From: Variovorax sp. EL159 | Lineage (GTDB): Bacteria; Pseudomonadota; Gammaproteobacteria; Burkholderiales; Burkholderiaceae_C | Direction: 5' to 3' | Assembly: GCF_900100965.1 (NCBI RefSeq) | Contig: NZ_FMUJ01000002.1 | Location: forward strand, 865,869 to 929,868 | Length of the DNA: 64,000 nt | Shown here: one piece after another, positions 1 to 64,000 of the stretch | Numbering within the stretch: position 1 is the first letter of the stretch | How the letters are laid out: each line of letters begins with the position of its first letter | The notes under the pieces: model-generated | Database searches by the model: none | Seen by the model: only the letters and a program-made list of their open reading frames with translations | What the model was told of the DNA's origin: nothing | Made by a program: the position numbers and the translations under genes

Positions 1-1
1 G

Positions 2-643
2 TTCGGCAACATGTACTACGACCCGGCCAAGGAAACGTCGAAGACGCCGATCCACGACCAGCTCGAAGCGCTGGGCAAGCTGGTGAAGGCGGGCAAGGTG
101 CGCACGATCGGCTTGTCGAACGAAACGCCCTACGGTGTGCACGAGTTCGTGCGGCTGGCCGAGCAGCACGGGCTGCCGCGCGTGGCGTCGGTGCAGAACG
201 TCTACAACCTGATCGGCCGTGGCCATGAAAACGCGCTGGACGAGACGATGCACCGGCTGGGCGTGTCGCTGCTGGCCTACTCGCCGCTGGCCTTCGGCCT
301 GCTGACGGGCAAGTACGACCAGAGCGGCATCGAAGGACCGGATGCGCCGAAGGGGGCCCGCATTTCGAGCTACGAGTCGGTGCGCAAGCAGCGCTGGGGC
401 CGCCCCGATTCGCTGCGCGCGGCCCGGCGCTACAACCAGCTAGCACGCGACAACGGCCTGACGCCGACGCAACTGGCGCTGGCGTTCTGCTACACGAAGT
501 GGCAGGTGGCGAGCACGATCATCGGCGTGACGTCGGTGGCGCAGCTCGAAGAAGACCTGGACGTGTACGGCACCACGCTGTCGCCCGAGATCCTGGCCGA
601 GATCGACAAGATCCGCTGGGAGATTCGCGACCCCGCCGCGTGA
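2..643 (+). CDS. Aldo/keto reductase, C-terminal part (5' end outside window)
   Basis: NAD(P)H-dependent oxidoreductase of the aldo/keto reductase superfamily, probably cytosolic. The reading frame is open to the left edge, so the first codon visible is internal. About 213 residues remain, against roughly 345 for Tas-type members, so the N-terminal third with the catalytic Asp/Tyr is missing from view. Visible family signs are GKVRTIGLSNETPYGV, the SVQNVYNLI strand, the LLAYSPLAFGLLTGKY segment, and the C-terminal cofactor-binding stretch ASTIIGVTSVAQLEEDL. No partner gene is visible upstream, and the genes downstream face the other way. The substrate cannot be told from sequence. Confidence 0.9.
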   Translation, partial: FGNMYYDPAKETSKTPIHDQLEALGKLVKAGKVRTIGLSNETPYGVHEFVRLAEQHGLPRVASVQNVYNLIGRGHENALDETMHRLGVSLLAYSPLAFGLLTGKYDQSGIEGPDAPKGARISSYESVRKQRWGRPDSLRAARRYNQLARDNGLTPTQLALAFCYTKWQVASTIIGVTSVAQLEEDLDVYGTTLSPEILAEIDKIRWEIRDPAA

Positions 644-649
644 TTGGCA

Positions 650-765
650 CACCCCCAGGCTTCGCGCACTTCGTGTCGCTTCTCCTTCCCCCTCGCCGGG
701 GGCAACACCTGCGGCCCGGCAAAGCCGGTTCCGCGGTGTTTCACGAAGAAGTCCAGGCTGGCTGG
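650..765. other. Intergenic stretch, possible dispersed repeat
   Basis: Short non-coding spacer between the convergent aldo/keto reductase and the proline/alanine-rich protein gene. It contains a small hairpin (cccc/gggg arms around tcgcc) and phrases that look like a dispersed intergenic element of Comamonadaceae. I see no second copy in this window, so the repeat assignment rests on memory of such elements only. Confidence 0.25.
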
Positions 766-773
766 TTCCGCGG

Positions 774-1424
774 TTAACGGGCGCATTCGCCGCTGGCGGC
801 GGCTATCGCGAGGGCTGGCAGGCTCAGCAGGCCCATGTTGTTTCCCTTGAACTGGCCCTTCATGCAGTCGCCATGTGCTGCGCCTGCGACGCCGGCACTC
901 AGCTTCGAATCGAAGGTGGAAGGGGCGGGGCCTTGGAGGTCTTGATTCGCGCGGTCGGCGAAAGAGCGTTGACGGGCCACGTCGCGCAAGGCGCGGCGCG
1001 TGGCGTCGGAGTTGAGGATCAGTGGAGCAGGCGACGGGCCGGGTGCCTGCGACGGCTCTTCCCTGGCCGCTGGAGCGGCCGGGGCGCTGGGTGATGCGGT
1101 GACGACATCGCCGCGCGTCACCGGTGCCACGCGCCTGACGGGCGTGCGTGGCGCCGCCGCCGCTGCAGCCATGCGTGGTGTGCCTGTCGGTCGGGCCGGC
1201 AGCTCGGCCTTCGGCGAAGGCAAGACCTGCACGACCTCCATCGCGATGCGCTTCGTCGGGCCGGCCTGCCGCACGTGCGGCCGCGACGCCAGCAGCATCA
1301 GCCAGAGCACGCCTGCATGCATGGCCACCACGGCCAACACCAGGGCCGCCAGGGCAGGGCGCGGCGTCAGGGCTCGGAGGCGGGGGAAGAGGGCTGCCAC
1401 TCGAGCAGGTCGCCAGGCTGGCAT
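774..1424 (-). CDS. Proline/alanine-rich single-pass membrane protein, function unknown
   Basis: I do not recognise a named family. The 216-residue product has a basic N-terminus and one strong hydrophobic helix (about residues 23-46, containing LAALVLAVV and WLMLLA). A long Pro/Ala-rich low-complexity linker follows (about 60-140). The C-terminal block looks conserved rather than random (DCMKGQF, NNMGLLSLPALA) and ends in GECAR. The layout (inside N-terminus, one helix, extended linker, small outer domain) recalls TonB-like or periplasm-spanning proteins, but no TonB C-terminal domain is visible. The start chosen overlaps the upstream XRE gene by 58 bases; a GTG eight codons in would shorten the overlap. 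It is the last gene of a DUF2975 - XRE - this-gene run. Confidence 0.6.
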   Translation of the reverse strand: MPAWRPARVAALFPRLRALTPRPALAALVLAVVAMHAGVLWLMLLASRPHVRQAGPTKRIAMEVVQVLPSPKAELPARPTGTPRMAAAAAAPRTPVRRVAPVTRGDVVTASPSAPAAPAAREEPSQAPGPSPAPLILNSDATRRALRDVARQRSFADRANQDLQGPAPSTFDSKLSAGVAGAAHGDCMKGQFKGNNMGLLSLPALAIAAASGECAR

Positions 1425-1591
1425 TGCAACGCTTCGCAGATGCGCTCCAGGGTGTCGAAGCGCACGCCGCGCACCTTGCCGCTCTTGAGCAGCGACAGGT
1501 TCTGCTCGGTGATGCCCACATGCTCCGCCAGTTCGCGCGATCGCATCTTGCGCCGGGCGAGCATGACGTCGAGGTTCACGATGATCGGCAT
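1367..1591 (-). CDS. Small XRE-family (YozG-like) transcriptional regulator
   Basis: A 74-residue protein that is almost entirely one helix-turn-helix domain. RELAEHVGITEQNLSLLKSG is the HTH core and FDTLERICEALQCQPGDLL is the closing helix pair. This length and pattern match the YozG-like Cro/CI regulators that are habitually encoded next to DUF2975 membrane proteins, and the gene starts 7 bases after the DUF2975 stop. It probably binds DNA as a dimer and controls its own operon; an AT-rich inverted repeat upstream of the DUF2975 gene is the obvious candidate site. The signal sensed is unknown. Confidence 0.9.
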   Translation of the reverse strand: MPIIVNLDVMLARRKMRSRELAEHVGITEQNLSLLKSGKVRGVRFDTLERICEALQCQPGDLLEWQPSSPASEP

Positions 1592-1598
1592 GGCGCGT

Positions 1599-2159
1599 TC
1601 AGACGAAGCCGGCGTTGTCGTCGGCCAGTCGTCGGGCCTCGGCCATGACGCGGGCGATGGCCACGAGCACCGCGCCGAACAGGATGTGCAGGCAGTCGAA
1701 CCATGCGATGGAGATCGACATGAAGCGCTGGCCCGGCGGGTTGCCGATGCTGAGCGCCACGGTCATCAGGCCGCGCGCGAGCGGCAGCAGCAATGCCAGC
1801 AGCAGCACCGCCCAGGCGAAGTGCACCAGCGCGTCCTGCGCGGTCTTGCCGAAGACCCGGCCGTGTCCGTACTCGCCGAACAACCGCCACAGCTGCCGCA
1901 GCGCATACAGGCCGCCGCCCACCGGCAGCAGGCTGACCAGGGCCGTGCGCCAGCGTGCCGGGCCGTCGGCAGGCGCCGTGGGCAGGCCAAGAAAACTGCC
2001 CGCGCCGAACAGGTCGAGCCACGGGCGCTCGAACGCCAGCAGCAGCACGGGCTGCACCACCAGCAGGACGACGCCCACAAGGATCAGCGCATGCACGACC
2101 TGGGCGTGTCGCTTCAGATAGAACGAGGGCGTGGCCGCCGGGGCTGGCGTATGCTGCAT
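1599..2159 (-). CDS. DUF2975 integral membrane protein
   Basis: A 186-residue inner-membrane protein with about four hydrophobic helices (around residues 21-43, 75-92, 114-134 and 155-172). The middle loop GEYGHGRVFGKTAQDALV is the typical DUF2975 signature. It is the first gene of a unit with the YozG-like regulator, a pairing seen widely in Bacteria; its molecular role is not established. The start chosen is the methionine beginning MQHTPAPAAT. The frame is open much further upstream, but that extension runs antisense through ybaK and is not coding. Confidence 0.85.
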   Translation of the reverse strand: MQHTPAPAATPSFYLKRHAQVVHALILVGVVLLVVQPVLLLAFERPWLDLFGAGSFLGLPTAPADGPARWRTALVSLLPVGGGLYALRQLWRLFGEYGHGRVFGKTAQDALVHFAWAVLLLALLLPLARGLMTVALSIGNPPGQRFMSISIAWFDCLHILFGAVLVAIARVMAEARRLADDNAGFV

Positions 2160-2183
2160 ATCCAGGTCGTTATTCAATATAAA

Positions 2184-2201
2184 ACGATCAAAGTTTATCG
2201 T
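2184..2201. promoter_or_regulatory. Inverted repeat, candidate operator of the XRE/DUF2975 unit
   Basis: ACGATCAAAGTTTATCGT has 5-base arms (ACGAT/ATCGT) around an 8-base centre. It lies in an AT-rich patch 24 bases before the DUF2975 start, where a promoter would be. It is the only such dyad in this intergenic region and a natural target for the small XRE protein of the same unit. The operator function is inferred. Confidence 0.45.
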
Positions 2202-2240
2202 AAAACAATAAATACTTTCTGAAGACGGACCGCCAGCAAG

Positions 2241-2735
2241 ATGGCCAAGAAAAGCACCCACACCTCCGAGACCCCTGCGACGCAGCTGTTGCGCGCCCAC
2301 AAGATCGCTTTCACCGAGCACCCCTACGAGTACATGGAGCACGGCGGCGCCCAGCGCGGCGCCGAGATGCTCGGGCTCGATCCGTTCACCGTCATCAAGA
2401 CACTGGTGATGCAGGACCAGGACGCCAAGCCGCTGATCGTGCTGATGCACGGCAACCGCACGGTGTCGACCAAGAACCTCGCGCGGCAGATCGGCGCCAA
2501 GTCGGTCGAGCCCTGCAAGCCCGAAGTGGCGCAGCGCCACAGCGGCTACATGGTGGGCGGCACCTCGCCGTTCGGCACGCGGCGCGAGATGCCGGTCTAC
2601 ATCGAATCGACGATCCTTGAGTTGCCGGGCATCGTGATCAACGGCGGCCGGCGCGGCTACCTCATCGGCATCGATCCGCAGGTGTGCGTGACGCTGCTGG
2701 GGGCCAAGCCGGTGCAATGTGCGCTGGCAGAATAG
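2241..2735 (+). CDS. ybaK: Cys-tRNA(Pro)/Cys-tRNA(Cys) deacylase YbaK
   Basis: Trans-editing factor that hydrolyses mischarged Cys-tRNA(Pro), protecting proline codons from cysteine. The 164-residue length is normal for YbaK. Characteristic stretches are the N-terminal THTSETPATQLLRAHKI, the FTVIKTLVMQ strand bearing the lysine expected in YbaK/ProX active sites, the MVGGTSPFGTRREMPVYIES block (GGxSPFG-type loop) and the INGGRRGYLIGI end. It is a stand-alone domain and acts in the cytosol with prolyl-tRNA synthetase. The gene is divergent from the DUF2975 unit and is followed closely by the DUF6348 gene. Confidence 0.95.
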   Translation: MAKKSTHTSETPATQLLRAHKIAFTEHPYEYMEHGGAQRGAEMLGLDPFTVIKTLVMQDQDAKPLIVLMHGNRTVSTKNLARQIGAKSVEPCKPEVAQRHSGYMVGGTSPFGTRREMPVYIESTILELPGIVINGGRRGYLIGIDPQVCVTLLGAKPVQCALAE

Positions 2736-2743
2736 CCGGCGCC

Positions 2744-3538
2744 ATGACATCCCCGTCTTCCGATTTCTTTCCTGTGCGGGCCGCCGGTAACCCGGGCAAG
2801 GGCATCACGTTCGAAATTGCCTTTTGCAACGATGAGCGCGAATGGACCGAATCGCTCGACCTGCCGGCGCTGCTGCGCGACGCGCTGCTGGCGCGTGGCC
2901 ATGCCGCTGAACTGGCGCGTGACGGCTGGGTCGTGCTGCCCGATGGGCTCTGGCTGCTGCCGCAGATCCTGAGCTTCTCGATGGCCGAGGACGCCAGCTT
3001 GCGCACCTCCACCACTATCGAAGTGGCGCATGCCGACTTGTTGCCGCAGGGCATCTTCGAATACCAGCATTCGTACGGTGAAAGCACCGAAGGCGCGTTG
3101 ACCCGCGGCTTCGACCTCTGGGCGCAGGTCGATCTGGTCGTGTTCCAGGATGCGCTGGGCAGCGAGCTGGCCCATTGCACGTCGATGCGCATGAACTGGC
3201 AGGAAGGGCGCGAGCGGCGCGTGCTGTTCGGCCCCGTCGCGCACCATGCGACGAAAGAAGATACCGAGGTGGAAGACGAGCATCCGTTCTGCCCCTGCTG
3301 CCTGTTCACCAACAGCTGGGAAGCCTTCAAGCCGCAGATCGAATCGGACGGGCTGCATGCCGTGCGCCTCTATGCCGCGCGTGACGCCGATGGCGAGGTA
3401 CAGGCCGATTGCCGCGTCAACGGCGAAGATTGGGCGGCCGGTGCGGACGCCTTGCGCGCCTACGTGGCGCAGTGGCCCGACCGCGGCTTCGAGTTTCGCA
3501 AGCAATACGTTGTGATCCAATCGCCGCCCGAGACCTGA
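2744..3538 (+). CDS. DUF6348 family protein
   Basis: A 264-residue soluble protein with no signal peptide or membrane helix. I recall the overall pattern as DUF6348, a family of unknown function. Visible features are the [17 protein letters not shown] segment, an acidic central domain and a conspicuous cysteine pair in [16 protein letters not shown] that could bind metal or form a disulfide. The start is placed at MTSPSSDF, 8 bases after the ybaK stop; an in-frame methionine 20 codons earlier would overlap ybaK. The name is less certain than the fact that it is a real gene. Confidence 0.7.
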
Positions 3539-3596
3539 CGACGGCACGCCCTCGTTTGTCACCGAAGAAAAACAACCATCCCCGCGGAGCGCCGTC

Positions 3597-4232
3597 TTGA
3601 GCTTTCATCTGCCATCCCTCATCGCCATCGTGGCGTCGTACCTGATCGGCTCGCTGTCTTTTGCGGTCATCGTGAGCAAGTCGCTCGGCATGGCCGACCC
3701 GCGCAGCTACGGCAGCGGCAACCCCGGCGCGACCAACGTGCTGCGTTCGGGCAACAAGGGCGCGGCGCTGGCCACCCTGGTGCTCGATGCGCTCAAGGGC
3801 TGGCTGCCGGTGTTCCTGATCCGTCATTTCGGCGCGCAGTGGGGCCTGGGCGAAGGTGTGGCCGCGCTGGCGGGCCTCGCGGCCTTCCTGGGCCATCTCT
3901 ACCCGGTGTTCTTCGGCTTCCAGGGCGGCAAGGGCGTGGCCACGGCGGCCGGCGTGCTGGTCGGCATCGCGCCCTGGCTGGGGCTGGCGACCGGCGCCAC
4001 TTGGCTGATCATCGCGGTGTTCTTTCGCTATTCGTCGCTGTCGTCGCTGGTGGCGGCCTTCTTTGCGCCGGCCTACTATCTGCTCGGCGGCAACATCGCG
4101 TGGCCGCTCGATCGCACGGTGCTGATCGCGATCATCATCATGAGCTTGCTGCTGATCTGGCGGCACCGCGAAAACATCCGCCGGCTCGCGGCCGGCACGG
4201 AGTCGAAACTCGGCTCGAAGAAAAAGGCTTGA
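3597..4232 (+). CDS. plsY: Acyl-phosphate:glycerol-3-phosphate acyltransferase PlsY
   Basis: Inner-membrane enzyme that transfers an acyl group from acyl-phosphate to glycerol-3-phosphate, the first step of phospholipid synthesis. All three PlsY signature loops are present: [12 protein letters not shown] near the N-terminus, [16 protein letters not shown] (about residues 40-55) and [21 protein letters not shown] (about 100-120). Several hydrophobic helices surround them and a basic tail ends the protein. Length 211 is normal. The start is a TTG preceded by GGAG. A RidA-like gene follows directly. Confidence 0.95.
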
Positions 4233-4244
4233 TTGAAGAACACC

Positions 4245-4598
4245 ATGGCAAACATCACCCGCTTCCACGTCGGCCCGCGTCTGTCCGAGACGGCAGTTCA
4301 CAACGGCACCATCTACCTTGCCGGGCAAGTGCCCGACGACACCACGCAGGACATCCGCGGCCAGACCGCGCAGGTGCTCGCCATGGTCGACCGCCTGCTG
4401 GCCGAGGCCGGCAGCGACAAGTCGCGCATCCTCATGACGCAGATCTTCCTGGCCGACATCACCGACATCACGGCGATGAACGAGGTGTGGGACGCGTGGA
4501 TTCCGGCCGGCAATACGCCGCCGCGCGCCACGGTGCAGGCCAAGATGGCCAATGCGGCCTACAAGATCGAGATCGTGGTGACGGCCGCGCAGGCCTGA
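4245..4598 (+). CDS. RidA family protein
   Basis: Member of the YjgF/YER057c/UK114 family, small trimeric enzymes that hydrolyse reactive enamine/imine intermediates. Visible are the N-terminal HVGPRLSETAVHNGTIYLAG, the central LLAEAGSDKSRILMTQIFL and the PPRATVQAKMANAAYKIEI end carrying the family arginine (PRATVQ). Length 117 matches. The ATG start is preferred to a TTG four codons upstream because the family begins close to MANITRF. It sits 12 bases after plsY and is probably cotranscribed. The substrate preference within the family is not predictable. Confidence 0.9.
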   Translation: MANITRFHVGPRLSETAVHNGTIYLAGQVPDDTTQDIRGQTAQVLAMVDRLLAEAGSDKSRILMTQIFLADITDITAMNEVWDAWIPAGNTPPRATVQAKMANAAYKIEIVVTAAQA

Positions 4599-4608
4599 CG
4601 CCAGGGTT

Positions 4609-5256
4609 TCAATACCGCTTTTCGAGGACCATCTGGTCCGCGTCCCGGCGCATCGAGAAGCGGTTGATGAAGCTGTTGCCCAGCAGCACATAGGGCATCG
4701 GCTCCTGCGAGACGACGGCGTCGATGTCGTAGACCTCGACGTCGCCCACGCGCACGGACTGCAGCCGCAGCCTGTAGCCTTGCGTCATGCCGTTGGCGGT
4801 GCCTATCTGCACCGGCCGTCCCTTGCTGAAGTCGAGCCCGATGCGTTGCGCATCAGCCGCCGACAGCGCGATCGACGTGGCGCCGGTATCGAGCATGAAG
4901 GTGACCGTGCGGCCATTGATGGTGCCCGGCGTCATGAAGTGGCCGCGGCTGTCGGCCGACAGCACGATGCGGCTGCCGCCACTGGAGCCACCGCCGTTGC
5001 CGCCGATGCTGATGGGCGTGTCCATGCGCAGCGTGACCCGCTTGCCTTCGGACTCGACCACTGCCTGCTCCGACTGGAGCGACACCAGCTTCACGCCCTG
5101 GAAACTCTCGCCGACCGCCACGGTCTTGGGCGGTGCGCCGTTCACGATCAGGATCGCGCGGTTGCCGATGGTGCCGGTCAGCATGACCGACGAGCCGGCG
5201 GCATTCGCCATCGCAACGGCGGTCAGAAGATGCGCTGCGATGACGAGGGACTTCAT
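4609..5256 (-). CDS. Periplasmic retropepsin-like aspartic protease (clan AA, TIGR02281-like)
   Basis: A 215-residue protein with an N-terminal signal sequence (MKSLVIAAHLLTAVAMANA). A SH3-like N-terminal half is followed by a single retropepsin domain. The catalytic aspartate is in FMLDTGATSIALS (about residues 127-139) and the second conserved loop is VLLGNSFINRF. One DTGA motif means it should act as a dimer, as retropepsins do. A Gly/Ser linker (GGNGGGSSGGS) joins the two halves. It lies 4 bases after yajQ on the same strand and converges on the RidA-like gene. The substrate is unknown. Confidence 0.85.
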   Translation of the reverse strand: MKSLVIAAHLLTAVAMANAAGSSVMLTGTIGNRAILIVNGAPPKTVAVGESFQGVKLVSLQSEQAVVESEGKRVTLRMDTPISIGGNGGGSSGGSRIVLSADSRGHFMTPGTINGRTVTFMLDTGATSIALSAADAQRIGLDFSKGRPVQIGTANGMTQGYRLRLQSVRVGDVEVYDIDAVVSQEPMPYVLLGNSFINRFSMRRDADQMVLEKRY

Positions 5257-5260
5257 GGGG

Positions 5261-5746
5261 TCAGTCGCGGAAGTTGTTGAACGAGAGGGGCATGTCGGGC
5301 ACGTCCTTCTTGATCAACGCCATCGCGGCCTGCAGGTCGTCGCGCTTGGCCCCGGTGATGCGCACCGCGTCGCCCTGGATCGCGGCCTGCACCTTGAGCT
5401 TGCTGTCCTTGATGATGCGGGTGATCTTCTTGGCCTGCTCGCTCTCGATGCCGCTCTTGACCTTGATGACCTGCTTGACCTTGTCGCCGCCGATCTTCTG
5501 GACGTCGCCCTTGTCGAGAAAGCGCACATCGACGCTGCGCTTGGTGAGTTTGGCGCGAAGAATGTCTTCGACCTGCACGAGCTGGAACTCGGCGTCGCCG
5601 ATCATGGTGATCTCTTTGTCCTTGAGATCGACGGCAGCGGCGGTGCCCTTGAAATCGAAGCGCGTCGCGATTTCCTTGGCGGTGTTTTCGACCGCATTCT
5701 TCACTTCGGGCAGATTGGGCTCGCAGACGGTATCGAATGACGGCAT
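5261..5746 (-). CDS. yajQ: YajQ family nucleotide-binding protein
   Basis: A 161-residue two-domain ferredoxin-like protein; some relatives bind cyclic di-GMP and act as effectors. The family start [19 protein letters not shown] is clear, followed by [24 protein letters not shown] and the typical end [11 protein letters not shown]. The chosen methionine is the conserved one; the frame stays open far upstream opposite murB, which is a shadow. It is divergent from murB (42 bases between starts) and leads a two-gene unit with the aspartic protease. Confidence 0.95.
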
Positions 5747-5788
5747 GGGCTCTCCTGGATGCACTGGGCTGAATGCGACAATTCTCCC

Positions 5789-6841
5789 ATGATCGTGGAG
5801 TCCAACGTCCCTCTGCAGCCGTACAACAGCTTCGGCATCGTCGCGCGCGCGCAGCATCTGGCGCGGATCACCGACGAGGCCGATCTGGTCGCGCTGCGTG
5901 CCGATCCGCAATGGCGCGACGCCCCCCGCTTCGTGCTGGGTGGCGGAAGCAACATCGTGCTGACCGGCGACGTCAAGCCGCTGGTGCTGAAGGTTGAAAT
6001 CAAGGGCCTGCGGCTGGTGGAAGAAACCCCGCGTGCCTGGATCGTCGAGGCCGGCGCGGGCGAAATCTGGCACGACGCGGTCGAATGGATGGTGCGCAGC
6101 GGCTACCCGGGGCTGGAAAACCTGGCCCTCATTCCCGGCACGGTGGGCGGCTCGCCGGTGCAGAACATCGGTGCCTACGGCGTCGAACTGCAAGACCGTT
6201 TCGATTCGCTCGATGCCTTCGACCTCGAAACAGGTCGCGCCTTCACGCTCGATGCCGCGCAATGCGCCTTTGGCTACCGCGACTCGGTGTTCAAGCACGT
6301 GCGCAGCGGGCCGAACGACTTCGGCCTGGCGGGCCGGGCGGTGATCACCCGGGTGCGCTTTCGCCTGCCCAAGCCCTGGAAGGCCGTGGTCGGCTACCTC
6401 GACCTGGAACGCAAGATGGAAGAAACCGGCAACTTCACGCCGGATGCACAGGACATCTTCGACTGGATCTGCGCCATCCGCCGCGCCAAGCTGCCCGACT
6501 GGCGCGTGCTGGGCAACGCTGGCAGCTTCTTCAAGAACCCGACGGTGACGCCGGAGCAGTGCGCCGACATCATCGCGCGCGACCCCAAGATCGTTCACTA
6601 CCCGATGGACGACGGCAGCATCAAGCTCGCGGCCGGCTGGCTCATCGACGCTTGCGGCTGGAAGGGCAAGTCGGTCGGCAATGCCGGCGTCTACGAGAAG
6701 CAGGCGCTGGTGCTGGTCAACCGCGGCGGCACCGAGAACCCGGTGACCGGCGGCGAGGTGATGACGCTGGCCAAGGCCATCCAGACCAGCGTGTACGAGC
6801 GCTTCGGCATCCGGCTGGAACCGGAGCCGGTGGTCGTCTGA
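5789..6841 (+). CDS. murB: UDP-N-acetylenolpyruvoylglucosamine reductase MurB
   Basis: Cytosolic FAD enzyme that reduces UDP-GlcNAc-enolpyruvate to UDP-MurNAc with NADPH in peptidoglycan synthesis. Diagnostic parts are [14 protein letters not shown] at the N-terminus, the FAD loop [31 protein letters not shown], the FGYRDSVFK region and the catalytic serine loop [10 protein letters not shown]. Length 350 fits the E. coli-type MurB. The start is the ATG giving [10 protein letters not shown]; an upstream in-frame ATG lacks conservation. The glycine-rich protein gene follows after 19 bases. Confidence 0.97.
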
Positions 6842-6860
6842 CCCGCTGATCCGCCGGCAC

Positions 6861-7718
6861 ATGGATCTCGACTTCCTGCATCTGAATTTCCGGCGCCGCA
6901 TCGCGGCCCTGATGTGGGCCCGGCGTGCGGTGCCGCTCATTGCGCTGCTGGCTGTGTTTTGGGGCTCGCACCGCGTGGGCTCGATCGTGGCCGTGATCGT
7001 GGTGGCGTTGCTGTTCTCGGCGGTGCTCAAGTTCCTCGAGACCAGCCTGCGACGCCAGTTCATCCGCGAGGCGCGATTGCCGCCGTTCCTCATCGGCAAG
7101 CTGCGCGAGGCCCATCCGCAATTGAGCCGTCGCGACGCCGAACTGGTGCTGCGCGGGCTGCGCCAGTTCTTCATGTCCCATCTGCGCAGCGACCGCAAGT
7201 TCGTCGCCATGCCCTCGAGGGTGGTCGACACCGCATGGCACGAGTTCATCCTGCACACGCAGGGCTACCAGAACTGGTGCAAGGCGGCCTTTGGCGGCAT
7301 GCTGCATCACAGCCCCGCCGAGGTGCTGGGGCGCGACCCCAAGCGCAACGACGGCCTGCGCCGCACCTGGTACTGGGCCTGCAAGGAAGAGAGCATCGAT
7401 CCGCGCAACCCGGCGCGGCTGCCGCTGCTGTTCGCGCTGGACGTCAAGTTCGCCATCGACGGCGGCTTTCACTATGTGCCCGACTGCCGGGCGGTGGAGC
7501 GCTACATCGGCTCGGACGCCCAGTGCGGCACGAGCTTCGGCGACTCGTCGTCCGACGGCGGCAGCTCGGGCGATGCCGGCGGCTTCGGCGGCAGCGAGTC
7601 GGGCAGCAGCTCCGGTGACGGCGGCTCCAGCGACGGTGGGGGTGCGAGTGGTGGCGATTCCGGCTGTGGCGGGGGCAGCGGTTGCGGAGGCGGCTGTGGT
7701 GGTGGCGGAGGCGACTGA
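6861..7718 (+). CDS. GRDP-like domain protein with Gly/Ser/Cys-rich tail
   Basis: A 285-residue protein in three parts. Residues about 20-58 form one or two hydrophobic helices ([19 protein letters not shown]). The middle carries the pattern [20 protein letters not shown] followed by a His pair (MLHHSP), which resembles the GRDP-like family (PF07173) of glycine-rich-domain proteins. From about 215 the chain becomes a Gly/Ser/Asp tail, ending in a Cys-Gly repeat ([18 protein letters not shown]). The function is unknown. The tail could be a surface or self-association segment. It lies downstream of murB, with a bidirectional terminator before argG. Confidence 0.7.
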
Positions 7719-7777
7719 CTGATTGACTGACCGGGGCCGATGCTTCCGACCCATCGTGTCCATCCGCGACAAAGCAA

Positions 7778-7805
7778 AACGGGCCCCGAGGGGCCCGTTG
7801 TTGTT
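7778..7805. terminator. Bidirectional intrinsic terminator between convergent genes
   Basis: A 9-bp stem (AACGGGCCC / GGGCCCGTT) with a four-base loop, followed by a T-rich run on both sides (gttgttt on plus, TTTTGCTTT on minus). It lies between the stops of the GRDP-like gene and argG, so it can serve both. Confidence 0.8.
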
Positions 7806-7836
7806 TCAGCAGTCGGATCGGATCAGGCGGATCGGA

Positions 7837-9517
<1,681 letters not shown>

Positions 9518-9631
9518 TGGGTGGCGCCGGCGCCTGGGCGGTCGGCTGATCGAGGACGCACCGCACCGGCGGCGCACCCGTCAAGGGTTGGAAAAGTCCT
9601 CGATTTTAGGGGCTCGACAGGCCCCCGCCAC

Positions 9632-10246
9632 TCAGCGGTGCCAGCCGCCGTGGAAACCGCCGTAGCCGCGATAGCCATAGCCGCGGTAACCGCGGTAGTA
9701 GCCGCCGCCCCAGCCACGCGAATAGCCCAGGTTCAGCGAAATGCCGACGGGCGGATAAACGTAGGGGTAGCCATAGGCATAGCCGGGATCGACGTAGACA
9801 GGCGCCGGGTAAACCGGCACCGGTTGGGCATAGACCGGCGGCGGGCCGCCGGCGCCGACCACCACGCCCGGCTCGGGCACGACGTTGTCCCAAGGCGAGC
9901 CGCCGGACTGCGCGTAGTTGGCGCCGTTGTTGGCCTCGACCGGGTAGGTCTGCACCTGCGATTGGGGCGCCACTGGCGATGTCGTCACGCCGTAGCTGCT
10001 GGCTTGGATCGGAATGGTCGCGCCGGGCCGGCTGTTCATGCGGGTGGTGTATTGCCGGCCGTTGTATTCGTAGGTGACGTTGTAGCTGACGTCGCTGCCG
10101 GTCGATTCGCGGATCGGGGTCGCCGAGATCACCCGGGCCTGGACCACCTGGCCCTGCTGCTGTTGGGCATGCACGAGGCCGGTGCCCGCCGCCAGCGCGC
10201 CGGCCACGGAAAGGCCGGCGAGGGTGCGAAAAGCGATTTTTTTCAT
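9632..10246 (-). CDS. Secreted Gly/Tyr-rich protein, function unknown
   Basis: A 204-residue exported protein. The N-terminus is a classical signal peptide (MKKIAFRTLAGLSVAGALAA, cleavage likely after VHA). A short conserved domain follows, with RVISATPI and YNVTYEYNGRQYTTRMN, which recalls outer-membrane proteins related to the 17-kDa surface antigen. The second half is low complexity: Pro/Tyr/Val repeats, then a Gly/Tyr/Arg tail (GGYYRGYRGYGYRGYGG). It is probably periplasmic or outer-membrane associated. Starts further upstream are possible in frame but would destroy the signal peptide. Confidence 0.75.
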   Translation of the reverse strand: MKKIAFRTLAGLSVAGALAAGTGLVHAQQQQGQVVQARVISATPIRESTGSDVSYNVTYEYNGRQYTTRMNSRPGATIPIQASSYGVTTSPVAPQSQVQTYPVEANNGANYAQSGGSPWDNVVPEPGVVVGAGGPPPVYAQPVPVYPAPVYVDPGYAYGYPYVYPPVGISLNLGYSRGWGGGYYRGYRGYGYRGYGGFHGGWHR

Positions 10247-10304
10247 GGTGTGTCTCTCCTGCAGAGGACGGTTGGACGCCGGGCCCCAGGACGGGTTCCA
10301 GGTT

Positions 10305-10658
10305 TTACACGGCGTTGACAACCCATGCCTCGGCGTCGAATCCGGTGGTAACAGGCTTTTTCGGGCCCCAATCGACCACGGGGCGCTTGATCAGGCTGGG
10401 GTTGGCCAGCAGCACCGGGCGGGCGGAGGCGGCATCGATCACGGCCTCGCGGGTGGTCTCGTCCAGCTTGCGCCAGGTGGTGCCCTTGCGGTTGACCAGG
10501 GCCTCCCAGCCGGGCTTCTTCAGCCATTGGTCGAGCTCGGCTTCGGGTACGCCCTGTTTCTTGAAATCGTGGAAGGTGTAGGCCACGCCATGTTCATCGA
10601 GCCAGGCGCGGGCGCGCTTGACGGTGTCGCAGTTCGGAATGCCGTATAGGGTTGTCAT
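10305..10658 (-). CDS. ArsC/Spx family reductase-like protein (YffB type)
   Basis: A 117-residue thioredoxin-fold protein of the ArsC family. The N-terminus MTTLYGIPNCDTVKRARAWL has the single cysteine of the CX3K-type site. TFHDFKKQGVPEAELDQWL and SLIKRPVVDWG complete the fold. Members with this NCDTVKRA pattern are usually the YffB/Spx-like group and have no proven arsenate role. The long open frame further upstream lies antisense to folC and was discarded. The gene is divergent from folC with 36 bases between starts. Confidence 0.9.
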   Translation of the reverse strand: MTTLYGIPNCDTVKRARAWLDEHGVAYTFHDFKKQGVPEAELDQWLKKPGWEALVNRKGTTWRKLDETTREAVIDAASARPVLLANPSLIKRPVVDWGPKKPVTTGFDAEAWVVNAV

Positions 10659-10694
10659 GGCCGCCATGATGCCCCGGCCGGCGGGTCGGCGACA

Positions 10695-12002
10695 ATGCCG
10701 GCCTCCATGGAAACCCTTGACCACTGGCTCGCGCGCGCCGAGCAACTCCACCCCAAGAACATCGAACTCGGGCTCGAACGCGCCAAGGAGATGGCCGAGC
10801 GCCTCGGCCTGCGCTTCGGCTGCCCCGTCATCACCGTGGCGGGCACCAATGGCAAGGGCTCGACCTGTGCCATGCTCGAATCGATCCTGACGCATGCGGG
10901 CTACCGCACCGCGGTGTTCACCTCGCCGCACCTCGTGCGCTTCGAAGAGCGGCTGCGGCTCAAGGGCGAAGCCGTCGATGCTTCCAAACTGATAGCAAGC
11001 TTCGAAGCGGTCGAAAAGGCGCGTGGCGACATGAGCCTGACCTACTTCGAGTTCACCACGCTGGGCATCCTGCATTGCATGATCGAGGAAAAGCCCGACG
11101 TGGCGATCCTCGAAGTCGGCCTCGGCGGCCGGCTCGACGCGGTCAACATCATCGACACCGATTGCGCGGTCATCACCAGCATCGACCTCGACCACATGGA
11201 ATACCTCGGGCCCGACCGCGAGAGCATCGGCTTCGAGAAGGCCGGCATCATGCGCGCCGGCAAGCCGGCCATCGTGAGCGACCCGATGCCGCCGCAGAGC
11301 GTGATCGATCATGCGAACGCCATCGGCGCCGACCTGTGGCGCTTCGGCACCGATTTCAACGTGTCGGGCGACAAGCAGCAGTGGGGCTGGTCGGGCCGTG
11401 GCCGGCGCTACAGCGGACTGGCCTACCCGGCGCTGCGCGGTGCCAACCAGCTCATCAACGCGGCGGGTGTGCTCGCGGCGCTCGAAGCCCTGCGGCCGCA
11501 ACTGCCGATCACCGCGCAGGCCGTGCGCAACGGGCTCGCGATGGTCGAGTTGCCGGGGCGCTTCCAGATCGTGCCGGGCGAGCCCGCGCTGGTGCTCGAC
11601 GTGGCGCACAACGCGCATGCCGTCGCGGCGCTGGCCGAGAACCTCGACGCGATGGGCTTCTACCCGACGACGCATGGCGTGTTCGGCGTGATGGCCGACA
11701 AGGACCTCGCCCCGATCCTGGCCCGCATCGGCCCGCTGATCGATCGCTGGTACTTCACCGATCTGCCCACGCCGCGCGCCGCGAAGGCCGCCGATCTGCT
11801 GGCCGCATGGCAGGCGCAGAACACGCGCACCGATGCGTCGGCCACCGTGCATTCGGGGCCGATGGAAGCGTTGCGCGCAGCCATCGAGCACGCAGACCCC
11901 GCTGATAGAATCGTCGTCTTCGGATCGTTCTTCACCGTGGGTGGCGTGCTCGAAAACGGCACCCCCCGGCTGCAAGCCAAACACCTGCTGCCAGGCGGCT
12001 GA
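10695..12002 (+). CDS. folC: Bifunctional dihydrofolate synthase/folylpolyglutamate synthase
   Basis: Adds glutamate to dihydropteroate and to folates, a Mur-ligase-like ATP reaction. The P-loop ITVAGTNGKGSTCAMLESI is at about residues 46-64. SPHLVRFEERLRLKGE, LTYFEFTTLGIL, EVGLGGRLDAVNI and SIDLDHMEYLG are standard FolC motifs, and LVLDVAHNAHA begins the C-terminal domain. Length 435 is normal. Two ATGs lie four codons apart and neither has a strong ribosome site. It starts the run folC - SPOR - cvpA - purF, a conserved order in proteobacteria. Confidence 0.96.
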   Translation: MPASMETLDHWLARAEQLHPKNIELGLERAKEMAERLGLRFGCPVITVAGTNGKGSTCAMLESILTHAGYRTAVFTSPHLVRFEERLRLKGEAVDASKLIASFEAVEKARGDMSLTYFEFTTLGILHCMIEEKPDVAILEVGLGGRLDAVNIIDTDCAVITSIDLDHMEYLGPDRESIGFEKAGIMRAGKPAIVSDPMPPQSVIDHANAIGADLWRFGTDFNVSGDKQQWGWSGRGRRYSGLAYPALRGANQLINAAGVLAALEALRPQLPITAQAVRNGLAMVELPGRFQIVPGEPALVLDVAHNAHAVAALAENLDAMGFYPTTHGVFGVMADKDLAPILARIGPLIDRWYFTDLPTPRAAKAADLLAAWQAQNTRTDASATVHSGPMEALRAAIEHADPADRIVVFGSFFTVGGVLENGTPRLQAKHLLPGG

Positions 12003-12063
12003 TCGTCAGGCTGTCCACACCATCTGGCACCACCTCGCTGCACTCCTTCAGGGATCGAACTTC

Positions 12064-12936
12064 ATGGCGTTTTTCAAGTTCCGCACGCGCGGCCAGCAAG
12101 GCAACGAAGGACGCAGCGCCCCGGCTGCAGTACCCGCGGAAAGTGTCGAAACCATGCGTCGTCGTGCGCGCCATCGGCTGCTTGGTGCCGCGGTGCTGGT
12201 GCTGCTGGGTGTGATCGGTTTTCCGTTGCTGTTCGATACACAGCCGCGCCCCGTGTCGGTCGACATCCCGATCGAGATTCCCGATCGCAACAAGGTCAAG
12301 CCGCTGCCCGTGCCCGCCACGCCGGCACCCGCCACCAGCAGCGCACCTGCCGTGTCCGACGGCGGTTCGCGCGTCGCGGCCGCATCGTCGGCCGGCGGCA
12401 TGATCACCGAGACGGCCGATGGCACCGAGATCGACCCCGGCAAGCCCGTGACCAGCGCCCCGCCTGCGGCGCCCGTCGAACGCAAGCCCGATCCCAAGCC
12501 TGAACCGAAGCCCGAGCCCAAACCGGAGCCGAAGCCCGAACACAAGCCGGAACCCAAGCCAGAGCCCAAGCCGAAGCCGGAACCCAAGCCCGCAACGCCC
12601 AAGCCGGCCGCCGTGGACGATGGCGCCCGTGCCCGCGCGCTGCTCGAAGGCAAGCCCATCGCCGCGGCGCCCGCAACGCCCAAGCCAGCCGCCGCCGATG
12701 ACGGCGCAGGCCGCTTCGTGGTCCAGGTCGGTGCGTTCGCCGATGCCGACAAGGCGCGCGAAGTGCGCCAGAAGCTCGAGAAGGCCGGCCTGAAGACCTA
12801 TGTGAACGTGGCGAAAACGGCCGATGGCGAGCGCACGCGTGTGCGTGTCGGTCCGTTCGGCACGCGTGCCGAGGCCGACAAGGCCGCCGAGCGCGTCAAG
12901 GGCTTGTCTTTGTCGGCTGCGATCCTCACCTTGTAA
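12064..12936 (+). CDS. SPOR-domain membrane protein
   Basis: A 290-residue bitopic inner-membrane protein that should bind denuded glycan strands at the division septum. A cytoplasmic basic N-terminus with RRRARHR is followed by one helix (LLGAAVLVLLGVIGFPLLF, about residues 38-56). A long Pro/Lys/Glu-rich periplasmic linker follows, and the C-terminal SPOR domain (about 215-290) contains FVVQVGAFADADKAREVRQK and RTRVRVGPFGTRAEADKA. In this gene order the equivalent E. coli gene is dedD. The linker is built on a PEPK repeat. Confidence 0.9.
   Translation: MAFFKFRTRGQQGNEGRSAPAAVPAESVETMRRRARHRLLGAAVLVLLGVIGFPLLFDTQPRPVSVDIPIEIPDRNKVKPLPVPATPAPATSSAPAVSDGGSRVAAASSAGGMITETADGTEIDPGKPVTSAPPAAPVERKPDPKPEPKPEPKPEPKPEHKPEPKPEPKPKPEPKPATPKPAAVDDGARARALLEGKPIAAAPATPKPAAADDGAGRFVVQVGAFADADKAREVRQKLEKAGLKTYVNVAKTADGERTRVRVGPFGTRAEADKAAERVKGLSLSAAILTL
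12484..12591 (+). repeat. Tandem PEPK-coding repeat in the SPOR protein linker
   Basis: Roughly a dozen near-identical 6-base units (variants of CCN-GAR/AAR) encode alternating Lys-Pro-Glu-Pro. Such rigid Pro-rich linkers span the periplasm. Repeat slippage here would change linker length without breaking the frame when it occurs in whole units. Confidence 0.8.
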
Positions 12937-12954
12937 GCGCTATCGCCTGTCGCC

Positions 12955-13440
12955 GTGGCCTTGCTCGACTGGATCGCCGTCGCGCTCATCGGGGTGTCGA
13001 TGCTGCTCGGCCTGATGCGCGGACTGGTGTTCGAAGTGATTTCCCTGATCGGCTGGGTGGCCGCATTCATCGCCGCCCAGTGGCTGGCATCCGATGTGGC
13101 CGCGTGGCTGCCGTTCGGCGTACACGATGCCACATGGCGTTATCCGCTGGCCTTCGTGCTGGTGTTCGTGGGGGTGGCGTTCGGCGTGGGCCTGGTGGCC
13201 TCGCTCACGCGCAAGCTGATCACTGTCGTGGGGCTGCGGCCCGTCGACCGGATTTTGGGAGCAGCGTTCGGAGCGGCACGGGGTGCGGTGGCCCTGCTCG
13301 TGCTGGCGGTCGTTGTTCATTTGCTGGTGTTGAGCGACAGTGCCTGGTGGCATGAATCGCGCAGCGCCATTGTTCTCGATGCGGCATTGCAGGGCCTGAA
13401 ACCCTCATTGCCTGAAAAGTTGGCAAGCTACCTGCCCTGA
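12955..13440 (+). CDS. cvpA: CvpA family membrane protein
   Basis: A 161-residue inner-membrane protein with four hydrophobic helices. It has the CvpA signatures DWIAVALIGVSMLLGLMRGL at the start and GLRPVDRILGAAFGAARGAV in the middle (the PF02674 glycine/arginine block). CvpA is needed for colicin V production in E. coli and more generally for envelope homeostasis. It starts with GTG 18 bases after the SPOR gene and lies 13 bases before purF, the classic cvpA-purF arrangement. Confidence 0.93.
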   Translation: MALLDWIAVALIGVSMLLGLMRGLVFEVISLIGWVAAFIAAQWLASDVAAWLPFGVHDATWRYPLAFVLVFVGVAFGVGLVASLTRKLITVVGLRPVDRILGAAFGAARGAVALLVLAVVVHLLVLSDSAWWHESRSAIVLDAALQGLKPSLPEKLASYLP

Positions 13441-13453
13441 GAGGAATCGTTTC

Positions 13454-14956
13454 ATGTGTGGAATCGTCGGCGTTGTCAGCAACGCACCCGTCAACCAGTT
13501 GCTCTATGACGCGCTGCTGCTCCTGCAGCATCGCGGACAAGATGCGGCCGGCATCGTGACCTTGCTCGAACGCAAGTTCTTCATGCACAAGGCCAAGGGC
13601 ATGGTGCGCGACGTGTTCCGCACCCGCAACATGCGCGCGCTGCCCGGCAACGTGGGCCTGGGCCAGGTGCGCTACCCGACCGCGGGCAATGCGTACAGCG
13701 AAGAAGAGGCGCAGCCCTTCTACGTGAACGCGCCGTTCGGCATCGTGCTCGTGCACAACGGCAACCTGACCAACGCGCATGCACTGCGCGCGGAGCTGTT
13801 CTCCACCGATCACCGCCACACCAACACCGAGAGCGACTCCGAAGTGCTGCTCAACGTGCTGGCGCACGAACTGGAGCGCTCGTCGCGCGGCGTGCCGCTG
13901 CATCCGGCCGAAGTGTTCGCCGCGGTCAAGAACATGCACAAGCGCCTGCGCGGCTCCTATGCCGTGGTCGCGCTGATTGCCGGCCATGGCCTGCTCGCCT
14001 TCCGCGACCCCTACGGCATCCGCCCGCTGTCCATGGGCCGCGGCGCCGATGGCACCGTGATGGTGGCCAGCGAATCGGTCGCGCTCGAAGGCTCGGGCCA
14101 CGTGTTCGAACGCAACATCGATCCGGGTGAAGCGGTGTTCGTCGACCTGGAAGGCAAGGTCCACTCGATGCAGTGCGCCGAGTCGCCGACGCTCAACCCC
14201 TGCATCTTCGAATTCGTCTATCTGGCACGGCCTGACTCGGTGCTCGACGGCATCTCGGTCTACCAGGCGCGCCTGAACCTTGGCGAAACGCTGGCCAAGC
14301 GTGTGGTGTCCACCGTGCCGCCGAACCAGATCGACGTGATCATCCCGATTCACGAATAGAGCCGGACGAGCGCCACGCAACTGGCGCACCTGCTGGGCGT
14401 GCCGTACCGCGAAGGCTTCGTGAAGAACCGCTACGTGGGCCGCACCTTCATCATGCCGGGGCAGGGCGTTCGCAAGAAGTCGGTGCGCCAGAAGCTCAAC
14501 GTGATCGCGAGCGAGTTCAAGGGCCGCAATGTGCTGCTGGTCGACGACTCCATCGTGCGTGGCACCACCAGCCGCGAGATCGTTCAGATGGCCCGCGACG
14601 CCGGCGCCCGCAAGGTCTACCTGGCCAGCGCTGCGCCGCCGGTGCGCTACCCCAACGTCTACGGCATCGACATGCCGACCAAGGACGAACTGGTAGCGCA
14701 CGACCGCACCATCGAAGAAATCCGCGAGCTGATCGGCTGCGACGCGCTGATCTACCAGGATGTCGACGCAATGAAGCGCGCCATCGGTTCGCTCAACCCG
14801 AAGCTCACTGGCTTCGACGCCTCCTGCTTCGATGGCGTCTACGTGACCGGCGACATCGACACCGATGCCATCTCGCGCATGAACGGCAACCGTCCTCGCG
14901 TCGAAGAGACCGAAGAAGATTCCTCGCGCCTGGCGCTCCCCAACCCGAGTGAGTGA
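13454..14956 (+). pseudogene. purF: Amidophosphoribosyltransferase gene with an in-frame TAG stop
   Basis: The first committed enzyme of purine synthesis: it transfers glutamine nitrogen to PRPP. The N-terminal nucleophile Cys2 (MCGIVGVVSN) and the glutaminase domain are intact. The PRPP-binding half, with [15 protein letters not shown] and [19 protein letters not shown], continues in the same frame after a TAG at 14357-14359. With that codon read through, the protein would be 500 residues, the normal length. The family reads IPIPESSRPS where this sequence reads IPIHE-stop-SRTS: three C-to-A changes at 14352, 14358 and 14366. Everything else looks under selection, so this is either a sequencing error or a very recent mutation. 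As written it would yield a 301-residue product without the PRPP site. Confidence 0.85.
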
Positions 14957-14964
14957 GAGCTGAA

Positions 14965-16185
14965 TTGACTGACGAACGAACCCTGCCGCCCGGACTGCAC
15001 CGCGACACGCTCGCAGTGCGTTCGGGGCTGGCACCAAGCCAGCACGGCGAGCACTCCGAGGCGCTCTTCCTCACGAGCGGCTTCGTGCAGCCCGACGCCG
15101 AGACCGCCGCGCGCCGTTTTGCCGGCACCGAGGCGGGCTTTACCTACTCGCGCACCTCTAACCCCACGGTAGCCAGCTTCGAGCAGCGCCTTGCGGCACT
15201 CGAAGGCACCGAGGCCGCCATTGGCGCCTCCACCGGCATGGGCGCGATCCTCATGATGTGCATGGGCCTCCTCAAGGCCGGCGACCATGTGATCTGCTCG
15301 CGCTCGGTGTTCGGCTCCACGCTGAACCTGTTCGGCAAGGAGTTCGCCAAGTTCGGCGTCGAGACCACTTTTGTCTCGCAGACCGACGTGGCGGAATGGC
15401 GCGCGGCCCTCAAGCCCAACACCAAGCTGCTGTTTGCAGAAACGCCGACCAATCCGCTGACCGACGTGTGCGACATCCGGGCGCTGGCCGATCTGGCGCA
15501 TGGTGCAGGCGCGCTGCTGGCGGTCGACAACTGCTTCTGCACGCCCGCGCTGCAGCGTCCCGTCGAGCTCGGCGCCGACCTCGTCATCCATTCAGGCACC
15601 AAGTACCTCGACGGCCAGGGCCGTGTGATGGCTGGTGCGATCTGCGGGCCGTCGAAGCTCATCGTCGACGTGTTCGGCCCGGTGGTTCGCACCGCCGGCA
15701 TGGCGCTGTCGCCGTTCAATGCGTGGGTCGTGCTCAAGGGCATGGAGACGCTGGGCATCCGCATGCAGGCCCAGTGCGCGAACGCACTGGCCGTGGCGAA
15801 GTGGCTCGAAGCGCAGCCCGGCATTGCCCGCGTGTACTACCCCGGCCTTGCGTCGCATCCGCAGCACGAGCTTGCGATGCGCCAGCAGTCGGGGCAGGGC
15901 GGGGCGGTGGTGTCTTTCGATGTGGTCGGCAACGATCCGGAGACGGCGCGCGCCAATGCGTTCCACGTGATCAACAGCACGCGCGTGGTGAGCATCGCCA
16001 CCAACCTCGGCGACACCAAAACCATCATCACGCACCCCGGCACGACCTCGCACGGACGGCTGACCGAAGTGCAGCGCCAGGCTGCCGGCATCGGGCAGGG
16101 CCTGATCCGCCTGGCGGTCGGCCTCGAGTACGCAGACGACATCACGGCCGACCTGCAGCGCGGCCTGAGCACACTGATTTCCTGA
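14965..16185 (+). CDS. metZ: O-succinylhomoserine sulfhydrylase
   Basis: PLP enzyme of the Cys/Met-metabolism family, making homocysteine from O-succinylhomoserine and sulfide. Family parts are [41 protein letters not shown], the cofactor region [19 protein letters not shown], the PLP lysine in [18 protein letters not shown] and the end [16 protein letters not shown]. The downstream-of-purF position is typical for metZ. The start is uncertain: TTG (chosen, giving [10 protein letters not shown]) or a GTG four codons earlier that overlaps the purF stop. Confidence 0.92.
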
Positions 16186-16195
16186 ATCGATTTTC

Positions 16196-17584
16196 ATGAC
16201 CGGCAAAGTTCGCACCCGCATCGCACCGTCTCCCACCGGCTTTCTTCACCTGGGCACGGCCCGCACGGCGCTCTATTCGTGGGCCTATGCACGCCACCAT
16301 GGTGGCGAGTTCGTCCTGCGCATCGAAGACACCGACGTGGCGCGCTCCACGCAAGACTCGACCGACCAGATCCTTGCCTCGATGCATTGGCTCGGCCTCG
16401 ACTACGACGAGGGCCCGATCTACCAGATGCAGCGCCTGGAGCGCTACCGCGAAGTCATCGCGCAGATGCTTGCGGCCGGCACGGCCTACCACTGCTACTG
16501 CACGCCCGCCGAGCTCGACGAGATGCGCGAAGCGCAACGTGCACGCGGTGAGAAGACGCTCTATGACCGTCGCTGGCGTCCGGCGCCGGGCAAGGTGCTG
16601 CCGCCCGTGCCGGAAGGCGTGCCGCCGGTGGTGCGCTTTTGCAATCCGCCCGAAGGCGATGTGACGTGGAACGACCTCGTCAAGGGCGAGATCACCATCA
16701 ACAACCGCGAGATCGACGACCTCATCATCCTGCGCCCCGATGGTGTGCCGACCTACAACTTCGCGGTGGTGGTCGACGACTGGGACATGAACATCACGCA
16801 CGTGTTCCGTGGTGACGAGCACATCAACAACACGCCGTGGCAGATCAACATCTTCCGCGCGCTTGGTGCGCCGCTGCCGCAGTTCGGCCATGTGCCCGTG
16901 ATTCTTGGCGACGACGGACAGAAGCTTTCCAAGCGCCGTGGCGCAGTGAGCGTTACTGCGTATGAAGAGAACGGCTACCTGCCCGAAGCGATGCTCAACT
17001 ATCTCGCGCGCCTCGGCTGGAGCCACGGCGACGACGAGCTGTTCACGCGCGACCAGATGGTGAGCTGGTTCGACGGCTCGCACCTGTCGAAGAGCCCTGC
17101 ACAGTGGGATGCGGCAAAGCTGGCGTGGGTCAACGCGCAGTACATCAAGGCGAAGACCGGTGATGAGCTCGCGCCCCTTGTCGCAGCGCAGTTGCAAAAG
17201 CGCGGCATCGTTGCAGACGATCGGTTGCCGGCAATCTGCACGCTCTTCAAGGACCGTTGCGAGACCACGGTGGCACTCGCCGACTGGGCTGCGGCGTTCT
17301 ATGCGGACATCGATGTGAGCGAAGCCGATCGCGCGCAGCACATCACCGATGCAGTGAAGCCCGCGATCGCGACGCTCGCAGAAAAATTGATGACGGTGAC
17401 CTGGGATCGACCCTCAATCGCAGTTATCATCAAGGAAGTACTCGCGACACACGCGCTGAAAATGCCAGTGTTAGCGATGCCAGTACGAGTGCTTGTGATG
17501 GGAACATCGCAGACACCGTCCCTCGATGCAGTCCTCGAAATTTTTTCCCGCGAAAAAGTTATCGAGAGATTGAAAAAGGCCTGA
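16196..17584 (+). CDS. gltX: Glutamyl-tRNA synthetase
   Basis: Charges tRNA(Glu). The class I signatures are both present: [20 protein letters not shown] (HIGH box, residues 9-28) and [17 protein letters not shown] (KMSKS box). [12 protein letters not shown] and [20 protein letters not shown] are further GluRS blocks, and a Cys pair in [10 protein letters not shown] starts the zinc-like insert. Length 462 is normal. The last 200 bases are noticeably richer in AT and in rarer codons than the rest, and they overlap the tRNA promoter. A tRNA(Glu) gene lies just downstream, placing enzyme and substrate together. Confidence 0.97.
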
Positions 17585-17600
17585 AATTTCGGGCTATAAT
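17570..17600 (+). promoter_or_regulatory. Promoter of the tRNA Ala-Glu-Asp cluster
   Basis: A perfect -10 box TATAAT (17595-17600) lies 20 bases before tRNA-Ala. A -35-like TTGAAA is at 17570-17575 with a long 19-base spacer, overlapping the end of gltX. A GC-rich patch follows the -10, as expected for a stringently controlled stable-RNA promoter. Confidence 0.65.
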
Positions 17601-17620
17601 TTGAGGCTCGACACCCACAC

Positions 17621-17696
<76 letters not shown>

Positions 17697-17750
17697 TTAA
17701 AGTGTCGAGAAGAGAAGAAGTGCTGATCGCAGCACGGTTCCTAAGGTTTT

Positions 17751-17826
17751 GACCCTATCGTCTAGAGGCCTAGGACACCACCCTTTCACGGTGGCTACCG
17801 GGGTTCGAATCCCCGTAGGGTCGCCA
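17751..17826 (+). tRNA. tRNA-Glu (anticodon TTC)
   Basis: 76 nt with encoded CCA. The acceptor GACCCTA pairs with TAGGGTC. The anticodon loop CTTTCAC gives TTC, and the T arm holds GGTTCGAATCC. It sits 54 bases after tRNA-Ala and is the substrate of the upstream gltX product. Confidence 0.97.
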
Positions 17827-17895
17827 GTTTCACGCAAGTGAAGCAGGCACGAGTTGTCAACACTCGGCTCCGCAAGGAGTGAACGTTGTCTACCA

Positions 17896-17972
17896 GGAGT
17901 GGTAGTTCAGTTGGTTAGAATACCGGCCTGTCACGCCGGGGGTCGCGGGTTCGAGTCCCGTCCACTCCGCCA
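17896..17972 (+). tRNA. tRNA-Asp (anticodon GTC)
   Basis: 77 nt with encoded CCA. The acceptor GGAGTGG pairs with CCACTCC. The anticodon loop CTGTCAC gives GTC, and the T arm holds GGTTCGAGTCC. It is the last tRNA before the terminator. Confidence 0.97.
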
Positions 17973-17977
17973 GTCAG

Positions 17978-18012
17978 AAACCCTTGCAGCTCAATGAGTT
18001 GCAAGGGTTTTT
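17978..18012 (+). terminator. Intrinsic terminator of the tRNA operon
   Basis: A long stem of 15 pairs with one G-U (arms AAACCCTTGCAGCTC and GAGTTGCAAGGGTTT), a three-base loop, and a run of five T. It starts 6 bases after the tRNA-Asp CCA. Confidence 0.92.
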
Positions 18013-18700
18013 CACTTTCTGGCTCACCGGAACTTCGGGCACCCAGCACGCAAGAGTACTCGCACAAGCAAGATTCCAGGGTTCGGAATGCAGCTCAGCA
18101 GGTAGGCGGTTGTAGATCTACCGAATCGTGTGCTCGAAGGCGTGCATCACCGCGTTCATCACATCACCATCGTCTCGACCCATCTTTGGGCTACGACTCT
18201 TCAGTTGGTGATCCTGGCGGCTGGGCTTCTGGCAAGCCAATTCCCGTTTGTTCGTCGTCCCCGCTCCGCTAGCTGTTGAGCATCGCCATCTATCCGCGCT
18301 TGTCTATCGGCGGGCCGTGTTGTTGACGCCGAGTTTCATCCGTTGACTGCTCGGGCTTCCGATGTTCGAAGTGGATTTCATCAAACGCATCGTCGACGAC
18401 ATCTGTTGTCATGTGTGATGACAGCGCCAGCAGGCCATCTTTTGTCCCGAGCGAAACACGGGATGCGTTGATTCGGTGTTCACGGCCGCGCTGTGATCTG
18501 CGGTGGTGCAACGGGCTCGAACGTCCAAGGCCAATACATGGCCCGCGATGTCGAGAGCCCTGTACGTGTACAGCATCGCATTGACTCCACTCCCGACAAA
18601 TCCATGCGGGCCATCTCTATCAGCTTCCTCCGAAGACTCTTTTCGCGACAAGGCGAGCCAGCCGCCATCGGTTGAAGAAAATGCATTCACAAATAAATAG
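18013..18700. other. About 690 bases without a recognisable gene; possible decayed insert
   Basis: Base composition is more even than in the flanks. Only short overlapping frames exist on both strands; none has a ribosome site with a recognisable product. The minus strand has a 134-codon frame across 18409-18813 without family resemblance. The position immediately downstream of a tRNA cluster suits a former integration site. However, I find no integrase, no duplicated tRNA 3' end and no terminal repeats. It is described as unassigned. Confidence 0.4.
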
Positions 18701-18729
18701 TTGACACTTAAACATTTTATAAATAAAGT
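18701..18729 (+). promoter_or_regulatory. Sigma70-like promoter before the alpha/beta hydrolase
   Basis: A consensus -35 TTGACA (18701-18706) and a -10-like TAAAGT (18724-18729) are separated by exactly 17 bases, in the most AT-rich patch of this part of the window, about 100 bases before the hydrolase ATG. Confidence 0.55.
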
Positions 18730-18826
18730 AACATCGCCGCGAGAGTTTCGTGTGCGGCTTTCAGTGGCATCACCTTCAACGCACTCGTTCAACCAGCGCG
18801 CCGGAGCGCGCATTCAGGAGTTGCAA

Positions 18827-19603
18827 ATGTCAATGCTCAAGTTCGCAAAGCTCTTCACTGTCGCTATCGGCGCAGCAGCCATCGCCGTGGGTGCAGCCGC
18901 GGCGCCGGCAAAGCCGGGCATCGTTCTCGTGCACGGTGGTTTCGTCGACGGGTCCGGCTGGGAAGGTGTCCACAAGATCCTGACGAAGGACGGCTACGCG
19001 GTCACCGTCGTCCAGAACCCGACGATCTCTTTGGCCGACGATGTCGCAGTCACCAAGCGCGCGATCGCTGCCCAGCAGGGCCCGGTCGTTCTCGTCGGCC
19101 ACTCGTATGGCGGCGCAGTCATCACCGAGGCAGGCAACGACGAGAAGGTGGCGGGTCTTGTCTACATCGCCGCGTTCGCGCCCGACAAGGGCGAGTCGGT
19201 CGAGTCGTTGATCAAGAACCCGGTGCCCGGCGCGCCGGTGCCGCCGATTCTTCCGCCGCAAGATGGCTTCCTGTTGCTCGACAAGACCAAGTTCGCCGAC
19301 TCATTCGCAGCAGATGTGAAGCGCGAAACGGCCATCTTCATGGCCAACTCGCAGGTGCCATGGGGCGTTGCTGCCCTGGGCGGAGCGGTCGGCGAGCCGG
19401 CGTGGAAGTCGAAGCCGAGCTGGTACCTCGTGGCCAAGAACGACAGGATGATCCCGCCGCCGGCCCAGCGAAGCATGTCCAAGCGCGCGGGTGCCACCGT
19501 CGCGGAAACACCTGGCAGCCACGCCGTCTATGTATCGAATCCCAAGGCCGTTGCCGCATTGATCGAACAGGCCGCCGCCAAGGTGTCCGTCGCCGCCAAG
19601 TGA
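18827..19603 (+). CDS. Exported alpha/beta hydrolase
   Basis: A 258-residue protein with a signal peptide (MSMLKFAKLFTVAIGAAAIA, cleavage near AAA) and an alpha/beta hydrolase fold. The oxyanion strand is IVLVHGGFVDGSGW, the nucleophile elbow VLVGHSYGGAV carries the Ser, and the catalytic His is likely in PGSHAVYVSNP. The family is the small DUF1749/EstC-like alpha/beta hydrolases related to plant hydroxynitrile lyases. The start is fixed by an AGGAG six bases before the ATG. It is transcribed alone from the upstream sigma70-like promoter. The substrate is unknown. Confidence 0.88.
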   Translation: MSMLKFAKLFTVAIGAAAIAVGAAAAPAKPGIVLVHGGFVDGSGWEGVHKILTKDGYAVTVVQNPTISLADDVAVTKRAIAAQQGPVVLVGHSYGGAVITEAGNDEKVAGLVYIAAFAPDKGESVESLIKNPVPGAPVPPILPPQDGFLLLDKTKFADSFAADVKRETAIFMANSQVPWGVAALGGAVGEPAWKSKPSWYLVAKNDRMIPPPAQRSMSKRAGATVAETPGSHAVYVSNPKAVAALIEQAAAKVSVAAK

Positions 19604-19851
19604 TGGCTGCGACCGCTGCCCGGCGTAGCGCCCCGGGCGGCGCGTTCGATCCAGCAAAGCAACTTCGCCTCTGATCGGGGCCGTCTCAGGCGAAGAGCGT
19701 TCCGACACGGCGCTTGCTCAAAGAGAACGTCCCGGCACACGCCATGCCTCTTCTTGCAGTTGCCTCAGCTGCACAGGCCAACGCCCGGCAACTCAACAAA
19801 GCAAGCCACGCAATCCATACGCAAAAGCTACCGCAGTGCATTCCTGAAAAT
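19604..19851. other. Intergenic region before the MFS importer gene
   Basis: No gene is visible. The right end leads into the conserved element listed next. The left part contains no hairpin with a T-run that I would call a terminator for the hydrolase gene. Confidence 0.5.
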
Positions 19852-19885
19852 GTATTTGTGGATATGGATGGCCACCCCTAGCATC
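19852..19885 (+). promoter_or_regulatory. Regulon element copy 1 (MFS importer promoter)
   Basis: GTATTTGTGGATATG, then 11 bases, then CTAGCATC, ending about 25 bases before the MFS ATG. The same 15-mer pattern, spacing and CTAG box recur before the aldolase operon and the Bug gene, in the same orientation to each gene. The dyad-like 15-mer falls where a -35 box would lie, with TAGCAT as a possible -10. It probably binds the LysR protein of this island; the binding is inferred. Confidence 0.75.
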
Positions 19886-19908
19886 GTCTCGATTCAGGAG
19901 ACACAACG

Positions 19909-21144
19909 ATGCCATCGCTTCCCATGGAATGGGCGAAGACCCCCTCCGGCGCCACCTCGCGCACTGCTCGCTTTTCGATCTTCGTCTGCTTCCTGGTGGC
20001 ACTGATCGATGGCTACGACACGCTGATGCTGTCCTTCGTCGCGCCGTTGATCTCCAGGGAATGGGGCATGCCACCAGGCGCCTTCGGCAAGGTTTTCGCA
20101 GTGAGCTTCGCGGGCGCGGTGGTCGGCGCCATCGCAGTGGGTGCGGCTGCAGACCGCTTCGGCCGCCGCAGGTTGCTGCTGGCATCGCTCTTCTCGGCCG
20201 GCTGCTTCATCGTGTTGAGCGCGTGGTCGAACACGCCCGAGCAGTTGATGCTCTGGCGTTTTCTCTCGGGCATTGGGCTGGGCGGTGCGATTCCCACCAT
20301 CTCCGCGCTGGCGGCCGAGCACGCGCAGCCCGCACAGCGCAGCGCCACGGTGTCGCGCATGTTCCTGGGCTTTCCCATCGGAGCCGTGGCCGGTGGTGCC
20401 ATCACCGCAGCACTGATGCAGCAGGTGGGTTGGCGCGGGATCTTCATCGGCGGTGGCACGCTCGCATTGGCGATGTTGCCGCTGGTTCTGGCGATGTCGG
20501 AAGCCGGGCGCGATCCATCGCGTGGGGATGCAGCGCCGGTCCACGCGAAGCACCCGATTGCCGAACTGGTGGCCGATGGCCGTGGCTTGGGCACGGTGCT
20601 GATCAGCCTCGCGGCTTTCATGATCCTGCTGGTGAGCTACTTCCTTTTGAGCTGGACGCCCAGCGTGCTCGCGATGAGCGGCATGAGCCCTCAACGCTCG
20701 GCATTGGCCGGCGTGATGCTCAATGTGGGCGGCGTGGCCGGTGCCTTCGCCATGTCCTTCGTCGTGGCGCGCCGCAGTCCCTTCGGTCCGGTGGCGATCT
20801 GCCTGGGGCTGGGCGCCTTGCTGGTTCCCTTCTTCGGCTTCCACGGGGTCGGCAGCGAAGTGGCGGCCTTCTGCGTGGTGTTCGCCATTGGCTTGCTGAT
20901 CATCGGCGGGCAGATGAACATCCCCGCGCTGTGCGTGCACTACTACCCGGCGAACGTGCGCGCGACTGGGGTTGGGTTGTCGATGTCGGTCGGCCGCATC
21001 GGTTCCATCGTCGGGCCACTGGTAGGCGGCTTCCTCGTGAGGGCGCAACTGCCGTGGAGCCAGTTGTTCCTGCTCGCAGCCGTTCCCGCGTTGCTCGCGG
21101 CTGCGGCGTTGGGCTGGATCGCGCACCGCACCCGGCGCGCCTGA
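19909..21144 (+). CDS. MFS transporter, aromatic acid:H+ symporter type
   Basis: A 411-residue, 12-helix inner-membrane importer. The loop between helices 1 and 2 (ALIDGYDTLMLSFVAPLI) carries the DGYD motif of the aromatic acid:H+ symporter family (PcaK, BenK, MhpT). The MFS motif A is GAAADRFGRRRLLLA, and RFLSGIGLGGAIPTISALAAE is the matching helix 4 motif. The C-terminal half repeats the fold with ANVRATGVGLSMSVGRIGSI. It probably imports an aromatic or related carboxylate for the aldolase/amidohydrolase pathway, to which it is linked by the shared promoter element. It converges on lysR with 4 bases between stops. Confidence 0.92.
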   Translation: MPSLPMEWAKTPSGATSRTARFSIFVCFLVALIDGYDTLMLSFVAPLISREWGMPPGAFGKVFAVSFAGAVVGAIAVGAAADRFGRRRLLLASLFSAGCFIVLSAWSNTPEQLMLWRFLSGIGLGGAIPTISALAAEHAQPAQRSATVSRMFLGFPIGAVAGGAITAALMQQVGWRGIFIGGGTLALAMLPLVLAMSEAGRDPSRGDAAPVHAKHPIAELVADGRGLGTVLISLAAFMILLVSYFLLSWTPSVLAMSGMSPQRSALAGVMLNVGGVAGAFAMSFVVARRSPFGPVAICLGLGALLVPFFGFHGVGSEVAAFCVVFAIGLLIIGGQMNIPALCVHYYPANVRATGVGLSMSVGRIGSIVGPLVGGFLVRAQLPWSQLFLLAAVPALLAAAALGWIAHRTRRA

Positions 21145-21148
21145 CCGG

Positions 21149-22069
21149 TCAACGCTTCTTGCGGCCTTCTGCCGCGTGGGCCGTCGGCGTGGTGCGCAGC
21201 AAACGCAACAGGCTGTCGAGGTGCGGGTTGGCGTCGGCATCGCGGTAGCCGAGGTAAAGGCTGGACACCGCGTCGTTGTCGAGGATGCGGCTGTACAGCA
21301 CGCCTTCGAGCTGGATGCATTGCGTGTCGCTCGGCACGATGGCCACGCCGAAGCCGGCGGCCACCAGCCCGACCATGGTCGAGGCTTCGCGCGTCTCGTG
21401 CATCACCGAGGGCCGGAAGCCGGCCTTGGCGCACAGCTCCTGCACTTTCCAGTAGAGCCCGATGCCCGCGTCGCGCGGGTAGACGATCAGCGGCACGTCT
21501 TTCAGCTCGCGGATGTAGATACCCTTGCCGCGCGTGAGCACGTGCTGCTGCGGCATGGCCGCGACCAGCGGCGCTGAATACCACTCCTCGATGGTCACGC
21601 CCATGGGAATGCTCACGTTCGGCTTGCGCAGCACGCCCAGGTCGAGTTCCCGTGCGTGGATGGCGTCGAGCTGGTGCATCGACGCCATCTCCTGCAGCCG
21701 AAGCTCGACAGCAGGGTAGCTCGCGCGGTAGTTGCGGATGGCCGCTGGCAGGCCGGCCGTGAGCACCGACGACGCGGTAAAGCCCAGGTTGAGCTTGCCC
21801 ACTTCGCCGGCGGCAGCGCTCTGCACCTCGTCCTTTGCGCTTTGCACCGACGCGAGGATCGTGCGCGCCCGGTCCAGAAAATGCCGCCCCGCCTGCGTGA
21901 GGTACACGCGGCGCTTGTCGCGCTCGAAGAGCTGCACGCCCAGCTCTTCTTCGAGCCCGCGGATCTGCGTGCTCAGCGGCGGCTGCGCCATGTAGAGCCG
22001 CTCGGCCGCACGCGTGAAGTTGAGCTCTTCAGCCACGGCGACGAAGTAGCGCAGGTGTCGAAGTTCCAC
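21149..22069 (-). CDS. LysR-family regulator, probable activator of the catabolic island
   Basis: 306 residues. The N-terminal winged HTH is MELRHLRYFVAVAEELNFTR, followed by PPLSTQIRGLEEELGVQLFE. An effector-binding domain starts near LNLGFTASSVLTAGLPAAIR. The pattern is that of the BenM/CatM-like group, which senses aromatic or muconate-type acids. It is divergent from the aldolase operon (109 bases between starts), with element copy 2 between them, the standard LysR layout. The second, nearly palindromic stretch GATATCTCCTGAGTATC next to its own start may be an autoregulatory site. Confidence 0.92.
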   Translation of the reverse strand: MELRHLRYFVAVAEELNFTRAAERLYMAQPPLSTQIRGLEEELGVQLFERDKRRVYLTQAGRHFLDRARTILASVQSAKDEVQSAAAGEVGKLNLGFTASSVLTAGLPAAIRNYRASYPAVELRLQEMASMHQLDAIHARELDLGVLRKPNVSIPMGVTIEEWYSAPLVAAMPQQHVLTRGKGIYIRELKDVPLIVYPRDAGIGLYWKVQELCAKAGFRPSVMHETREASTMVGLVAAGFGVAIVPSDTQCIQLEGVLYSRILDNDAVSSLYLGYRDADANPHLDSLLRLLRTTPTAHAAEGRKKR

Positions 22070-22104
22070 GATATCTCCTGAGTATCGAATGCAATCCGAA
22101 TCCG

Positions 22105-22138
22105 GTATTTCCGGATATGAGGGCCATTCTCTAGCATC
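22105..22138 (+). promoter_or_regulatory. Regulon element copy 2 (lysR/aldolase divergent promoter)
   Basis: GTATTTCCGGATATG, 11 bases, then CTAGCATC. The 15-mer has near-dyad symmetry (TATTTCC / GGATATG), as LysR recognition sites do. It starts 36 bases from the lysR start and ends about 40 bases before the aldolase start, so one bound regulator could control both directions. Confidence 0.78.
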
Positions 22139-22178
22139 CCCTCACACCTGCACAACCCGAGACAAAGGAAGACCACGA

Positions 22179-23009
22179 ATGGCGCAAGAAACGGCTCCGG
22201 CCGCTGCCGCCGCATCCACCAACCTCGTCGTGAGCCGCCTGCTGCAGCGCCTGCCGGTGGCTGCGTTGGGTATCCGCTGCTCGCGCACGCCGGACATCGC
22301 GCGCATCGCCAGGGCCAGTGGCCACCACGCGATCTGGGTGGACCTGGAGCACAGCAGCATTTCCATCGATGCGGCAGTGCAGATCTGCGCCGCCGCATTC
22401 GACATCGGCCTCATGCCTTTCGTGCGCGTACCCGAGCGCGAATACGGCGTGATCGGCCGGCTGCTCGATGGCGGCGCGGGCGGCATCATCGCGCCGCGCA
22501 TCGAGACCGTGGCCCAGGCCGAAGACCTCGTCGCGGCCTGCCGCTTTCCGCCGCTGGGCCACCGCTCGGCCATCGGCACGCTGCCCCACGTGGGCTATCG
22601 CAAGATGGCCGCGCCGGACTTCAACACAGCCATGAACCAGGCCACGGCGCTGAAGGTGCTGATCGAAAGCCCGCTCGGCATCGAGAACATCGAAGGCATC
22701 GCCGCCGTGCCTGGCATCGACATCGTCGGCATCGGCACGAACGACCTCAGCGCCGAGCTGGGCGTGGCCGGCGACTTCAGGCATCCGCGCGTGCGCGCCG
22801 CACATGACGCCGCGCTGGCCGCCTGCCTGCGCGTGGGCAAGCCGCTCGCCATCGGCGGCATCGCCGATGCGGGCTACGCGGCCGAACTGATGCACCGCGG
22901 CGCCGCGCCGTTCCTCATGACCGGCATCGACACCGACCTCCTGCTGGCCGTCGCGCAAGAGCGCGTGCGGCTGGCGTTTGCTTCCCTCGAAAACACCGAA
23001 CCGAAATGA
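22179..23009 (+). CDS. HpcH/HpaI-type aldolase
   Basis: A class II, metal-dependent pyruvate aldolase fold, 276 residues. Visible are the opening RLPVAALGIRCSRTPDIARI, the WVDLEHSSISIDAAVQ strand with a metal-site glutamate, FVRVPEREYGVIGRLLDGGA, GGIIAPRIETVAQAEDL, and the second metal-site region VGIGTNDLSAELGV. It should cleave a 4-hydroxy-2-oxo acid to pyruvate or oxaloacetate plus an aldehyde; the true substrate is unknown. The start is fixed by AAAGGAAG eight bases upstream. First gene of a four-gene operon; its stop overlaps the next start (ATGA). Confidence 0.9.
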   Translation: MAQETAPAAAAASTNLVVSRLLQRLPVAALGIRCSRTPDIARIARASGHHAIWVDLEHSSISIDAAVQICAAAFDIGLMPFVRVPEREYGVIGRLLDGGAGGIIAPRIETVAQAEDLVAACRFPPLGHRSAIGTLPHVGYRKMAAPDFNTAMNQATALKVLIESPLGIENIEGIAAVPGIDIVGIGTNDLSAELGVAGDFRHPRVRAAHDAALAACLRVGKPLAIGGIADAGYAAELMHRGAAPFLMTGIDTDLLLAVAQERVRLAFASLENTEPK

Positions 23010-23902
23010 CCTCTCCAGAGATCCTCACGTCCAAACCCATGCGCGCAGCCGATACGCTGGCGCGCCCCACCTTCGCCGTGCCCGCGGGCGCCTGCGATGC
23101 CCATGTGCACGTGTTCGAAAGCGAAGACCGCTACCCGCACGTGGACCATCCGCACTACACCTTGCCCGACGGCCCGCTCACCAAGCTCGACGCCATGTGC
23201 GACTCGCTGGGCCTGGCCCGCTACGTGATCGTGCAGCCCAGCTTCTATGGCACCGACAACCGCTGCATGCTCGATGCGCTCGACCGTGCCGGCGAGCGCG
23301 CGCGCGGCGTGGCGATGGTCGAAGAAACCATCACCGAGGCCGCACTGCAGGCCATGCACCGCCGCGGCGTGCGCGCGCTGCGGCTTGACCTGTTCCTGCG
23401 CTCGGGCCTGCCGACCGCCGAGCTGGTGCAGTACATCCAGCGCTGCGTGCGCGCGACGAAGGCGCTCGGCTGGCACCTGCAGTTCTACACACCGGGCTGG
23501 GTGGTTCGCGACTTGATCCCCTACTTGGGGGACATCGAGGCCGACTTCGTCATCGACCACATGGGCTACATGCTCGAAAGCGATGGCCTCACGCGACAGG
23601 ACTTCGACCGGCTGCTGAAGGTGCTGGCCGACGGGCGCGGCTGGATGAAGCTTTCCGGCCCCTACCGCGTGGCCAAGGACGGCAACTACGAAAAGCTGCG
23701 CCCGCTCGCGCATGCCATCGTCGAAGCGCTGCCCCGGCGCACGATCTGGGGCAGCGACTGGCCGCACATTCCCGAAGGCGGGCGCGACACCGGCGAGCTG
23801 TTGAACCTGCTCGCGCATTGGGTGCCCGACGTGCAGGCGCGCCAGCGCATCCTCGTGGACAACCCCGCGCGGCTGTTCGGCTTCGGGCCGGTTTCGCAGT
23901 AA
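23006..23902 (+). CDS. Amidohydrolase related to 2-pyrone-4,6-dicarboxylate lactonase
   Basis: A 298-residue TIM-barrel hydrolase. The metal motif is CDAHVHVFESEDRYPHVDHP (HxH), the second-half His is in ADFVIDHMGYM, and the catalytic Asp is in IWGSDWPHIP. The GSDWPH ending and DAHVHVF beginning are typical of the LigI/PDC-hydrolase branch of amidohydrolase_2. It probably opens a lactone or hydrolyses a carboxylated ring product upstream of the aldolase step. It is translationally coupled to the aldolase gene. Confidence 0.88.
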   Translation: MTSPEILTSKPMRAADTLARPTFAVPAGACDAHVHVFESEDRYPHVDHPHYTLPDGPLTKLDAMCDSLGLARYVIVQPSFYGTDNRCMLDALDRAGERARGVAMVEETITEAALQAMHRRGVRALRLDLFLRSGLPTAELVQYIQRCVRATKALGWHLQFYTPGWVVRDLIPYLGDIEADFVIDHMGYMLESDGLTRQDFDRLLKVLADGRGWMKLSGPYRVAKDGNYEKLRPLAHAIVEALPRRTIWGSDWPHIPEGGRDTGELLNLLAHWVPDVQARQRILVDNPARLFGFGPVSQ

Positions 23903-23909
23903 GGTGCGC

Positions 23910-25028
23910 ATGCACGACACACGGGACACCCCCATGCAGAGCATCCAGGACCTCGACACTTCCGGGGCGCGCGCCACGGAGACCTTCGTTCACGGCGGTA
24001 CGCGCTACCTCGTGATTCCCCAACTGGCCGTCGACGTGCCGGGCCAGCCCGCGATGATCACGGTCGGCGACAGCGATGTCGACGCACTCGTCTACCGCTG
24101 GCAGGGCCAGGGCTTCGTGCCCCATGCGCGCCTGCCCGTGCCGGGCGGCGAAGACGCCGAGTTCTTCGAGATCGACGGCCGTGCCTTCCTGGCCACCGCG
24201 AGCCTGAAATCCGGCACGGGCCCCTACGAGCTGAATGTGCACTCGACGATCTTCGAGCTGAAGGACGGCGCGTTCACCGAGTTCCAGCGCGTGCCCACGT
24301 TCGCGGCCAAGCAGTGGAAGCACTTCGCCATCGGCGAACGGCATTTTCTTGCGCTCGCACAAGGCGTGACGATGGAGGGCAGCGCGCCTCGCCATCCCTC
24401 GAAGTCGGCGATCTACGAATGGAACGGCGAGCGCTTCGCCGAATTCCAGCAAGTCGAATCGGCCTGGGGCTACAACTTCGCGTTCTTCGAGGTCGGCGGG
24501 CAATGCTTCCTGGCGTACGCCGACCACGTGGCGCCTTCGCGCATCCTGCGATGGAACGGCCAGCGCTTCGAAGACTTCCAGCTGCTCGACGGCAAGACCG
24601 GCCGCGCGTTCCAGTTCTTCGAGGCCGAAGGCCACGCATGGCTCGCCTTCGCCTGCCTGCACGACAACACCGTGCTGCTGCGATGGGACGGCAGCCGCTT
24701 CGTTGCGCACCAGACGCTCAGCGGCCCCGGCGGCCGCGAGTTCGCGTGGCATGAAGACGCGAACGGCGGCGAGCTGATCCAGGTCAACTTCCTGCTTGGC
24801 AGCCGCGAGGCACCCATCACCGCGCTGACCTCGGTCGGCTATCGCTTCATCAATGGCCGGCTGATGCCGCAGCGTGAGTTCCCGACCTTCGGCGGCACCG
24901 ATGCCTGCGTCTTCGACGAAGGTGGGCAGCGCTACCTCGTGGTGGCCAACAGCCTTGGCGCCGACATCCGCTTTCGCACACCCAGCAAGGTGTATCGCCT
25001 CGAAGGGGCCACAGGAGCCAGGCCATGA
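23910..25028 (+). CDS. EPTP/EAR-repeat seven-bladed beta-propeller protein
   Basis: A 372-residue protein without a signal peptide, made almost entirely of about 45-residue EPTP repeats. Their cores are YRWQGQGFVPHARLP, FELKDGAFTEFQRVP, YEWNGERFAEFQQV, LRWNGQRFEDFQLL, LRWDGSRFVAHQTL and YRFINGRLMPQREFP, plus a closing YRLEG. Each is followed by a FF/FAFFE strand and an LA/VA-type strand (DAEFFEIDGRAFLATAS). With the N-terminal strand (GGTRYLVIP) closing the ring, seven blades are expected, as in LGI1. EPTP domains are mostly known from animals; here the gene is locked in a catabolic operon, overlapping the next gene by ATGA. A binding or scaffolding role is possible, or enzymatic use of a propeller. 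Start alternatives are a GTG two codons earlier and an ATG eight codons later. Confidence 0.8.
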   Translation: MHDTRDTPMQSIQDLDTSGARATETFVHGGTRYLVIPQLAVDVPGQPAMITVGDSDVDALVYRWQGQGFVPHARLPVPGGEDAEFFEIDGRAFLATASLKSGTGPYELNVHSTIFELKDGAFTEFQRVPTFAAKQWKHFAIGERHFLALAQGVTMEGSAPRHPSKSAIYEWNGERFAEFQQVESAWGYNFAFFEVGGQCFLAYADHVAPSRILRWNGQRFEDFQLLDGKTGRAFQFFEAEGHAWLAFACLHDNTVLLRWDGSRFVAHQTLSGPGGREFAWHEDANGGELIQVNFLLGSREAPITALTSVGYRFINGRLMPQREFPTFGGTDACVFDEGGQRYLVVANSLGADIRFRTPSKVYRLEGATGARP

Positions 25029-26212
25029 CGAATCCGAATTTCCAGAGCCCCGAGTTCATCCGCCTGTTCGAGACCTACACCGCGAGCGCCGACAGCATCG
25101 GCGTGAAGCTGGCGCGTGCCACGGCCGAGGCCGCACCCGATGGGCCATTGATCGTTGCGACCGCGGCGGACTTCATCCTCTTTCCCGGCCGCGGCCGTCC
25201 ACCCGAGGTCGAGGGCTACCGGCTCACGACGCGTGGCTTCAAGGAGCTGGCGGCCGTGTCGCACTTCGGGCCTGCGCTGGCCTCGCTGGTGCGGCTGCGC
25301 GAGATCGATCCGCAAGGCTCGTTGTGGCGCACCGAGGCCGAACGCCTGCTGGCCAGCACCGTGGCCGCGCGCGAGGCCAACAGCGTGGCCCTGTGGCGCG
25401 ACGAGATTGCAGTGCCGGCCTATCGCGGCCGCGAAGTGGCCATCGCGAACATGGTGCACTACGCCTGCGAACTGACCGAGCGCTGCATCCATCGCGCGCT
25501 CGCCGCGCCTCACACCTTCACCGCCGACGACTTGCGCACGCACTGCCTCGAAGCCACGGGCAGCGAAGCCGGCGCCACCGTGCCGATGAACAAGGTGATG
25601 ATCGCGACTTTCTTCCTCGTGGGGCTGGACACCGGGCACCGCGTCATCGGCTGGTTCGACCGGCACGACATCGACTGGGCCAATGCCATGGTGCTGATCG
25701 TCGGCAGGCAAGGCCGACCGACGGCGGGCGTGACCTGGAGCACCAACGCGGTCTGCTCGATGATCCTGGCCGCGTCGCGCCATGCGCTTCCGCTGGAGCG
25801 CGTGTACATCGCGCCGCATGCGCAGGCGCCGACCTTCACCTATCCCGTCGAGACGGAGGCGGTGGCGGCCCACGAGATGCCGATGCGCAAGCTGTGGTGG
25901 TCCACGCGTGCGATGAGCGACCTGGGGCCGATGATGTACGAGGGCTATCCGCGCTTCGCCCCTGGGCGCGGCAGCCGGCCCGTGCTGCAGCCCGACACCA
26001 CCGAGGTCAGCGAGATGCCCGCGATCGGCGGCCCGGAAGACTGGCGCGCCTTCAACACCCGCATGCGCGTGATCCTGGAAGACCCGCGCCAGTTGCTGGC
26101 GGGTTGCGTGACCGACTATGCGGCCGACCAGCTGCAGGCCAATGGCAACGATCCGCGCAAGGCCGTCGTGCCCGGCCTCGACGGCACCGACTACCCCGCG
26201 TACTTTTCCTGA
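25025..26212 (+). CDS. Protein of unknown function at the end of the aldolase operon (possibly DUF5624)
   Basis: A 395-residue soluble protein. I do not recognise catalytic motifs with certainty; a DUF5624 assignment is a memory-based guess. Visible features are LIVATAADFILFPGRGRPP near the N-terminus, a central MNKVMIATFFLVGLDTGHRV, and MVLIVGRQGRPTAGVTWSTN. The C-terminus holds many aromatics (LWWSTRAMSDLGPMMYEGYP) and ends in GTDYPAYFS. It is conserved enough in codon use to be a real gene, overlaps the EPTP gene by four bases, and is the last gene before a strong hairpin, so it belongs to the same pathway. Confidence 0.75.
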   Translation: MTNPNFQSPEFIRLFETYTASADSIGVKLARATAEAAPDGPLIVATAADFILFPGRGRPPEVEGYRLTTRGFKELAAVSHFGPALASLVRLREIDPQGSLWRTEAERLLASTVAAREANSVALWRDEIAVPAYRGREVAIANMVHYACELTERCIHRALAAPHTFTADDLRTHCLEATGSEAGATVPMNKVMIATFFLVGLDTGHRVIGWFDRHDIDWANAMVLIVGRQGRPTAGVTWSTNAVCSMILAASRHALPLERVYIAPHAQAPTFTYPVETEAVAAHEMPMRKLWWSTRAMSDLGPMMYEGYPRFAPGRGSRPVLQPDTTEVSEMPAIGGPEDWRAFNTRMRVILEDPRQLLAGCVTDYAADQLQANGNDPRKAVVPGLDGTDYPAYFS

Positions 26213-26223
26213 TATTTCTTTCG

Positions 26224-26252
26224 AAGGCCGGGTGCGCAAGGCACCCGGCCTT
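26224..26252. terminator. Hairpin between the aldolase operon and the porin gene
   Basis: A 12-bp perfect stem (AAGGCCGGGTGC / GCACCCGGCCTT) with a five-base loop between convergent stops. There is no long T-run on either side (TTCGAAAG on minus), so it may act as a weak bidirectional terminator or protect RNA ends. Confidence 0.6.
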
Positions 26253-26278
26253 GCCGGGCTCTGCCGAGGGCCCCGGCC

Positions 26279-27301
26279 TCAGAAGTTGTGCGAGATGCCA
26301 AGCTGGAAGCCGCGCGAATTCCCTCCCGGCTGCGGCTCCTTCAGCGCATCGCTCACTATGTAGGCGGCATTGCCCCGGTTGCGGATCTTCGACCAGGTGG
26401 TGTAGAGCGCCGTGCGCTTGCTGAGCCAGTGGACGTAGCCGATGGCCAGTTGGGTCGCGTCATCGGCGTCCACGCCCGGCCCCGAGCGATTCGAGCGCGC
26501 GACCGACGCCTTGATCACCCCCGCGCCCACTGGCACGCTGGCGCCCAGCATCACGTTGGTCTGCTTGTCCTGCGGGGCCTTCTGCATCAGGTAGTTCGCA
26601 TACAGCTTGACGAGGCCGAAGTCGTAGCTGCCCCCGAGGCTCGCGGTGCGGTAGTGATGGTGGTCTTCGAGGGGCGTCTGCCCGTAGCTGGCCGCGATGT
26701 CCAGCGGGCCCGATGCATAGCCCAGCCGCGCGCCGTAGTACTTCGTTCCTTTCTGGCCTTCTGGCATCGAGACCATGAACTGCCCGTAGATGCCGCCCAG
26801 GTTGCGCGGCAGGAAGTAGCCGACCGAGTTGTTGGCCCGCACCAGCGTCTTGGCGCCACCGAGCCCGAAGGGCCAGCCCTCGACGATGTTGCTGGAGCCG
26901 CCGACGCCCACGGTGCCGAAGGGAGAGAACTGCGAGATGTTCCAGAAGCTGGGCGTGTAGTCGCGGCCCAGCCGAAGCTCGCCGAAGCTGTTGTGCGAGA
27001 GGCTCAGGGTGGAGCGCCGTTGCCAGCCGACCCCTTGGTACTGGCCGGTGTCGGGCAAGGTCGCCGACTCGAGCCAGAAGCTCGCGGCCAGGCCGCCGCC
27101 GAGGTCTTCGGTGCCGCGAAACCCCAGGCGGCTCGGGAAGATGTTGCCGCCCTGGTCCATGGACGTGACCGAGCGGTTGCCGGACTTCGCGGATGTGATG
27201 TTGAGGTCGACCGTGCCGAAGATCGACACGGTGGACTGCGCGAGCGCATGGCCGTTCAGGCCGATGCAGCCCGCGGCGATCAAGAGGGTGGGGCGGATCA
27301 T
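26279..27301 (-). CDS. Gram-negative outer-membrane porin
   Basis: A 340-residue porin of the betaproteobacterial OmpC-like (porin_4) family. Signal peptide MIRPTLLIAAGCIGLNGHALAQ, then the canonical first strand STVSIFGTVDLNI. Other signs are LGFRGTEDLGGGLAASFWLE, RRSTLSLSHNSFGELRLGRD (loop 3 start), the alternating amphipathic strands, and the terminal phenylalanine (GFQLGISHNF) needed for outer-membrane insertion. It lies 180 bases downstream of the Bug gene on the same strand without its own copy of the regulon element, so it is probably cotranscribed as the uptake channel. Confidence 0.93.
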   Translation of the reverse strand: MIRPTLLIAAGCIGLNGHALAQSTVSIFGTVDLNITSAKSGNRSVTSMDQGGNIFPSRLGFRGTEDLGGGLAASFWLESATLPDTGQYQGVGWQRRSTLSLSHNSFGELRLGRDYTPSFWNISQFSPFGTVGVGGSSNIVEGWPFGLGGAKTLVRANNSVGYFLPRNLGGIYGQFMVSMPEGQKGTKYYGARLGYASGPLDIAASYGQTPLEDHHHYRTASLGGSYDFGLVKLYANYLMQKAPQDKQTNVMLGASVPVGAGVIKASVARSNRSGPGVDADDATQLAIGYVHWLSKRTALYTTWSKIRNRGNAAYIVSDALKEPQPGGNSRGFQLGISHNF

Positions 27302-27481
27302 GGTTCTTGTCTCCTGGTTGTAGAAATGAAAAATGACGTGCACCGCCCCGCACCCCATGCGCTCTGCAGGGGCGGGTGTGCGTGACGGCAAGGGGTGGCG
27401 AAGGGCGCGCAAGCGTGCGAAGGCGCGCGGCGCTCTCAGGCAGCAGCAGACATGCAGTGGTGGCGGGCGCGCGGCCCGCCG

Positions 27482-28453
27482 TCAGTCAAGGCGCAAGCCC
27501 TTGGCCTTGATGAGCCGGCCCATGGTCTGGGCCTCGCGTTCGATGATGGCGCGGGTGTCGGCGGTGTTCGTCGACATCGGCTCCAGCCCGGCATCGGCGA
27601 TCTGCCGCGTCATCTCGGGCGAGCGCGTGGCCGTGGTGATCGCGCGGTTCAACTGCTCGACGATGGCATCGGGCGTGCGCGCGGGCACCCAGAAGCCGAG
27701 CCAGGTCGACACCTCGAAGCCGGGATAGCGCTCGGCAACGGTCGGCACGTCGGGCAACGCGGTGCTGCGCTGGCTGCCCGTGTACGCCAGGGCCTTCACC
27801 CGGCCGGCCTTGATGTTCGGCAGCGCCGAGATCGGGGGCTCGAAGCCCAGCATCACCTGGCCGCCGATCACGTCGGGCATGGCGCCCTGCTTGTAGGGCA
27901 CGTGCAGCATCTCGACCGACGCGGCTTCCTGCAGCAGCTCGAAACCCAGGTGCGAGGTGCTGCCGGAGCCATAGGACGCGAAGCTCACGTGGCCCGGCCG
28001 GCGCTTGGCCAGCGCGATCAGTTCGTCGGTGTTGCGCGCCGGCACCGCGTTGTTCGCCACGATGAACGAGCCGCCCTTGAGCGCCTGCGTCACCGGCACC
28101 AGGTCTTCCTTCGGGTTGTAGGGAAGCCGGGAGAGAAGAAACGGCGTCATCGTGAACGGATTGCTCGTCGAGAACAGCACGGTGTAGCCGTCGGGCGTGG
28201 CCTTGGCCACGGCATCGGTGCCGATGGTGGCCAGCGCGCCCGGCCTGTTCTCCACGATCACGGGCACCTTCAGCAGGCGAGAGAGCTGCTCCGCGTAGCT
28301 GCGCGCGAAGATGTCGGAGCCGACGCCGGCGGGCGTGGGCGTCACGATCTTGATGGTTCGCTGGGGCCAGGGCGCGCTCTGTGCGAACGCGGTGCCCATG
28401 GTGCAGTGCAGGCCCGCCGCCCACACCAGCACCAGCGTGGTGATCCTCTTCAT
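27482..28453 (-). CDS. Bug/TctC-family periplasmic substrate-binding protein
   Basis: A 323-residue periplasmic binding protein of the tripartite tricarboxylate transporter type. A signal peptide ends at AFAQ. The mature start WPQRTIKIVTPTPAGVGSDIFAR is the hallmark Bug strand-loop, followed by VPVIVENRPGALATIGTDAV, FASYGSGSTSHLGFELLQ and MLHVPYKQGAMPDVIGGQV. Bug proteins in Burkholderiales bind carboxylates; no TctA/TctB membrane partners are here, so it is an orphan receptor, as most are. A clear AGGAG precedes the ATG, and element copy 3 lies upstream. Confidence 0.93.
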   Translation of the reverse strand: MKRITTLVLVWAAGLHCTMGTAFAQSAPWPQRTIKIVTPTPAGVGSDIFARSYAEQLSRLLKVPVIVENRPGALATIGTDAVAKATPDGYTVLFSTSNPFTMTPFLLSRLPYNPKEDLVPVTQALKGGSFIVANNAVPARNTDELIALAKRRPGHVSFASYGSGSTSHLGFELLQEAASVEMLHVPYKQGAMPDVIGGQVMLGFEPPISALPNIKAGRVKALAYTGSQRSTALPDVPTVAERYPGFEVSTWLGFWVPARTPDAIVEQLNRAITTATRSPEMTRQIADAGLEPMSTNTADTRAIIEREAQTMGRLIKAKGLRLD

Positions 28454-28481
28454 ATGTCTCGTCTCCTGATAGTTGTGGGCG

Positions 28482-28515
28482 CATCCTAGGGAGACAAAGC
28501 CATATCTGGAAATAC
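28482..28515 (-). promoter_or_regulatory. Regulon element copy 3 (Bug/porin promoter)
   Basis: Read on the minus strand: GTATTTCCAGATATG, 11 bases, then CTAGGATG, about 30 bases before the Bug start. It matches copies 1 and 2 at 12 of 15 core positions, with the same spacing and gene-relative orientation. Confidence 0.75.
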
Positions 28516-28657
28516 TCATTCGAGATGCTTTTTTATACCTTCCTCGTATTGAACGAAGGCTTTCTGCATCTGGATGAATGCCCATGTGACGGCAGAACCG
28601 GCAGGTTCGGCGGGCGTACCGGCGTGGCGTCGTGGCCGTGCAGGGGCTTCTTTTCGC

Positions 28658-29281
28658 CTACGCCTTGCGTGCTTTCGCGGGCTTGACGTCGAGTCCCGAG
28701 ATGCCGTTCACGAAGAGCTGGGTGACGATGGGCACCATCTGCTCGTAGGTGAAACGCCCCTCGGGCCGGAACCAGGTGAACATCCAGTTGAGCATGCCGA
28801 AGAGGAACATCGTCAGCAGCTTGTGAAGCTGCGAGTCGTGCAGGTCGGGCCGCGTGGCGGCGATGGCATCGGCGAACACCTGCACCACCGTGCGTTCCTT
28901 GTCGAGCACGCGCGCCTGCGCATCCGGTGCGAGGAAGCGCACGTCTTCGGTGAGCACGCGGTGCTCGCTCTGCGCCTCCGCGTACTCGAGCATGAACGCT
29001 TCGATCAGCTCTGGCAGCCGCTGTTCGGGTGCCAGGTCCAGGGCCTCCACGCCCGTCACGATGTCGACCAGCCGCGAGACATGGCCGTCGGCGATGTGAA
29101 GCAGCACCTCGGCCTTGTCCTTGAAGTGGTGGTACAGGCCGGGCTTGGACAGATGGCTGGCTTCGGCGATCTCGTTCATCGACGTTGCCGCATAGCCCCT
29201 GCGGGCAAACAGCTCGGCGGCGGCCTTGGCGATCAGGCTGCGCTGGTCGCCCGCGCGGGAAGAGGGGGATTCAACAGTCAT
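28658..29281 (-). CDS. TetR-family transcriptional regulator
   Basis: 207 residues. The N-terminal HTH LIAKAAAELFARRGYAATSM and MNEIAEASHLSKPGLYHHFK (about residues 15-55) is textbook TetR. The C-terminal ligand domain contains a long helix around LTEDVRFLAPDAQARVLD, resembling regulators of the PksA/AcuR or fatty-acid type. It is divergent from the tannase-family gene, with a perfect 14-base palindrome between them. It is probably a repressor released by an acyl or aromatic ligand. Confidence 0.9.
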   Translation of the reverse strand: MTVESPSSRAGDQRSLIAKAAAELFARRGYAATSMNEIAEASHLSKPGLYHHFKDKAEVLLHIADGHVSRLVDIVTGVEALDLAPEQRLPELIEAFMLEYAEAQSEHRVLTEDVRFLAPDAQARVLDKERTVVQVFADAIAATRPDLHDSQLHKLLTMFLFGMLNWMFTWFRPEGRFTYEQMVPIVTQLFVNGISGLDVKPAKARKA

Positions 29282-29398
29282 AGGTCGGGATGATGGGCCC
29301 TGCGCGAAGCGGCGCGGTCACCGATCTTAGGGGTTAGTCCCGATCCGCCGCCGCTTGCCCGCGTTCGCTCACCTGCGTTAGTCTCGCCCTGCTTTTGA

Positions 29399-29412
29399 AC
29401 CGACCGGTCGGT
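29399..29412. promoter_or_regulatory. TetR operator palindrome
   Basis: ACCGACCGGTCGGT is a perfect 14-base palindrome, continued by a further CGGT half-unit. It lies 118 bases from the tetR start and 86 bases before the tannase-family ATG. ACCGACCGGTCGGT-like sites are well known for TetR proteins of this kind. Confidence 0.75.
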
Positions 29413-29497
29413 CGGTTTGCCGGATCATCCAGGCGATGAAGCAATCAAGCGCGATCCGCCGGATGTCCGGCGCACAACTCAAACATTGGAGACAACC

Positions 29498-31150
29498 ATG
29501 CGCGACGACAAGTGTGTTCCCCGAGCCTTGCTGCCACAGGGCTTGCTGCTGGCCCTGGGCCTGGCCCTGCACGGCTGTGGAGGTGGCGGCAATGGGGCGG
29601 GCGGCCTTCTTCCGATTCCTGCGCCTGCGCCCGCACCGGCCCCCGCGCCTGCGCCAACGCCCCCTGCGCCTCCACCGGCAGGGCCCACGGCCGAGCAGCT
29701 CAAGAACACCTGCAACACGCTCAAGGGCCAGGTCATCGAGGGCGTGACGGTCACGCAGGCCACGCGCTTCGAGGCCAAGGCGCCGATCTACACCTCGGGC
29801 TTCTGCCAGGTGCTCGGCACGCGCGCACCTTTCCTCGACATCGAGATCGACGTGCCGGACAACTGGACAGGGCGCTACTGGCAGCAGGGCGGCGGTGGAT
29901 TCGACGGACGCATCGCCTCGGTGGTGATGACCGATGCGGGCGGCGCCGTGACGGCGGTCAGCCCGGTGCTGGCGCTCAAGGGCGCGGTGTATGCCGCATC
30001 GAACGGCGGCAACCGCGCGAACGTGCCCGCACAGGCCGCACCCGCCGTGTGGGCGAACGGAACCGACGATGGCCGCCAGTCGGCCACCGACTATGCCTAC
30101 GCGGCAGTGGGCACCACGCTGCGTTTCGGGAAGGCGGTCGCCAAGGCCTTCTTCGGCACGACGCCGAATCACAGCTACTTCAACGGCTGTTCCAACGGTG
30201 GCCGCAACGCCTACATCGCCGCGCAGCGCTGGCCGCAGGAGTTCGACGGCATCGTCGCGGGATGCGAGACCATGGACATGGCCGGCCAGACCAGCGCCTG
30301 GCTCCGCGCGGCCTCGCTCACGGGAACGCCCGCCGCATTGAGCCCGGCGCAGACCGGCGCGGCCTATGCGGCGGCGCTGTCCGCATGCGATGCGCTCGAC
30401 GGGGCCACCGACAACCTCATCGGCAATCCGCAGGCTTGCACCTTCGATCCGGCGGTGTTGCAGTGCGGCGTGGCCGGTGCCAGCACCGACCCATCGATCT
30501 GCCTGAGCGCGGCGCAGGTTGGAACGCTGAAGTCGTTCCTGTCGGAGCTCAAGCTCTCGAACGGCAGCACCGTGCTCTCGGGCTATTCGTGGAGCAACGG
30601 GCTCGGCCTCGGATGGGGCGGGCTCGGTGGAGGCTTCGCGCTGCTCGCAAGCGGCGACCCGGCATGGCTCACGCCCGCCAAACAGGCGGGCTTCCAGCTG
30701 GACACCGACTACTACATGCTCGGCACGGGCCTGTCGCGCATCGGTGCCGACCATGACAAGGCGGCCATTGCCAGCTTCGTGGCATCGGGCCGGAAGCTCA
30801 TCTCGTGGCACGACGGCAGCGATGCGCTGCTGTCGCCGAACGACCACTACCGCAACTGGACGACCATGACCGGCATCGCCAAATCGATGGGGCTGGCCGA
30901 CCCGAACAGCGCCACGCGCTTCTTCATCGTGCCCGGTGGCGGACATGGCGCCGGCGGCAGCTTGCAGGAAGTCGATTGGGCGTCAGCCATCATGGGATGG
31001 GTCGAGAACGGCAACGCGCCCACACAGATGAACTACACGATCCTCGGGAGCAGCCCGGCCCGCAACATGCCCGTCTGCCAGTACCCCAAGTACCCCAAGT
31101 ACAACGGGGCGGGCGATGTGAACGCGGCGTCGAGCTACACCTGCACGTGA
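29498..31150 (+). CDS. Tannase/feruloyl esterase family lipoprotein
   Basis: A 550-residue secreted esterase. The N-terminus is a lipoprotein signal (LALGLALHGC, Cys lipidated), followed by a Gly stretch and a PAPAPAP linker to about residue 60. The tannase domain (PF07519) follows. The nucleophile motif is YFNGCSNGGRNAYIAAQRWP (GCSxGGR), the catalytic Asp is likely in SWHDGSDALLSP and the His in VPGGGHGAGG. It should hydrolyse gallate or feruloyl-type esters outside the cytoplasm; PHB-related esters are an alternative for this family. The start follows TTGGAGAC. It is likely controlled by the divergent TetR protein. A short tandem repeat encodes YPKYPK near the end. Confidence 0.88.
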   Translation: MRDDKCVPRALLPQGLLLALGLALHGCGGGGNGAGGLLPIPAPAPAPAPAPAPTPPAPPPAGPTAEQLKNTCNTLKGQVIEGVTVTQATRFEAKAPIYTSGFCQVLGTRAPFLDIEIDVPDNWTGRYWQQGGGGFDGRIASVVMTDAGGAVTAVSPVLALKGAVYAASNGGNRANVPAQAAPAVWANGTDDGRQSATDYAYAAVGTTLRFGKAVAKAFFGTTPNHSYFNGCSNGGRNAYIAAQRWPQEFDGIVAGCETMDMAGQTSAWLRAASLTGTPAALSPAQTGAAYAAALSACDALDGATDNLIGNPQACTFDPAVLQCGVAGASTDPSICLSAAQVGTLKSFLSELKLSNGSTVLSGYSWSNGLGLGWGGLGGGFALLASGDPAWLTPAKQAGFQLDTDYYMLGTGLSRIGADHDKAAIASFVASGRKLISWHDGSDALLSPNDHYRNWTTMTGIAKSMGLADPNSATRFFIVPGGGHGAGGSLQEVDWASAIMGWVENGNAPTQMNYTILGSSPARNMPVCQYPKYPKYNGAGDVNAASSYTCT

Positions 31151-31170
31151 CCTGGCGCGCGAGCCCGATG

Positions 31171-31198
31171 GATTGATAGATAGATCGATCGATGGATC
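31171..31198. repeat. GATA/GATC tetranucleotide microsatellite
   Basis: About seven tetranucleotide units, variants of GATT, GATA, GATC and GATG, lie in the spacer after the tannase-family stop. Slippage-prone and non-coding. The GATC units are also potential Dam-type sites. Confidence 0.7.
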
Positions 31199-31312
31199 GG
31201 GCTCTGCAGGCGGAAGGCGGGGCGGCCGTGCAGAAATCCGCTGGCGGCGAGACAATGGCCGCGCCTTCGCCCGACCGGCGGGCCGGGGCAGCAAAACCAG
31301 AACCCTCCGCGC

Positions 31313-32572
31313 ATGTCATCCCCGCCCGCCACTCCGGCCACCTCGGCCTCCTCGTCTGCTTCCTCGCCTCCGTTCTCTTTGTGGCGCATCGCGGTGCCGG
31401 CCTTCGGCCCGTCGTTGCTGTTCGGACTGGGCGAGGGCGCCATCCTGCCCATCGTGCCGCTGACAGCGCGCGACCTGGGGGCATCGGTGTCGATGGCGGC
31501 GTTGGTGGTGGCGCTGATCGGCATCGGCTCGCTGCTCAACAACATCCCGGCCTCGCTGATCACGATCCGCTGGGGCGAGCGCTGGGCCATCGTGGTTGCG
31601 GGCTTGTGGAGCGGCCTTGGCATGGCCCTGTGCGTGTGGACATCGCACTTCAGCCTGTTCGCCGTCGGGTGCTTCATGGTGGGCATGTCGCAGGCCGTCT
31701 ACAACCTTGCACGCCAGAGCTACATGACCGAGGCGGTGCCCATCGAATACCGAGCGCGCGCGTTGTCGACGCTCGGCGGCGTCATGCGCATCGGCATGTT
31801 CATCGGGCCGTTTCTCGCGGCCGGCGCGGTGCACGCGTTCGGGCTGTCGGCGGCCTACGTGATCGGTATCGTCGCGGTGGTGGGGGCGGCAGTCATGGGG
31901 GCGCGCATTCCCGACCTGGTGGCACCGCCCGTTCCGCATGGGCAAGCGGCACCCGCCTCGACCACCATCGTCTCGACGCTGCGGGATCACCGCCGCGTGT
32001 TCCTCACGCTCGGCATCGGCGTGGTGCTGGTCAGTGCGGTGCGGGCGTCGCGCCAGGCCGTGATTCCGCTGTGGGCCGACCACCTCGCGCTCGCGCCCTC
32101 GGTGGCCTCGTTGATCTACGGCATGGCCGGCGGCATCGACATGCTGGTGTTCTATCCGGCCGGCAAGGTGATGGACCAGAAGGGGCGGCGCTGGGTGGCC
32201 GTGCCATCGATGCTGATCATGGGGCTGGCGATGCTGCTGATGCCGCTGACCACCGGCACGCTCACGCTGCTGTTCACCGCACTGGCCATCGGCTTCGGCA
32301 ACGGCATCGGCTCGGGAATGATCATGACCCTCGGCGCTGATCACTCGCCGCGCCACGGGCGCGCGCACTTCCTCGGCGTGTGGCGGCTGATGTCCGACAT
32401 CGGCTCTTCGTGCGGGCCGGCGCTGCTGTCCTTCCTGGCGGCCAGCCTGTCGCTGGCTTCCGGCATTGCGGTGACCGGGCTGATTGCCTTTGCGGCGGCG
32501 GGAACCCTGGCGTACTGGATTCCACGGCATGGCGGTGCCGGCGGTCGAGCGGCGTCAAGAGCGGCAAGGTAG
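31313..32572 (+). CDS. MFS transporter (drug:H+/metabolite exporter type)
   Basis: A 419-residue inner-membrane protein with 12 predicted helices after a Ser/Pro-rich cytoplasmic N-terminus. Features are GPSLLFGLGEGAILPIVPLT in helix 1, IRWGERWAIVVAGLWSGLGM in place of motif A, RARALSTLGGVMRIGMFIGP in helix 5 and VFYPAGKVMDQKGRRWVAVP for the second-half motif A. It resembles the YfcJ/multidrug exporter-like branch; the substrate is not predictable. It is transcribed after the tannase-family gene with 162 bases between. Confidence 0.85.
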   Translation: MSSPPATPATSASSSASSPPFSLWRIAVPAFGPSLLFGLGEGAILPIVPLTARDLGASVSMAALVVALIGIGSLLNNIPASLITIRWGERWAIVVAGLWSGLGMALCVWTSHFSLFAVGCFMVGMSQAVYNLARQSYMTEAVPIEYRARALSTLGGVMRIGMFIGPFLAAGAVHAFGLSAAYVIGIVAVVGAAVMGARIPDLVAPPVPHGQAAPASTTIVSTLRDHRRVFLTLGIGVVLVSAVRASRQAVIPLWADHLALAPSVASLIYGMAGGIDMLVFYPAGKVMDQKGRRWVAVPSMLIMGLAMLLMPLTTGTLTLLFTALAIGFGNGIGSGMIMTLGADHSPRHGRAHFLGVWRLMSDIGSSCGPALLSFLAASLSLASGIAVTGLIAFAAAGTLAYWIPRHGGAGGRAASRAAR

Positions 32573-32657
32573 CGCACGCATCCCGAGGCGGGCTTCGACC
32601 CACGGCGCTTGTCGCTCAATCCTCCAGGGCGGGTTGGGCGCCGATGCCTATCGACGC

Positions 32658-33458
32658 CTACCTGGCAAGAATCCAGGCGGCGATCTGCGGGACCACCTCG
32701 CGGTCGAGCCCGTTGAAGCCGTGATACGCCATGGCCTCGCAAGCGTCGCCCCTGCTTTCCCCGCCCTTGATGCTCAACAGTTCTTTCTTCGGCGCGTTGT
32801 CGAGCTTCTCCATGAGCACGGGCACGCTGGCAAACGGGCAGAGCCGGCACCCGTCCTGCTCGTGGTGCACGACGAGAACGGGCACCCGGATCTTTGCAAG
32901 CGGCATCGCCGGGACGGGCCGGCCGGCGGTGTCCACGAGGATGGTCGAGGTCAGGACGATGCCGTCCGGGCCTTCGGGGCCGGTCAACTCGGTGGCGACG
33001 TACGCCACCGATTGCGTACCGCGGCTGGTGCCCACGAGCCACACGGGAATCCTGGATTGCTCGCGCATCCACGCAATGACCGCCTTCAGGTCGGCCGCAT
33101 GTGCCGGGGTCTGGCGAAATCCGCTGAGGTAGGGCGGGCTCTGCCGATCGGAGGGGGCATCGACCACGGCAACCATGAGCCCCTGGTCCGCAAACAACTG
33201 CCGCGTGCGAACGAGGAAGTTGCCGGCGCCCCAGTTGAACGAGCCATTGGGAAAGATCTGCAGCCCTCCGTGCCCGCCCGCGAGCAGGATCACCGCGGCC
33301 TTGGGGGCCGACGGGGACAGCACGAGCATTCGCTGCGTGACTCCGGGACGCGTGAGAATGTCCACCACCTTCTGCGTGGTCTGCGCGTGGGCCTGCGAGA
33401 CCCATGCGATCAGCGCGATCAGGAAGCCCGCGATCCAATGTCTGGCAATGCTGCGCAT
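32658..33458 (-). CDS. Exported alpha/beta hydrolase
   Basis: 266 residues with a signal peptide (MRSIARHWIAGFLIALIAWV, cleavage after AHA). The fold begins AAVILLAGGHGGLQIF. The nucleophile elbow is WLVGTSRGTQSVAYVA (GTSRG), the acid residue is probably in VLVVHHEQDGCRLCPF, and the His in AMAYHGFNGLD. Two Cys in DGCRLCPF may form a disulfide. The start is chosen to keep the signal peptide; the frame remains open far upstream, opposite other genes. Substrate unknown. Confidence 0.82.
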   Translation of the reverse strand: MRSIARHWIAGFLIALIAWVSQAHAQTTQKVVDILTRPGVTQRMLVLSPSAPKAAVILLAGGHGGLQIFPNGSFNWGAGNFLVRTRQLFADQGLMVAVVDAPSDRQSPPYLSGFRQTPAHAADLKAVIAWMREQSRIPVWLVGTSRGTQSVAYVATELTGPEGPDGIVLTSTILVDTAGRPVPAMPLAKIRVPVLVVHHEQDGCRLCPFASVPVLMEKLDNAPKKELLSIKGGESRGDACEAMAYHGFNGLDREVVPQIAAWILAR

Positions 33459-33689
33459 CGACGATCTCCTGCGTGGAAGTGCTTTCAGGCCACGGTCATC
33501 GGCGGTTCGCTCCGCCGGGTTGCCGAGCGTGCCATAGCTCGCTGCGCATTCGCAAGCGCGGGCCACGACAGCCTTCATGGCGATGCGGCCGCGAGCGAAT
33601 TTCAACGCATGTCGCGCGCCTGCGGTGGCCTCGTTTTCATGCGATATGCTGCGCGGCGCAATGCAAATTCTCGAGCTTGGAGTGAATCG

Positions 33690-33965
33690 ATGGAAGAAGT
33701 GAAGATCCTGCAAATCATGCCCGCCGAAGGGTGGGTCGCTGTCTACGACGGCGGCGAGGACGGAGAGATGGAAGAACCCCTGGCCTGCTTCGCGCTGGTC
33801 CAGGTCGACTACAAGAACGGCGATGGTCCGCAGACGGAAGTCCGCGGCATGGCACCCGACGAAAAGCTCATGGCCTTCGTGGAAGACGCGACGAATTTCG
33901 TGACGGTTCGCCGCGCCGAAGAAGACGCGGACGACGAAGAGTCGGACACCGACACGGACGACTGA
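33690..33965 (+). CDS. Small acidic protein, function unknown
   Basis: A 91-residue cytosolic protein. The front half (MEEVKILQIMPAEGWVAVYD) looks like a small beta-sheet domain; the end is an Asp/Glu tract (EEDADDEESDTDTDD) giving a very low pI. No family recognised. A TTGGAGTG ribosome site and a strong downstream terminator support a real monocistronic gene. Confidence 0.75.
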   Translation: MEEVKILQIMPAEGWVAVYDGGEDGEMEEPLACFALVQVDYKNGDGPQTEVRGMAPDEKLMAFVEDATNFVTVRRAEEDADDEESDTDTDD

Positions 33966-34033
33966 GCGTCTTGTCGGGGCCCGCACCGCACGGTGCATGC
34001 CGGGCGTTGTGCGGGTCGATGACAGATGAAGCG

Positions 34034-34070
34034 AAAGCCCTCCAGCCCAGGCTGGAGGGCTTTTTCTTTT
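34034..34070 (+). terminator. Intrinsic terminator after the small acidic protein gene
   Basis: A 13-bp stem AAAGCCCTCCAGC / GCTGGAGGGCTTT with a four-base loop and a T-rich tail (TTTCTTTT). Confidence 0.9.
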
Positions 34071-34116
34071 GGGGCTTCCTTCCGCCAGCGAGATGAAGGT
34101 GCGAGCTGCTCCGGCG

Positions 34117-35085
34117 TTACCGCGTCACACCGGCAAGCGCCTGCTCCTGCGAAAGCAGGAAGTCGATGAAGACGCGCACGCGGCGCGGCATCGAGCGCCC
34201 GGCGGGGTAGACCAGCGAGGCGAGCTTGGGGGCGGGCTCGCAGGCCTGCAGCAGTCTTTCGAGGCGCCCGCCGGCCAGGTGCTCCGCCACCACGAACAGC
34301 GGCAGGTGGGCGACTCCGAGGCCTGCAACGGCCATCGCCGTGAGGTGGTGCATGTCGTCCGACCGGACATCGGCGCGGACGTCGAGCTGTCGCGGGCCTT
34401 CGGGCAACTGGAAGTTCCAGGGTTCCTCGCGGCCGTCGGGCCGGGTGTAGGCGATGCAGCGATGGGCCAGGAGGTCCTCGGGCCGCAACGGCCGTCGCGG
34501 CGTCGTTCCTGCGGCCTTGAGATAACCCGGTGCCGCCACCGTCACGAACTGGCCTTGCCCCAGCGGCTTGGCCACGAGGCTTGAATCGGGCAACGCGCCC
34601 ACGGCAATTGCCAGGTCCAGTCCGAGATCGAACACGTCGGACAGCCGCGTCGTCGATACGATCTCCACTCGCAGCTTCGGGTGCCGTGCAAGCAGCGCGG
34701 GCAGCAGGGGTGCGATGAGGAACGTGCCGAAAAGAGAGGGCACGCCGATACGCACCGTGCCCGCCACGGCGCGCGAGCCGGCACCTGCTTCTTCGGCAGC
34801 TTCGGCCAGCAGGCTGAAGGCGCGTGCGCAGCGCTCGTGGAAGGCCATGCCTTCTTCCGTCAGGTGCAGAGCCCGCGTCGTGCGCACCAGCAGCCGCACG
34901 CCCAGGTCCGCTTCAAGGCGGCCGATGGCCTTGCTCACTGCCGATGGCGTCATCGCGTGCAATGCAGCAGCAGCCGTGAAGCTGCCGGCATCGGCGACGG
35001 TCACGAAGACGCGCGCGTCCGCTTCCGAGATCGGCAACTCGTGAGTCCGGCTCAGCAATCTTGTGCCTTCAACCTGCTTTTTCAT
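34117..35085 (-). CDS. LysR-family regulator
   Basis: 322 residues. The HTH is in FVTVADAGSFTAAAALHAMT and PSAVSKAIGRLEADLGVRLL, and the effector domain starts at VRIGVPSLFGTFLIAPLLPA. It belongs to the CrgA/AaeR-like LysR group. The start is set by GAGGAGCC before MKKQVEGTRL. It is divergent from the GST gene (97 bases between starts), so it probably controls that gene. Confidence 0.92.
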   Translation of the reverse strand: MKKQVEGTRLLSRTHELPISEADARVFVTVADAGSFTAAAALHAMTPSAVSKAIGRLEADLGVRLLVRTTRALHLTEEGMAFHERCARAFSLLAEAAEEAGAGSRAVAGTVRIGVPSLFGTFLIAPLLPALLARHPKLRVEIVSTTRLSDVFDLGLDLAIAVGALPDSSLVAKPLGQGQFVTVAAPGYLKAAGTTPRRPLRPEDLLAHRCIAYTRPDGREEPWNFQLPEGPRQLDVRADVRSDDMHHLTAMAVAGLGVAHLPLFVVAEHLAGGRLERLLQACEPAPKLASLVYPAGRSMPRRVRVFIDFLLSQEQALAGVTR

Positions 35086-35182
35086 TCGGCTCCTCGCGCT
35101 CACCATCCGTGGCAACCACATCGCATGTGGCCGGATACATCACCACATCCATTGAAACCAACCCCTCTGGCAGGAGCCGATC

Positions 35183-35794
35183 ATGAAACTCTTCTACAGC
35201 CCCGGTGCTTCTTCATTGTCTTCTCACATCGCGCTGCGCGAGGCCGGCCTTGCGGCGGAACTGGTCCGGGTCAACCTGGAGACCAAGACGTTGCCGGCCA
35301 GCGGGCAAAGCTATCTGGCGATCCATCCGATGGGCAAGGTGCCCGCGCTGATGCTGGACGATGGCGCGGTGCTCACCGAAGGCCTGGCCGTGCTGGCGTA
35401 CCTTGCCGACCTGGCGCCGGCTTCGCAGCTGGCACCGGCTGCCGGCACCATCGAACGCTACCGCCTGCTGGAAGCATTGAGCTTCGTGGCGACCGAACTG
35501 CACAAGGGCTTTGCGCCGATGTTCGATGCCGAGGTGCCGGCCAGCTTCAAGCAGCGCCTGCTGCGGGACGCACGGGCTTTCGAGCGTGTGGATGCGCTGG
35601 TGCGGCCAGGGCCGTACGTTCTTGGCGCGCACTTCACGGTGGCCGATGCGTACCTTTATCCGATCCTTCGCCTGGGGTCCCATGCGGGCCTCGATTTCTC
35701 GCGCTGGCCGGCCATCGAGGCGTACATGACGCGGGTGTCGCGGCGGCCCGCGGTGCGTGCGGCAGTTCACGCCGAAGGCCTGATAGAGGGCTGA
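35183..35794 (+). CDS. Glutathione S-transferase
   Basis: A 203-residue cytosolic GST. The thioredoxin-like N-domain is MKLFYSPGASSLSSHIALRE, with a Ser/Cys-type active site near SPGASS. The cis-Pro loop is GKVPALML and the gamma-glutamyl site is in LTEGLAVLAYLAD. The helical C-domain ends with RPAVRAAVHAEGL. It resembles the beta/GstA class. It is probably induced through the divergent LysR protein. Confidence 0.9.
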   Translation: MKLFYSPGASSLSSHIALREAGLAAELVRVNLETKTLPASGQSYLAIHPMGKVPALMLDDGAVLTEGLAVLAYLADLAPASQLAPAAGTIERYRLLEALSFVATELHKGFAPMFDAEVPASFKQRLLRDARAFERVDALVRPGPYVLGAHFTVADAYLYPILRLGSHAGLDFSRWPAIEAYMTRVSRRPAVRAAVHAEGLIEG

Positions 35795-35946
35795 TCGGGG
35801 GCTGATAGAGAGGTGTTTGACGGTCGATTGATGGCTTGTTGCGTGGGGCCTCTCCAGAGTCGAATAAACTCCGCCCCGCTTGCAGCTTGCATTCGTTGCT
35901 GCGCCGCCATAGGCAACATGGCGAATTAAACCTATTAGGAACTCAG

Positions 35947-36345
35947 TTGAACCGCATCGAACTCGTCGAAAAAATCGTCACCGCCCACAACGTCAGCAAG
36001 GCTGAAGCCGCGCGCATCCTCGAGACTGTGACCAGCTCGATCGTCGCCGCAGTGAAGAAGGGTGACCCCGTCCAGATCGTCGGCTTCGGCACCTTCAAGC
36101 AAGTGGCACGCGCCGCACGCTCGGGCTTCAATCCCAGCGCCGGCACGAAGATCAAGATCGCCGCACAAAAGGTGCCGAAGTTCGTGCCGGGCGCTGCCTT
36201 CAAGGCCGCCGTGGACCCGAAGGCTGCCAAGCGCAAGGCCGACAAGGTTGTCGCCGCCAAGCCGGCTGCCAAGGCCGCAGCAAAGCCTGCAGCGAAGAAG
36301 GCTGCCGCGCCCGCCAAGAAGGCCGTGGCCGCAAAGAAGAAGTAA
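35947..36345 (+). CDS. HU-family DNA-binding protein with Lys/Ala-rich tail
   Basis: 132 residues. The first 90 are a standard HU/IHF fold: LVEKIVTAHNVSKAEAARIL, IVAAVKKGDPVQIVGFGTFK, with the DNA arm ending PKFVPGAAFKAAV. The last 42 residues are a histone H1-like tail of PAAKAAAKPAAKKAAAPAKK type. The start is a TTG (MNRIELVEK) behind TTAGGAAC. It bends and compacts DNA; the tail probably adds non-specific binding. It is monocistronic with a strong terminator. Confidence 0.93.
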   Translation: MNRIELVEKIVTAHNVSKAEAARILETVTSSIVAAVKKGDPVQIVGFGTFKQVARAARSGFNPSAGTKIKIAAQKVPKFVPGAAFKAAVDPKAAKRKADKVVAAKPAAKAAAKPAAKKAAAPAKKAVAAKKK

Positions 36346-36376
36346 TGCATGGCGGCCGTTGGCCGCCGATGCAAAG

Positions 36377-36405
36377 AAAAGGCCCCTCGCGAGGGGCCTT
36401 TTTTG
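36377..36405. terminator. Intrinsic terminator after the HU gene
   Basis: A perfect palindrome with arms AAAAGGCCCCTCG / CGAGGGGCCTTTT followed by more T. Placed between convergent genes, it can work in both directions. Confidence 0.92.
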
Positions 36406-36426
36406 TTGTGTGCCGTGGGCTTTTTT

Positions 36427-36636
36427 TCAATCGGGCTGGATCACGCCCTCGTCCAGAAAGCGCTGGTACTCGGCCACGGGAATGGCCGTGGTCTGCATGG
36501 TGCCGCTGTCGCCCCAGCTCAGCACGGCGCTGTCCGGTGCCAGCTGGACTTCGATCGGGCCTTCGGGAATGCGGATGAGAGGGCCGTCGCCGGCCCGGTA
36601 TTCGACTACGCCGGTGACTTTCGCGTTTGCTGGCAT
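36427..36636 (-). CDS. Small conserved hypothetical protein
   Basis: A 69-residue beta-rich protein (VTGVVEYRAGDGPLIRIPEG, VLSWGDSGTMQTTAIPVAEY) with no signal peptide or membrane segment. No named family recognised. The codon use and the GAGGAGCG ribosome site support a real gene. It stands alone, convergent with the HU gene. Confidence 0.72.
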   Translation of the reverse strand: MPANAKVTGVVEYRAGDGPLIRIPEGPIEVQLAPDSAVLSWGDSGTMQTTAIPVAEYQRFLDEGVIQPD

Positions 36637-36765
36637 GGGTTCGCTCCTCGTCGGGTGATGGATGGGCTGACACCGAGCCTACCGCGTCGTTGTGACGGGC
36701 GAGTCATCGCGCTGCGGCGATCCGTGTAGGCCGCCCGGCCGTTTTGGCGCCGCCGCCGCTTTCGC

Positions 36766-38058
36766 TCAGGCCGTGGCCAGCCATCGCATCGGTTGCGGCC
36801 TTCCGTAGACCAGGCTGCGCCACAGCCATTCGGCCGGCCCGAACCTGAAGCGCGCGAGCCACCAGCAGCTGAACACCGCCTGCAGCGCGAAGATCGCGAT
36901 GCTGCAGGCCGCGACGCCCACCAGCCCGAGCTTCGGACCGATGCCCAGGCCGATGCCATAGAACAGGCCCAGCCCGAACAGCGTCTGCGCGAGGTAGTTG
37001 GTCAGCGCCATCCGCCCCATCGGCGCGAGCTTGCGCAGCCAGTGCCGCCACGCGGCCCGCTGGAACAGCAGCACGAAGGCCGCCATGTAGAACACGCCCT
37101 GTGCAAGCGGCGCGATGTGGCGCAGCAGGCGCACGACGGTCTTGCCCGCATCGCCGCTCTGCAGCCATCCGGCCACGATGCCCGCGGCGTGGTGGTCCCG
37201 CAGGAGCAGCAGCACCGTCGCGACGAGGCTCGTGGCCAGGCTCGCATACAGCAGGTGGCGCCAGAAGTGCCGGTACTCGACCGACCTTTGCAGCACGCCG
37301 GCGCGGCCGATGGCCATGCCGATGAGCAGCCGGCCGAAGACGAAGAGCGGCAGCCACCACACGGCGATGCGCATGCGTGCGTCGCGCGCGAAGTTGCCAT
37401 CGAGCACGGTGGACCATTGGTCGCTGCCGAAAGCCGCCAGCGCCGCCGCCGCAGACTGGGCCGTGCTGGCCTGTGGTGGCAGCAAGGCCGGCAACACCGG
37501 CTGCAGCAGCACGGGCATGGCCACCGCCACGAACACGCCGAGCAGGGCCAGCATGCGCGGCGACAGGCGGGTGAACGCCAGCAGCGCCAGGCCGAACACC
37601 GCGTAGTAGCGAAGGATGTCGCCCCACCAGAACAACCACGCGTGCACGAGGCCGATGGCCAGCAGGATCAGCATGCGGCGCACATAACGGTGCACGTGGT
37701 CCGCCTTGTCCGTCGGGCGATTCATCTGCATGGCGAAGCCGACGCCGAACAGCAGCGAGAACAGCGTGATCGAACGGGCATCGACCAGGAGCTCCATCGC
37801 CATGTCGACGACACGGTCCCAGGCCGCAGTGGGCAGGGCGGCGCGAGCGGCGGGCGTGAGGAACTCGAAGAGCGAGAAGCTGCGCAGGTTGACCATCAGC
37901 ACGCCGAACAGCGCAAAGCCGCGCAGTGCGTCGAGCAGTTCAAGGCGGCGAACGCCTGAGGCCGGCGATGCGTGGGTGCAAACGGGGAGCGCGCCGGAGC
38001 GCATCGATGGGCCGCCGGCGGTCGGGTAGCGCGGCAGGCTTGCGGGATCGGATGTCAT
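36766..38058 (-). CDS. DUF418 family membrane protein
   Basis: A 430-residue inner-membrane protein with about ten hydrophobic helices. The N-terminal block RRLELLDALRGFALFGVLMV and LFSLLFGVGFAMQM is the DUF418/YeiB signature. The C-terminal domain contains GRMALTNYLAQTLFGLGLFY. The family is related to membrane acyltransferases; no function is established. An ATG start (MTSDPASL) is used; a GTG three codons earlier is possible. Confidence 0.88.
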   Translation of the reverse strand: MTSDPASLPRYPTAGGPSMRSGALPVCTHASPASGVRRLELLDALRGFALFGVLMVNLRSFSLFEFLTPAARAALPTAAWDRVVDMAMELLVDARSITLFSLLFGVGFAMQMNRPTDKADHVHRYVRRMLILLAIGLVHAWLFWWGDILRYYAVFGLALLAFTRLSPRMLALLGVFVAVAMPVLLQPVLPALLPPQASTAQSAAAALAAFGSDQWSTVLDGNFARDARMRIAVWWLPLFVFGRLLIGMAIGRAGVLQRSVEYRHFWRHLLYASLATSLVATVLLLLRDHHAAGIVAGWLQSGDAGKTVVRLLRHIAPLAQGVFYMAAFVLLFQRAAWRHWLRKLAPMGRMALTNYLAQTLFGLGLFYGIGLGIGPKLGLVGVAACSIAIFALQAVFSCWWLARFRFGPAEWLWRSLVYGRPQPMRWLATA

Positions 38059-38242
38059 CGGGGACACGTGAAGGCTGCGGTTGCTGGGTTGCGGGTGCCC
38101 GTATCGGAGCGCCCGCGCCAGCCGCGATGCTATGAATCAGCATTGCATGAACATTGCGCTTCGCGTATCGGCGGCGTGAGCCGTATCGGCCGCCGCCGCA
38201 ACCACCAGAAGGCTCCGGGTGGCTGCGGCAGAGGAGGTCTTC

Positions 38243-38602
38243 TCAGACCGTCAGGCCCTGCTCCACGTCCAGTGTCTTGCGGCGGGCCAGTGCGAGGTTC
38301 GACTTGGCCTTGTCGAGCACGAGGTACACGAACAGGCCCTCCTTCTTCAGCATCGGGCGGATGATGTGGTACTGCTTGCCGAGCGTGATGAGGATGTCTT
38401 CGATGACATCGTTCAGGCCCAGGTCGCGCATGGTCCTGAGCTTGGCGCGGACCACTTCGGTGTTGCCGGCGGCGGCCACTTCGAGATCGACGCCCGAGCC
38501 GATCTGGCCCAGGATCATGCCGCTGCTGGAGTCGACCAGCGCCGCGCACAGGGCGCCGTCGCAGGTCATCAGGTCGTCCATGGATTGCTTGATATTTGCC
38601 AT
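38243..38602 (-). CDS. Roadblock/LC7-domain protein (distal)
   Basis: A 119-residue single-domain Roadblock protein (ALCAALVDSSSGMILGQIGS; then VVRAKLRTMRDLGLNDVIED and KKEGLFVYLVLDKAKSNLAL). Such proteins act as GAP or scaffold partners for small bacterial GTPases (MglB-like). It is the last gene of the minus-strand unit with a second Roadblock protein and a GTPase. Confidence 0.85.
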   Translation of the reverse strand: MANIKQSMDDLMTCDGALCAALVDSSSGMILGQIGSGVDLEVAAAGNTEVVRAKLRTMRDLGLNDVIEDILITLGKQYHIIRPMLKKEGLFVYLVLDKAKSNLALARRKTLDVEQGLTV

Positions 38603-38704
38603 CGGAATCTTTCCTAGTCCCTCGCCCCTGAAAGTCGGCAGCCACCCGGGCGAAGAAATGGGCGGCGGCCGGTGTCGAAACGGTGTGTCGCGCTGTCGCT
38701 GCCC

Positions 38705-39088
38705 CTAGGCGTGCTGCAGCGACAGCGTCGCCTGCTTCGCGAAGTAGAGGACCTGGCCGATGATGGCCTCGCGGCCCGCGACCACGCTCACGATCAGCGT
38801 CACGTCGGGGTGGCGGGCCTGCAGCATCAGGATGTGGCCGTGCGTGGCCTCGATGGTCACGTTGTCGCAATCGCCGAGCTGGCTTTCCTCGCCCGCGACG
38901 GCGCCCAGCGCGGCCAGCGAACTGGCGATGGCGGACAGGCGCGCGACCTGCGCCGTGTTCTCGACACGGGCCGCCAGCTCGAGGCCGTCCTCGGTCGAAA
39001 TGACGACGGCTTTCACGCCCTTGATCTCGCGCATCAACGTGTCGATGGCGGATTCGGCGGCGAGCTTGATTCTTGGAGTTATGTTCAT
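38705..39088 (-). CDS. Roadblock/LC7-domain protein (proximal)
   Basis: 127 residues, MglB-like: LMREIKGVKAVVISTEDGLE, RLSAIASSLAALGAVAGEES and IGQVLYFAKQATLSL. It lies 29 bases after the GTPase gene. Two different Roadblock proteins in one operon suggest a heteromeric complex around the GTPase, as in Streptomyces conservons and Myxococcus MglAB; this is inferred from gene content. Confidence 0.85.
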   Translation of the reverse strand: MNITPRIKLAAESAIDTLMREIKGVKAVVISTEDGLELAARVENTAQVARLSAIASSLAALGAVAGEESQLGDCDNVTIEATHGHILMLQARHPDVTLIVSVVAGREAIIGQVLYFAKQATLSLQHA

Positions 39089-39117
39089 GGCTGCTCGGAA
39101 ATGAGGAAGAAGAGGGA

Positions 39118-39642
39118 TCAGGTTTCGAGTTGCAGCAGCAGCAGCTCCAGCAACTGCACGACCTGGGGCGGGTCCGTGACGTTCGCGGGCAGGACCGGGC
39201 AGAGCACGCCCCTGGCTTCCATGCGCCGGGCGTAGGCATCGACACCCGGTTGCGGATGCGCTTCCATGCGGCCCACCGCCACCACGCAGGCGGTCTGCGC
39301 GATCAGGTCCGCGAAGCCGTCGAGGTAGACGTCGAGGTCGGCCAGCGGATCGGGCCGGCTGTTGTCCACGAGGATCACCACGCCGAGCGCGCCGCGTCCC
39401 AGGATGCGCCACATGAAATCGAAGCGCATCTGGCCGGGCGTGCCGTACAGGCGCAGCTTCTCGCCGTTGTCGAGCGTGAGTTCGCCGTAGTCGAGCCCGA
39501 CGGTGGTGGTGGCCTTGGCCACCGAGGTGTCGCTGTTGCGCACGTCGGTGCTGACCGGCGGTATCTCGCTCACGGCCGCGATCGCGGTGGTCTTGCCGGC
39601 GCCCATGGTGCCGGTGAAGAGGATCTTGTGTTCGATGGTCAT
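39118..39642 (-). CDS. Small Ras-like GTPase (COG2229 type)
   Basis: 174 residues. The P-loop is KILFTGTMGAGKTTAIAAVS (residues 6-25), switch I TTTVGLDYGEL, and the switch II position LRLYGTPGQMRFDFMW. The Asp of DxxG is replaced by Gly (GTPGQ), as in other COG2229 members. The base-recognition N/TKxD motif is not recognisable; VAVGRMEA sits in its place. Nucleotide specificity is therefore open. It overlaps the upstream gene by ATGA and is followed by two Roadblock genes. Confidence 0.88.
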   Translation of the reverse strand: MTIEHKILFTGTMGAGKTTAIAAVSEIPPVSTDVRNSDTSVAKATTTVGLDYGELTLDNGEKLRLYGTPGQMRFDFMWRILGRGALGVVILVDNSRPDPLADLDVYLDGFADLIAQTACVVAVGRMEAHPQPGVDAYARRMEARGVLCPVLPANVTDPPQVVQLLELLLLQLET

Positions 39643-40361
39643 CTGGAGCCTGTCGGCAGCAGGCCCAGCCGGTTCCGTATGCGGGCCAGCAGCCCGGGTT
39701 GCACGGGTTCGCGCGCCGGGCCGGCGGGGCGGCTGTCGGTTGCAGCGGCGTCGGGGGTGGGCAAGGGGGCTTCGGCCGGCCGCGTGTTTTCAAGGAGGTC
39801 GGCGCGCCGAAGGTCGATCAGAAAATCCAGACAGTCCTGCTGCGCAAGGCCCGAGCGTTGCTGGAGCAGCGCAAGGGTGGTGGGCCGGCCGGTCATCAGC
39901 GTGGCCAGCCGGATGCGGACAGGCACTTCGAGCAGGGCGGCCGGCGGCCAGCGCAGCAGGCGAAACTCTTCGTCGGGCCCGATGTGCCGGTCGGGCGATG
40001 CCAGCCCCAGCCCCCGCGCGTGAACGACCATCGCGCCCAGTTGGTTGAGCGTGTGCTCGAGCACGTCGGCATGCAGCGGCAGGGCCAGGAAGTGGCCGCC
40101 ACGCTGCGGATCGACATGGCCGACGGCCAGCACCGGGACCGCCTTGGCGGGGGCTTCGTCCGTCGCCGTGGCCGTGGCGGGTTCACCGACCACCCGCAGG
40201 TCGGCCGCGCCGGCCTTCCATGCCCAGTGCTGGTGGGTCCGGTGGTCGAGCAATCGCACGAGGGACCTGAACAGAAGCTCCTCCCGGGGCGGCAACCCCT
40301 CGACGCTGAAGCTCAGCAAGGCGCGTTGGCCTTTGGTCGCGGGGTTGGCTGCTGTGGTCAT
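39639..40361 (-). CDS. Unknown protein leading the GTPase/Roadblock operon
   Basis: 240 residues, soluble. No motif recognised with confidence. The middle (GHVDPQRGGHFLALPLHADV) and the 30 residues around LLRWPPAALLEVPVRIRLAT look conserved and helical. A short winged-helix-like part may be LMTGRPTTLALLQQRSGLAQ. The C-terminal 40 residues are Pro/Ala-rich. It is translationally coupled to the GTPase gene, so it is likely a partner or effector. Confidence 0.7.
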   Translation of the reverse strand: MTTAANPATKGQRALLSFSVEGLPPREELLFRSLVRLLDHRTHQHWAWKAGAADLRVVGEPATATATDEAPAKAVPVLAVGHVDPQRGGHFLALPLHADVLEHTLNQLGAMVVHARGLGLASPDRHIGPDEEFRLLRWPPAALLEVPVRIRLATLMTGRPTTLALLQQRSGLAQQDCLDFLIDLRRADLLENTRPAEAPLPTPDAAATDSRPAGPAREPVQPGLLARIRNRLGLLPTGSR

Positions 40362-40788
40362 GACCGGCCTGTGCGGCGAACGGGAGCAGACGGGTGCGGG
40401 CGGGTGGTTGGTCCCTCTGGAACCAGAAGCACCAACTTGGGGCGTGTATGCCGGTTTGCTTTCAACCTGAGGCTCTCTGTGTGTGATTTCGAAGATGGAA
40501 CGCGCATGGCGTGGGTCGAAACGAGAACTAAAGATTGATCAAGAGGTGTGACGCCAAAAATATAACACCTGTTTCAAATAAAAACACTAGATTACAGACA
40601 GAAGGTTTTGCCCCATTTCGGGCGGGGCTGGCCGCGCGCCGGTCGGGCGTTCAAAGAAGGCGTGACTTCGCGTAGGCCGACGCCCCCAGTCGGATTTGCC
40701 GCCGTTTTGCGGAATTAGCATGGGTCGGTGCTGCCTCGAAAGGCAGTGATTTCTTCGTCGATCCATGTTCTTTGGAAAGGATTTCGCC
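40362..40788. promoter_or_regulatory. Divergent promoter region of the GTPase operon and the SYLF lipoprotein
   Basis: About 430 bases with no gene. The AT-rich core (40530-40600) holds an inverted repeat AGGTGT ... ACACCT (40544-40570) and, on the minus strand, an extended -10-like TGTTATATT overlapping it. Nothing else is recognised. The repeat is a candidate operator for the leftward operon. Confidence 0.35.
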
Positions 40789-41373
40789 ATGAACACCATG
40801 AACCTCCGCACGCTGGCGCTTTCGTCCGCCGTCGCGATCGCCAGCATCGCTTTTGTCGGCTGCACCACCACGCGGCCACAGGATCAGGCGAGCAGCACGT
40901 CCTCGCGCGCATCCATCGATGCGCAGGTCAATGCGTCGTTGTCCAGGCTGTACGACTCGGTGCCCGGATCGCGGGAGCTGGTCGCCAAGTCGAGCGGCGT
41001 GCTGGTGTTTCCCGCCGTGGTGGGCGCCAGCATGGGCGTGGGTGCCGAATATGGCCGCGGCGCGTTGCGCGTGAACGGCCGCACGCAGTCGTACTACAGC
41101 ACGACCGCGGGCTCGATCGGCTTCCAGGCCGGTGCGCAATCGAAGGCGGTGATCTACCTCTTCACCACGCAGGCCGCGCTGGACAAGTTCCGCAACAGCA
41201 AGGGCTGGACGGCCGGTGCCGATGCGACCGTGGCCCTTGCGACCATCGGTGCCAACGGCAACATCGACACCAACACGATCCGCCAGCCGGTGGTGGGCTT
41301 CGTGATGACCAACGTGGGCCTGGAGGCTGGCGTCTCGCTGTCGGGCGCGAAGATCACCGAGATCCAGCTGTAA
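40789..41373 (+). CDS. SYLF-domain (YSC84-like) lipoprotein
   Basis: 194 residues. A lipoprotein signal (SIAFVGC, Cys lipidated) is followed by a SYLF/Ysc84 domain: LVFPAVVGASMGVGAEYGRG, YSTTAGSIGFQAGAQSKAVI, ending GLEAGVSLSGAKITEIQL. It is the common BPSL1445-like outer-membrane lipoprotein of Burkholderiales; it may bind lipid, with an unknown role. The start follows TTGGAAAGG; another ATG lies three codons later. Confidence 0.9.
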   Translation: MNTMNLRTLALSSAVAIASIAFVGCTTTRPQDQASSTSSRASIDAQVNASLSRLYDSVPGSRELVAKSSGVLVFPAVVGASMGVGAEYGRGALRVNGRTQSYYSTTAGSIGFQAGAQSKAVIYLFTTQAALDKFRNSKGWTAGADATVALATIGANGNIDTNTIRQPVVGFVMTNVGLEAGVSLSGAKITEIQL

Positions 41374-41411
41374 GCCGCCTGCCCGCGCAGGCGGGGGCTT
41401 TCTTCTTTTTC
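41373..41411 (+). terminator. Intrinsic terminator after the SYLF gene
   Basis: An 8-bp stem CCGCCTGC / GCAGGCGG with loop CCGC, then TTTCTTCTTTTTC. It lies between convergent genes. Confidence 0.75.
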
Positions 41412-42242
41412 TTAATGGCCGAGTTGCGCGCGCAGCTCGGCCACTTCCTTGCGAAGGGCTTCGTTCTCGGCCGTGAGTGCGGCCACGCGCTGCACCAGCA
41501 ACTGGGTGGCGTCGGGCGTGTCTTGCGATTCGCCCGAATCGGATTCGGCCGATTCTTCGCGCGGCTTTTTCTTCGATTCGCGCACGCGCTTGGCGGCCTG
41601 CTTGAGTTCGTCCTTGCCCGCGTTCGCGGCGAAGACCTGCTCTTCGGCCGGCAGGGTTGCAACCGCTGCGGCCGTGTTGATGGAGATGACGCCCGACTTC
41701 ACGGCCGCCACCAGTTCAGGCGCGGCCTGCTTCTGGATCTTCTCGATCATCCCGACCTGGTTGCTGCTCAGGCGCGCGGCCTTGGCAATGGCTTCGCGGC
41801 TGTTCATCGGTGCCTGGGGCGGCATCGCGGGAGCATCGGCAGGTGCTTCGGCGGCGGGTGTGTCGACATCGAACGGCGCATCGGAGGACGAGGCCGGTGC
41901 GGCCATGGCGCGGGCACGCTGCTCGTCGACGATGTCCTTCTTTCGCAGTGCGAGAACGCCGCGCAGGAAATCCGAAATGCTGCGCCGGCCCAGGTGCTGG
42001 TCGATCATCCAGAGGTGCACGTCGTCGATGCTCTTGAAGCGCGTGTTCTGCACCGTCTGGAAGGGCAGGCCGTGCTTCTGGCAGATGCCGTAGCGGTTGT
42101 GCCCGTCTACCAGCACGTCGCCCCACAGCACCAGTGCGTCGCGGCAACCTTCGGCAAGGATGCTGCGTTCGAGTGCTTCGTGTTCCTCCGGAGTCAGTGG
42201 ATCGATATAGGCTTTGAGTTCTTCGTTGACGACGATGTTCAT
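41412..42242 (-). CDS. Orphan ParB-like nuclease-domain protein
   Basis: 276 residues. The ParB N-terminal part is IDPLTPEEHEALERSILAEG, then the LVLWGDVLVDGHNRYGIC box (VDGxxR-type CTP-binding loop). A central KorB-like HTH is around NSREAIAKAARLSSNQVGMI, and a basic, coiled-coil-forming C-terminus is VQRVAALTAENEALRKEVAE. It has no ParA neighbour or visible parS site, so it is more likely a regulator or nucleoid protein than a partition protein. A Pro/Ala linker joins the halves. Confidence 0.8.
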   Translation of the reverse strand: MNIVVNEELKAYIDPLTPEEHEALERSILAEGCRDALVLWGDVLVDGHNRYGICQKHGLPFQTVQNTRFKSIDDVHLWMIDQHLGRRSISDFLRGVLALRKKDIVDEQRARAMAAPASSSDAPFDVDTPAAEAPADAPAMPPQAPMNSREAIAKAARLSSNQVGMIEKIQKQAAPELVAAVKSGVISINTAAAVATLPAEEQVFAANAGKDELKQAAKRVRESKKKPREESAESDSGESQDTPDATQLLVQRVAALTAENEALRKEVAELRAQLGH

Positions 42243-42272
42243 GGGGAGCGGATCGGAGAGAGGGGCGGAATT

Positions 42273-43151
42273 TTAGTTGGGCGCGCTGGTGCGCCTTGCG
42301 TGGAGCTCGAGTGGCTTCTCCCACTGCAGTGGTGCGGCTTCGCGGCACACGATGCGCGTGGCGGCCGGGTTTTCCGGCGCGGCGCAGAGGGCCACGAAAT
42401 GCTCTTGTGTCGGCTGCAGTTGCCAGAAGTGCCAGGGCCGCGCGGTGTTATCGCGCGTGCCCGAATCCGCGAGTGCGAATTCGATGCCGCCGTGGTCGTC
42501 CAGCGTGAAGCTGAAGCTGTCCAGCGGTATCTGCAGGCCCATGCCGCGTGCCTTGATGTAGCTTTCTTTCAGCGTCCACAAGTCAAAGAAGCGCGCTGTC
42601 TGGAGAGCTGCGGACAGGGCGCGCAAGGCTTCTGCTTCGACGGGCGAAAAGAAGTGGTCGGCAACGTCGAGCGCCGCATTGCGCTCGATGTTTTCGACAT
42701 CGACGCCCAGCTCGATGTTTCGCGCAAGGGCCAGCACGATGAGCCCATCGGTGTGGCTCAGGTTGAAGTCGAGGCCATGGGTTTCTTCGATGGTGGGCGC
42801 CTCGATGCGAGGGCGCCCGAAAGGGCCTGTGGCAAAGCGCCAGGCGTGCGGCTGCACCGGCGCATAACGCGACAACACCGAACGCACCAGAGCCCGCGTC
42901 AGCAGGTAGCGGTACCGGTCGCTCGCGAAGTGGAAACGGTTTTGCTTCGACAACTCTTCCGGCGTCAGCAACGCGCGGCAGGCCGCATCTTGCGTGGCAT
43001 CGCCGGACTTGCCGTGAAAGCAGAACCAGAGGTGGATGTCGCCCGCAGGCAGTGAAATGAGAGGGGCGGCGCTTGGCATGAAGGAGCCGCAGCGCATGGC
43101 CGCGATCGCAATGTGGAGCGGATGATGACACGGCGCGAAGTGGTCTATCAT
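42273..43151 (-). CDS. 4'-phosphopantetheinyl transferase (Sfp/AcpT type)
   Basis: Transfers phosphopantetheine from CoA to carrier-domain serines. Signatures are GDIHLWFCF, RFATGPFGRPRI, NLSHTDGLIVLALARNIELG (Mg-binding), GVDVENIER, and FFDLWTLKESYIKARGMGLQ (WxxKEAxxK-type). The neighbouring locus has seven carrier domains or more that need it. The start is uncertain: the chosen ATG has GGGGGA in front; ATGs 18 and 24 codons later would give a shorter, more typical N-terminus (MPSAAPLISL). Confidence 0.9.
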   Translation of the reverse strand: MIDHFAPCHHPLHIAIAAMRCGSFMPSAAPLISLPAGDIHLWFCFHGKSGDATQDAACRALLTPEELSKQNRFHFASDRYRYLLTRALVRSVLSRYAPVQPHAWRFATGPFGRPRIEAPTIEETHGLDFNLSHTDGLIVLALARNIELGVDVENIERNAALDVADHFFSPVEAEALRALSAALQTARFFDLWTLKESYIKARGMGLQIPLDSFSFTLDDHGGIEFALADSGTRDNTARPWHFWQLQPTQEHFVALCAAPENPAATRIVCREAAPLQWEKPLELHARRTSAPN

Positions 43152-43304
43152 CGCGGTCCCCCACACACGCGATGCCGGATTCCGCATTTCCAGCGGAACG
43201 CCAGATCCCGTGATTCGCCATGCCGAATTCATCCGGGGGCCTCACATCATTCGTTTGAAAACTGACTCGGAAGGGTCATCAAGATGACTCGAAATCCGCA
43301 TATA

Positions 43305-43323
43305 AATAGAAATGATTCTTATT
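43305..43323. promoter_or_regulatory. Candidate Fur box before the ECF sigma gene
   Basis: AATAGAAATGATTCTTATT is a 19-base near-palindrome matching about 11 of 19 positions of the Fur consensus. It lies in the only AT-rich patch of the divergent region between the transferase and sigma genes. Its place before a siderophore sigma factor agrees with iron repression, but the match is moderate. Confidence 0.55.
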
Positions 43324-43399
43324 TAGATTTGTCCATCAAAAGTAGTAAATCGGATTCGCGGCCCGTGCCGGCTCGCTCACAGGAGAAGAGGTGTTGAAC

Positions 43400-43933
43400 A
43401 TGCCATCGCATTTGCCCGAGCCGTCGCTCGGGGAGGTATTCATCGCCAATCGCGCGCAACTCTGGCGCGTTGCCCGAAAGATCGTCAATACGGCGGACCT
43501 GGCCGACGACGTCGTGCAGGACGCCTACCTGAAGATCGTCGACGGCCCCTGCGTGCGGCACGCCGACCGACCCATCGGCTATTGCTGCCAGGTGGTGCGC
43601 AACATGGCGCTGGACTACTGCCGTCGTCATCGCGTCGAAGCCAGCTATCGAACCTTCGATGTGGACGTCGAACTGCTCGACGTGCCCGCCGCCGCCACGC
43701 CCGACCGCATGATGTGCGAGCGCCAGGTCATCAGCGCGATCGACAAGGTTCTCTCCGGGCTCGCCCCGAGAACGCGGCTGGTCTTCGAGCTCTATCGCCT
43801 CGAAGGCCTGACGCAACGCGAGATCGCCGCGCGGCTGGGCTGCGCACTGGGTCTCGTGAACGGCCTGATCGCAGAGGCCGCCACGGCCATCAAGTCGTGC
43901 GGCCACCTGCTGCTCGAAAGCGACGCCCGCTAG
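43400..43933 (+). CDS. ECF sigma factor (iron-starvation, PvdS/OrbS/FecI type)
   Basis: 177 residues. Region 2 is AQLWRVARKIVNTADLADDV with VQDAYLKIVDG, and region 4 is RTRLVFELYRLEGLTQREIA with AARLGCALGLVNGLIAEA. The shape matches the FecI-like sigma factors that drive siderophore loci in Burkholderiales. The start with AAGAGG eight bases upstream is chosen; a GTG three codons earlier is near AGGAG. Probably repressed by Fur with iron and then activating the downstream biosynthesis genes. Confidence 0.9.
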   Translation: MPSHLPEPSLGEVFIANRAQLWRVARKIVNTADLADDVVQDAYLKIVDGPCVRHADRPIGYCCQVVRNMALDYCRRHRVEASYRTFDVDVELLDVPAAATPDRMMCERQVISAIDKVLSGLAPRTRLVFELYRLEGLTQREIAARLGCALGLVNGLIAEAATAIKSCGHLLLESDAR

Positions 43934-44050
43934 TCCCGCGGGGAAGATCGCGCAAAAAGAAGCCTCGCCGATTTGCCGCGAGAATGCGCGCTGCAAGGGC
44001 AGGCGTCGCTACAGACCCGGCCCGCATCGACAACGCGAGCAGCTTCACGA

Positions 44051-44329
44051 ATGAAACAGGACAAGGACGATCCCGTCTGGGACGCCGCATGGCAATGGGT
44101 GCAGCGCGAACACGACGCCGACAGCTTCGATGAAAGCGCGCGCGCCGAGATGACCGCCTGGCTCCTGGCGCAGCCCGCGCACCGCCGTGCCTACGACAGG
44201 GCCGCCCAACTGTGGTTGCTCGCGGGCTTCGTTCCGCCGACCAACCATTTTGGCGATGGCGATGGCGATGGCGATAGTGACGACGCGCCCGACACCGCCC
44301 CCCACACAACCCCTCGCACCGGCAACTAA
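44051..44329 (+). CDS. FecR-like N-terminal (DUF4880) domain protein
   Basis: 92 residues. DPVWDAAWQWVQREHD and RAEMTAWLLAQPAHRRAYDR are exactly the cytoplasmic anti-sigma helix pair of FecR regulators. The membrane helix and the periplasmic FecR domain are absent; the chain ends in DGDGDGDSDD and Thr/Pro. It could bind the ECF factor encoded just before it without a sensor, or be a decayed FecR. ATG start, no strong ribosome site seen. Confidence 0.75.
   Translation: MKQDKDDPVWDAAWQWVQREHDADSFDESARAEMTAWLLAQPAHRRAYDRAAQLWLLAGFVPPTNHFGDGDGDGDSDDAPDTAPHTTPRTGN
44252..44275 (+). repeat. Four tandem GGCGAT hexamers
   Basis: Perfect 6-base repeat encoding Gly-Asp pairs in the tail of the FecR-like protein. 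Whole-unit slippage would change tail length in frame. Confidence 0.85.
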
Positions 44330-44582
44330 GCCCGCCTCCCTCGCTCCCCTCGCGAACGCGCCGCCAGCCGTCGCGCACGACCACCCCGCGCCCCTCCTGC
44401 GTCAGCGCAGGCCGATCCCGGCCGCGCCATCTGCACGCGTCTCCTTTCCACACCCCACGACCCCTCCCGAAATGAACAGATTCGCCCGCGAAGCGTCCTG
44501 TTTGCAGGAGCGCCGCGATTCCGCCTGACACCGGTCCGGTCATCGGGCGCTTCCTTTTGTTCAATCACTTAAGGATGCACCG
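44330..44582. other. Spacer before mbtH, no gene seen
   Basis: 250 bases without a believable frame. I searched by eye for a second Fur-like box or an OrbS/PvdS-type promoter (TAAA then CGTC) and found none I would defend. AGGATG just before the mbtH ATG is a plausible ribosome site. Confidence 0.45.
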
Positions 44583-44828
44583 ATGTCGACGAGTTGTTTT
44601 GACCGCGAAGACGAGACCTTCATCGTTCTGGTCAATCACGAAGACCAGTACTCCATCTGGCCGCACTGGAAGGCCGTCCCGGCCGGATGGACCGCGGTCG
44701 ATGGCATCAAGGGCGACAAGAAGACCGTGCTCGCGCACGTCGAAGGCGCCTGGACCGACATGCGCCCCCGCTCGCTGCGCGACTGGATGCGCGAGCAGGA
44801 ACAGCAGGCCGGGAGCGCAGCCGCCTGA
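44583..44828 (+). CDS. MbtH family NRPS accessory protein
   Basis: 81 residues with the complete family pattern: [34 protein letters not shown] and [13 protein letters not shown]. MbtH proteins bind adenylation domains and are often required for their solubility or activity. Here it is the first gene of the biosynthetic run, with its stop overlapping the thioesterase start (TGATG). Confidence 0.96.
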
Positions 44829-45589
44829 TGTCGCTCACGCCGCAGACGCTCTCGCTGCTGTGCCTGCCATGCGCGGGCGCAAGCGCCACCATGTACCTGC
44901 GCTGGCGCCGCTTCCTGCCGCAGTGGGTGCGGATCGTGCCCGTCGAACTGCCCGGGCGCGGTGCGCGCACGGGCGAGGCCTTCGCCGACAACTACGACGC
45001 ACTCGTTGCGCAGTTGTGCGACGAGCAGGCCGAGGCGATGCAGGGCGGCGACTTCGCGCTCTTCGGCCACAGCATGGGCGCGCTGCTGGCGCACGGCATG
45101 GCCAGCCGGCTGCACGACGCGGGCCGTACGTTGCCGCGCGCACTGCTGGTCTCGGCATGCGCCGCGCCTTCGCAGCGCGACCCTGAGCGCTTCGAAGGCA
45201 AGGACGACGACGCCTCGCTCACCGCCGACCTGCGCAAGCAGGGTGGCACGCCCGAAGACGTGTTCGCCAGCGCCGAACTCATGCGCATCACCCTCGATGT
45301 CCTGGGCGCCGACTACCGCATCTGCCGCAGCTTCGCGCACGACGCAGCCACCGGCAGCGTGCCGTTGCCGATGCCGGTCCATGCCTTCGCCGGGCGCCAT
45401 GACGACATCGATATCCAGCGCATCGAGGCATGGTCAAGCGAGACCGCCGGCACCTTCACGCTCGATGCCTTCGATGGCGGCCACTTTTTCATCCGCCAGC
45501 ACGAGGCCGCGTTCCTCGAGGCGCTCGTGCGGCGCCTCGGCCCGCTCATCGCGCAAGAAAAAGCCCATGCACCCCACGCCCTTGCCTGA
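44828..45589 (+). CDS. Type II thioesterase
   Basis: A 253-residue stand-alone alpha/beta hydrolase that clears misprimed carrier domains. LLCLPCAGASATMYLRWRRF opens the fold; the nucleophile is in FALFGHSMGALLAHGMA (GHSMG), the Asp in AFAGRHDDIDIQRI, and the His in DAFDGGHFFIRQHEAA. The GrsT-like pattern and coupling to mbtH place it with the NRPS. It is not a release domain. Confidence 0.93.
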   Translation: MSLTPQTLSLLCLPCAGASATMYLRWRRFLPQWVRIVPVELPGRGARTGEAFADNYDALVAQLCDEQAEAMQGGDFALFGHSMGALLAHGMASRLHDAGRTLPRALLVSACAAPSQRDPERFEGKDDDASLTADLRKQGGTPEDVFASAELMRITLDVLGADYRICRSFAHDAATGSVPLPMPVHAFAGRHDDIDIQRIEAWSSETAGTFTLDAFDGGHFFIRQHEAAFLEALVRRLGPLIAQEKAHAPHALA

Positions 45590-45664
45590 GCGCGCCGCGC
45601 ACGCCAGGTGCCCGAATTTTGAAGCGACGGCGCACTCGGCGCCGTGCGCAAAGGAGTCGACGAC

Positions 45665-46657
45665 ATGAATGAAATGCTCACGCGCTTCGAGCGCAAGGCG
45701 CCGGCCGGGTCCGATCTTCCCGTGTTGATGACGCCCAGCGAGTCCGGCGAAAACCTGCTCTCGGCCGTGGAGCGCCTGCGTCCGCTGATCGAGCAGTCGC
45801 TGCTCGTGACCGGTGGCGTGCTGCTGCGCGGTTTCTCGGTGCCCGGCGTCGAAACCTTCCAGCAGTTCGCCTCGTCGTTCGGCCATCCGCTGCTGAAGTA
45901 CGAGTTTGCTTCCACGCCGCGTTCCGCGGTCTCTGCTTCCACCGGCGCGGGCGTCTACACATCGACCGAATATCCGGCGCACCAGAGCATTCCGCTGCAC
46001 AACGAGCAGGCCTACACGCGCGAGTGGCCGATGAAGATCTGGTTCCACTGCATCACCGCCTCGCCCGAGGGCGGCGAAACACCCATCGCCGACAGCCGCG
46101 CGGTCTACCGGCGCATCCCGGCGCGCATCCGCGAGCTCTTCGAGCCGGGCATTCTCTACGTGCGCAATTTCGGCGAGATGGACGTGCCCTGGCAGAAGGT
46201 CTTCAACACCGAGAGCCGCGCCGAGGTCGAAGCCTTCTGCACCCGCACCGGCATCACCTGGGAGTGGAAGGACGACGACGGCCTGCGCACGCGCCAGCTG
46301 TGCCAGGCCATCGAGACGCACCCGGTCACCGGCGAGCTGGTCTGGTTCAACCAGGCCCACCTGTTTCACATCTCGGCGCGCGAAGCCGAAGAGCGCGAAG
46401 TGCTCGAAGAGCTCTACGGCATCGAGAACGTGCCGCGCAACACCTTCTTTGCCGACGGCTCGACCATCAGCGACGCGATCTTCGCCGAGGTGCGCGAGGC
46501 ACTCGATGCCGAGACTGTGTCCTTCCTCTGGGAAGAGGGCGACGTGCTCATGCTCGACAACATGCTCGTGGCCCACGCGCGATCGCCGTTCAAGGGCCCG
46601 CGCAAGGTGATCGTCGCCATGGCCGAGCCGCACGGCAACCTCGACCGCAGTTTCTGA
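45665..46657 (+). CDS. Fe(II)/2-oxoglutarate dioxygenase, SyrP-like amino-acid hydroxylase
   Basis: A 330-residue TauD/TfdA-fold enzyme. The first metal ligands lie in QSIPLHNEQAYTREWPMKIW (HxE), and the distal His and Arg in VLMLDNMLVAHARSPFKGPR. The SyrP clade hydroxylates the beta carbon of carrier-bound Asp. Beta-hydroxy-aspartate is a usual iron ligand in lipopeptide siderophores of this type, including photoreactive ones. No Asp module is in view, so the substrate module would be to the right. The role is inferred from family and context. Confidence 0.85.
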   Translation: MNEMLTRFERKAPAGSDLPVLMTPSESGENLLSAVERLRPLIEQSLLVTGGVLLRGFSVPGVETFQQFASSFGHPLLKYEFASTPRSAVSASTGAGVYTSTEYPAHQSIPLHNEQAYTREWPMKIWFHCITASPEGGETPIADSRAVYRRIPARIRELFEPGILYVRNFGEMDVPWQKVFNTESRAEVEAFCTRTGITWEWKDDDGLRTRQLCQAIETHPVTGELVWFNQAHLFHISAREAEEREVLEELYGIENVPRNTFFADGSTISDAIFAEVREALDAETVSFLWEEGDVLMLDNMLVAHARSPFKGPRKVIVAMAEPHGNLDRSF

Positions 46658-46679
46658 GCCAGGCACCGGAGTCCACGGA

Positions 46680-49600
46680 ATGACAAACAACGAATCGACG
46701 CCGGCGCAGGGCGGCAGCGCGCGACCGCGCAACTTCGTGGCGCATCTGCGCGCGTTGGCACAACAGCGGCCTGACGACGTCTGGCTCACCATCGCGGACG
46801 AAATCGATGGCGTGTTCAGCGAGCAGCCTTTCACCTACCGCGTGTTCGAGCAACGCGTGCGCGCACTCGCGGCCCGGCTGCAACAGCAGTTCAGCAAGGG
46901 CGACCGCGCACTGGTGATGCTCGACAACGGCGACCACTATGCCGTGAGCATGCTGGCCTGCTTCTACAGCGGCGTGATCGCGGTGCCGGTGTTCCCGCCC
47001 GAATCCACGCGGCCCCAGCATCTGGCGCGGCTCACCGGCGTGGCGACCGATTCTCAGGCGTGCTGCGTGCTGACTTCGTCCGCGCTGTGCGACGCGATGG
47101 TGGCTGCGGGCAACCAGTTCGGCAAGGTGCAGATCGTTGCCGTCGACGCGGTCGACGTCGCGCTTGCCGAGGCATGGCAACCCTTCGAGCCCGTGGACGA
47201 CGACATCGCCTTTCTGCAGTACACCTCGGGCTCGACCTCGGCGCCCAAGGGCGTGATCGTGACGCACGGCAACTTGATGGCCAACGAACATGCGATCCAG
47301 GTCGGCATGGGCATCGGCCCCGACGACAAGTTCGTCTCGTGGGCGCCGCTCTATCACGACATGGGCCTCATCGGCGGGCTGATGCAGCCGCTCTACAGCG
47401 GCATTCCGCTGGTGCTGACCTCGCCGCGCTATTTTCTCGAGCGGCCGGTGCGCTGGCTCGAACTGATCTCGCGCCATCGCGCCACGCTCAGCGGTGGGCC
47501 CGACTTCTCGTTCCGCCTGTGCCTCGAACGCGTGAAAGATGCGCAGCTCGCGCAACTGGACCTGTCGAGCTGGCGCGTGGCCTACACCGGTGCCGAGCCC
47601 GTGCGCGCCGACACCGAGTTCGAATTCATCGAACGCTTCGCGCCCGCGGGCTTCGATCCGGGCGCGGTCTACGCCTGCTACGGGCTGGCCGAGGCCACGC
47701 TGTTCGTCACCGGCGGGCGGCGTGGCGCCGGCATGGTCGCGCGCGGCTTCAGCGCCGACGGGTTGGCCAGCGGCGCGGGCACCCCGAGCGAAGGCGGCAC
47801 GCTGCTGGTCGGCTGCGGCGCGGTGGCCGTCGAGCACGAGGTCGAGATCGTCGACCCGGCCACGCTGTCGGTTGCAGCGCCCGGGCGCATCGGCGAAATC
47901 TGGGCGAGCGGTGCGAGCATCGGCGCCGGCTACTGGGGCAAGGAGCGCGAGTCGCGCGAGACCTTCGTCGAGGTGGCGGGCAAGCGCTGGCTGCGCACCG
48001 GCGACCTGGGCTTCGTCTGCGACGGCGAGCTGTACGTCACCGGCCGCATCAAGGACCTGATCATCGTGCGCGGCCACAACATCTATCCGCAGGACATCGA
48101 GCGGGTCATCGAAGCCGAGGTCGACGCGGTGCGCAAGGGCCGCGTCGCCGTGTTCGCGACCACGGGGCCCGATGGCGAAGGCATCGGCGCCGCGGCCGAG
48201 GTGTCGCGCAGCATGCAGAAGCTGGTGCCGCCGCACGTGCTGGTCGAGGCGCTCGGCGCGGCAGTCAGCGAAGTGTTCGGCGAGCCGCTGTCGGCGGTGC
48301 TGCTGCTCAACCCCGGCGGCATGCCCAAGACCACCAGCGGCAAGCTGCAGCGCAGCGCCTGCCGCGCGGGCTGGCTCGACCGCACGGCCGATGCGTATGC
48401 GATCTTCGAGCACGGCCGGTTCGTCAAGGGCGGTTCGTCTTCTGAAGTACTGGCCGCCGAACTCGACGACACCGAGCGCGCGGTCGACACCATCTGGCGC
48501 GAGGTGCTGAAGGCCACGGCAGAGAAGCCCTTTGCGCGCGACGCCCACTTCTTCACCCGCGGCGGCAGTTCGCTCACGGCCACGCAGGCCGCGGCGCGCA
48601 TCGCCGCGCAGTGGGACATCGACTTTCCAGCGCGCCTGATGTTTGAGCATCCGCGCCTGCACGCCTGCGCCGATGCCGTGCGGCAACGGCTTGCACAAGG
48701 TTCGCGCGAACGCCCCGCACCCGTTGCCGTGTTGCCGGCCGCGCGCAGGCAGCAAGGCCTGCCGCTGTCGCATGCGCAGGAGCGCCAGTGGTTCCTCTGG
48801 CAGCTCGATCCGCGCAGTGCCGCGTACCACATGAGCGGCGCGCTGCGCCTTCACGGGGCGCTCGATGCCGATGCCTTGCGCGCGGCGCTCGGCGATCTCG
48901 CTGCGCGCCATGAATCGCTGCGCACCGTGTTCCGCGCCGAGCCCGACGGCACGGCCGCGCAGTGGATTCAACCCACGGGCGTGTTGCCCCTGCAACTGAT
49001 CGACCTGCGCGGCACGCCCGCCGGCGAGAAAGACGCGCAACTGGCACAACAGGCGCGCCGCCTCAAGGCCGAGCCCTTCGACCTCACGCAAGGCGGCCTG
49101 TTGCGCGCCGCGCTGATCCGCACGGCAGACGACGACCAGGTGCTGGTCGTGGTGATGCATCACATCGTGTCCGATGGCGCCTCGATGCAACTGCTGCTCG
49201 ACGAGCTGGCGGCGGGCTACGTCGCACGTTTGCAAGGCGGTGCGGCACAGCTGCCCGTGCCACAGGTGCAGTACGCCGACTACGCCGTCTGGCAGCGCGG
49301 ATGGCTCGCGGCCGGCGAGGGCGAGCGCCAGCTGGCCTGGTGGCATTCGCAGCTTGGTGACGAACACCCGGTGCTCGAACTGCGCACCGACCATCCGCGC
49401 CAGCCGCAGGGCAGCTACCGCGCGGCCCGCCACGCCTTCGAGCTGCCGGCGCCCCTGCTCGCGCAGTTGCGCGAGCTTGCGCAGGCCGAAGGCGCGACGC
49501 TGTTCATGATGCTGCTGGCGGGGCTGCAGGTGCTGCTGCATCGCTACAGCGGCCAGCAGGAGATTCGCGTCGGCGCCGCCATCGCGAACCGCAACCGCGT

Positions 49601-51980
49601 CGAATTCGAGAGCGTCATCGGGCTGTTCGTCAACACGCTGGTGCTGCGCAATGCGATCGACGGTCGCACGCCGCTGTCGCGTGCCCTTGCGCAGGCCCGC
49701 GAGGCCGTGCTGGGCGCGCAGGCGCACCAGGACCTGCCGTTCGAGCAACTGGTGCAGAAGCTGCAGCCCCAGCGCAGCATGAGCCAGAGCCCGCTGTTCC
49801 AGGTGATGTTCAACCACCTGTTCGAAGACCACCGGGCGCTGGCGCAGATCGACGGCATCGCGGTCGCCGATCACGCACTGCCCGACCTGCAGGCGCAGTT
49901 CGAGCTGGTGCTCGAGGCGCGCGAACGGCCCGACGGGCGGCTGAAGCTCGACCTGATCTACGCGGCCGAATTGTTCGAGCCCGCAACCATCGGGCACATG
50001 GCCGATCACTACGTGGCCATCCTCGGCGCGCTGGCTGCCCGTGCCGATCAGGCTGTCGGCGACATCGACCTGCTGGCCGAGCTCGAGAAAGCGCAGCTCG
50101 CGCAATGGAGCGTGAACATGCACCGCGAGCCCGATCTCCAGCCGGTGCACCGCATCTTCGAGCGGCACGCGCACAGCCGGCCCCAGGCCACGGCACTGCT
50201 GGTGGGCGACGAGGCCCTGAGCTTTGCCGAACTCAACCGCCGCGCCAATCGCCTGGCCTGGCGCCTGCGCTCGCTGGGCGTCGGCCCCGATGTGCCCGTC
50301 GGCATCGTGATGGAACGCTCGGTCGAGATGGTCGTCGGCATCCTGGCCATCCTCAAGGCCGGGGGCGCCTACCTGCCACTGGACCCGGAGTACCCGGCGC
50401 AGCGGCTCGCGTACATGGTGGCCGACAGCCGCATCGCGTTGCTGCTCACCCACCGCGCCACGCGCGATTGCATCGCCGTGTCGCGCGATGTCGCTGTGCT
50501 CGAGATCGACGGGCTCGATCTGAGCACCGAGCCGGAATCCGATCCGCAGGTGCGTCTGCATGGCGAGAACCTTGCCTACGTCATCTACACCTCGGGTTCC
50601 ACCGGCAACCCCAAGGGCGCGGCCGTGCGCCACGATGCGCTGCACAGCTGCATGGCGTGGATGCAGCGCGTCTATGGCCTCGGCCATGACGACACCGTGC
50701 TGCACAAGGCGCCGTTCGGCTTCGACGTGTCGGTGTGGGAGATGTTCTGGCCCATGACCGCAGGGGCGCGACTGGTGGTTGCCAACCCTGGCGATCACCG
50801 CGATCCGGCGCGGCTGGTGGCGCTCATCCAGCGGCACCAGATCACCACGTTGAACTTCGTGCCCGCGATGCTGCAGGCCTTCCTGGCGCATCCGGGCATC
50901 GAGGCCAGCACGCGGCTGAAGCACATCATCTGCGGCGGCGAGGCCATGCCCTCGGAGACGCAGAAAGAAGCTTTGCGGCGCCTGAGCGGTGCCACGCTGC
51001 AGAACCTGTATGGCCCGACCGAGACCACCATCCACGTCACACGCTGGACCTGCAGGGACGACGGCCAGAGCCTCGTGCCCATCGGCCTGCCGATCAGCGA
51101 CACGCAGACCTACATCCTCGATGCAGGCCTCAACCTGGTGCCGCGCGGCGTGGCCGGCGAGCTGTACCTCGGTGGCGTGAGCCTGGCGCGCGGCTACCTG
51201 AACAAGCCGGCACTGAGCGCCGAGCGCTTCGTCGCGAACCCGTTCGGGCGGGGCGACAGGCTCTACCGCACCGGCGACCTCGTGCGCTGGAACACCGAGG
51301 GCCAGATCGAATACCTGGGCCGCATCGACCACCAGGTGAAGGTTCGCGGCTTCCGCATCGAACTTGGCGAGATCGAGGCGCAGTTGCTCGCCCAGCCCGC
51401 CGTGCGCGAAGCCGTCGTCGTGACCCGCGAAGGCCCGGCCGACGCTTCGCTCATCGGCTACATCGCTGCCCATGCGCACGAGGCCATCGACACCGCGGCC
51501 CTGCGCGAGCGGCTTGCGCAGGTGTTGCCCGACTACATGGTGCCGCGCGCCATCGTCGTGCTGGCGGCGCTGCCGCTCAATGCCAACGGCAAGGTCGACC
51601 GCAAGGCGCTGCCCGAGCCCGAAGGCATGGGCCGCGCGAGCACCTACGAGGCGCCGCAGGGCGAGGTGGCCCGCATGCTCGCGGCCATCTGGTCCGAGGT
51701 GCTGAAGGTCGACCAGGTCGGCCTGCACGACAACTTCTTCGACCTCGGCGGCCACTCGCTGCTGCTGATCCGCGCGCACCGGCTGCTCGAAGACCGGCTG
51801 CAGGCGACGGTTCCGCTGGTTCATCTTTTCAAGTACCCCACCGTCGAATCGCTGGCCCAGTGGATCGAGCAGGGCGGCGCCAAGGCGGCGTCTTCCTCTG
51901 CCGCCGCCAGCGACGAGCGCGCGCTGCGCCAGCGCGCCGCGATGCTTCAACGCCGCCAGGCGGCAGAGAAAGTGCACTGA
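46680..51980 (+). CDS. Lipo-initiating NRPS: FAAL-ACP-C-A-T
   Basis: 1766 residues. Fatty acyl-AMP ligase (about 1-585; core YTSGSTSAPKGVIVTHGNLM near 180, YHDMGLIGGLMQPLYSG near 226). ACP with Ser in RGGSSLTATQ (near 630). Condensation domain (about 690-1140) with [10 protein letters not shown] near 827. Adenylation domain (about 1170-1660) with YTSGSTGNPKG near 1300 and FDVSVWE near 1348. T domain Ser in LGGHSLLLI near 1690. Read by position, the specificity residues are D-V-W-N-I-G-L-I-H-K; I do not trust a substrate call, although a basic residue such as arginine, as in related siderophores, is possible. The FAAL activates a fatty acid and the first C domain acylates the first amino acid. 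The PKS gene starts 3 bases later. Confidence 0.95.
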   Translation: MTNNESTPAQGGSARPRNFVAHLRALAQQRPDDVWLTIADEIDGVFSEQPFTYRVFEQRVRALAARLQQQFSKGDRALVMLDNGDHYAVSMLACFYSGVIAVPVFPPESTRPQHLARLTGVATDSQACCVLTSSALCDAMVAAGNQFGKVQIVAVDAVDVALAEAWQPFEPVDDDIAFLQYTSGSTSAPKGVIVTHGNLMANEHAIQVGMGIGPDDKFVSWAPLYHDMGLIGGLMQPLYSGIPLVLTSPRYFLERPVRWLELISRHRATLSGGPDFSFRLCLERVKDAQLAQLDLSSWRVAYTGAEPVRADTEFEFIERFAPAGFDPGAVYACYGLAEATLFVTGGRRGAGMVARGFSADGLASGAGTPSEGGTLLVGCGAVAVEHEVEIVDPATLSVAAPGRIGEIWASGASIGAGYWGKERESRETFVEVAGKRWLRTGDLGFVCDGELYVTGRIKDLIIVRGHNIYPQDIERVIEAEVDAVRKGRVAVFATTGPDGEGIGAAAEVSRSMQKLVPPHVLVEALGAAVSEVFGEPLSAVLLLNPGGMPKTTSGKLQRSACRAGWLDRTADAYAIFEHGRFVKGGSSSEVLAAELDDTERAVDTIWREVLKATAEKPFARDAHFFTRGGSSLTATQAAARIAAQWDIDFPARLMFEHPRLHACADAVRQRLAQGSRERPAPVAVLPAARRQQGLPLSHAQERQWFLWQLDPRSAAYHMSGALRLHGALDADALRAALGDLAARHESLRTVFRAEPDGTAAQWIQPTGVLPLQLIDLRGTPAGEKDAQLAQQARRLKAEPFDLTQGGLLRAALIRTADDDQVLVVVMHHIVSDGASMQLLLDELAAGYVARLQGGAAQLPVPQVQYADYAVWQRGWLAAGEGERQLAWWHSQLGDEHPVLELRTDHPRQPQGSYRAARHAFELPAPLLAQLRELAQAEGATLFMMLLAGLQVLLHRYSGQQEIRVGAAIANRNRVEFESVIGLFVNTLVLRNAIDGRTPLSRALAQAREAVLGAQAHQDLPFEQLVQKLQPQRSMSQSPLFQVMFNHLFEDHRALAQIDGIAVADHALPDLQAQFELVLEARERPDGRLKLDLIYAAELFEPATIGHMADHYVAILGALAARADQAVGDIDLLAELEKAQLAQWSVNMHREPDLQPVHRIFERHAHSRPQATALLVGDEALSFAELNRRANRLAWRLRSLGVGPDVPVGIVMERSVEMVVGILAILKAGGAYLPLDPEYPAQRLAYMVADSRIALLLTHRATRDCIAVSRDVAVLEIDGLDLSTEPESDPQVRLHGENLAYVIYTSGSTGNPKGAAVRHDALHSCMAWMQRVYGLGHDDTVLHKAPFGFDVSVWEMFWPMTAGARLVVANPGDHRDPARLVALIQRHQITTLNFVPAMLQAFLAHPGIEASTRLKHIICGGEAMPSETQKEALRRLSGATLQNLYGPTETTIHVTRWTCRDDGQSLVPIGLPISDTQTYILDAGLNLVPRGVAGELYLGGVSLARGYLNKPALSAERFVANPFGRGDRLYRTGDLVRWNTEGQIEYLGRIDHQVKVRGFRIELGEIEAQLLAQPAVREAVVVTREGPADASLIGYIAAHAHEAIDTAALRERLAQVLPDYMVPRAIVVLAALPLNANGKVDRKALPEPEGMGRASTYEAPQGEVARMLAAIWSEVLKVDQVGLHDNFFDLGGHSLLLIRAHRLLEDRLQATVPLVHLFKYPTVESLAQWIEQGGAKAASSSAAASDERALRQRAAMLQRRQAAEKVH

Positions 51981-51982
51981 CC

Positions 51983-54900
51983 ATGTCGAACTTCAACGAC
52001 ACCACCGGCCCGACCGGGCTTGAGATCGCCATCGTCGGCATGGCCGGGCGCTTTCCTGGCGCCGACGACGTCGACGCCTTCTGGCGCAACATCCGCGACG
52101 GCATCGAATCGATGTCGCGCTTCACCGACGAGCAACTGCGCGAGCGCGGCGTGCCGCAAAGCCTGCTCGATGACCCCGACTACGTGAAGGCCGGCGTGCT
52201 CTTCGAGGGCTTCGACAAGTTCGACGCCAGCTTCTTCGGCTACACGCCGCGCGAGGCCGAAACCCTCGACCCGCAGCAACGCGTGTTCCTGGAGTGCGCA
52301 TCGGCCGCGCTCGAACATGCCGGCTGCGATCCCGAGCGCTGGCCCGGCAAGGTCGGCGTGTATGCGGGCGAGGGCGCCAACGTCTACCTGATCCGCAACC
52401 TGCTGCCGTCTTTCGGCCTCGGCGCGCACAGCGGTATCGCCGACCTGCTGGGCCTGATGAGCGGCAACTCGGGCGGCTCGCTGTGCACGCGGGTGGCCTA
52501 CAAGCTCGACCTGCGCGGCCCGGCCGTGAGCGTGCAGACCGCCTGCTCGACGTCGCTGGTGGCCGTGCACACCGCCTGCCAGGCGCTGCTGAGCCACGAC
52601 TGCGACATGGCACTGGCCGGCGGCGTGTGGCTCAACCTGCTGCAGGAAGGCGGCTACCGCTACCAGGCCGGCGCGATTCTTTCGCCAGACGGCCATTGCC
52701 GCGCCTTCGACGCCGATGCGGCCGGCACGGTGATCGGCAGCGGCGCCGGCGTGGTCACGCTCAAGCGCCTGGACGACGCGCTGCGCGATGGCGACACCAT
52801 CCACGCCGTCATCAAGGGCACCGCGGCCAACAACGACGGCTCGGCCAAGGTCGGCTTCACCGCGCCCAGCGTGGACGGGCAGGCCGAGGTCATCCGTGCC
52901 GCGCAACTGATCGCGGGCGTGTCGGCCGACACCATCGGCTATGTCGAGGCCCACGGCACCGGCACCACGCTCGGCGACCCGATCGAGATCGCGGCGCTCA
53001 CGCAAGCCTTCCGCGCCGACACCGAGCGGCGCGGCTTCTGCGCGGTCGGTTCGGTGAAGACCAACATCGGCCACCTCGATGCGGCGGCTGGCGTGGCCGG
53101 GCTCATCAAGGCCACGCTTGCACTCAAGCATCGCGTGTTGCCGCCGAGCCTGCATTTCGAACGGCCGAACCCGCAGATCGATTTCGCGGGGAGCCCGTTC
53201 TACGTCAGCGCGCAGTCGCAGCCGTGGGCGGAAGGCCGCACGCCGCGCCGCGCGGGCGTGAGCTCGTTCGGCATCGGCGGCACCAACGTGCACGTGGTGC
53301 TCGAAGAGGCGCCCGCCGCGCAGGCGACGGCGGCAACGTCGCAATGGCAGGTACTGCCGCTCGCGGCCAAGGACGAGGCCGCGCTGGCGCAGGGCCGCGC
53401 GCAACTCGCGGCGCATCTGCAATCGCACGGCGAACAGGCGCTGGAAGACGTGGCCCACACGCTGCAGAGCGGTCGGCGTGCGTTCGCATGGCGCAGCGCC
53501 GTGGTGGCGAACCAGTCTGCGCTGGCTGGGGAAATGCTGGCCTCGCCCGTGGTCGCCGCGACCCGCGTGCCGGCTGCCGCGCCCGGCGTGGTGTTTCTCT
53601 TTCCGGGGGGCGGCACGCAGCACGCGCTGATGGGGCAGGCCCTGTATCGCGACAGCGCGGTCTTCCGCCAGACGCTCGACCGCTGCGCCGCACTGCTGAA
53701 GCAGGACGCCGGCATCGATCTGCTCGACCTGCTGTTCCCCGCCACCGGCGATGAGCAGGCCGCCAACGCGCGCCTGGCCCGCATCGAGTTCGCACAGCCC
53801 GCGCTGTTCGCGGTCGAGTACGCGATGGCGCACTGGTGGATGCACCGTGGCGTTGCGCCATCGATGATGCTGGGCCACAGCCTCGGCGAGTACGTCGCTG
53901 CCTGTCTGGCGGGCGTGTTCTCGCTCGAAGATGCGCTGCGCATCGTTGCCGCGCGCGGCCACCTGATGCAGACCATGGCCCCCGGCGCCATGACGGCCGT
54001 GCCGTTGACCGAAGCCGAGCTTGCGCCGTACCTCGCGTTCGGCTGCGATCTCGCCGCCGTGAATGCCGAGCAACTGTGCGTGCTCTCGGGGCCGATCGAT
54101 GCCATCGAGCGCGCCGAAGAGGCACTGCGCGCGCATCAGCACCAGCCGCGCCGGCTGCATGTGTCGACCGCCTCGCATTCGCGGCTGGCCGACCCCATCG
54201 TCGCGGAACTCGAGCGCCTGATCGCTTCGGTGCCGCGCCATGCGCCGCGCATTCCCTTCATGTCGAACCTCACCGGCCAGCCGATCACCGCGGAAGAAGC
54301 GGCCAGCCCCGCCTATTGGGGGCGGCACCTGCGCGGCACGGTCCGCTTCGTCGATGGCTTGCGCGGTCTCTTTGCCACACCGGGCCGTGTGCTGCTCGAA
54401 GTCGGGCCCGGTGAAACGCTCACTGGCCTGGCACGGCAGCACCCCGGCAGCCAGTCGGCCGCCGGCATCTGGGCCAGCCAGGCCCATCCGCAGCAGCACG
54501 CACGCAATGCGCAGCAGCTTGCGAATGCGGTCGCCAGTTTGTGGACCGCCGGCGTGGCGATCGACTGGGACGCCGCCCGCGAAGGCGCCGTGCGCCGCCG
54601 CGTGCCGCTGCCCACCTACGCCTTCCAGCGCCGGCGCTTCTGGATCGAAGCCGGCGAGGCCGCGCAATCGTCTTCTTCGTCATCGTCCGCATCGGGGCTC
54701 TTCTATGCGCCGACGTGGCTGCGTGCTCCAGCCGCAACACCATCCGAAGCGAAGGCCGCGCCGCAGGGCTGCACGCTGATCCTCGGCGATGCCGACAGCT
54801 TCACCGATCGACTGGCGCGCACGCTCCGCGCCCGGGGCGATCAGGTCGTAGTGGCATTGCGCGGCAAGAAATTCGCGCGCACGGCAGAGCGGCAGTACGC

Positions 54901-56560
54901 GATGCGCCCGGCCGAGCGCGCCGACCACGAAGCCCTGTTGCGCGAAGTCGAAGCCGAGGCCAGCCCCGTCACGCGTCTTTTCCACCTCTGGAGCCTCGAC
55001 GGCGACAAGCCGGCACCCGCCACGCATGCGGCGGTCTTCGAGGCAGGCTACTTCAGCCTGCTCGCACTGGCCCAGGCGCTCGATGCCGTCGGCGCCGCAA
55101 GCCGCCAGCCGCTGGCGCTCACCGTGGTCACCGACCGCGTCGAAGACGTGGCGGGCACCGAGCCCTTCGCGCCTGAAAAAGCCACCGTGCTCGGCATCGC
55201 CAAGGTGTTGGGGCAAGAGTCGCCTTCCGTGACATGCCGCGTCGTCGACGTGGTGCTGCCCGCGCCGGAAAGCGCTGCCGAAGCCGAGCTTGCCCGCCGC
55301 GTCGCCGAAGAGGCCGCTTCATCGGCCGACGATTTTGTCGTCGCCTACCGGGGACCGCACCGCTGGACCAAGCACTACGAGCCGGTGCCCGCACAGACGG
55401 CCGGCACGCAGCGCCTGCGCCAGGGCGGTGTGTACCTCATCACCGGTGGGCTGGGTGGGGTCGGCCTGGCGATGGCGCGCCACCTCAGCAAGCACTGGCA
55501 AGCGAAGCTCGTGCTGATGGGCCGTACGCCGCTGCCCGCGCGTGCCGACTGGGAACGCCTTGCCTCGGCTGCCGACCAGCCCGCATCGCTGCGGCGCAGG
55601 CTGCAGCAACTGATTGACCTCGAAGCCGATGGCGCGCAGGTGCTGGCGGTGGTGGGCGACGTCACCGACCCCGCGCAACTGCGCACCGCGCTGGCCGAGG
55701 TGCATGCGCGCTTCGGCCCGGTGAACGGCGTGGTGCACGCGGTCGTGCAACCCGATCGCGGCATGATCGCGCGGCGCACGCAGGCGCTGGTCGAGGCCGC
55801 GTTCGCGCCCAAGGTCGCGGGCACCATCGCACTGCTCGATGCACTGCGCGCCGAGCCGCTCGACTTCGTGCTGTTCTGCTCCTCGGTCGCCAGCCTCATC
55901 GGCGGCCTCGGCCGCAGCGACTATGCCGCGGCCAACGCCTACCTCGACGCTTTCGCGCACGCGCACCGGCGCCACTCGGCGCTGCCGGTGTTCTCGGTGA
56001 ACTGGGACGCCTGGCGCGACGTGGGCGTGGCCGTCGACATGGACATGCCCGAGGGCGTCGGCCTCGACGAACGCACCGGCGTGCTGGCTTTCGAGCGCAT
56101 CGCCAACGGCCCCGACTTGCCGCAGACCGTGGTGTCGATCACGCCGCTGGCACCGCGCCTGCGTCCGCTCGAAGGCCTGCTCGACGCGCTGGACGACGAT
56201 GCCGCCACGCCCGCCGCCGAGAACCGCGCCAGCCATTCGCGCCCGGTGCTGCCGACTGCCTACCGCGCGCCAGAAAGCGACCTCGAAGAAGGGCTGGCCG
56301 AGTTGTGGCGCGAAGCGCTCGGCATCGCGCCCGTGGGCGTGGACGACAACCTGTTCGAACTCGGCGGCGATTCGCTGCTCGCGATCCGGCTGCTGGCGCG
56401 GGTGCGCAAGGCCTTCGGCGTGGAGCTGCATCCGGCCGTCTTCTTCAAGGCACCCACCATCGCCGAACTGGCGGTGCTGGTCGAGATGCGGCTGATCGAA
56501 GAGATCGAGCGCGAAGCCGCCGAAGCCCCCGAAGCGACCACCGCGAGTCTTTCACCATGA
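51983..56560 (+). CDS. Type I polyketide synthase module: KS-AT-KR-ACP
   Basis: 1525 residues. KS (about 12-440): Cys in [13 protein letters not shown] near 188, HGTGTTLGD near 325, [10 protein letters not shown] near 362. AT (about 530-840): [30 protein letters not shown] near 632, and TASHS near 730. KR (about 1140-1330): [14 protein letters not shown] near 1156, the Ser/Tyr/Asn set in [23 protein letters not shown] Ser in [14 protein letters not shown] near 1463. No DH or ER, so it should add one reduced (beta-hydroxy) two-carbon unit to the first amino acid, giving a statine-like residue. AT motifs disagree about malonyl versus methylmalonyl. Confidence 0.95.
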
Positions 56561-56643
56561 GCTCCCGTCCGGCCTCTCCGAACGCATCGAACGCCCCGAA
56601 CGGGGCTCGCACCGCAGCACGTGCTGCGAAGGTTATCCAATGA
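56557..56643 (+). CDS. Possible coupling mini-ORF between the PKS and NRPS genes
   Basis: A 28-codon frame whose ATG overlaps the PKS stop (ATGA) and whose stop overlaps the next NRPS start (ATGA). It bridges the whole spacer. The peptide (Ala/Ser/Pro/Asn-rich) has no known fold. It could pass ribosomes across the gap or be chance; the NRPS start also has its own GAAGG. Confidence 0.4.
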
Positions 56644-59600
56644 ATCAGAGCAAGGATCTTTCCGCGCGCCGCGCGCAGTTGTCGCCGGCGCAGCTGGAGA
56701 TGCTGCAGCGTCGCCTGAAGCGCGACGGCAATGCCGGCGCGCCCCCGGCGCCATCGCGCGACGCGATCGCGCGCGGCACCGACCATGGCGCCGCGCCCGT
56801 TTCGTTCGCGCAGCAGGGGCAGTGGTTCCTGTGGCAGCTCGATGCGGGCAACACGGCCTATCACGTGGGTGGTGGGTTGGGTTTTTCGGGGCCGCTGAAC
56901 GTGGCCGCGCTTCAAGAGGCGGTGCAGGCGCTCACGATGCGCCACGACACGCTGCGCACCGTGTTCCGCGCGGGCGCGCAGGGCCTGCCGGAGCAGTTCG
57001 TCGAGGCCGGGAGCCGCATCGAGATTCCCTTCGTCGATCTCGCGGGGCTCGATGCCACGGCCCGCGATGCGCGCTACCGCGAGACGGTGCTGCAGGTGTG
57101 CCGCACGCCCTTCGACCTGACGACGGGGCCGCTGTTGCGCGGCACCTTGCTGAAGATGGGGCCCGACGACCATCAACTGCTGTTGATGATGCATCACATC
57201 GGCTCCGACGCATGGTCGGTCGAACTGATCCTCGATGAACTGGCACGGCTCTATGCGTTGCGCTGCGAGGGCTCGCAAGCGCCGGCGGGCCCCGAGCCCG
57301 AGATCCGCTACATCGACTTCGCGCGCTGGCAACGCCAGTGGCTCGAAGGCGAAGAGGGCGCGCGACAGCTCGCCTACTGGCAGCAGCGGCTCGGCCATGG
57401 CCAGCCCGTGCTCGACCTTGCCACCGACCGGCCGCGCTCGGCCGGCGCGAACTACAGCGCGGCGCAGCACGCGCTCGACATTCCCGCGCAGTTGGCAGGC
57501 GAACTCAAGCGGCAGGCCCGTACGCAGGGCGGCACGCTTTTCATGGTGCTGCTCGCCGCCTTCCAGGCCCTGTTGTTCCGCTACACCGGGCAGTGCGAAG
57601 TGCGTGTCGGCGTACCTGTCGCGGGTCGCAGCCGGCCCGAAACGGCCGGCGTGGTGGGCGCCTTCATCAACACCGTGGTGATGGATGCGCGCATGGACGC
57701 GCGCATGCCTCTGGGCGATCTGCTGGCCCAGGTGCGCGAAACCGCGATCGAGGCGCAGGCCCACCAGGAGCTGCCCTTCGAGCAACTGGTGCAGGCGCTG
57801 CGCCCCGACCGCGGGCATGCCGGGGCCTCGCTGTTCCAGGTCATGTTCAACCACCTCGGCGAGGGCGACCGGCCGTTGCGCGGATGGCCCGGCCTGCAGG
57901 TGCGCCGCATCGATCTCGAAGAGCGCGCCGCGCCTTTCGAGCTGACGCTCGAAACCATCGAGCGCGCGGACGGTGGCATTCGCGCGGCCTTCCGCTACGC
58001 GGCCGAGCTGTTCGAGCCCGGCACCATCGAGCGTCTTGCCGGGCACTACCGGCGCGTGCTCGAAGCCCTGGTGGCGCAACCGACGCTTGCGTTGGGAGAT
58101 CTCGACCTGTTGGGCGATGTGGAGCATGCGCAGCTCGCGCAATGGGGAGTCAACGCGGCGCACCACGGTGAGCCAGTGCCGGTGCATCGCCTGATCGAAC
58201 GACAGGCCGCGGCGCAGCCCGATGCGGTCGCGCTCGTTTTCGGCGAGCAAACACTGAGCTACCTCGAACTCAACCGGCGCGCCAACCAGCTTGCGCATCG
58301 GCTGATCGCAGAGGGCGTTCGCCCCGAGGCCAAGGTCGGCGTGGCGCTGGAGCGCAGCATCGAACTCGTGGTGGCGCTGATCGGCGTCATGAAGGCCGGC
58401 GGCGCCTATGTGCCGCTGGACCCGGAATACCCCGCCGACCGGCTCGCCCACATGACGGAAGACAGCGAGCTGTCGCTGGTGCTGACACAAGGCCATCTGC
58501 ACGAGCGCCTGTCGTGGCCTGCCGGCGTTGCGGTGTGGACGATCGACGCGATGGACTTCGCCGGATGCGCCGAGACCGACCCCGTGGTGGCGCTCCATGC
58601 GGAAAACCTTGCCTACGTGATCTACACCTCGGGCTCCACCGGCAAGCCCAAGGGCGCGGCCAACCGTCACGGCGCGCTGCACAACCGCCTGGCCTGGATG
58701 CAGCAGGCCTACGGCCTCGGCCCCGAAGACACGGTGCTGCAGAAGACCCCATTCAGCTTCGACGTCTCGGTGTGGGAATTCTTCTGGCCGTTGATGCAGG
58801 GCGCGCGTCTGGTCGTGGCGCGGCCTGGCGATCATCGCGAGCCGGCACGGCTGGTCGAGTTGATCCGCCGCCATGAAGTGAGCACACTTCACTTCGTGCC
58901 TTCGATGCTGCAGGCGTTCCTTGCGCATGAAGGCGTCGAGGCCTGCACGAGCCTGCGGCGCATCGTCTGCAGCGGCGAGGCATTGCCCGCCGAAGCGCAG
59001 AACGGCGTGCATGCACGGCTGTCCGGCGCGACGCTCTACAACCTCTACGGCCCGACCGAGGCCGCCATCGACGTCACGCACTGGACCTGCCGCAACGACG
59101 GCCGCAGCCAGGTTGCGATCGGGCGGCCGATCTCGGGCATCCGCACGTACGTGCTCGATGCCTCGCTGAACCTCGTGCCGCCGGGCGTGGCGGGCGAGCT
59201 GTATCTGGGCGGCGTCGGCCTGGCGCGCGGCTACGTGAAGCGGGCGGGCCTGACGGCCGAGCGCTTCGTGGCCGACCCTTTCGATGCGAAGGGCGGGCGC
59301 CTCTATCGCACGGGCGACCTCGTGCGCTGGAATGCGCAGGGTCAGCTCGACTACCTCGGCCGGCTCGACCACCAGGTGAAGATCCGGGGCTTTCGCATCG
59401 AGCTGGGCGAGATCGAAGCCCAGTTGCTGGCGCAGCCCGAGGTCCGCGAAGCCGTGGTCGTGGCAAGGGAGCGCGGCGGCGCCGCGATCCTCGTGGCGTA
59501 CCTGTCCGCGCAGGCGGGGCAGGCCATCGACACGGCGCAGCTGCGCACGCGCCTCGGCCGCGTGCTGCCCGACCACATGGTGCCCGGCGTCATCGTGACC

Positions 59601-59993
59601 TTGGCGTCGCTGCCGCTCAATGCGAACGGCAAGGTCGACCGCAAGGCGCTGCCCGACCCCGGGCGCGGCGGCAGCAGCGAAGCCGCTCACGAAGCACCCG
59701 AGGGCGACACCGAAGTCGCGCTCGCGGCCATCTGGGCCGAAGTGCTGGGCATCGGGCGTATTGGCCGCAATGACCACTTCTTCGAGCTGGGCGGACATTC
59801 GCTGATGTCGATGCAGGTGGTGGCGCGCGTGCAGGCCGGCCTGCATTCGGACCTTGCGGTCAAGGACATCTTTCAACACCCGGTTCTGAGGGACATGGCC
59901 GCCCTGATCGCCGAAGCGGGCGCGCGCAAGCCGCACGCGCAGTCGCTGCTCGACATCGACGCCTTCATCGACGCCATGGAAGAAACAACCTGA
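56640..59993 (+). CDS. NRPS module C-A(Ser)-T
   Basis: 1117 residues. C domain with the entry motif [13 protein letters not shown] and active-site [11 protein letters not shown] near 184 (Ala where Gly is usual). A domain with [11 protein letters not shown] near 662 and [10 protein letters not shown] near 707. Specificity residues read by position: D-V-W-H-V-S-L-I-D-K, the standard serine code. T domain Ser in [11 protein letters not shown] near 1050. No epimerase or thioesterase, so L-serine is passed on. Being downstream of the PKS, its C domain joins a polyketide acyl donor to serine. The stop overlaps the next start (TGATG). Confidence 0.95.
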
Positions 59994-62900
59994 TGGAAAC
60001 AACGACAGCCACCCACGACCACATCGGCCGCCGCTTCTCGCGCCTGAACCCGGCGCAGCGCCGCGCGGTGTACCAGAAGATCCGCGCCGAAGGCTTCACC
60101 ATCGGGCAGTTCCCGATCGTTGCGCGCGATGCGTCGGCACAGCCGGCCTGCGTGCCCTCGTATGCGCAGATGCGCCAGTGGTTCCTGTGGCAGCTCGATG
60201 CGGGCAGCTCGGCGTATCACATCTCGGGCGGGCTTCGGCTCGAGGGGCAACTGGACATCGAGGCGCTGAAGGAAAGCTTCAACGCGCTGGTCGCGCGCCA
60301 CGAATCGCTACGCACCGTGTTCAGTGCCACGGCCGAGGGGCTGGTCGAGCCACGGGTGTTGCCGCATGTCGTGCTGGACATTCCTTTCGTCGATCTTTCG
60401 TCGTTGGAGGCCGCACAGCGCGAGGCCCGCGCGCAAGAAGAAACCCGCCGCATCGCCGACACGCCCTTCGACCTGACGACCGGGCCGCTGCTGCGGGTTG
60501 CGCTGATCCGCCTCGGCGGCGACGCGCATGTGCTGGCGGTGGTGATGCATCACATCGTGTCCGATGGCTGGTCGATGCGCATCGTGGTGGACGAATTCGT
60601 CGCGCAGTACCGCGCACGCGTGCAGGGGCTGGCGCCGGAAGCGGAGGCGCTGCCGATCCAGTACGCCGACTACGCGATCTGGCAGAAGCACTGGCTCGAA
60701 GCCGGCGAGAAAGACCGGCAGCTCGACTACTGGAAGGCCCAGCTCGGTGCCGAGCATCCGGTGTTGCAACTGCCCACCGACCACCCGCGCAGCGCGGACG
60801 GCAAGTACCGCGCCGCGCACCATGCCACGGCCTTGCCGCCGTCGCTGGCCGAGGCGCTGCGACGGCGCGCGCAGGCCGAGGGCGCCACGCTGTTCATGGT
60901 GCTGCTCACGGGCTTCCAGGTGCTGCTGAACCGCTACACCGCGCAAAAGGACATCCGGGTCGGCGTACCGATCGCCAACCGCCATCGGGTGGAGTCCGAA
61001 CGCATCATCGGCTTCTTCGTCAACACGCAGGTGCTGCGCAACGCGCTCGACGGCCGCATGCGCCTGAAGCAGGCGCTCGCGAACACGCGCGAAGCGGCAC
61101 TGGGCGCGCAGGCGCACCAGGACTTGCCTTTCGAGCAGCTCGTGGAAGCCCTGCAGCCCGAGCGCAGCCTGAGCACGGCGCCGCTGTTCCAGGTGATGTT
61201 CAACCACCTGCAGCAGGACCACCGCGCGCTCGAGAGCCTGCCGGGACTGGCGTTGCAGGACTACGCGCTGGGCGAACAGGCGGCCCAGTTCGAACTGACG
61301 CTGGGCGCCATCGAGGACGGCCCTGGGCAGGTTCAGCTGAACTTTCACTACGCCCGCGAGTTGTTCGACGCACGGACCGTCGAGCGCATGGCGGCGCATT
61401 ACTTCGCGGTGCTGGAAGCGCTGGCCCACGCGCCGGACCAGCGCATCGGCGACATCGACCTGCTGGCCGCCGACGAAACGCGGCAGCTCACGCAATGGGG
61501 CGTGAACCTGCGCGCGGAGGGCGGCGACGCCGAACCCGTGCACCGCCTGATGGCGCGGCAGGCAAAGGCGCAACCCGATGCCACCGCGTTGATCTTCGGC
61601 GACCGGACCTTGAGCTATGGCGAACTCGACCGCCGAGCCAACCGCCTCGCGCACCGATTGATCGCATGGGGCGTGAAGCCCGAGGCGCGTGTCGGCATCG
61701 CGGTCGAACGCTCGATGGACATGGTCGTCGGCCTGCTCGGCATCCTCAAGGCCGGCGCCGCCTATGTGCCGATGGACACCGAATACCCGGTGGACCGTCT
61801 GGCCTACATGGCCGAAGACAGCGGCATCGCGCTGCTCGTGACCCAGAGCCATCTGCGCTCGCGCGTTCCCCTGCGCGAGGGCGTGCGGGTGCTCGAACTC
61901 GACACCACCGACCTGGCAGCCGACAGCGAGCTGGCGTCCGAGGTGCCGGTGCACGCCGGCCAACTGGCCTACATCATCTACACCTCGGGATCGACCGGCA
62001 TGCCCAAGGGCGTGATGGTGGCGCACGGCCCCTTCGCCGCGCATTGCGTCGACACGGCCGTGCTCTACGAGATGGGGCCGCGCTCTTGCGAGCTGCACTT
62101 CCTGTCTTTCTCTTTCGACGGCGCGCACGAACGGCTCTTTACCGCGCTGTGTTGCGGCGCCTCGCTGCTGCTGCGCGACGCCACGCTCTGGACCGCCGAG
62201 CAGACGCTCGACGCGATGCAGCGGCATGGCGTGACCAATGCCGGCTTTCCGCCGGTCTACCTGCGCCAGCTCGCCGACTGGGCGCGCGACACCGGCCGCT
62301 GCCCGCCCGTGCACCTGTACTCCTTCGGCGGCGAGGCGATGTCGCGCGAGAGCTTCGATGCGGTGCGCAAGCACCTGAAGCCGCAGATCCTCATCAACGG
62401 CTACGGCCCGACCGAAGCGGTGGTCACGCCGATGCTGTGGAAGGTCGATGCGGCCGCGAGCTTCAGCGAGGGCTATGCGCCCATTGGCCAGCCCGTGGGC
62501 GGGCGCAAGGCCTACGTGCTCGACGGCGACCTCAACCGCGTGCCGCGCAACGTGGCCGGCGAGCTGTACCTTGGCGGCACCGGCCTCGCACGCGGCTACC
62601 TGCATCGCGCGGGCCTGAGCGCCGAGCGCTTCGTCGCCGATCCTTTCGACGGGGCCGGCGGCCGGCTCTACCGCACCGGCGACTGGGTGCGCTGGCGCGA
62701 CGACGGCCAGCTCGAATACCTGGGGCGCATCGACCACCAGGTGAAGGTGCGCGGCTTTCGCATCGAGTTGGGCGAGATCGAGGCGCGGCTGCTGGCCGAG
62801 CCCGAAGTGCGGCAGGCGGTGGTGATTGCCGCGGCCGGCCTCAGTGGCGCGCGGCTCGTGGCCTATGTGTCGTCGCGAAGCGGCCAGCAGGCCGATGCGG

Positions 62901-64000
62901 CACAACTCAAGGAAAGGCTTGCGCGTGCGCTGCCCGACTACATGGTGCCGGCCGTCGTGATGGTGGTCGACGCGTTGCCGTTGAGCCCCAGCGGCAAGGT
63001 CGATCGCCATGCGCTGCCCGAACCCACGGCCGAGACGGGCCGCGCCTATGAGGCGCCGCAAGGCGAGGCTGAAGAGGCGCTCGCCAAGGTCTGGCGCGAT
63101 GTGCTGGGCCTGGCGCAAGTGGGCCGCAACGACAACTTCTTCGAGCTGGGCGGTGATTCGATCCTGAGCCTGCAGATCGTGGCGCGGCTGCGGCTGGCAG
63201 GCTGGAAGGCCACGCCCAAGCAGATTTTCGAGCGCCAGACCGTGGCTCAGCTTGCGGGCGCAATCGTGCCGAATGGCGATGCGAAGCGGCCCGCCGCCGA
63301 GTTGCAGGCAGCGGCGCAGGGCGAAGTGCCGCTGCTGCCGTTCCAGCGCGAGTTCTTCGAGATGAAGATGACAGCGCGCCATCACTGGAACCAGGCCGTG
63401 TTGCTGAAGAACCGCGAGCCGCTGCAACTGCCGGCCTTGCGGCAGGCCCTGCGCGCGGTGGTGCAGCAGCACGACAGCCTGCGTTTGCGCTTCACGCTGG
63501 ATGGCGAGGGCGCCTGGCAACAGCACTACGGAACGGTCTCCGACAACGAGTTCGCGGAGCTTCTCTGGGTGCGCAACGCCGGCGATGCGGCGCAGATCGA
63601 GGCGCTGTGCGAAGAAGCGCAGCGCAGCCTCGACCTGGCGCAAGGCTCGCTGATCCGTGCGCTGGTCATCGAGCTGCCAGAGGGCGAGTCGCGGCTGCTG
63701 CTGGCCATCCATCATCTGGTGGTCGATGGCGTGTCGTGGCGCATCCTGCTCGAAGACCTGCAGGACGCCTACCGCCAGAGCCTTGCAGGCCAGCCAGTCG
63801 CGCTGCCCGCGAAGACCAGCAGCTACAAGGACTGGTCGCTTGCGTTGCAAGGCTATGCCGCCGCCCACGGCGATGAGATCGACCACTGGCGCGCATTGAC
63901 CGATGTGCCGGCCAGCCTGCCTTGCGCGCACCCGCAAGCCTCGAACACGGCCCAAGACCAGCAGACCGTCGAACTTCAACTCGACAAGGCGACCACCGAC
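59993..64000 (+). CDS. NRPS C-A-T-E (cut at window edge)
   Basis: 1336 codons visible, no stop. A short N-terminal helix region ([18 protein letters not shown]) precedes C ([10 protein letters not shown] near 185), A ([11 protein letters not shown] near 663; FDGAHER near 708), T ([13 protein letters not shown] near 1053) and the start of an epimerisation domain ([20 protein letters not shown] near 1240). Specificity residues read D-G-E-G-S-G-G-V-T-K, of the DGE type seen for lysine- or hydroxyornithine-like residues in pyoverdine-class siderophores. With E present, a D-residue is expected. More modules probably follow to the right. Confidence 0.93.

Follow-up and report, generated by a model that had tools for sequence, protein, structure and literature searches.

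Organization of the locus

The window analysed is a 64,000-nucleotide stretch of DNA from Variovorax sp. EL159. Four genes lying on its forward strand between positions 22179 and 26212, described in a first-pass annotation, were confirmed by an ORF check. The first of them specifies an HpcH/HpaI-type class II aldolase (276 aa; 22179..23009), and it is followed by genes for a LigI-like Amidohydro_2 hydrolase (298 aa; 23006..23902), a protein with an EPTP domain predicted to form a seven-bladed beta-propeller (372 aa; 23910..25028) and a DUF5624 protein (395 aa; 25025..26212). The aldolase and amidohydrolase genes overlap by 4 bases, as do those for the EPTP and DUF5624 proteins. The amidohydrolase stop codon and the EPTP start are separated by 7 bases if translation starts at ATG 23910, or by 1 base if GTG 23904 is used instead, which would render a protein of 374 aa. 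The four genes are flanked by a divergent gene for a LysR-type regulator (21149..22069, reverse strand; PF03466 and PF00126), and by those for an MFS carrier (19909..21144, forward strand; PF07690), an outer-membrane porin (26279..27412, reverse strand; PF13609) and a TctC/Bug-type periplasmic binding protein (27482..28585, reverse strand; PF03401), an arrangement that supports the earlier proposal of a single coupled uptake-and-breakdown unit. In agreement with that annotation, no oxygenase was present among the genes identified between positions 18701 and 29281; neither was a protocatechuate 4,5-cleavage (lig/pmd) set, i.e. a ring-cleaving dioxygenase, a hydratase and a LigK-type aldolase. 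A tannase-like gene at 29417-31150 was considered as a member of the system and dropped, a close copy adjoining the operon in just one (L036) of 18 regions fetched from relatives.

The aldolase and the LigI-like amidohydrolase

The aldolase matched PF03328 with 98 bits (cut-off 25), and its best relatives in the PDB were HpaI-like aldolases, bearing out its earlier assignment as HpaI-like. Its score against the equivalog model for HpaI (TIGR02311, 4-hydroxy-2-oxoheptanedioate aldolase) was 108.1 bits, far under the cut-off of 368.8, which argues that it is not HpaI itself; matches to the GarL and KDR aldolase models were also under cut-off. The protein therefore shares PF03328 with the HpaI/GarL/RhmA class II pyruvate aldolases but differs from them in that every NCBIfam equivalog scores it far under cut-off. 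Residues H58, R83, E163 and D189, which we take to be the equivalents of the HpaI catalytic residues, were invariant in 34 sequences (here and below, residue-conservation sets kept only proteins 0.8-1.35 times the length of the window protein). An HpaI-like aldolase would cleave a 4-hydroxy-2-oxo acid to yield pyruvate or oxaloacetate and a carbonyl compound.

The amidohydrolase matched PF04909 (Amidohydro_2) with 153 bits (cut-off 26.4), and its best PDB match was LigI, a 2-pyrone-4,6-dicarboxylate hydrolase of the same fold family (PDB 4d8l, 1.2e-39; also 4di8). Residues H33, H35, H185, D251, R126 and R221, invariant in 36 sequences, match LigI H31, H33, H180, D248, R124 and R217 (alignment numbering), its metal/catalytic residues and two arginines; entries 4dia and 4di8 have N or A at the position aligned with D248. 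The LigI-like assignment was thus upheld, with two differences. The position of LigI R183, presumably a substrate-side residue, is occupied by a tyrosine (Y188) in 36 of 36 amidohydrolases, and the cluster lacks the oxygenase, hydratase and LigK aldolase of the lig pathway, its partners being the EPTP and DUF5624 proteins. The best NCBIfam match of the amidohydrolase was the model for 4-sulfomuconolactone hydrolase (NF042924), with 183.2 bits (162.1 bits for the homologue at locus L077), values below the 500-bit cut-off, which indicates that it is not an equivalog of that enzyme. 4-Sulfomuconolactone hydrolase hydrolyses a lactone as part of an aromatic pathway (PMC5632844). Judging from its family and conserved metal/catalytic residues, the amidohydrolase would hydrolytically open a lactone-like carboxylate.

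The EPTP propeller and the DUF5624 protein

The EPTP protein matched PF03736 in 6 stretches (150.7 bits, cut-off 21). Its predicted structure (pLDDT 87.3, pTM 0.89) had the EPTP propeller of LGI1 (5y2z) as its best fold match (E 1.5e-16), and the sequences matched as well (E 4.9e-08), so that a seven-bladed, LGI1-like propeller is predicted. Each blade contains two near-invariant positions: 13 of these 14 were fully invariant in 48 sequences and the other was kept in 47, against a mean conservation of 0.54. This near-invariance suggests that the conserved ring is a putative binding or active site. The ring conservation could also be explained by binding alone, LGI1, a non-bacterial EPTP relative, being a binding protein. 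LGI1 differs from the bacterial protein in that the polar ring is not kept at three positions (it lacks the equivalents of EPTP residues N189, R232 and E277); the bacterial protein looks cytoplasmic and is paired or fused with DUF5624. The literature found on EPTP comprised work on LGI1 and a paper on a sponge Thaumarchaeota; no paper linking epitempin and Streptomyces was found in the open-access literature searched, and reports elsewhere are possible.

The 395-residue protein, previously taken as unknown, carries a named Pfam domain, PF18538 (149.6 bits, cut-off 25), which matched 17 of 17 aligned DUF5624 members, and has a solved Legionella homologue; the domain is one of unknown function. 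The only clear fold match of its predicted structure (pLDDT 77.9) was that homologue, lpg1979 of Legionella pneumophila (4jx2; Z 29.4, 352 aligned residues, 22% identity), which shares its fold but has the annotation of a putative secreted protein. Foldseek and VIA-align revealed no catalytic fold; weak matches to actin, ParM, sugar kinase and eRF1-like folds were set aside. Across 54 DUF5624 sequences 37 positions were invariant, including D49, R66, E74, H80, E137, R206, R231, H265, E284 and R288. No paper on DUF5624 or lpg1979 was found in the open-access literature searched, with reports elsewhere again possible.

Conservation and distribution of the operon

Among 100 genomes of the genus Variovorax, DUF5624 was found in 18 and EPTP in the identical 18. 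An amidohydrolase ortholog was present in all of these and in one further genome, G244, which contains a LysR-aldolase-amidohydrolase-TctC array with neither EPTP nor DUF5624 anywhere in the genome. The matches in the DUF5624 genome scan came from an alignment-based query, a single-protein query giving none; one per-genome scoring took at most five candidates per genome. The four-gene order was kept in 16 of the 18 fetched relatives; of the other two, L026 is an additional copy of EPTP-DUF5624 and L031 a 3.6-kb contig that ends within EPTP. A wider survey covered 50 loci from Proteobacteria and Actinobacteria, which overlap with the 18 fetched regions (G216 and L043, for instance, have contigs of equal length) and are hence not independent of them. 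A gene was scored as present if tblastn passed fixed bit scores in the fetched stretch (≤8 kb per side); genes beyond short contigs count as absent, which affects L053, L074, L089 and L092. The aldolase and amidohydrolase accompanied DUF5624 at 30 loci and a PcaD-like hydrolase at 12, with both present at none and neither at 8. The recurrence of the four genes together in 16/18 relatives and 30/50 surveyed loci places their grouping beyond chance: in this soil-dwelling Variovorax they form one coupled, conserved nutrient-breakdown operon. The EPTP and DUF5624 genes do belong with these enzymes, as had been proposed, and were not found mostly outside this context.

EPTP adjoined DUF5624 in 43 of the 46 loci with at least 1.1 kb of upstream sequence, the exceptions being L069, L071 and L078 (EPTP was scored as present at L057, where a portion of the gene reads on the opposite strand). 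In one Variovorax (L088) the two are fused in frame, and in a MAG (L055) both carry Tat-like N-termini. This near-constant adjacency, together with the fusion and the matching export signals, indicates that they probably act as one complex.

The two hydrolase modules occur together in one genome, G696, at separate loci (L076 and L078). Amidohydrolase matches in the nine Streptomyces genomes that carry the PcaD-like hydrolase reached no better than 2.1e-54; two genomes with amidohydrolase orthologs gave 9.5e-101 and 3.4e-125. A YcaC-like hydrolase was present at eight of the 50 loci, six with the PcaD-like hydrolase and two with the aldolase/amidohydrolase; an accessory gene common to both contexts gives the impression that the two modules fill one slot. 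The Streptomyces operons were also considered as nicotinate-type (NicD/NicF), a reading dropped since the isochorismatase is YcaC-like, the alpha/beta hydrolase PcaD/esterase-like, and all scores lie under equivalog cut-offs. Tree-distance correlations among the four proteins (0.82-0.95; 0.66-0.93 within Actinobacteria) were obtained without an unlinked control gene and are not counted as evidence.

The LysR ortholog (61-97% identical) adjoins the aldolase in the fetched relatives, and the porin is the same neighbour in most of them. The earlier claim of a dedicated importer held in part: carriers are present, yet they are only partly conserved. The MFS carrier, whose best NCBIfam match was TIGR00895 (aromatic acid/H+ symport; 252.3 bits, below the cut-off of 418.55; MhpT model, 247 bits, cut-off 410), was kept in only four of the 18 fetched regions, those of the nearest relatives (L027, L028, L029 and L032); the TctC gene, found at 14 of the 50 loci, is without its membrane partners at this locus, and Actinobacteria loci have an ABC importer. 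Judging from their families, the porin, TctC protein and MFS carrier would import the substrate under LysR control.

Possible role of the EPTP-DUF5624 pair

The presence of the pair without the aldolase and amidohydrolase at 12 of 50 loci, and of these enzymes without the pair in G244, fits a separate step, more likely upstream. The suggestion that the last two proteins are missing catalysts is therefore retained as a possible separable upstream step, but not as a bridge between hydrolase and aldolase. The scheme we tentatively prefer, at somewhat below even confidence, is that the operon serves to degrade a small carboxylate, either cyclic or derived from an aromatic compound, with the pair acting first, then the amidohydrolase and then the aldolase. 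The EPTP-DUF5624 complex would carry out a preparatory step yielding the lactone-like carboxylate, probably where the propeller channel opens, a site placed from the predicted strand order; elsewhere among bacteria, the hydrolase-aldolase pair would be replaced by a PcaD-like alpha/beta hydrolase. Neighbours at other loci point to aromatic metabolism: PobA (4 of 50), PcaGH-type genes (three), a benzoate-dioxygenase-like alpha subunit (L055) and a UbiD decarboxylase (L056). The PobA and Pca genes, however, are limited to a handful of loci and may lie there independently of the operon, and a Sinorhizobium locus (L121) has sugar-acid-type neighbours in their place.

A more specific version, in which the pair is a new two-subunit beta-propeller lyase/cycloisomerase forming or rearranging a lactone-like carboxylate and the two hydrolase modules downstream of it are exchangeable, is speculative and on balance unlikely. 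Lactone-forming or ring-opening chemistry on a propeller scaffold is described for beta-propeller CMLE and virginiamycin B lyase (PMC7081238, PMC2894822), which are likened to EPTP by that scaffold, not by sequence. Similarly unlikely is a non-enzymatic role for the pair, as a sensor, a chaperone or an accessory that binds the substrate, with an imported lactone processed by the amidohydrolase and aldolase alone. The array in G244, the binding of proteins by LGI1-type propellers and the absence of a recognised catalytic fold in DUF5624 would agree with such a role, but the pair is also found with a different hydrolase (12/50), and the invariant DUF5624 positions resemble those of an enzyme more than a scaffold would lead one to expect.

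A version of the role first proposed for the pair, in which it supplies a hydratase/tautomerase linking the LigI-like hydrolysis of a pyrone dicarboxylate-type substrate to the retro-aldol cleavage, is improbable: no solved structure is closer to the amidohydrolase than LigI and the operon has no hydratase gene, but the PcaD-like loci have the pair and lack the amidohydrolase and aldolase, G244 has these enzymes and lacks the pair, and the R183 position of LigI is an invariant tyrosine. Equally improbable is a sugar-acid pathway in which hydrolysis of a 2-keto-3-deoxy-sugar lactone is followed by cleavage with a GarL/RhmA-like aldolase, since despite the sub-threshold GarL and KDR matches and the sugar-acid-type neighbours of a Sinorhizobium locus (L121; an SBD_N four-carbon-acid kinase, PdxA and Fe-ADH), LigI outscores the more distant amidohydrolase 4mup as a match, the carriers are of the aromatic-acid MFS and TctC types, and aromatic-pathway genes lie at other loci.

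Across two phyla the same EPTP-DUF5624 pair precedes hydrolases that are unrelated to each other, and the conserved propeller residues, among them R21, E81, D82, K134, N189, R232, R276, E277 and D331, are specific candidates for the putative binding or active site. Were the pair a lyase/cycloisomerase, the EPTP family, known so far from the epilepsy protein LGI1, would gain its first enzyme, and EPTP propellers would extend from binding to catalysis. The operon gives a defined metabolic context to two families without known bacterial function, the EPTP propeller and DUF5624.

Organization and distribution of the operon

The proposal made in the first-pass annotation, that four genes form one coupled unit, was borne out: the reading frames are real, and the genes for the aldolase (22179-23009; Pfam HpcH_HpaI) and the amidohydrolase (23006-23902; Amidohydro_2) overlap by 4 bases, as do those for the EPTP protein (23910-25028; EPTP) and the DUF5624 protein (25025-26212; DUF5624), the two pairs being separated by only 7 bases. 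All four proteins scored far over the Pfam cut-offs. A divergent LysR gene flanks the operon, as do MFS carrier, porin and TctC genes. Also in the window are a secreted-looking alpha/beta hydrolase (18701-19603), which recurs near the EPTP loci L035, L045, L085 and L121, perhaps by coincidence, and a TetR regulator gene with, divergent from it, the gene for a protein of the Tannase/feruloyl-esterase family (28658-31150; the latter at 29417-31150), a pair that adjoins the operon in locus L036 as well. A likely siderophore-type non-ribosomal peptide cluster occupies 45644-59993, with a TauD-family protein (45644-46657), NRPS modules (46680-51980 and 56640-59993) and an associated phosphopantetheinyl transferase (42273-43232).

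DUF5624 is rare: within the family, 2 genomes out of 200 have it, and in a phylum sample of 398 it was found solely in the window's own genome (7.0 Mb). In a phylum sample of the same size, EPTP was found in that genome and in G311, where it falls in a giant reading frame; this proteobacterial ORF of 19,352 residues has 13 EPTP repeat matches (G311:C1:431732-435616; L123-L128, L182). Among 100 Variovorax genomes, DUF5624 was present in 18, EPTP in the identical 18, and the amidohydrolase, at no less than 72% identity, in all of them; one additional genome, G244, has an amidohydrolase ortholog (66% identity). The probability of this overlap arising by chance is ∼1e-19 if kinship is ignored. Since other amidohydrolases reached at most 44% identity in an order sample (399 genomes, best five candidates per genome), that of the operon constitutes its own subfamily; its next relatives in the window's own genome show 34-38% identity.

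Exchangeable hydrolase modules around EPTP-DUF5624

All four genes occurred together in 16 of 18 fetched regions. A scan of the genome collection provided 50 loci; they belong to Variovorax and other Burkholderiales, to alphaproteobacterial MAGs and to many Actinobacteria. The EPTP gene was next to that of DUF5624 in 43 of the 46 loci with enough upstream sequence, 1.1 kb or more (exceptions L069, L071 and L078), and in 22 of 45 loci an available start codon would let the two genes overlap by 4 bases. The aldolase and amidohydrolase were both present in 30/50 loci (13 betaproteobacterial, 17 actinobacterial), while in 12/50 they were replaced by a PcaD-like alpha/beta hydrolase 3′ of DUF5624; none of the 50 loci combined the two modules, and eight had neither, four of these being truncated contigs. 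Both contexts hold genes for a YcaC-like hydrolase and an FAD oxidase. Transport depended on lineage, with TctC in 14/50 loci and a branched-chain-type ABC binding protein in 16/50. A Variovorax MAG (L026/L057) bears a second EPTP-DUF5624 copy with a PcaD-like hydrolase downstream, its EPTP gene lying partly on the opposite strand through rearrangement or assembly error. One contig of a Solirubrobacter MAG (L078 and L086) has two DUF5624 copies: EPTP and an ABC importer accompany one of them, whereas the other has no EPTP and adjoins the aldolase and amidohydrolase.

In G244, LysR, aldolase, amidohydrolase and TctC genes are present, and a search of the genome for EPTP and DUF5624 found neither. 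Conversely, Streptomyces loci have EPTP-DUF5624 without aldolase and amidohydrolase, and no close amidohydrolase was found elsewhere in the nine such genomes tested. These dissociations suggest that the hydrolase and aldolase can function as a two-step unit, and that the step of EPTP-DUF5624 can be separated from it. Each of the downstream modules begins with a hydrolase from a family that cleaves lactones or esters, and on this ground the EPTP-DUF5624 step may, with moderate confidence, be placed upstream of both.

The recognizable enzymes and the likely substrate

The amidohydrolase aligned best with LigI, the 2-pyrone-4,6-dicarboxylate hydrolase, and retains two of its arginines together with its metal-binding and catalytic residues. 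However, LigI R183, a residue on the substrate side, is an invariant tyrosine in the operon enzymes, so their substrate is probably other than 2-pyrone-4,6-dicarboxylate. The protein also fell far under the 4-sulfomuconolactone hydrolase cut-off. The aldolase is HpaI/GarL-like, although under the cut-off of every equivalog. Neighbouring genes included pobA (4/50 loci), protocatechuate dioxygenase (three loci), a ring-hydroxylating dioxygenase (L055) and a UbiD decarboxylase (L056); L121, from Sinorhizobium, had sugar-acid-type genes instead. The MFS carrier was nearest to aromatic-acid carriers, with a score below the cut-off. Pyridine dicarboxylates are among the reported ligands of TctC-type (Bug) proteins (PMC11452294). 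An aromatic-derived carboxylate is the favoured substrate.

A putative EPTP-DUF5624 complex

The predicted EPTP structure (pLDDT 87.3) is a propeller nearest to LGI1, the epilepsy protein, with one motif per blade before or at the start of its first strand. Two adjacent motif positions per blade stand out from a protein with a mean conservation of 0.54: 13 of the 14 are invariant across 48 sequences (A20, E81, K134, Y188, R232, R276 and T330 at the first; R21, D82, N189, A233, E277 and D331 at the second), and Q135 is kept in 47. When the pattern, chosen by eye and hence not blindly tested, was shifted along the sequence, a mean of 2.2 positions was invariant, and the best of the other placements gave 11, versus 13. 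Y188 and R276 are shared by LGI1, but N189, R232 and E277 are A, M and S there, and A233 is V. In propellers the channel is lined by the first strand of each blade, which, going by the predicted strand order, would put the conserved residues at the channel mouth.

The DUF5624 model (pLDDT 77.9, from 17 sequences) had a sole clear fold match, the Legionella protein lpg1979 (4jx2); no paper on either was found in the open-access literature searched. The in-frame fusion of EPTP and DUF5624 by a short linker in Variovorax sp. Sphag1AA (L088), and the twin-arginine-like signals, judged by eye, at the start of both proteins in L055, support their forming a complex. CMLE and virginiamycin B lyase, from families unrelated to EPTP, are propellers with lactone chemistry (PMC7081238, PMC2894822), and by analogy catalysis by EPTP-DUF5624 is plausible. 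The enzyme families themselves were already known; what appears to be new is the EPTP-DUF5624 pairing, with its distribution, and the exchangeability of the hydrolase modules.
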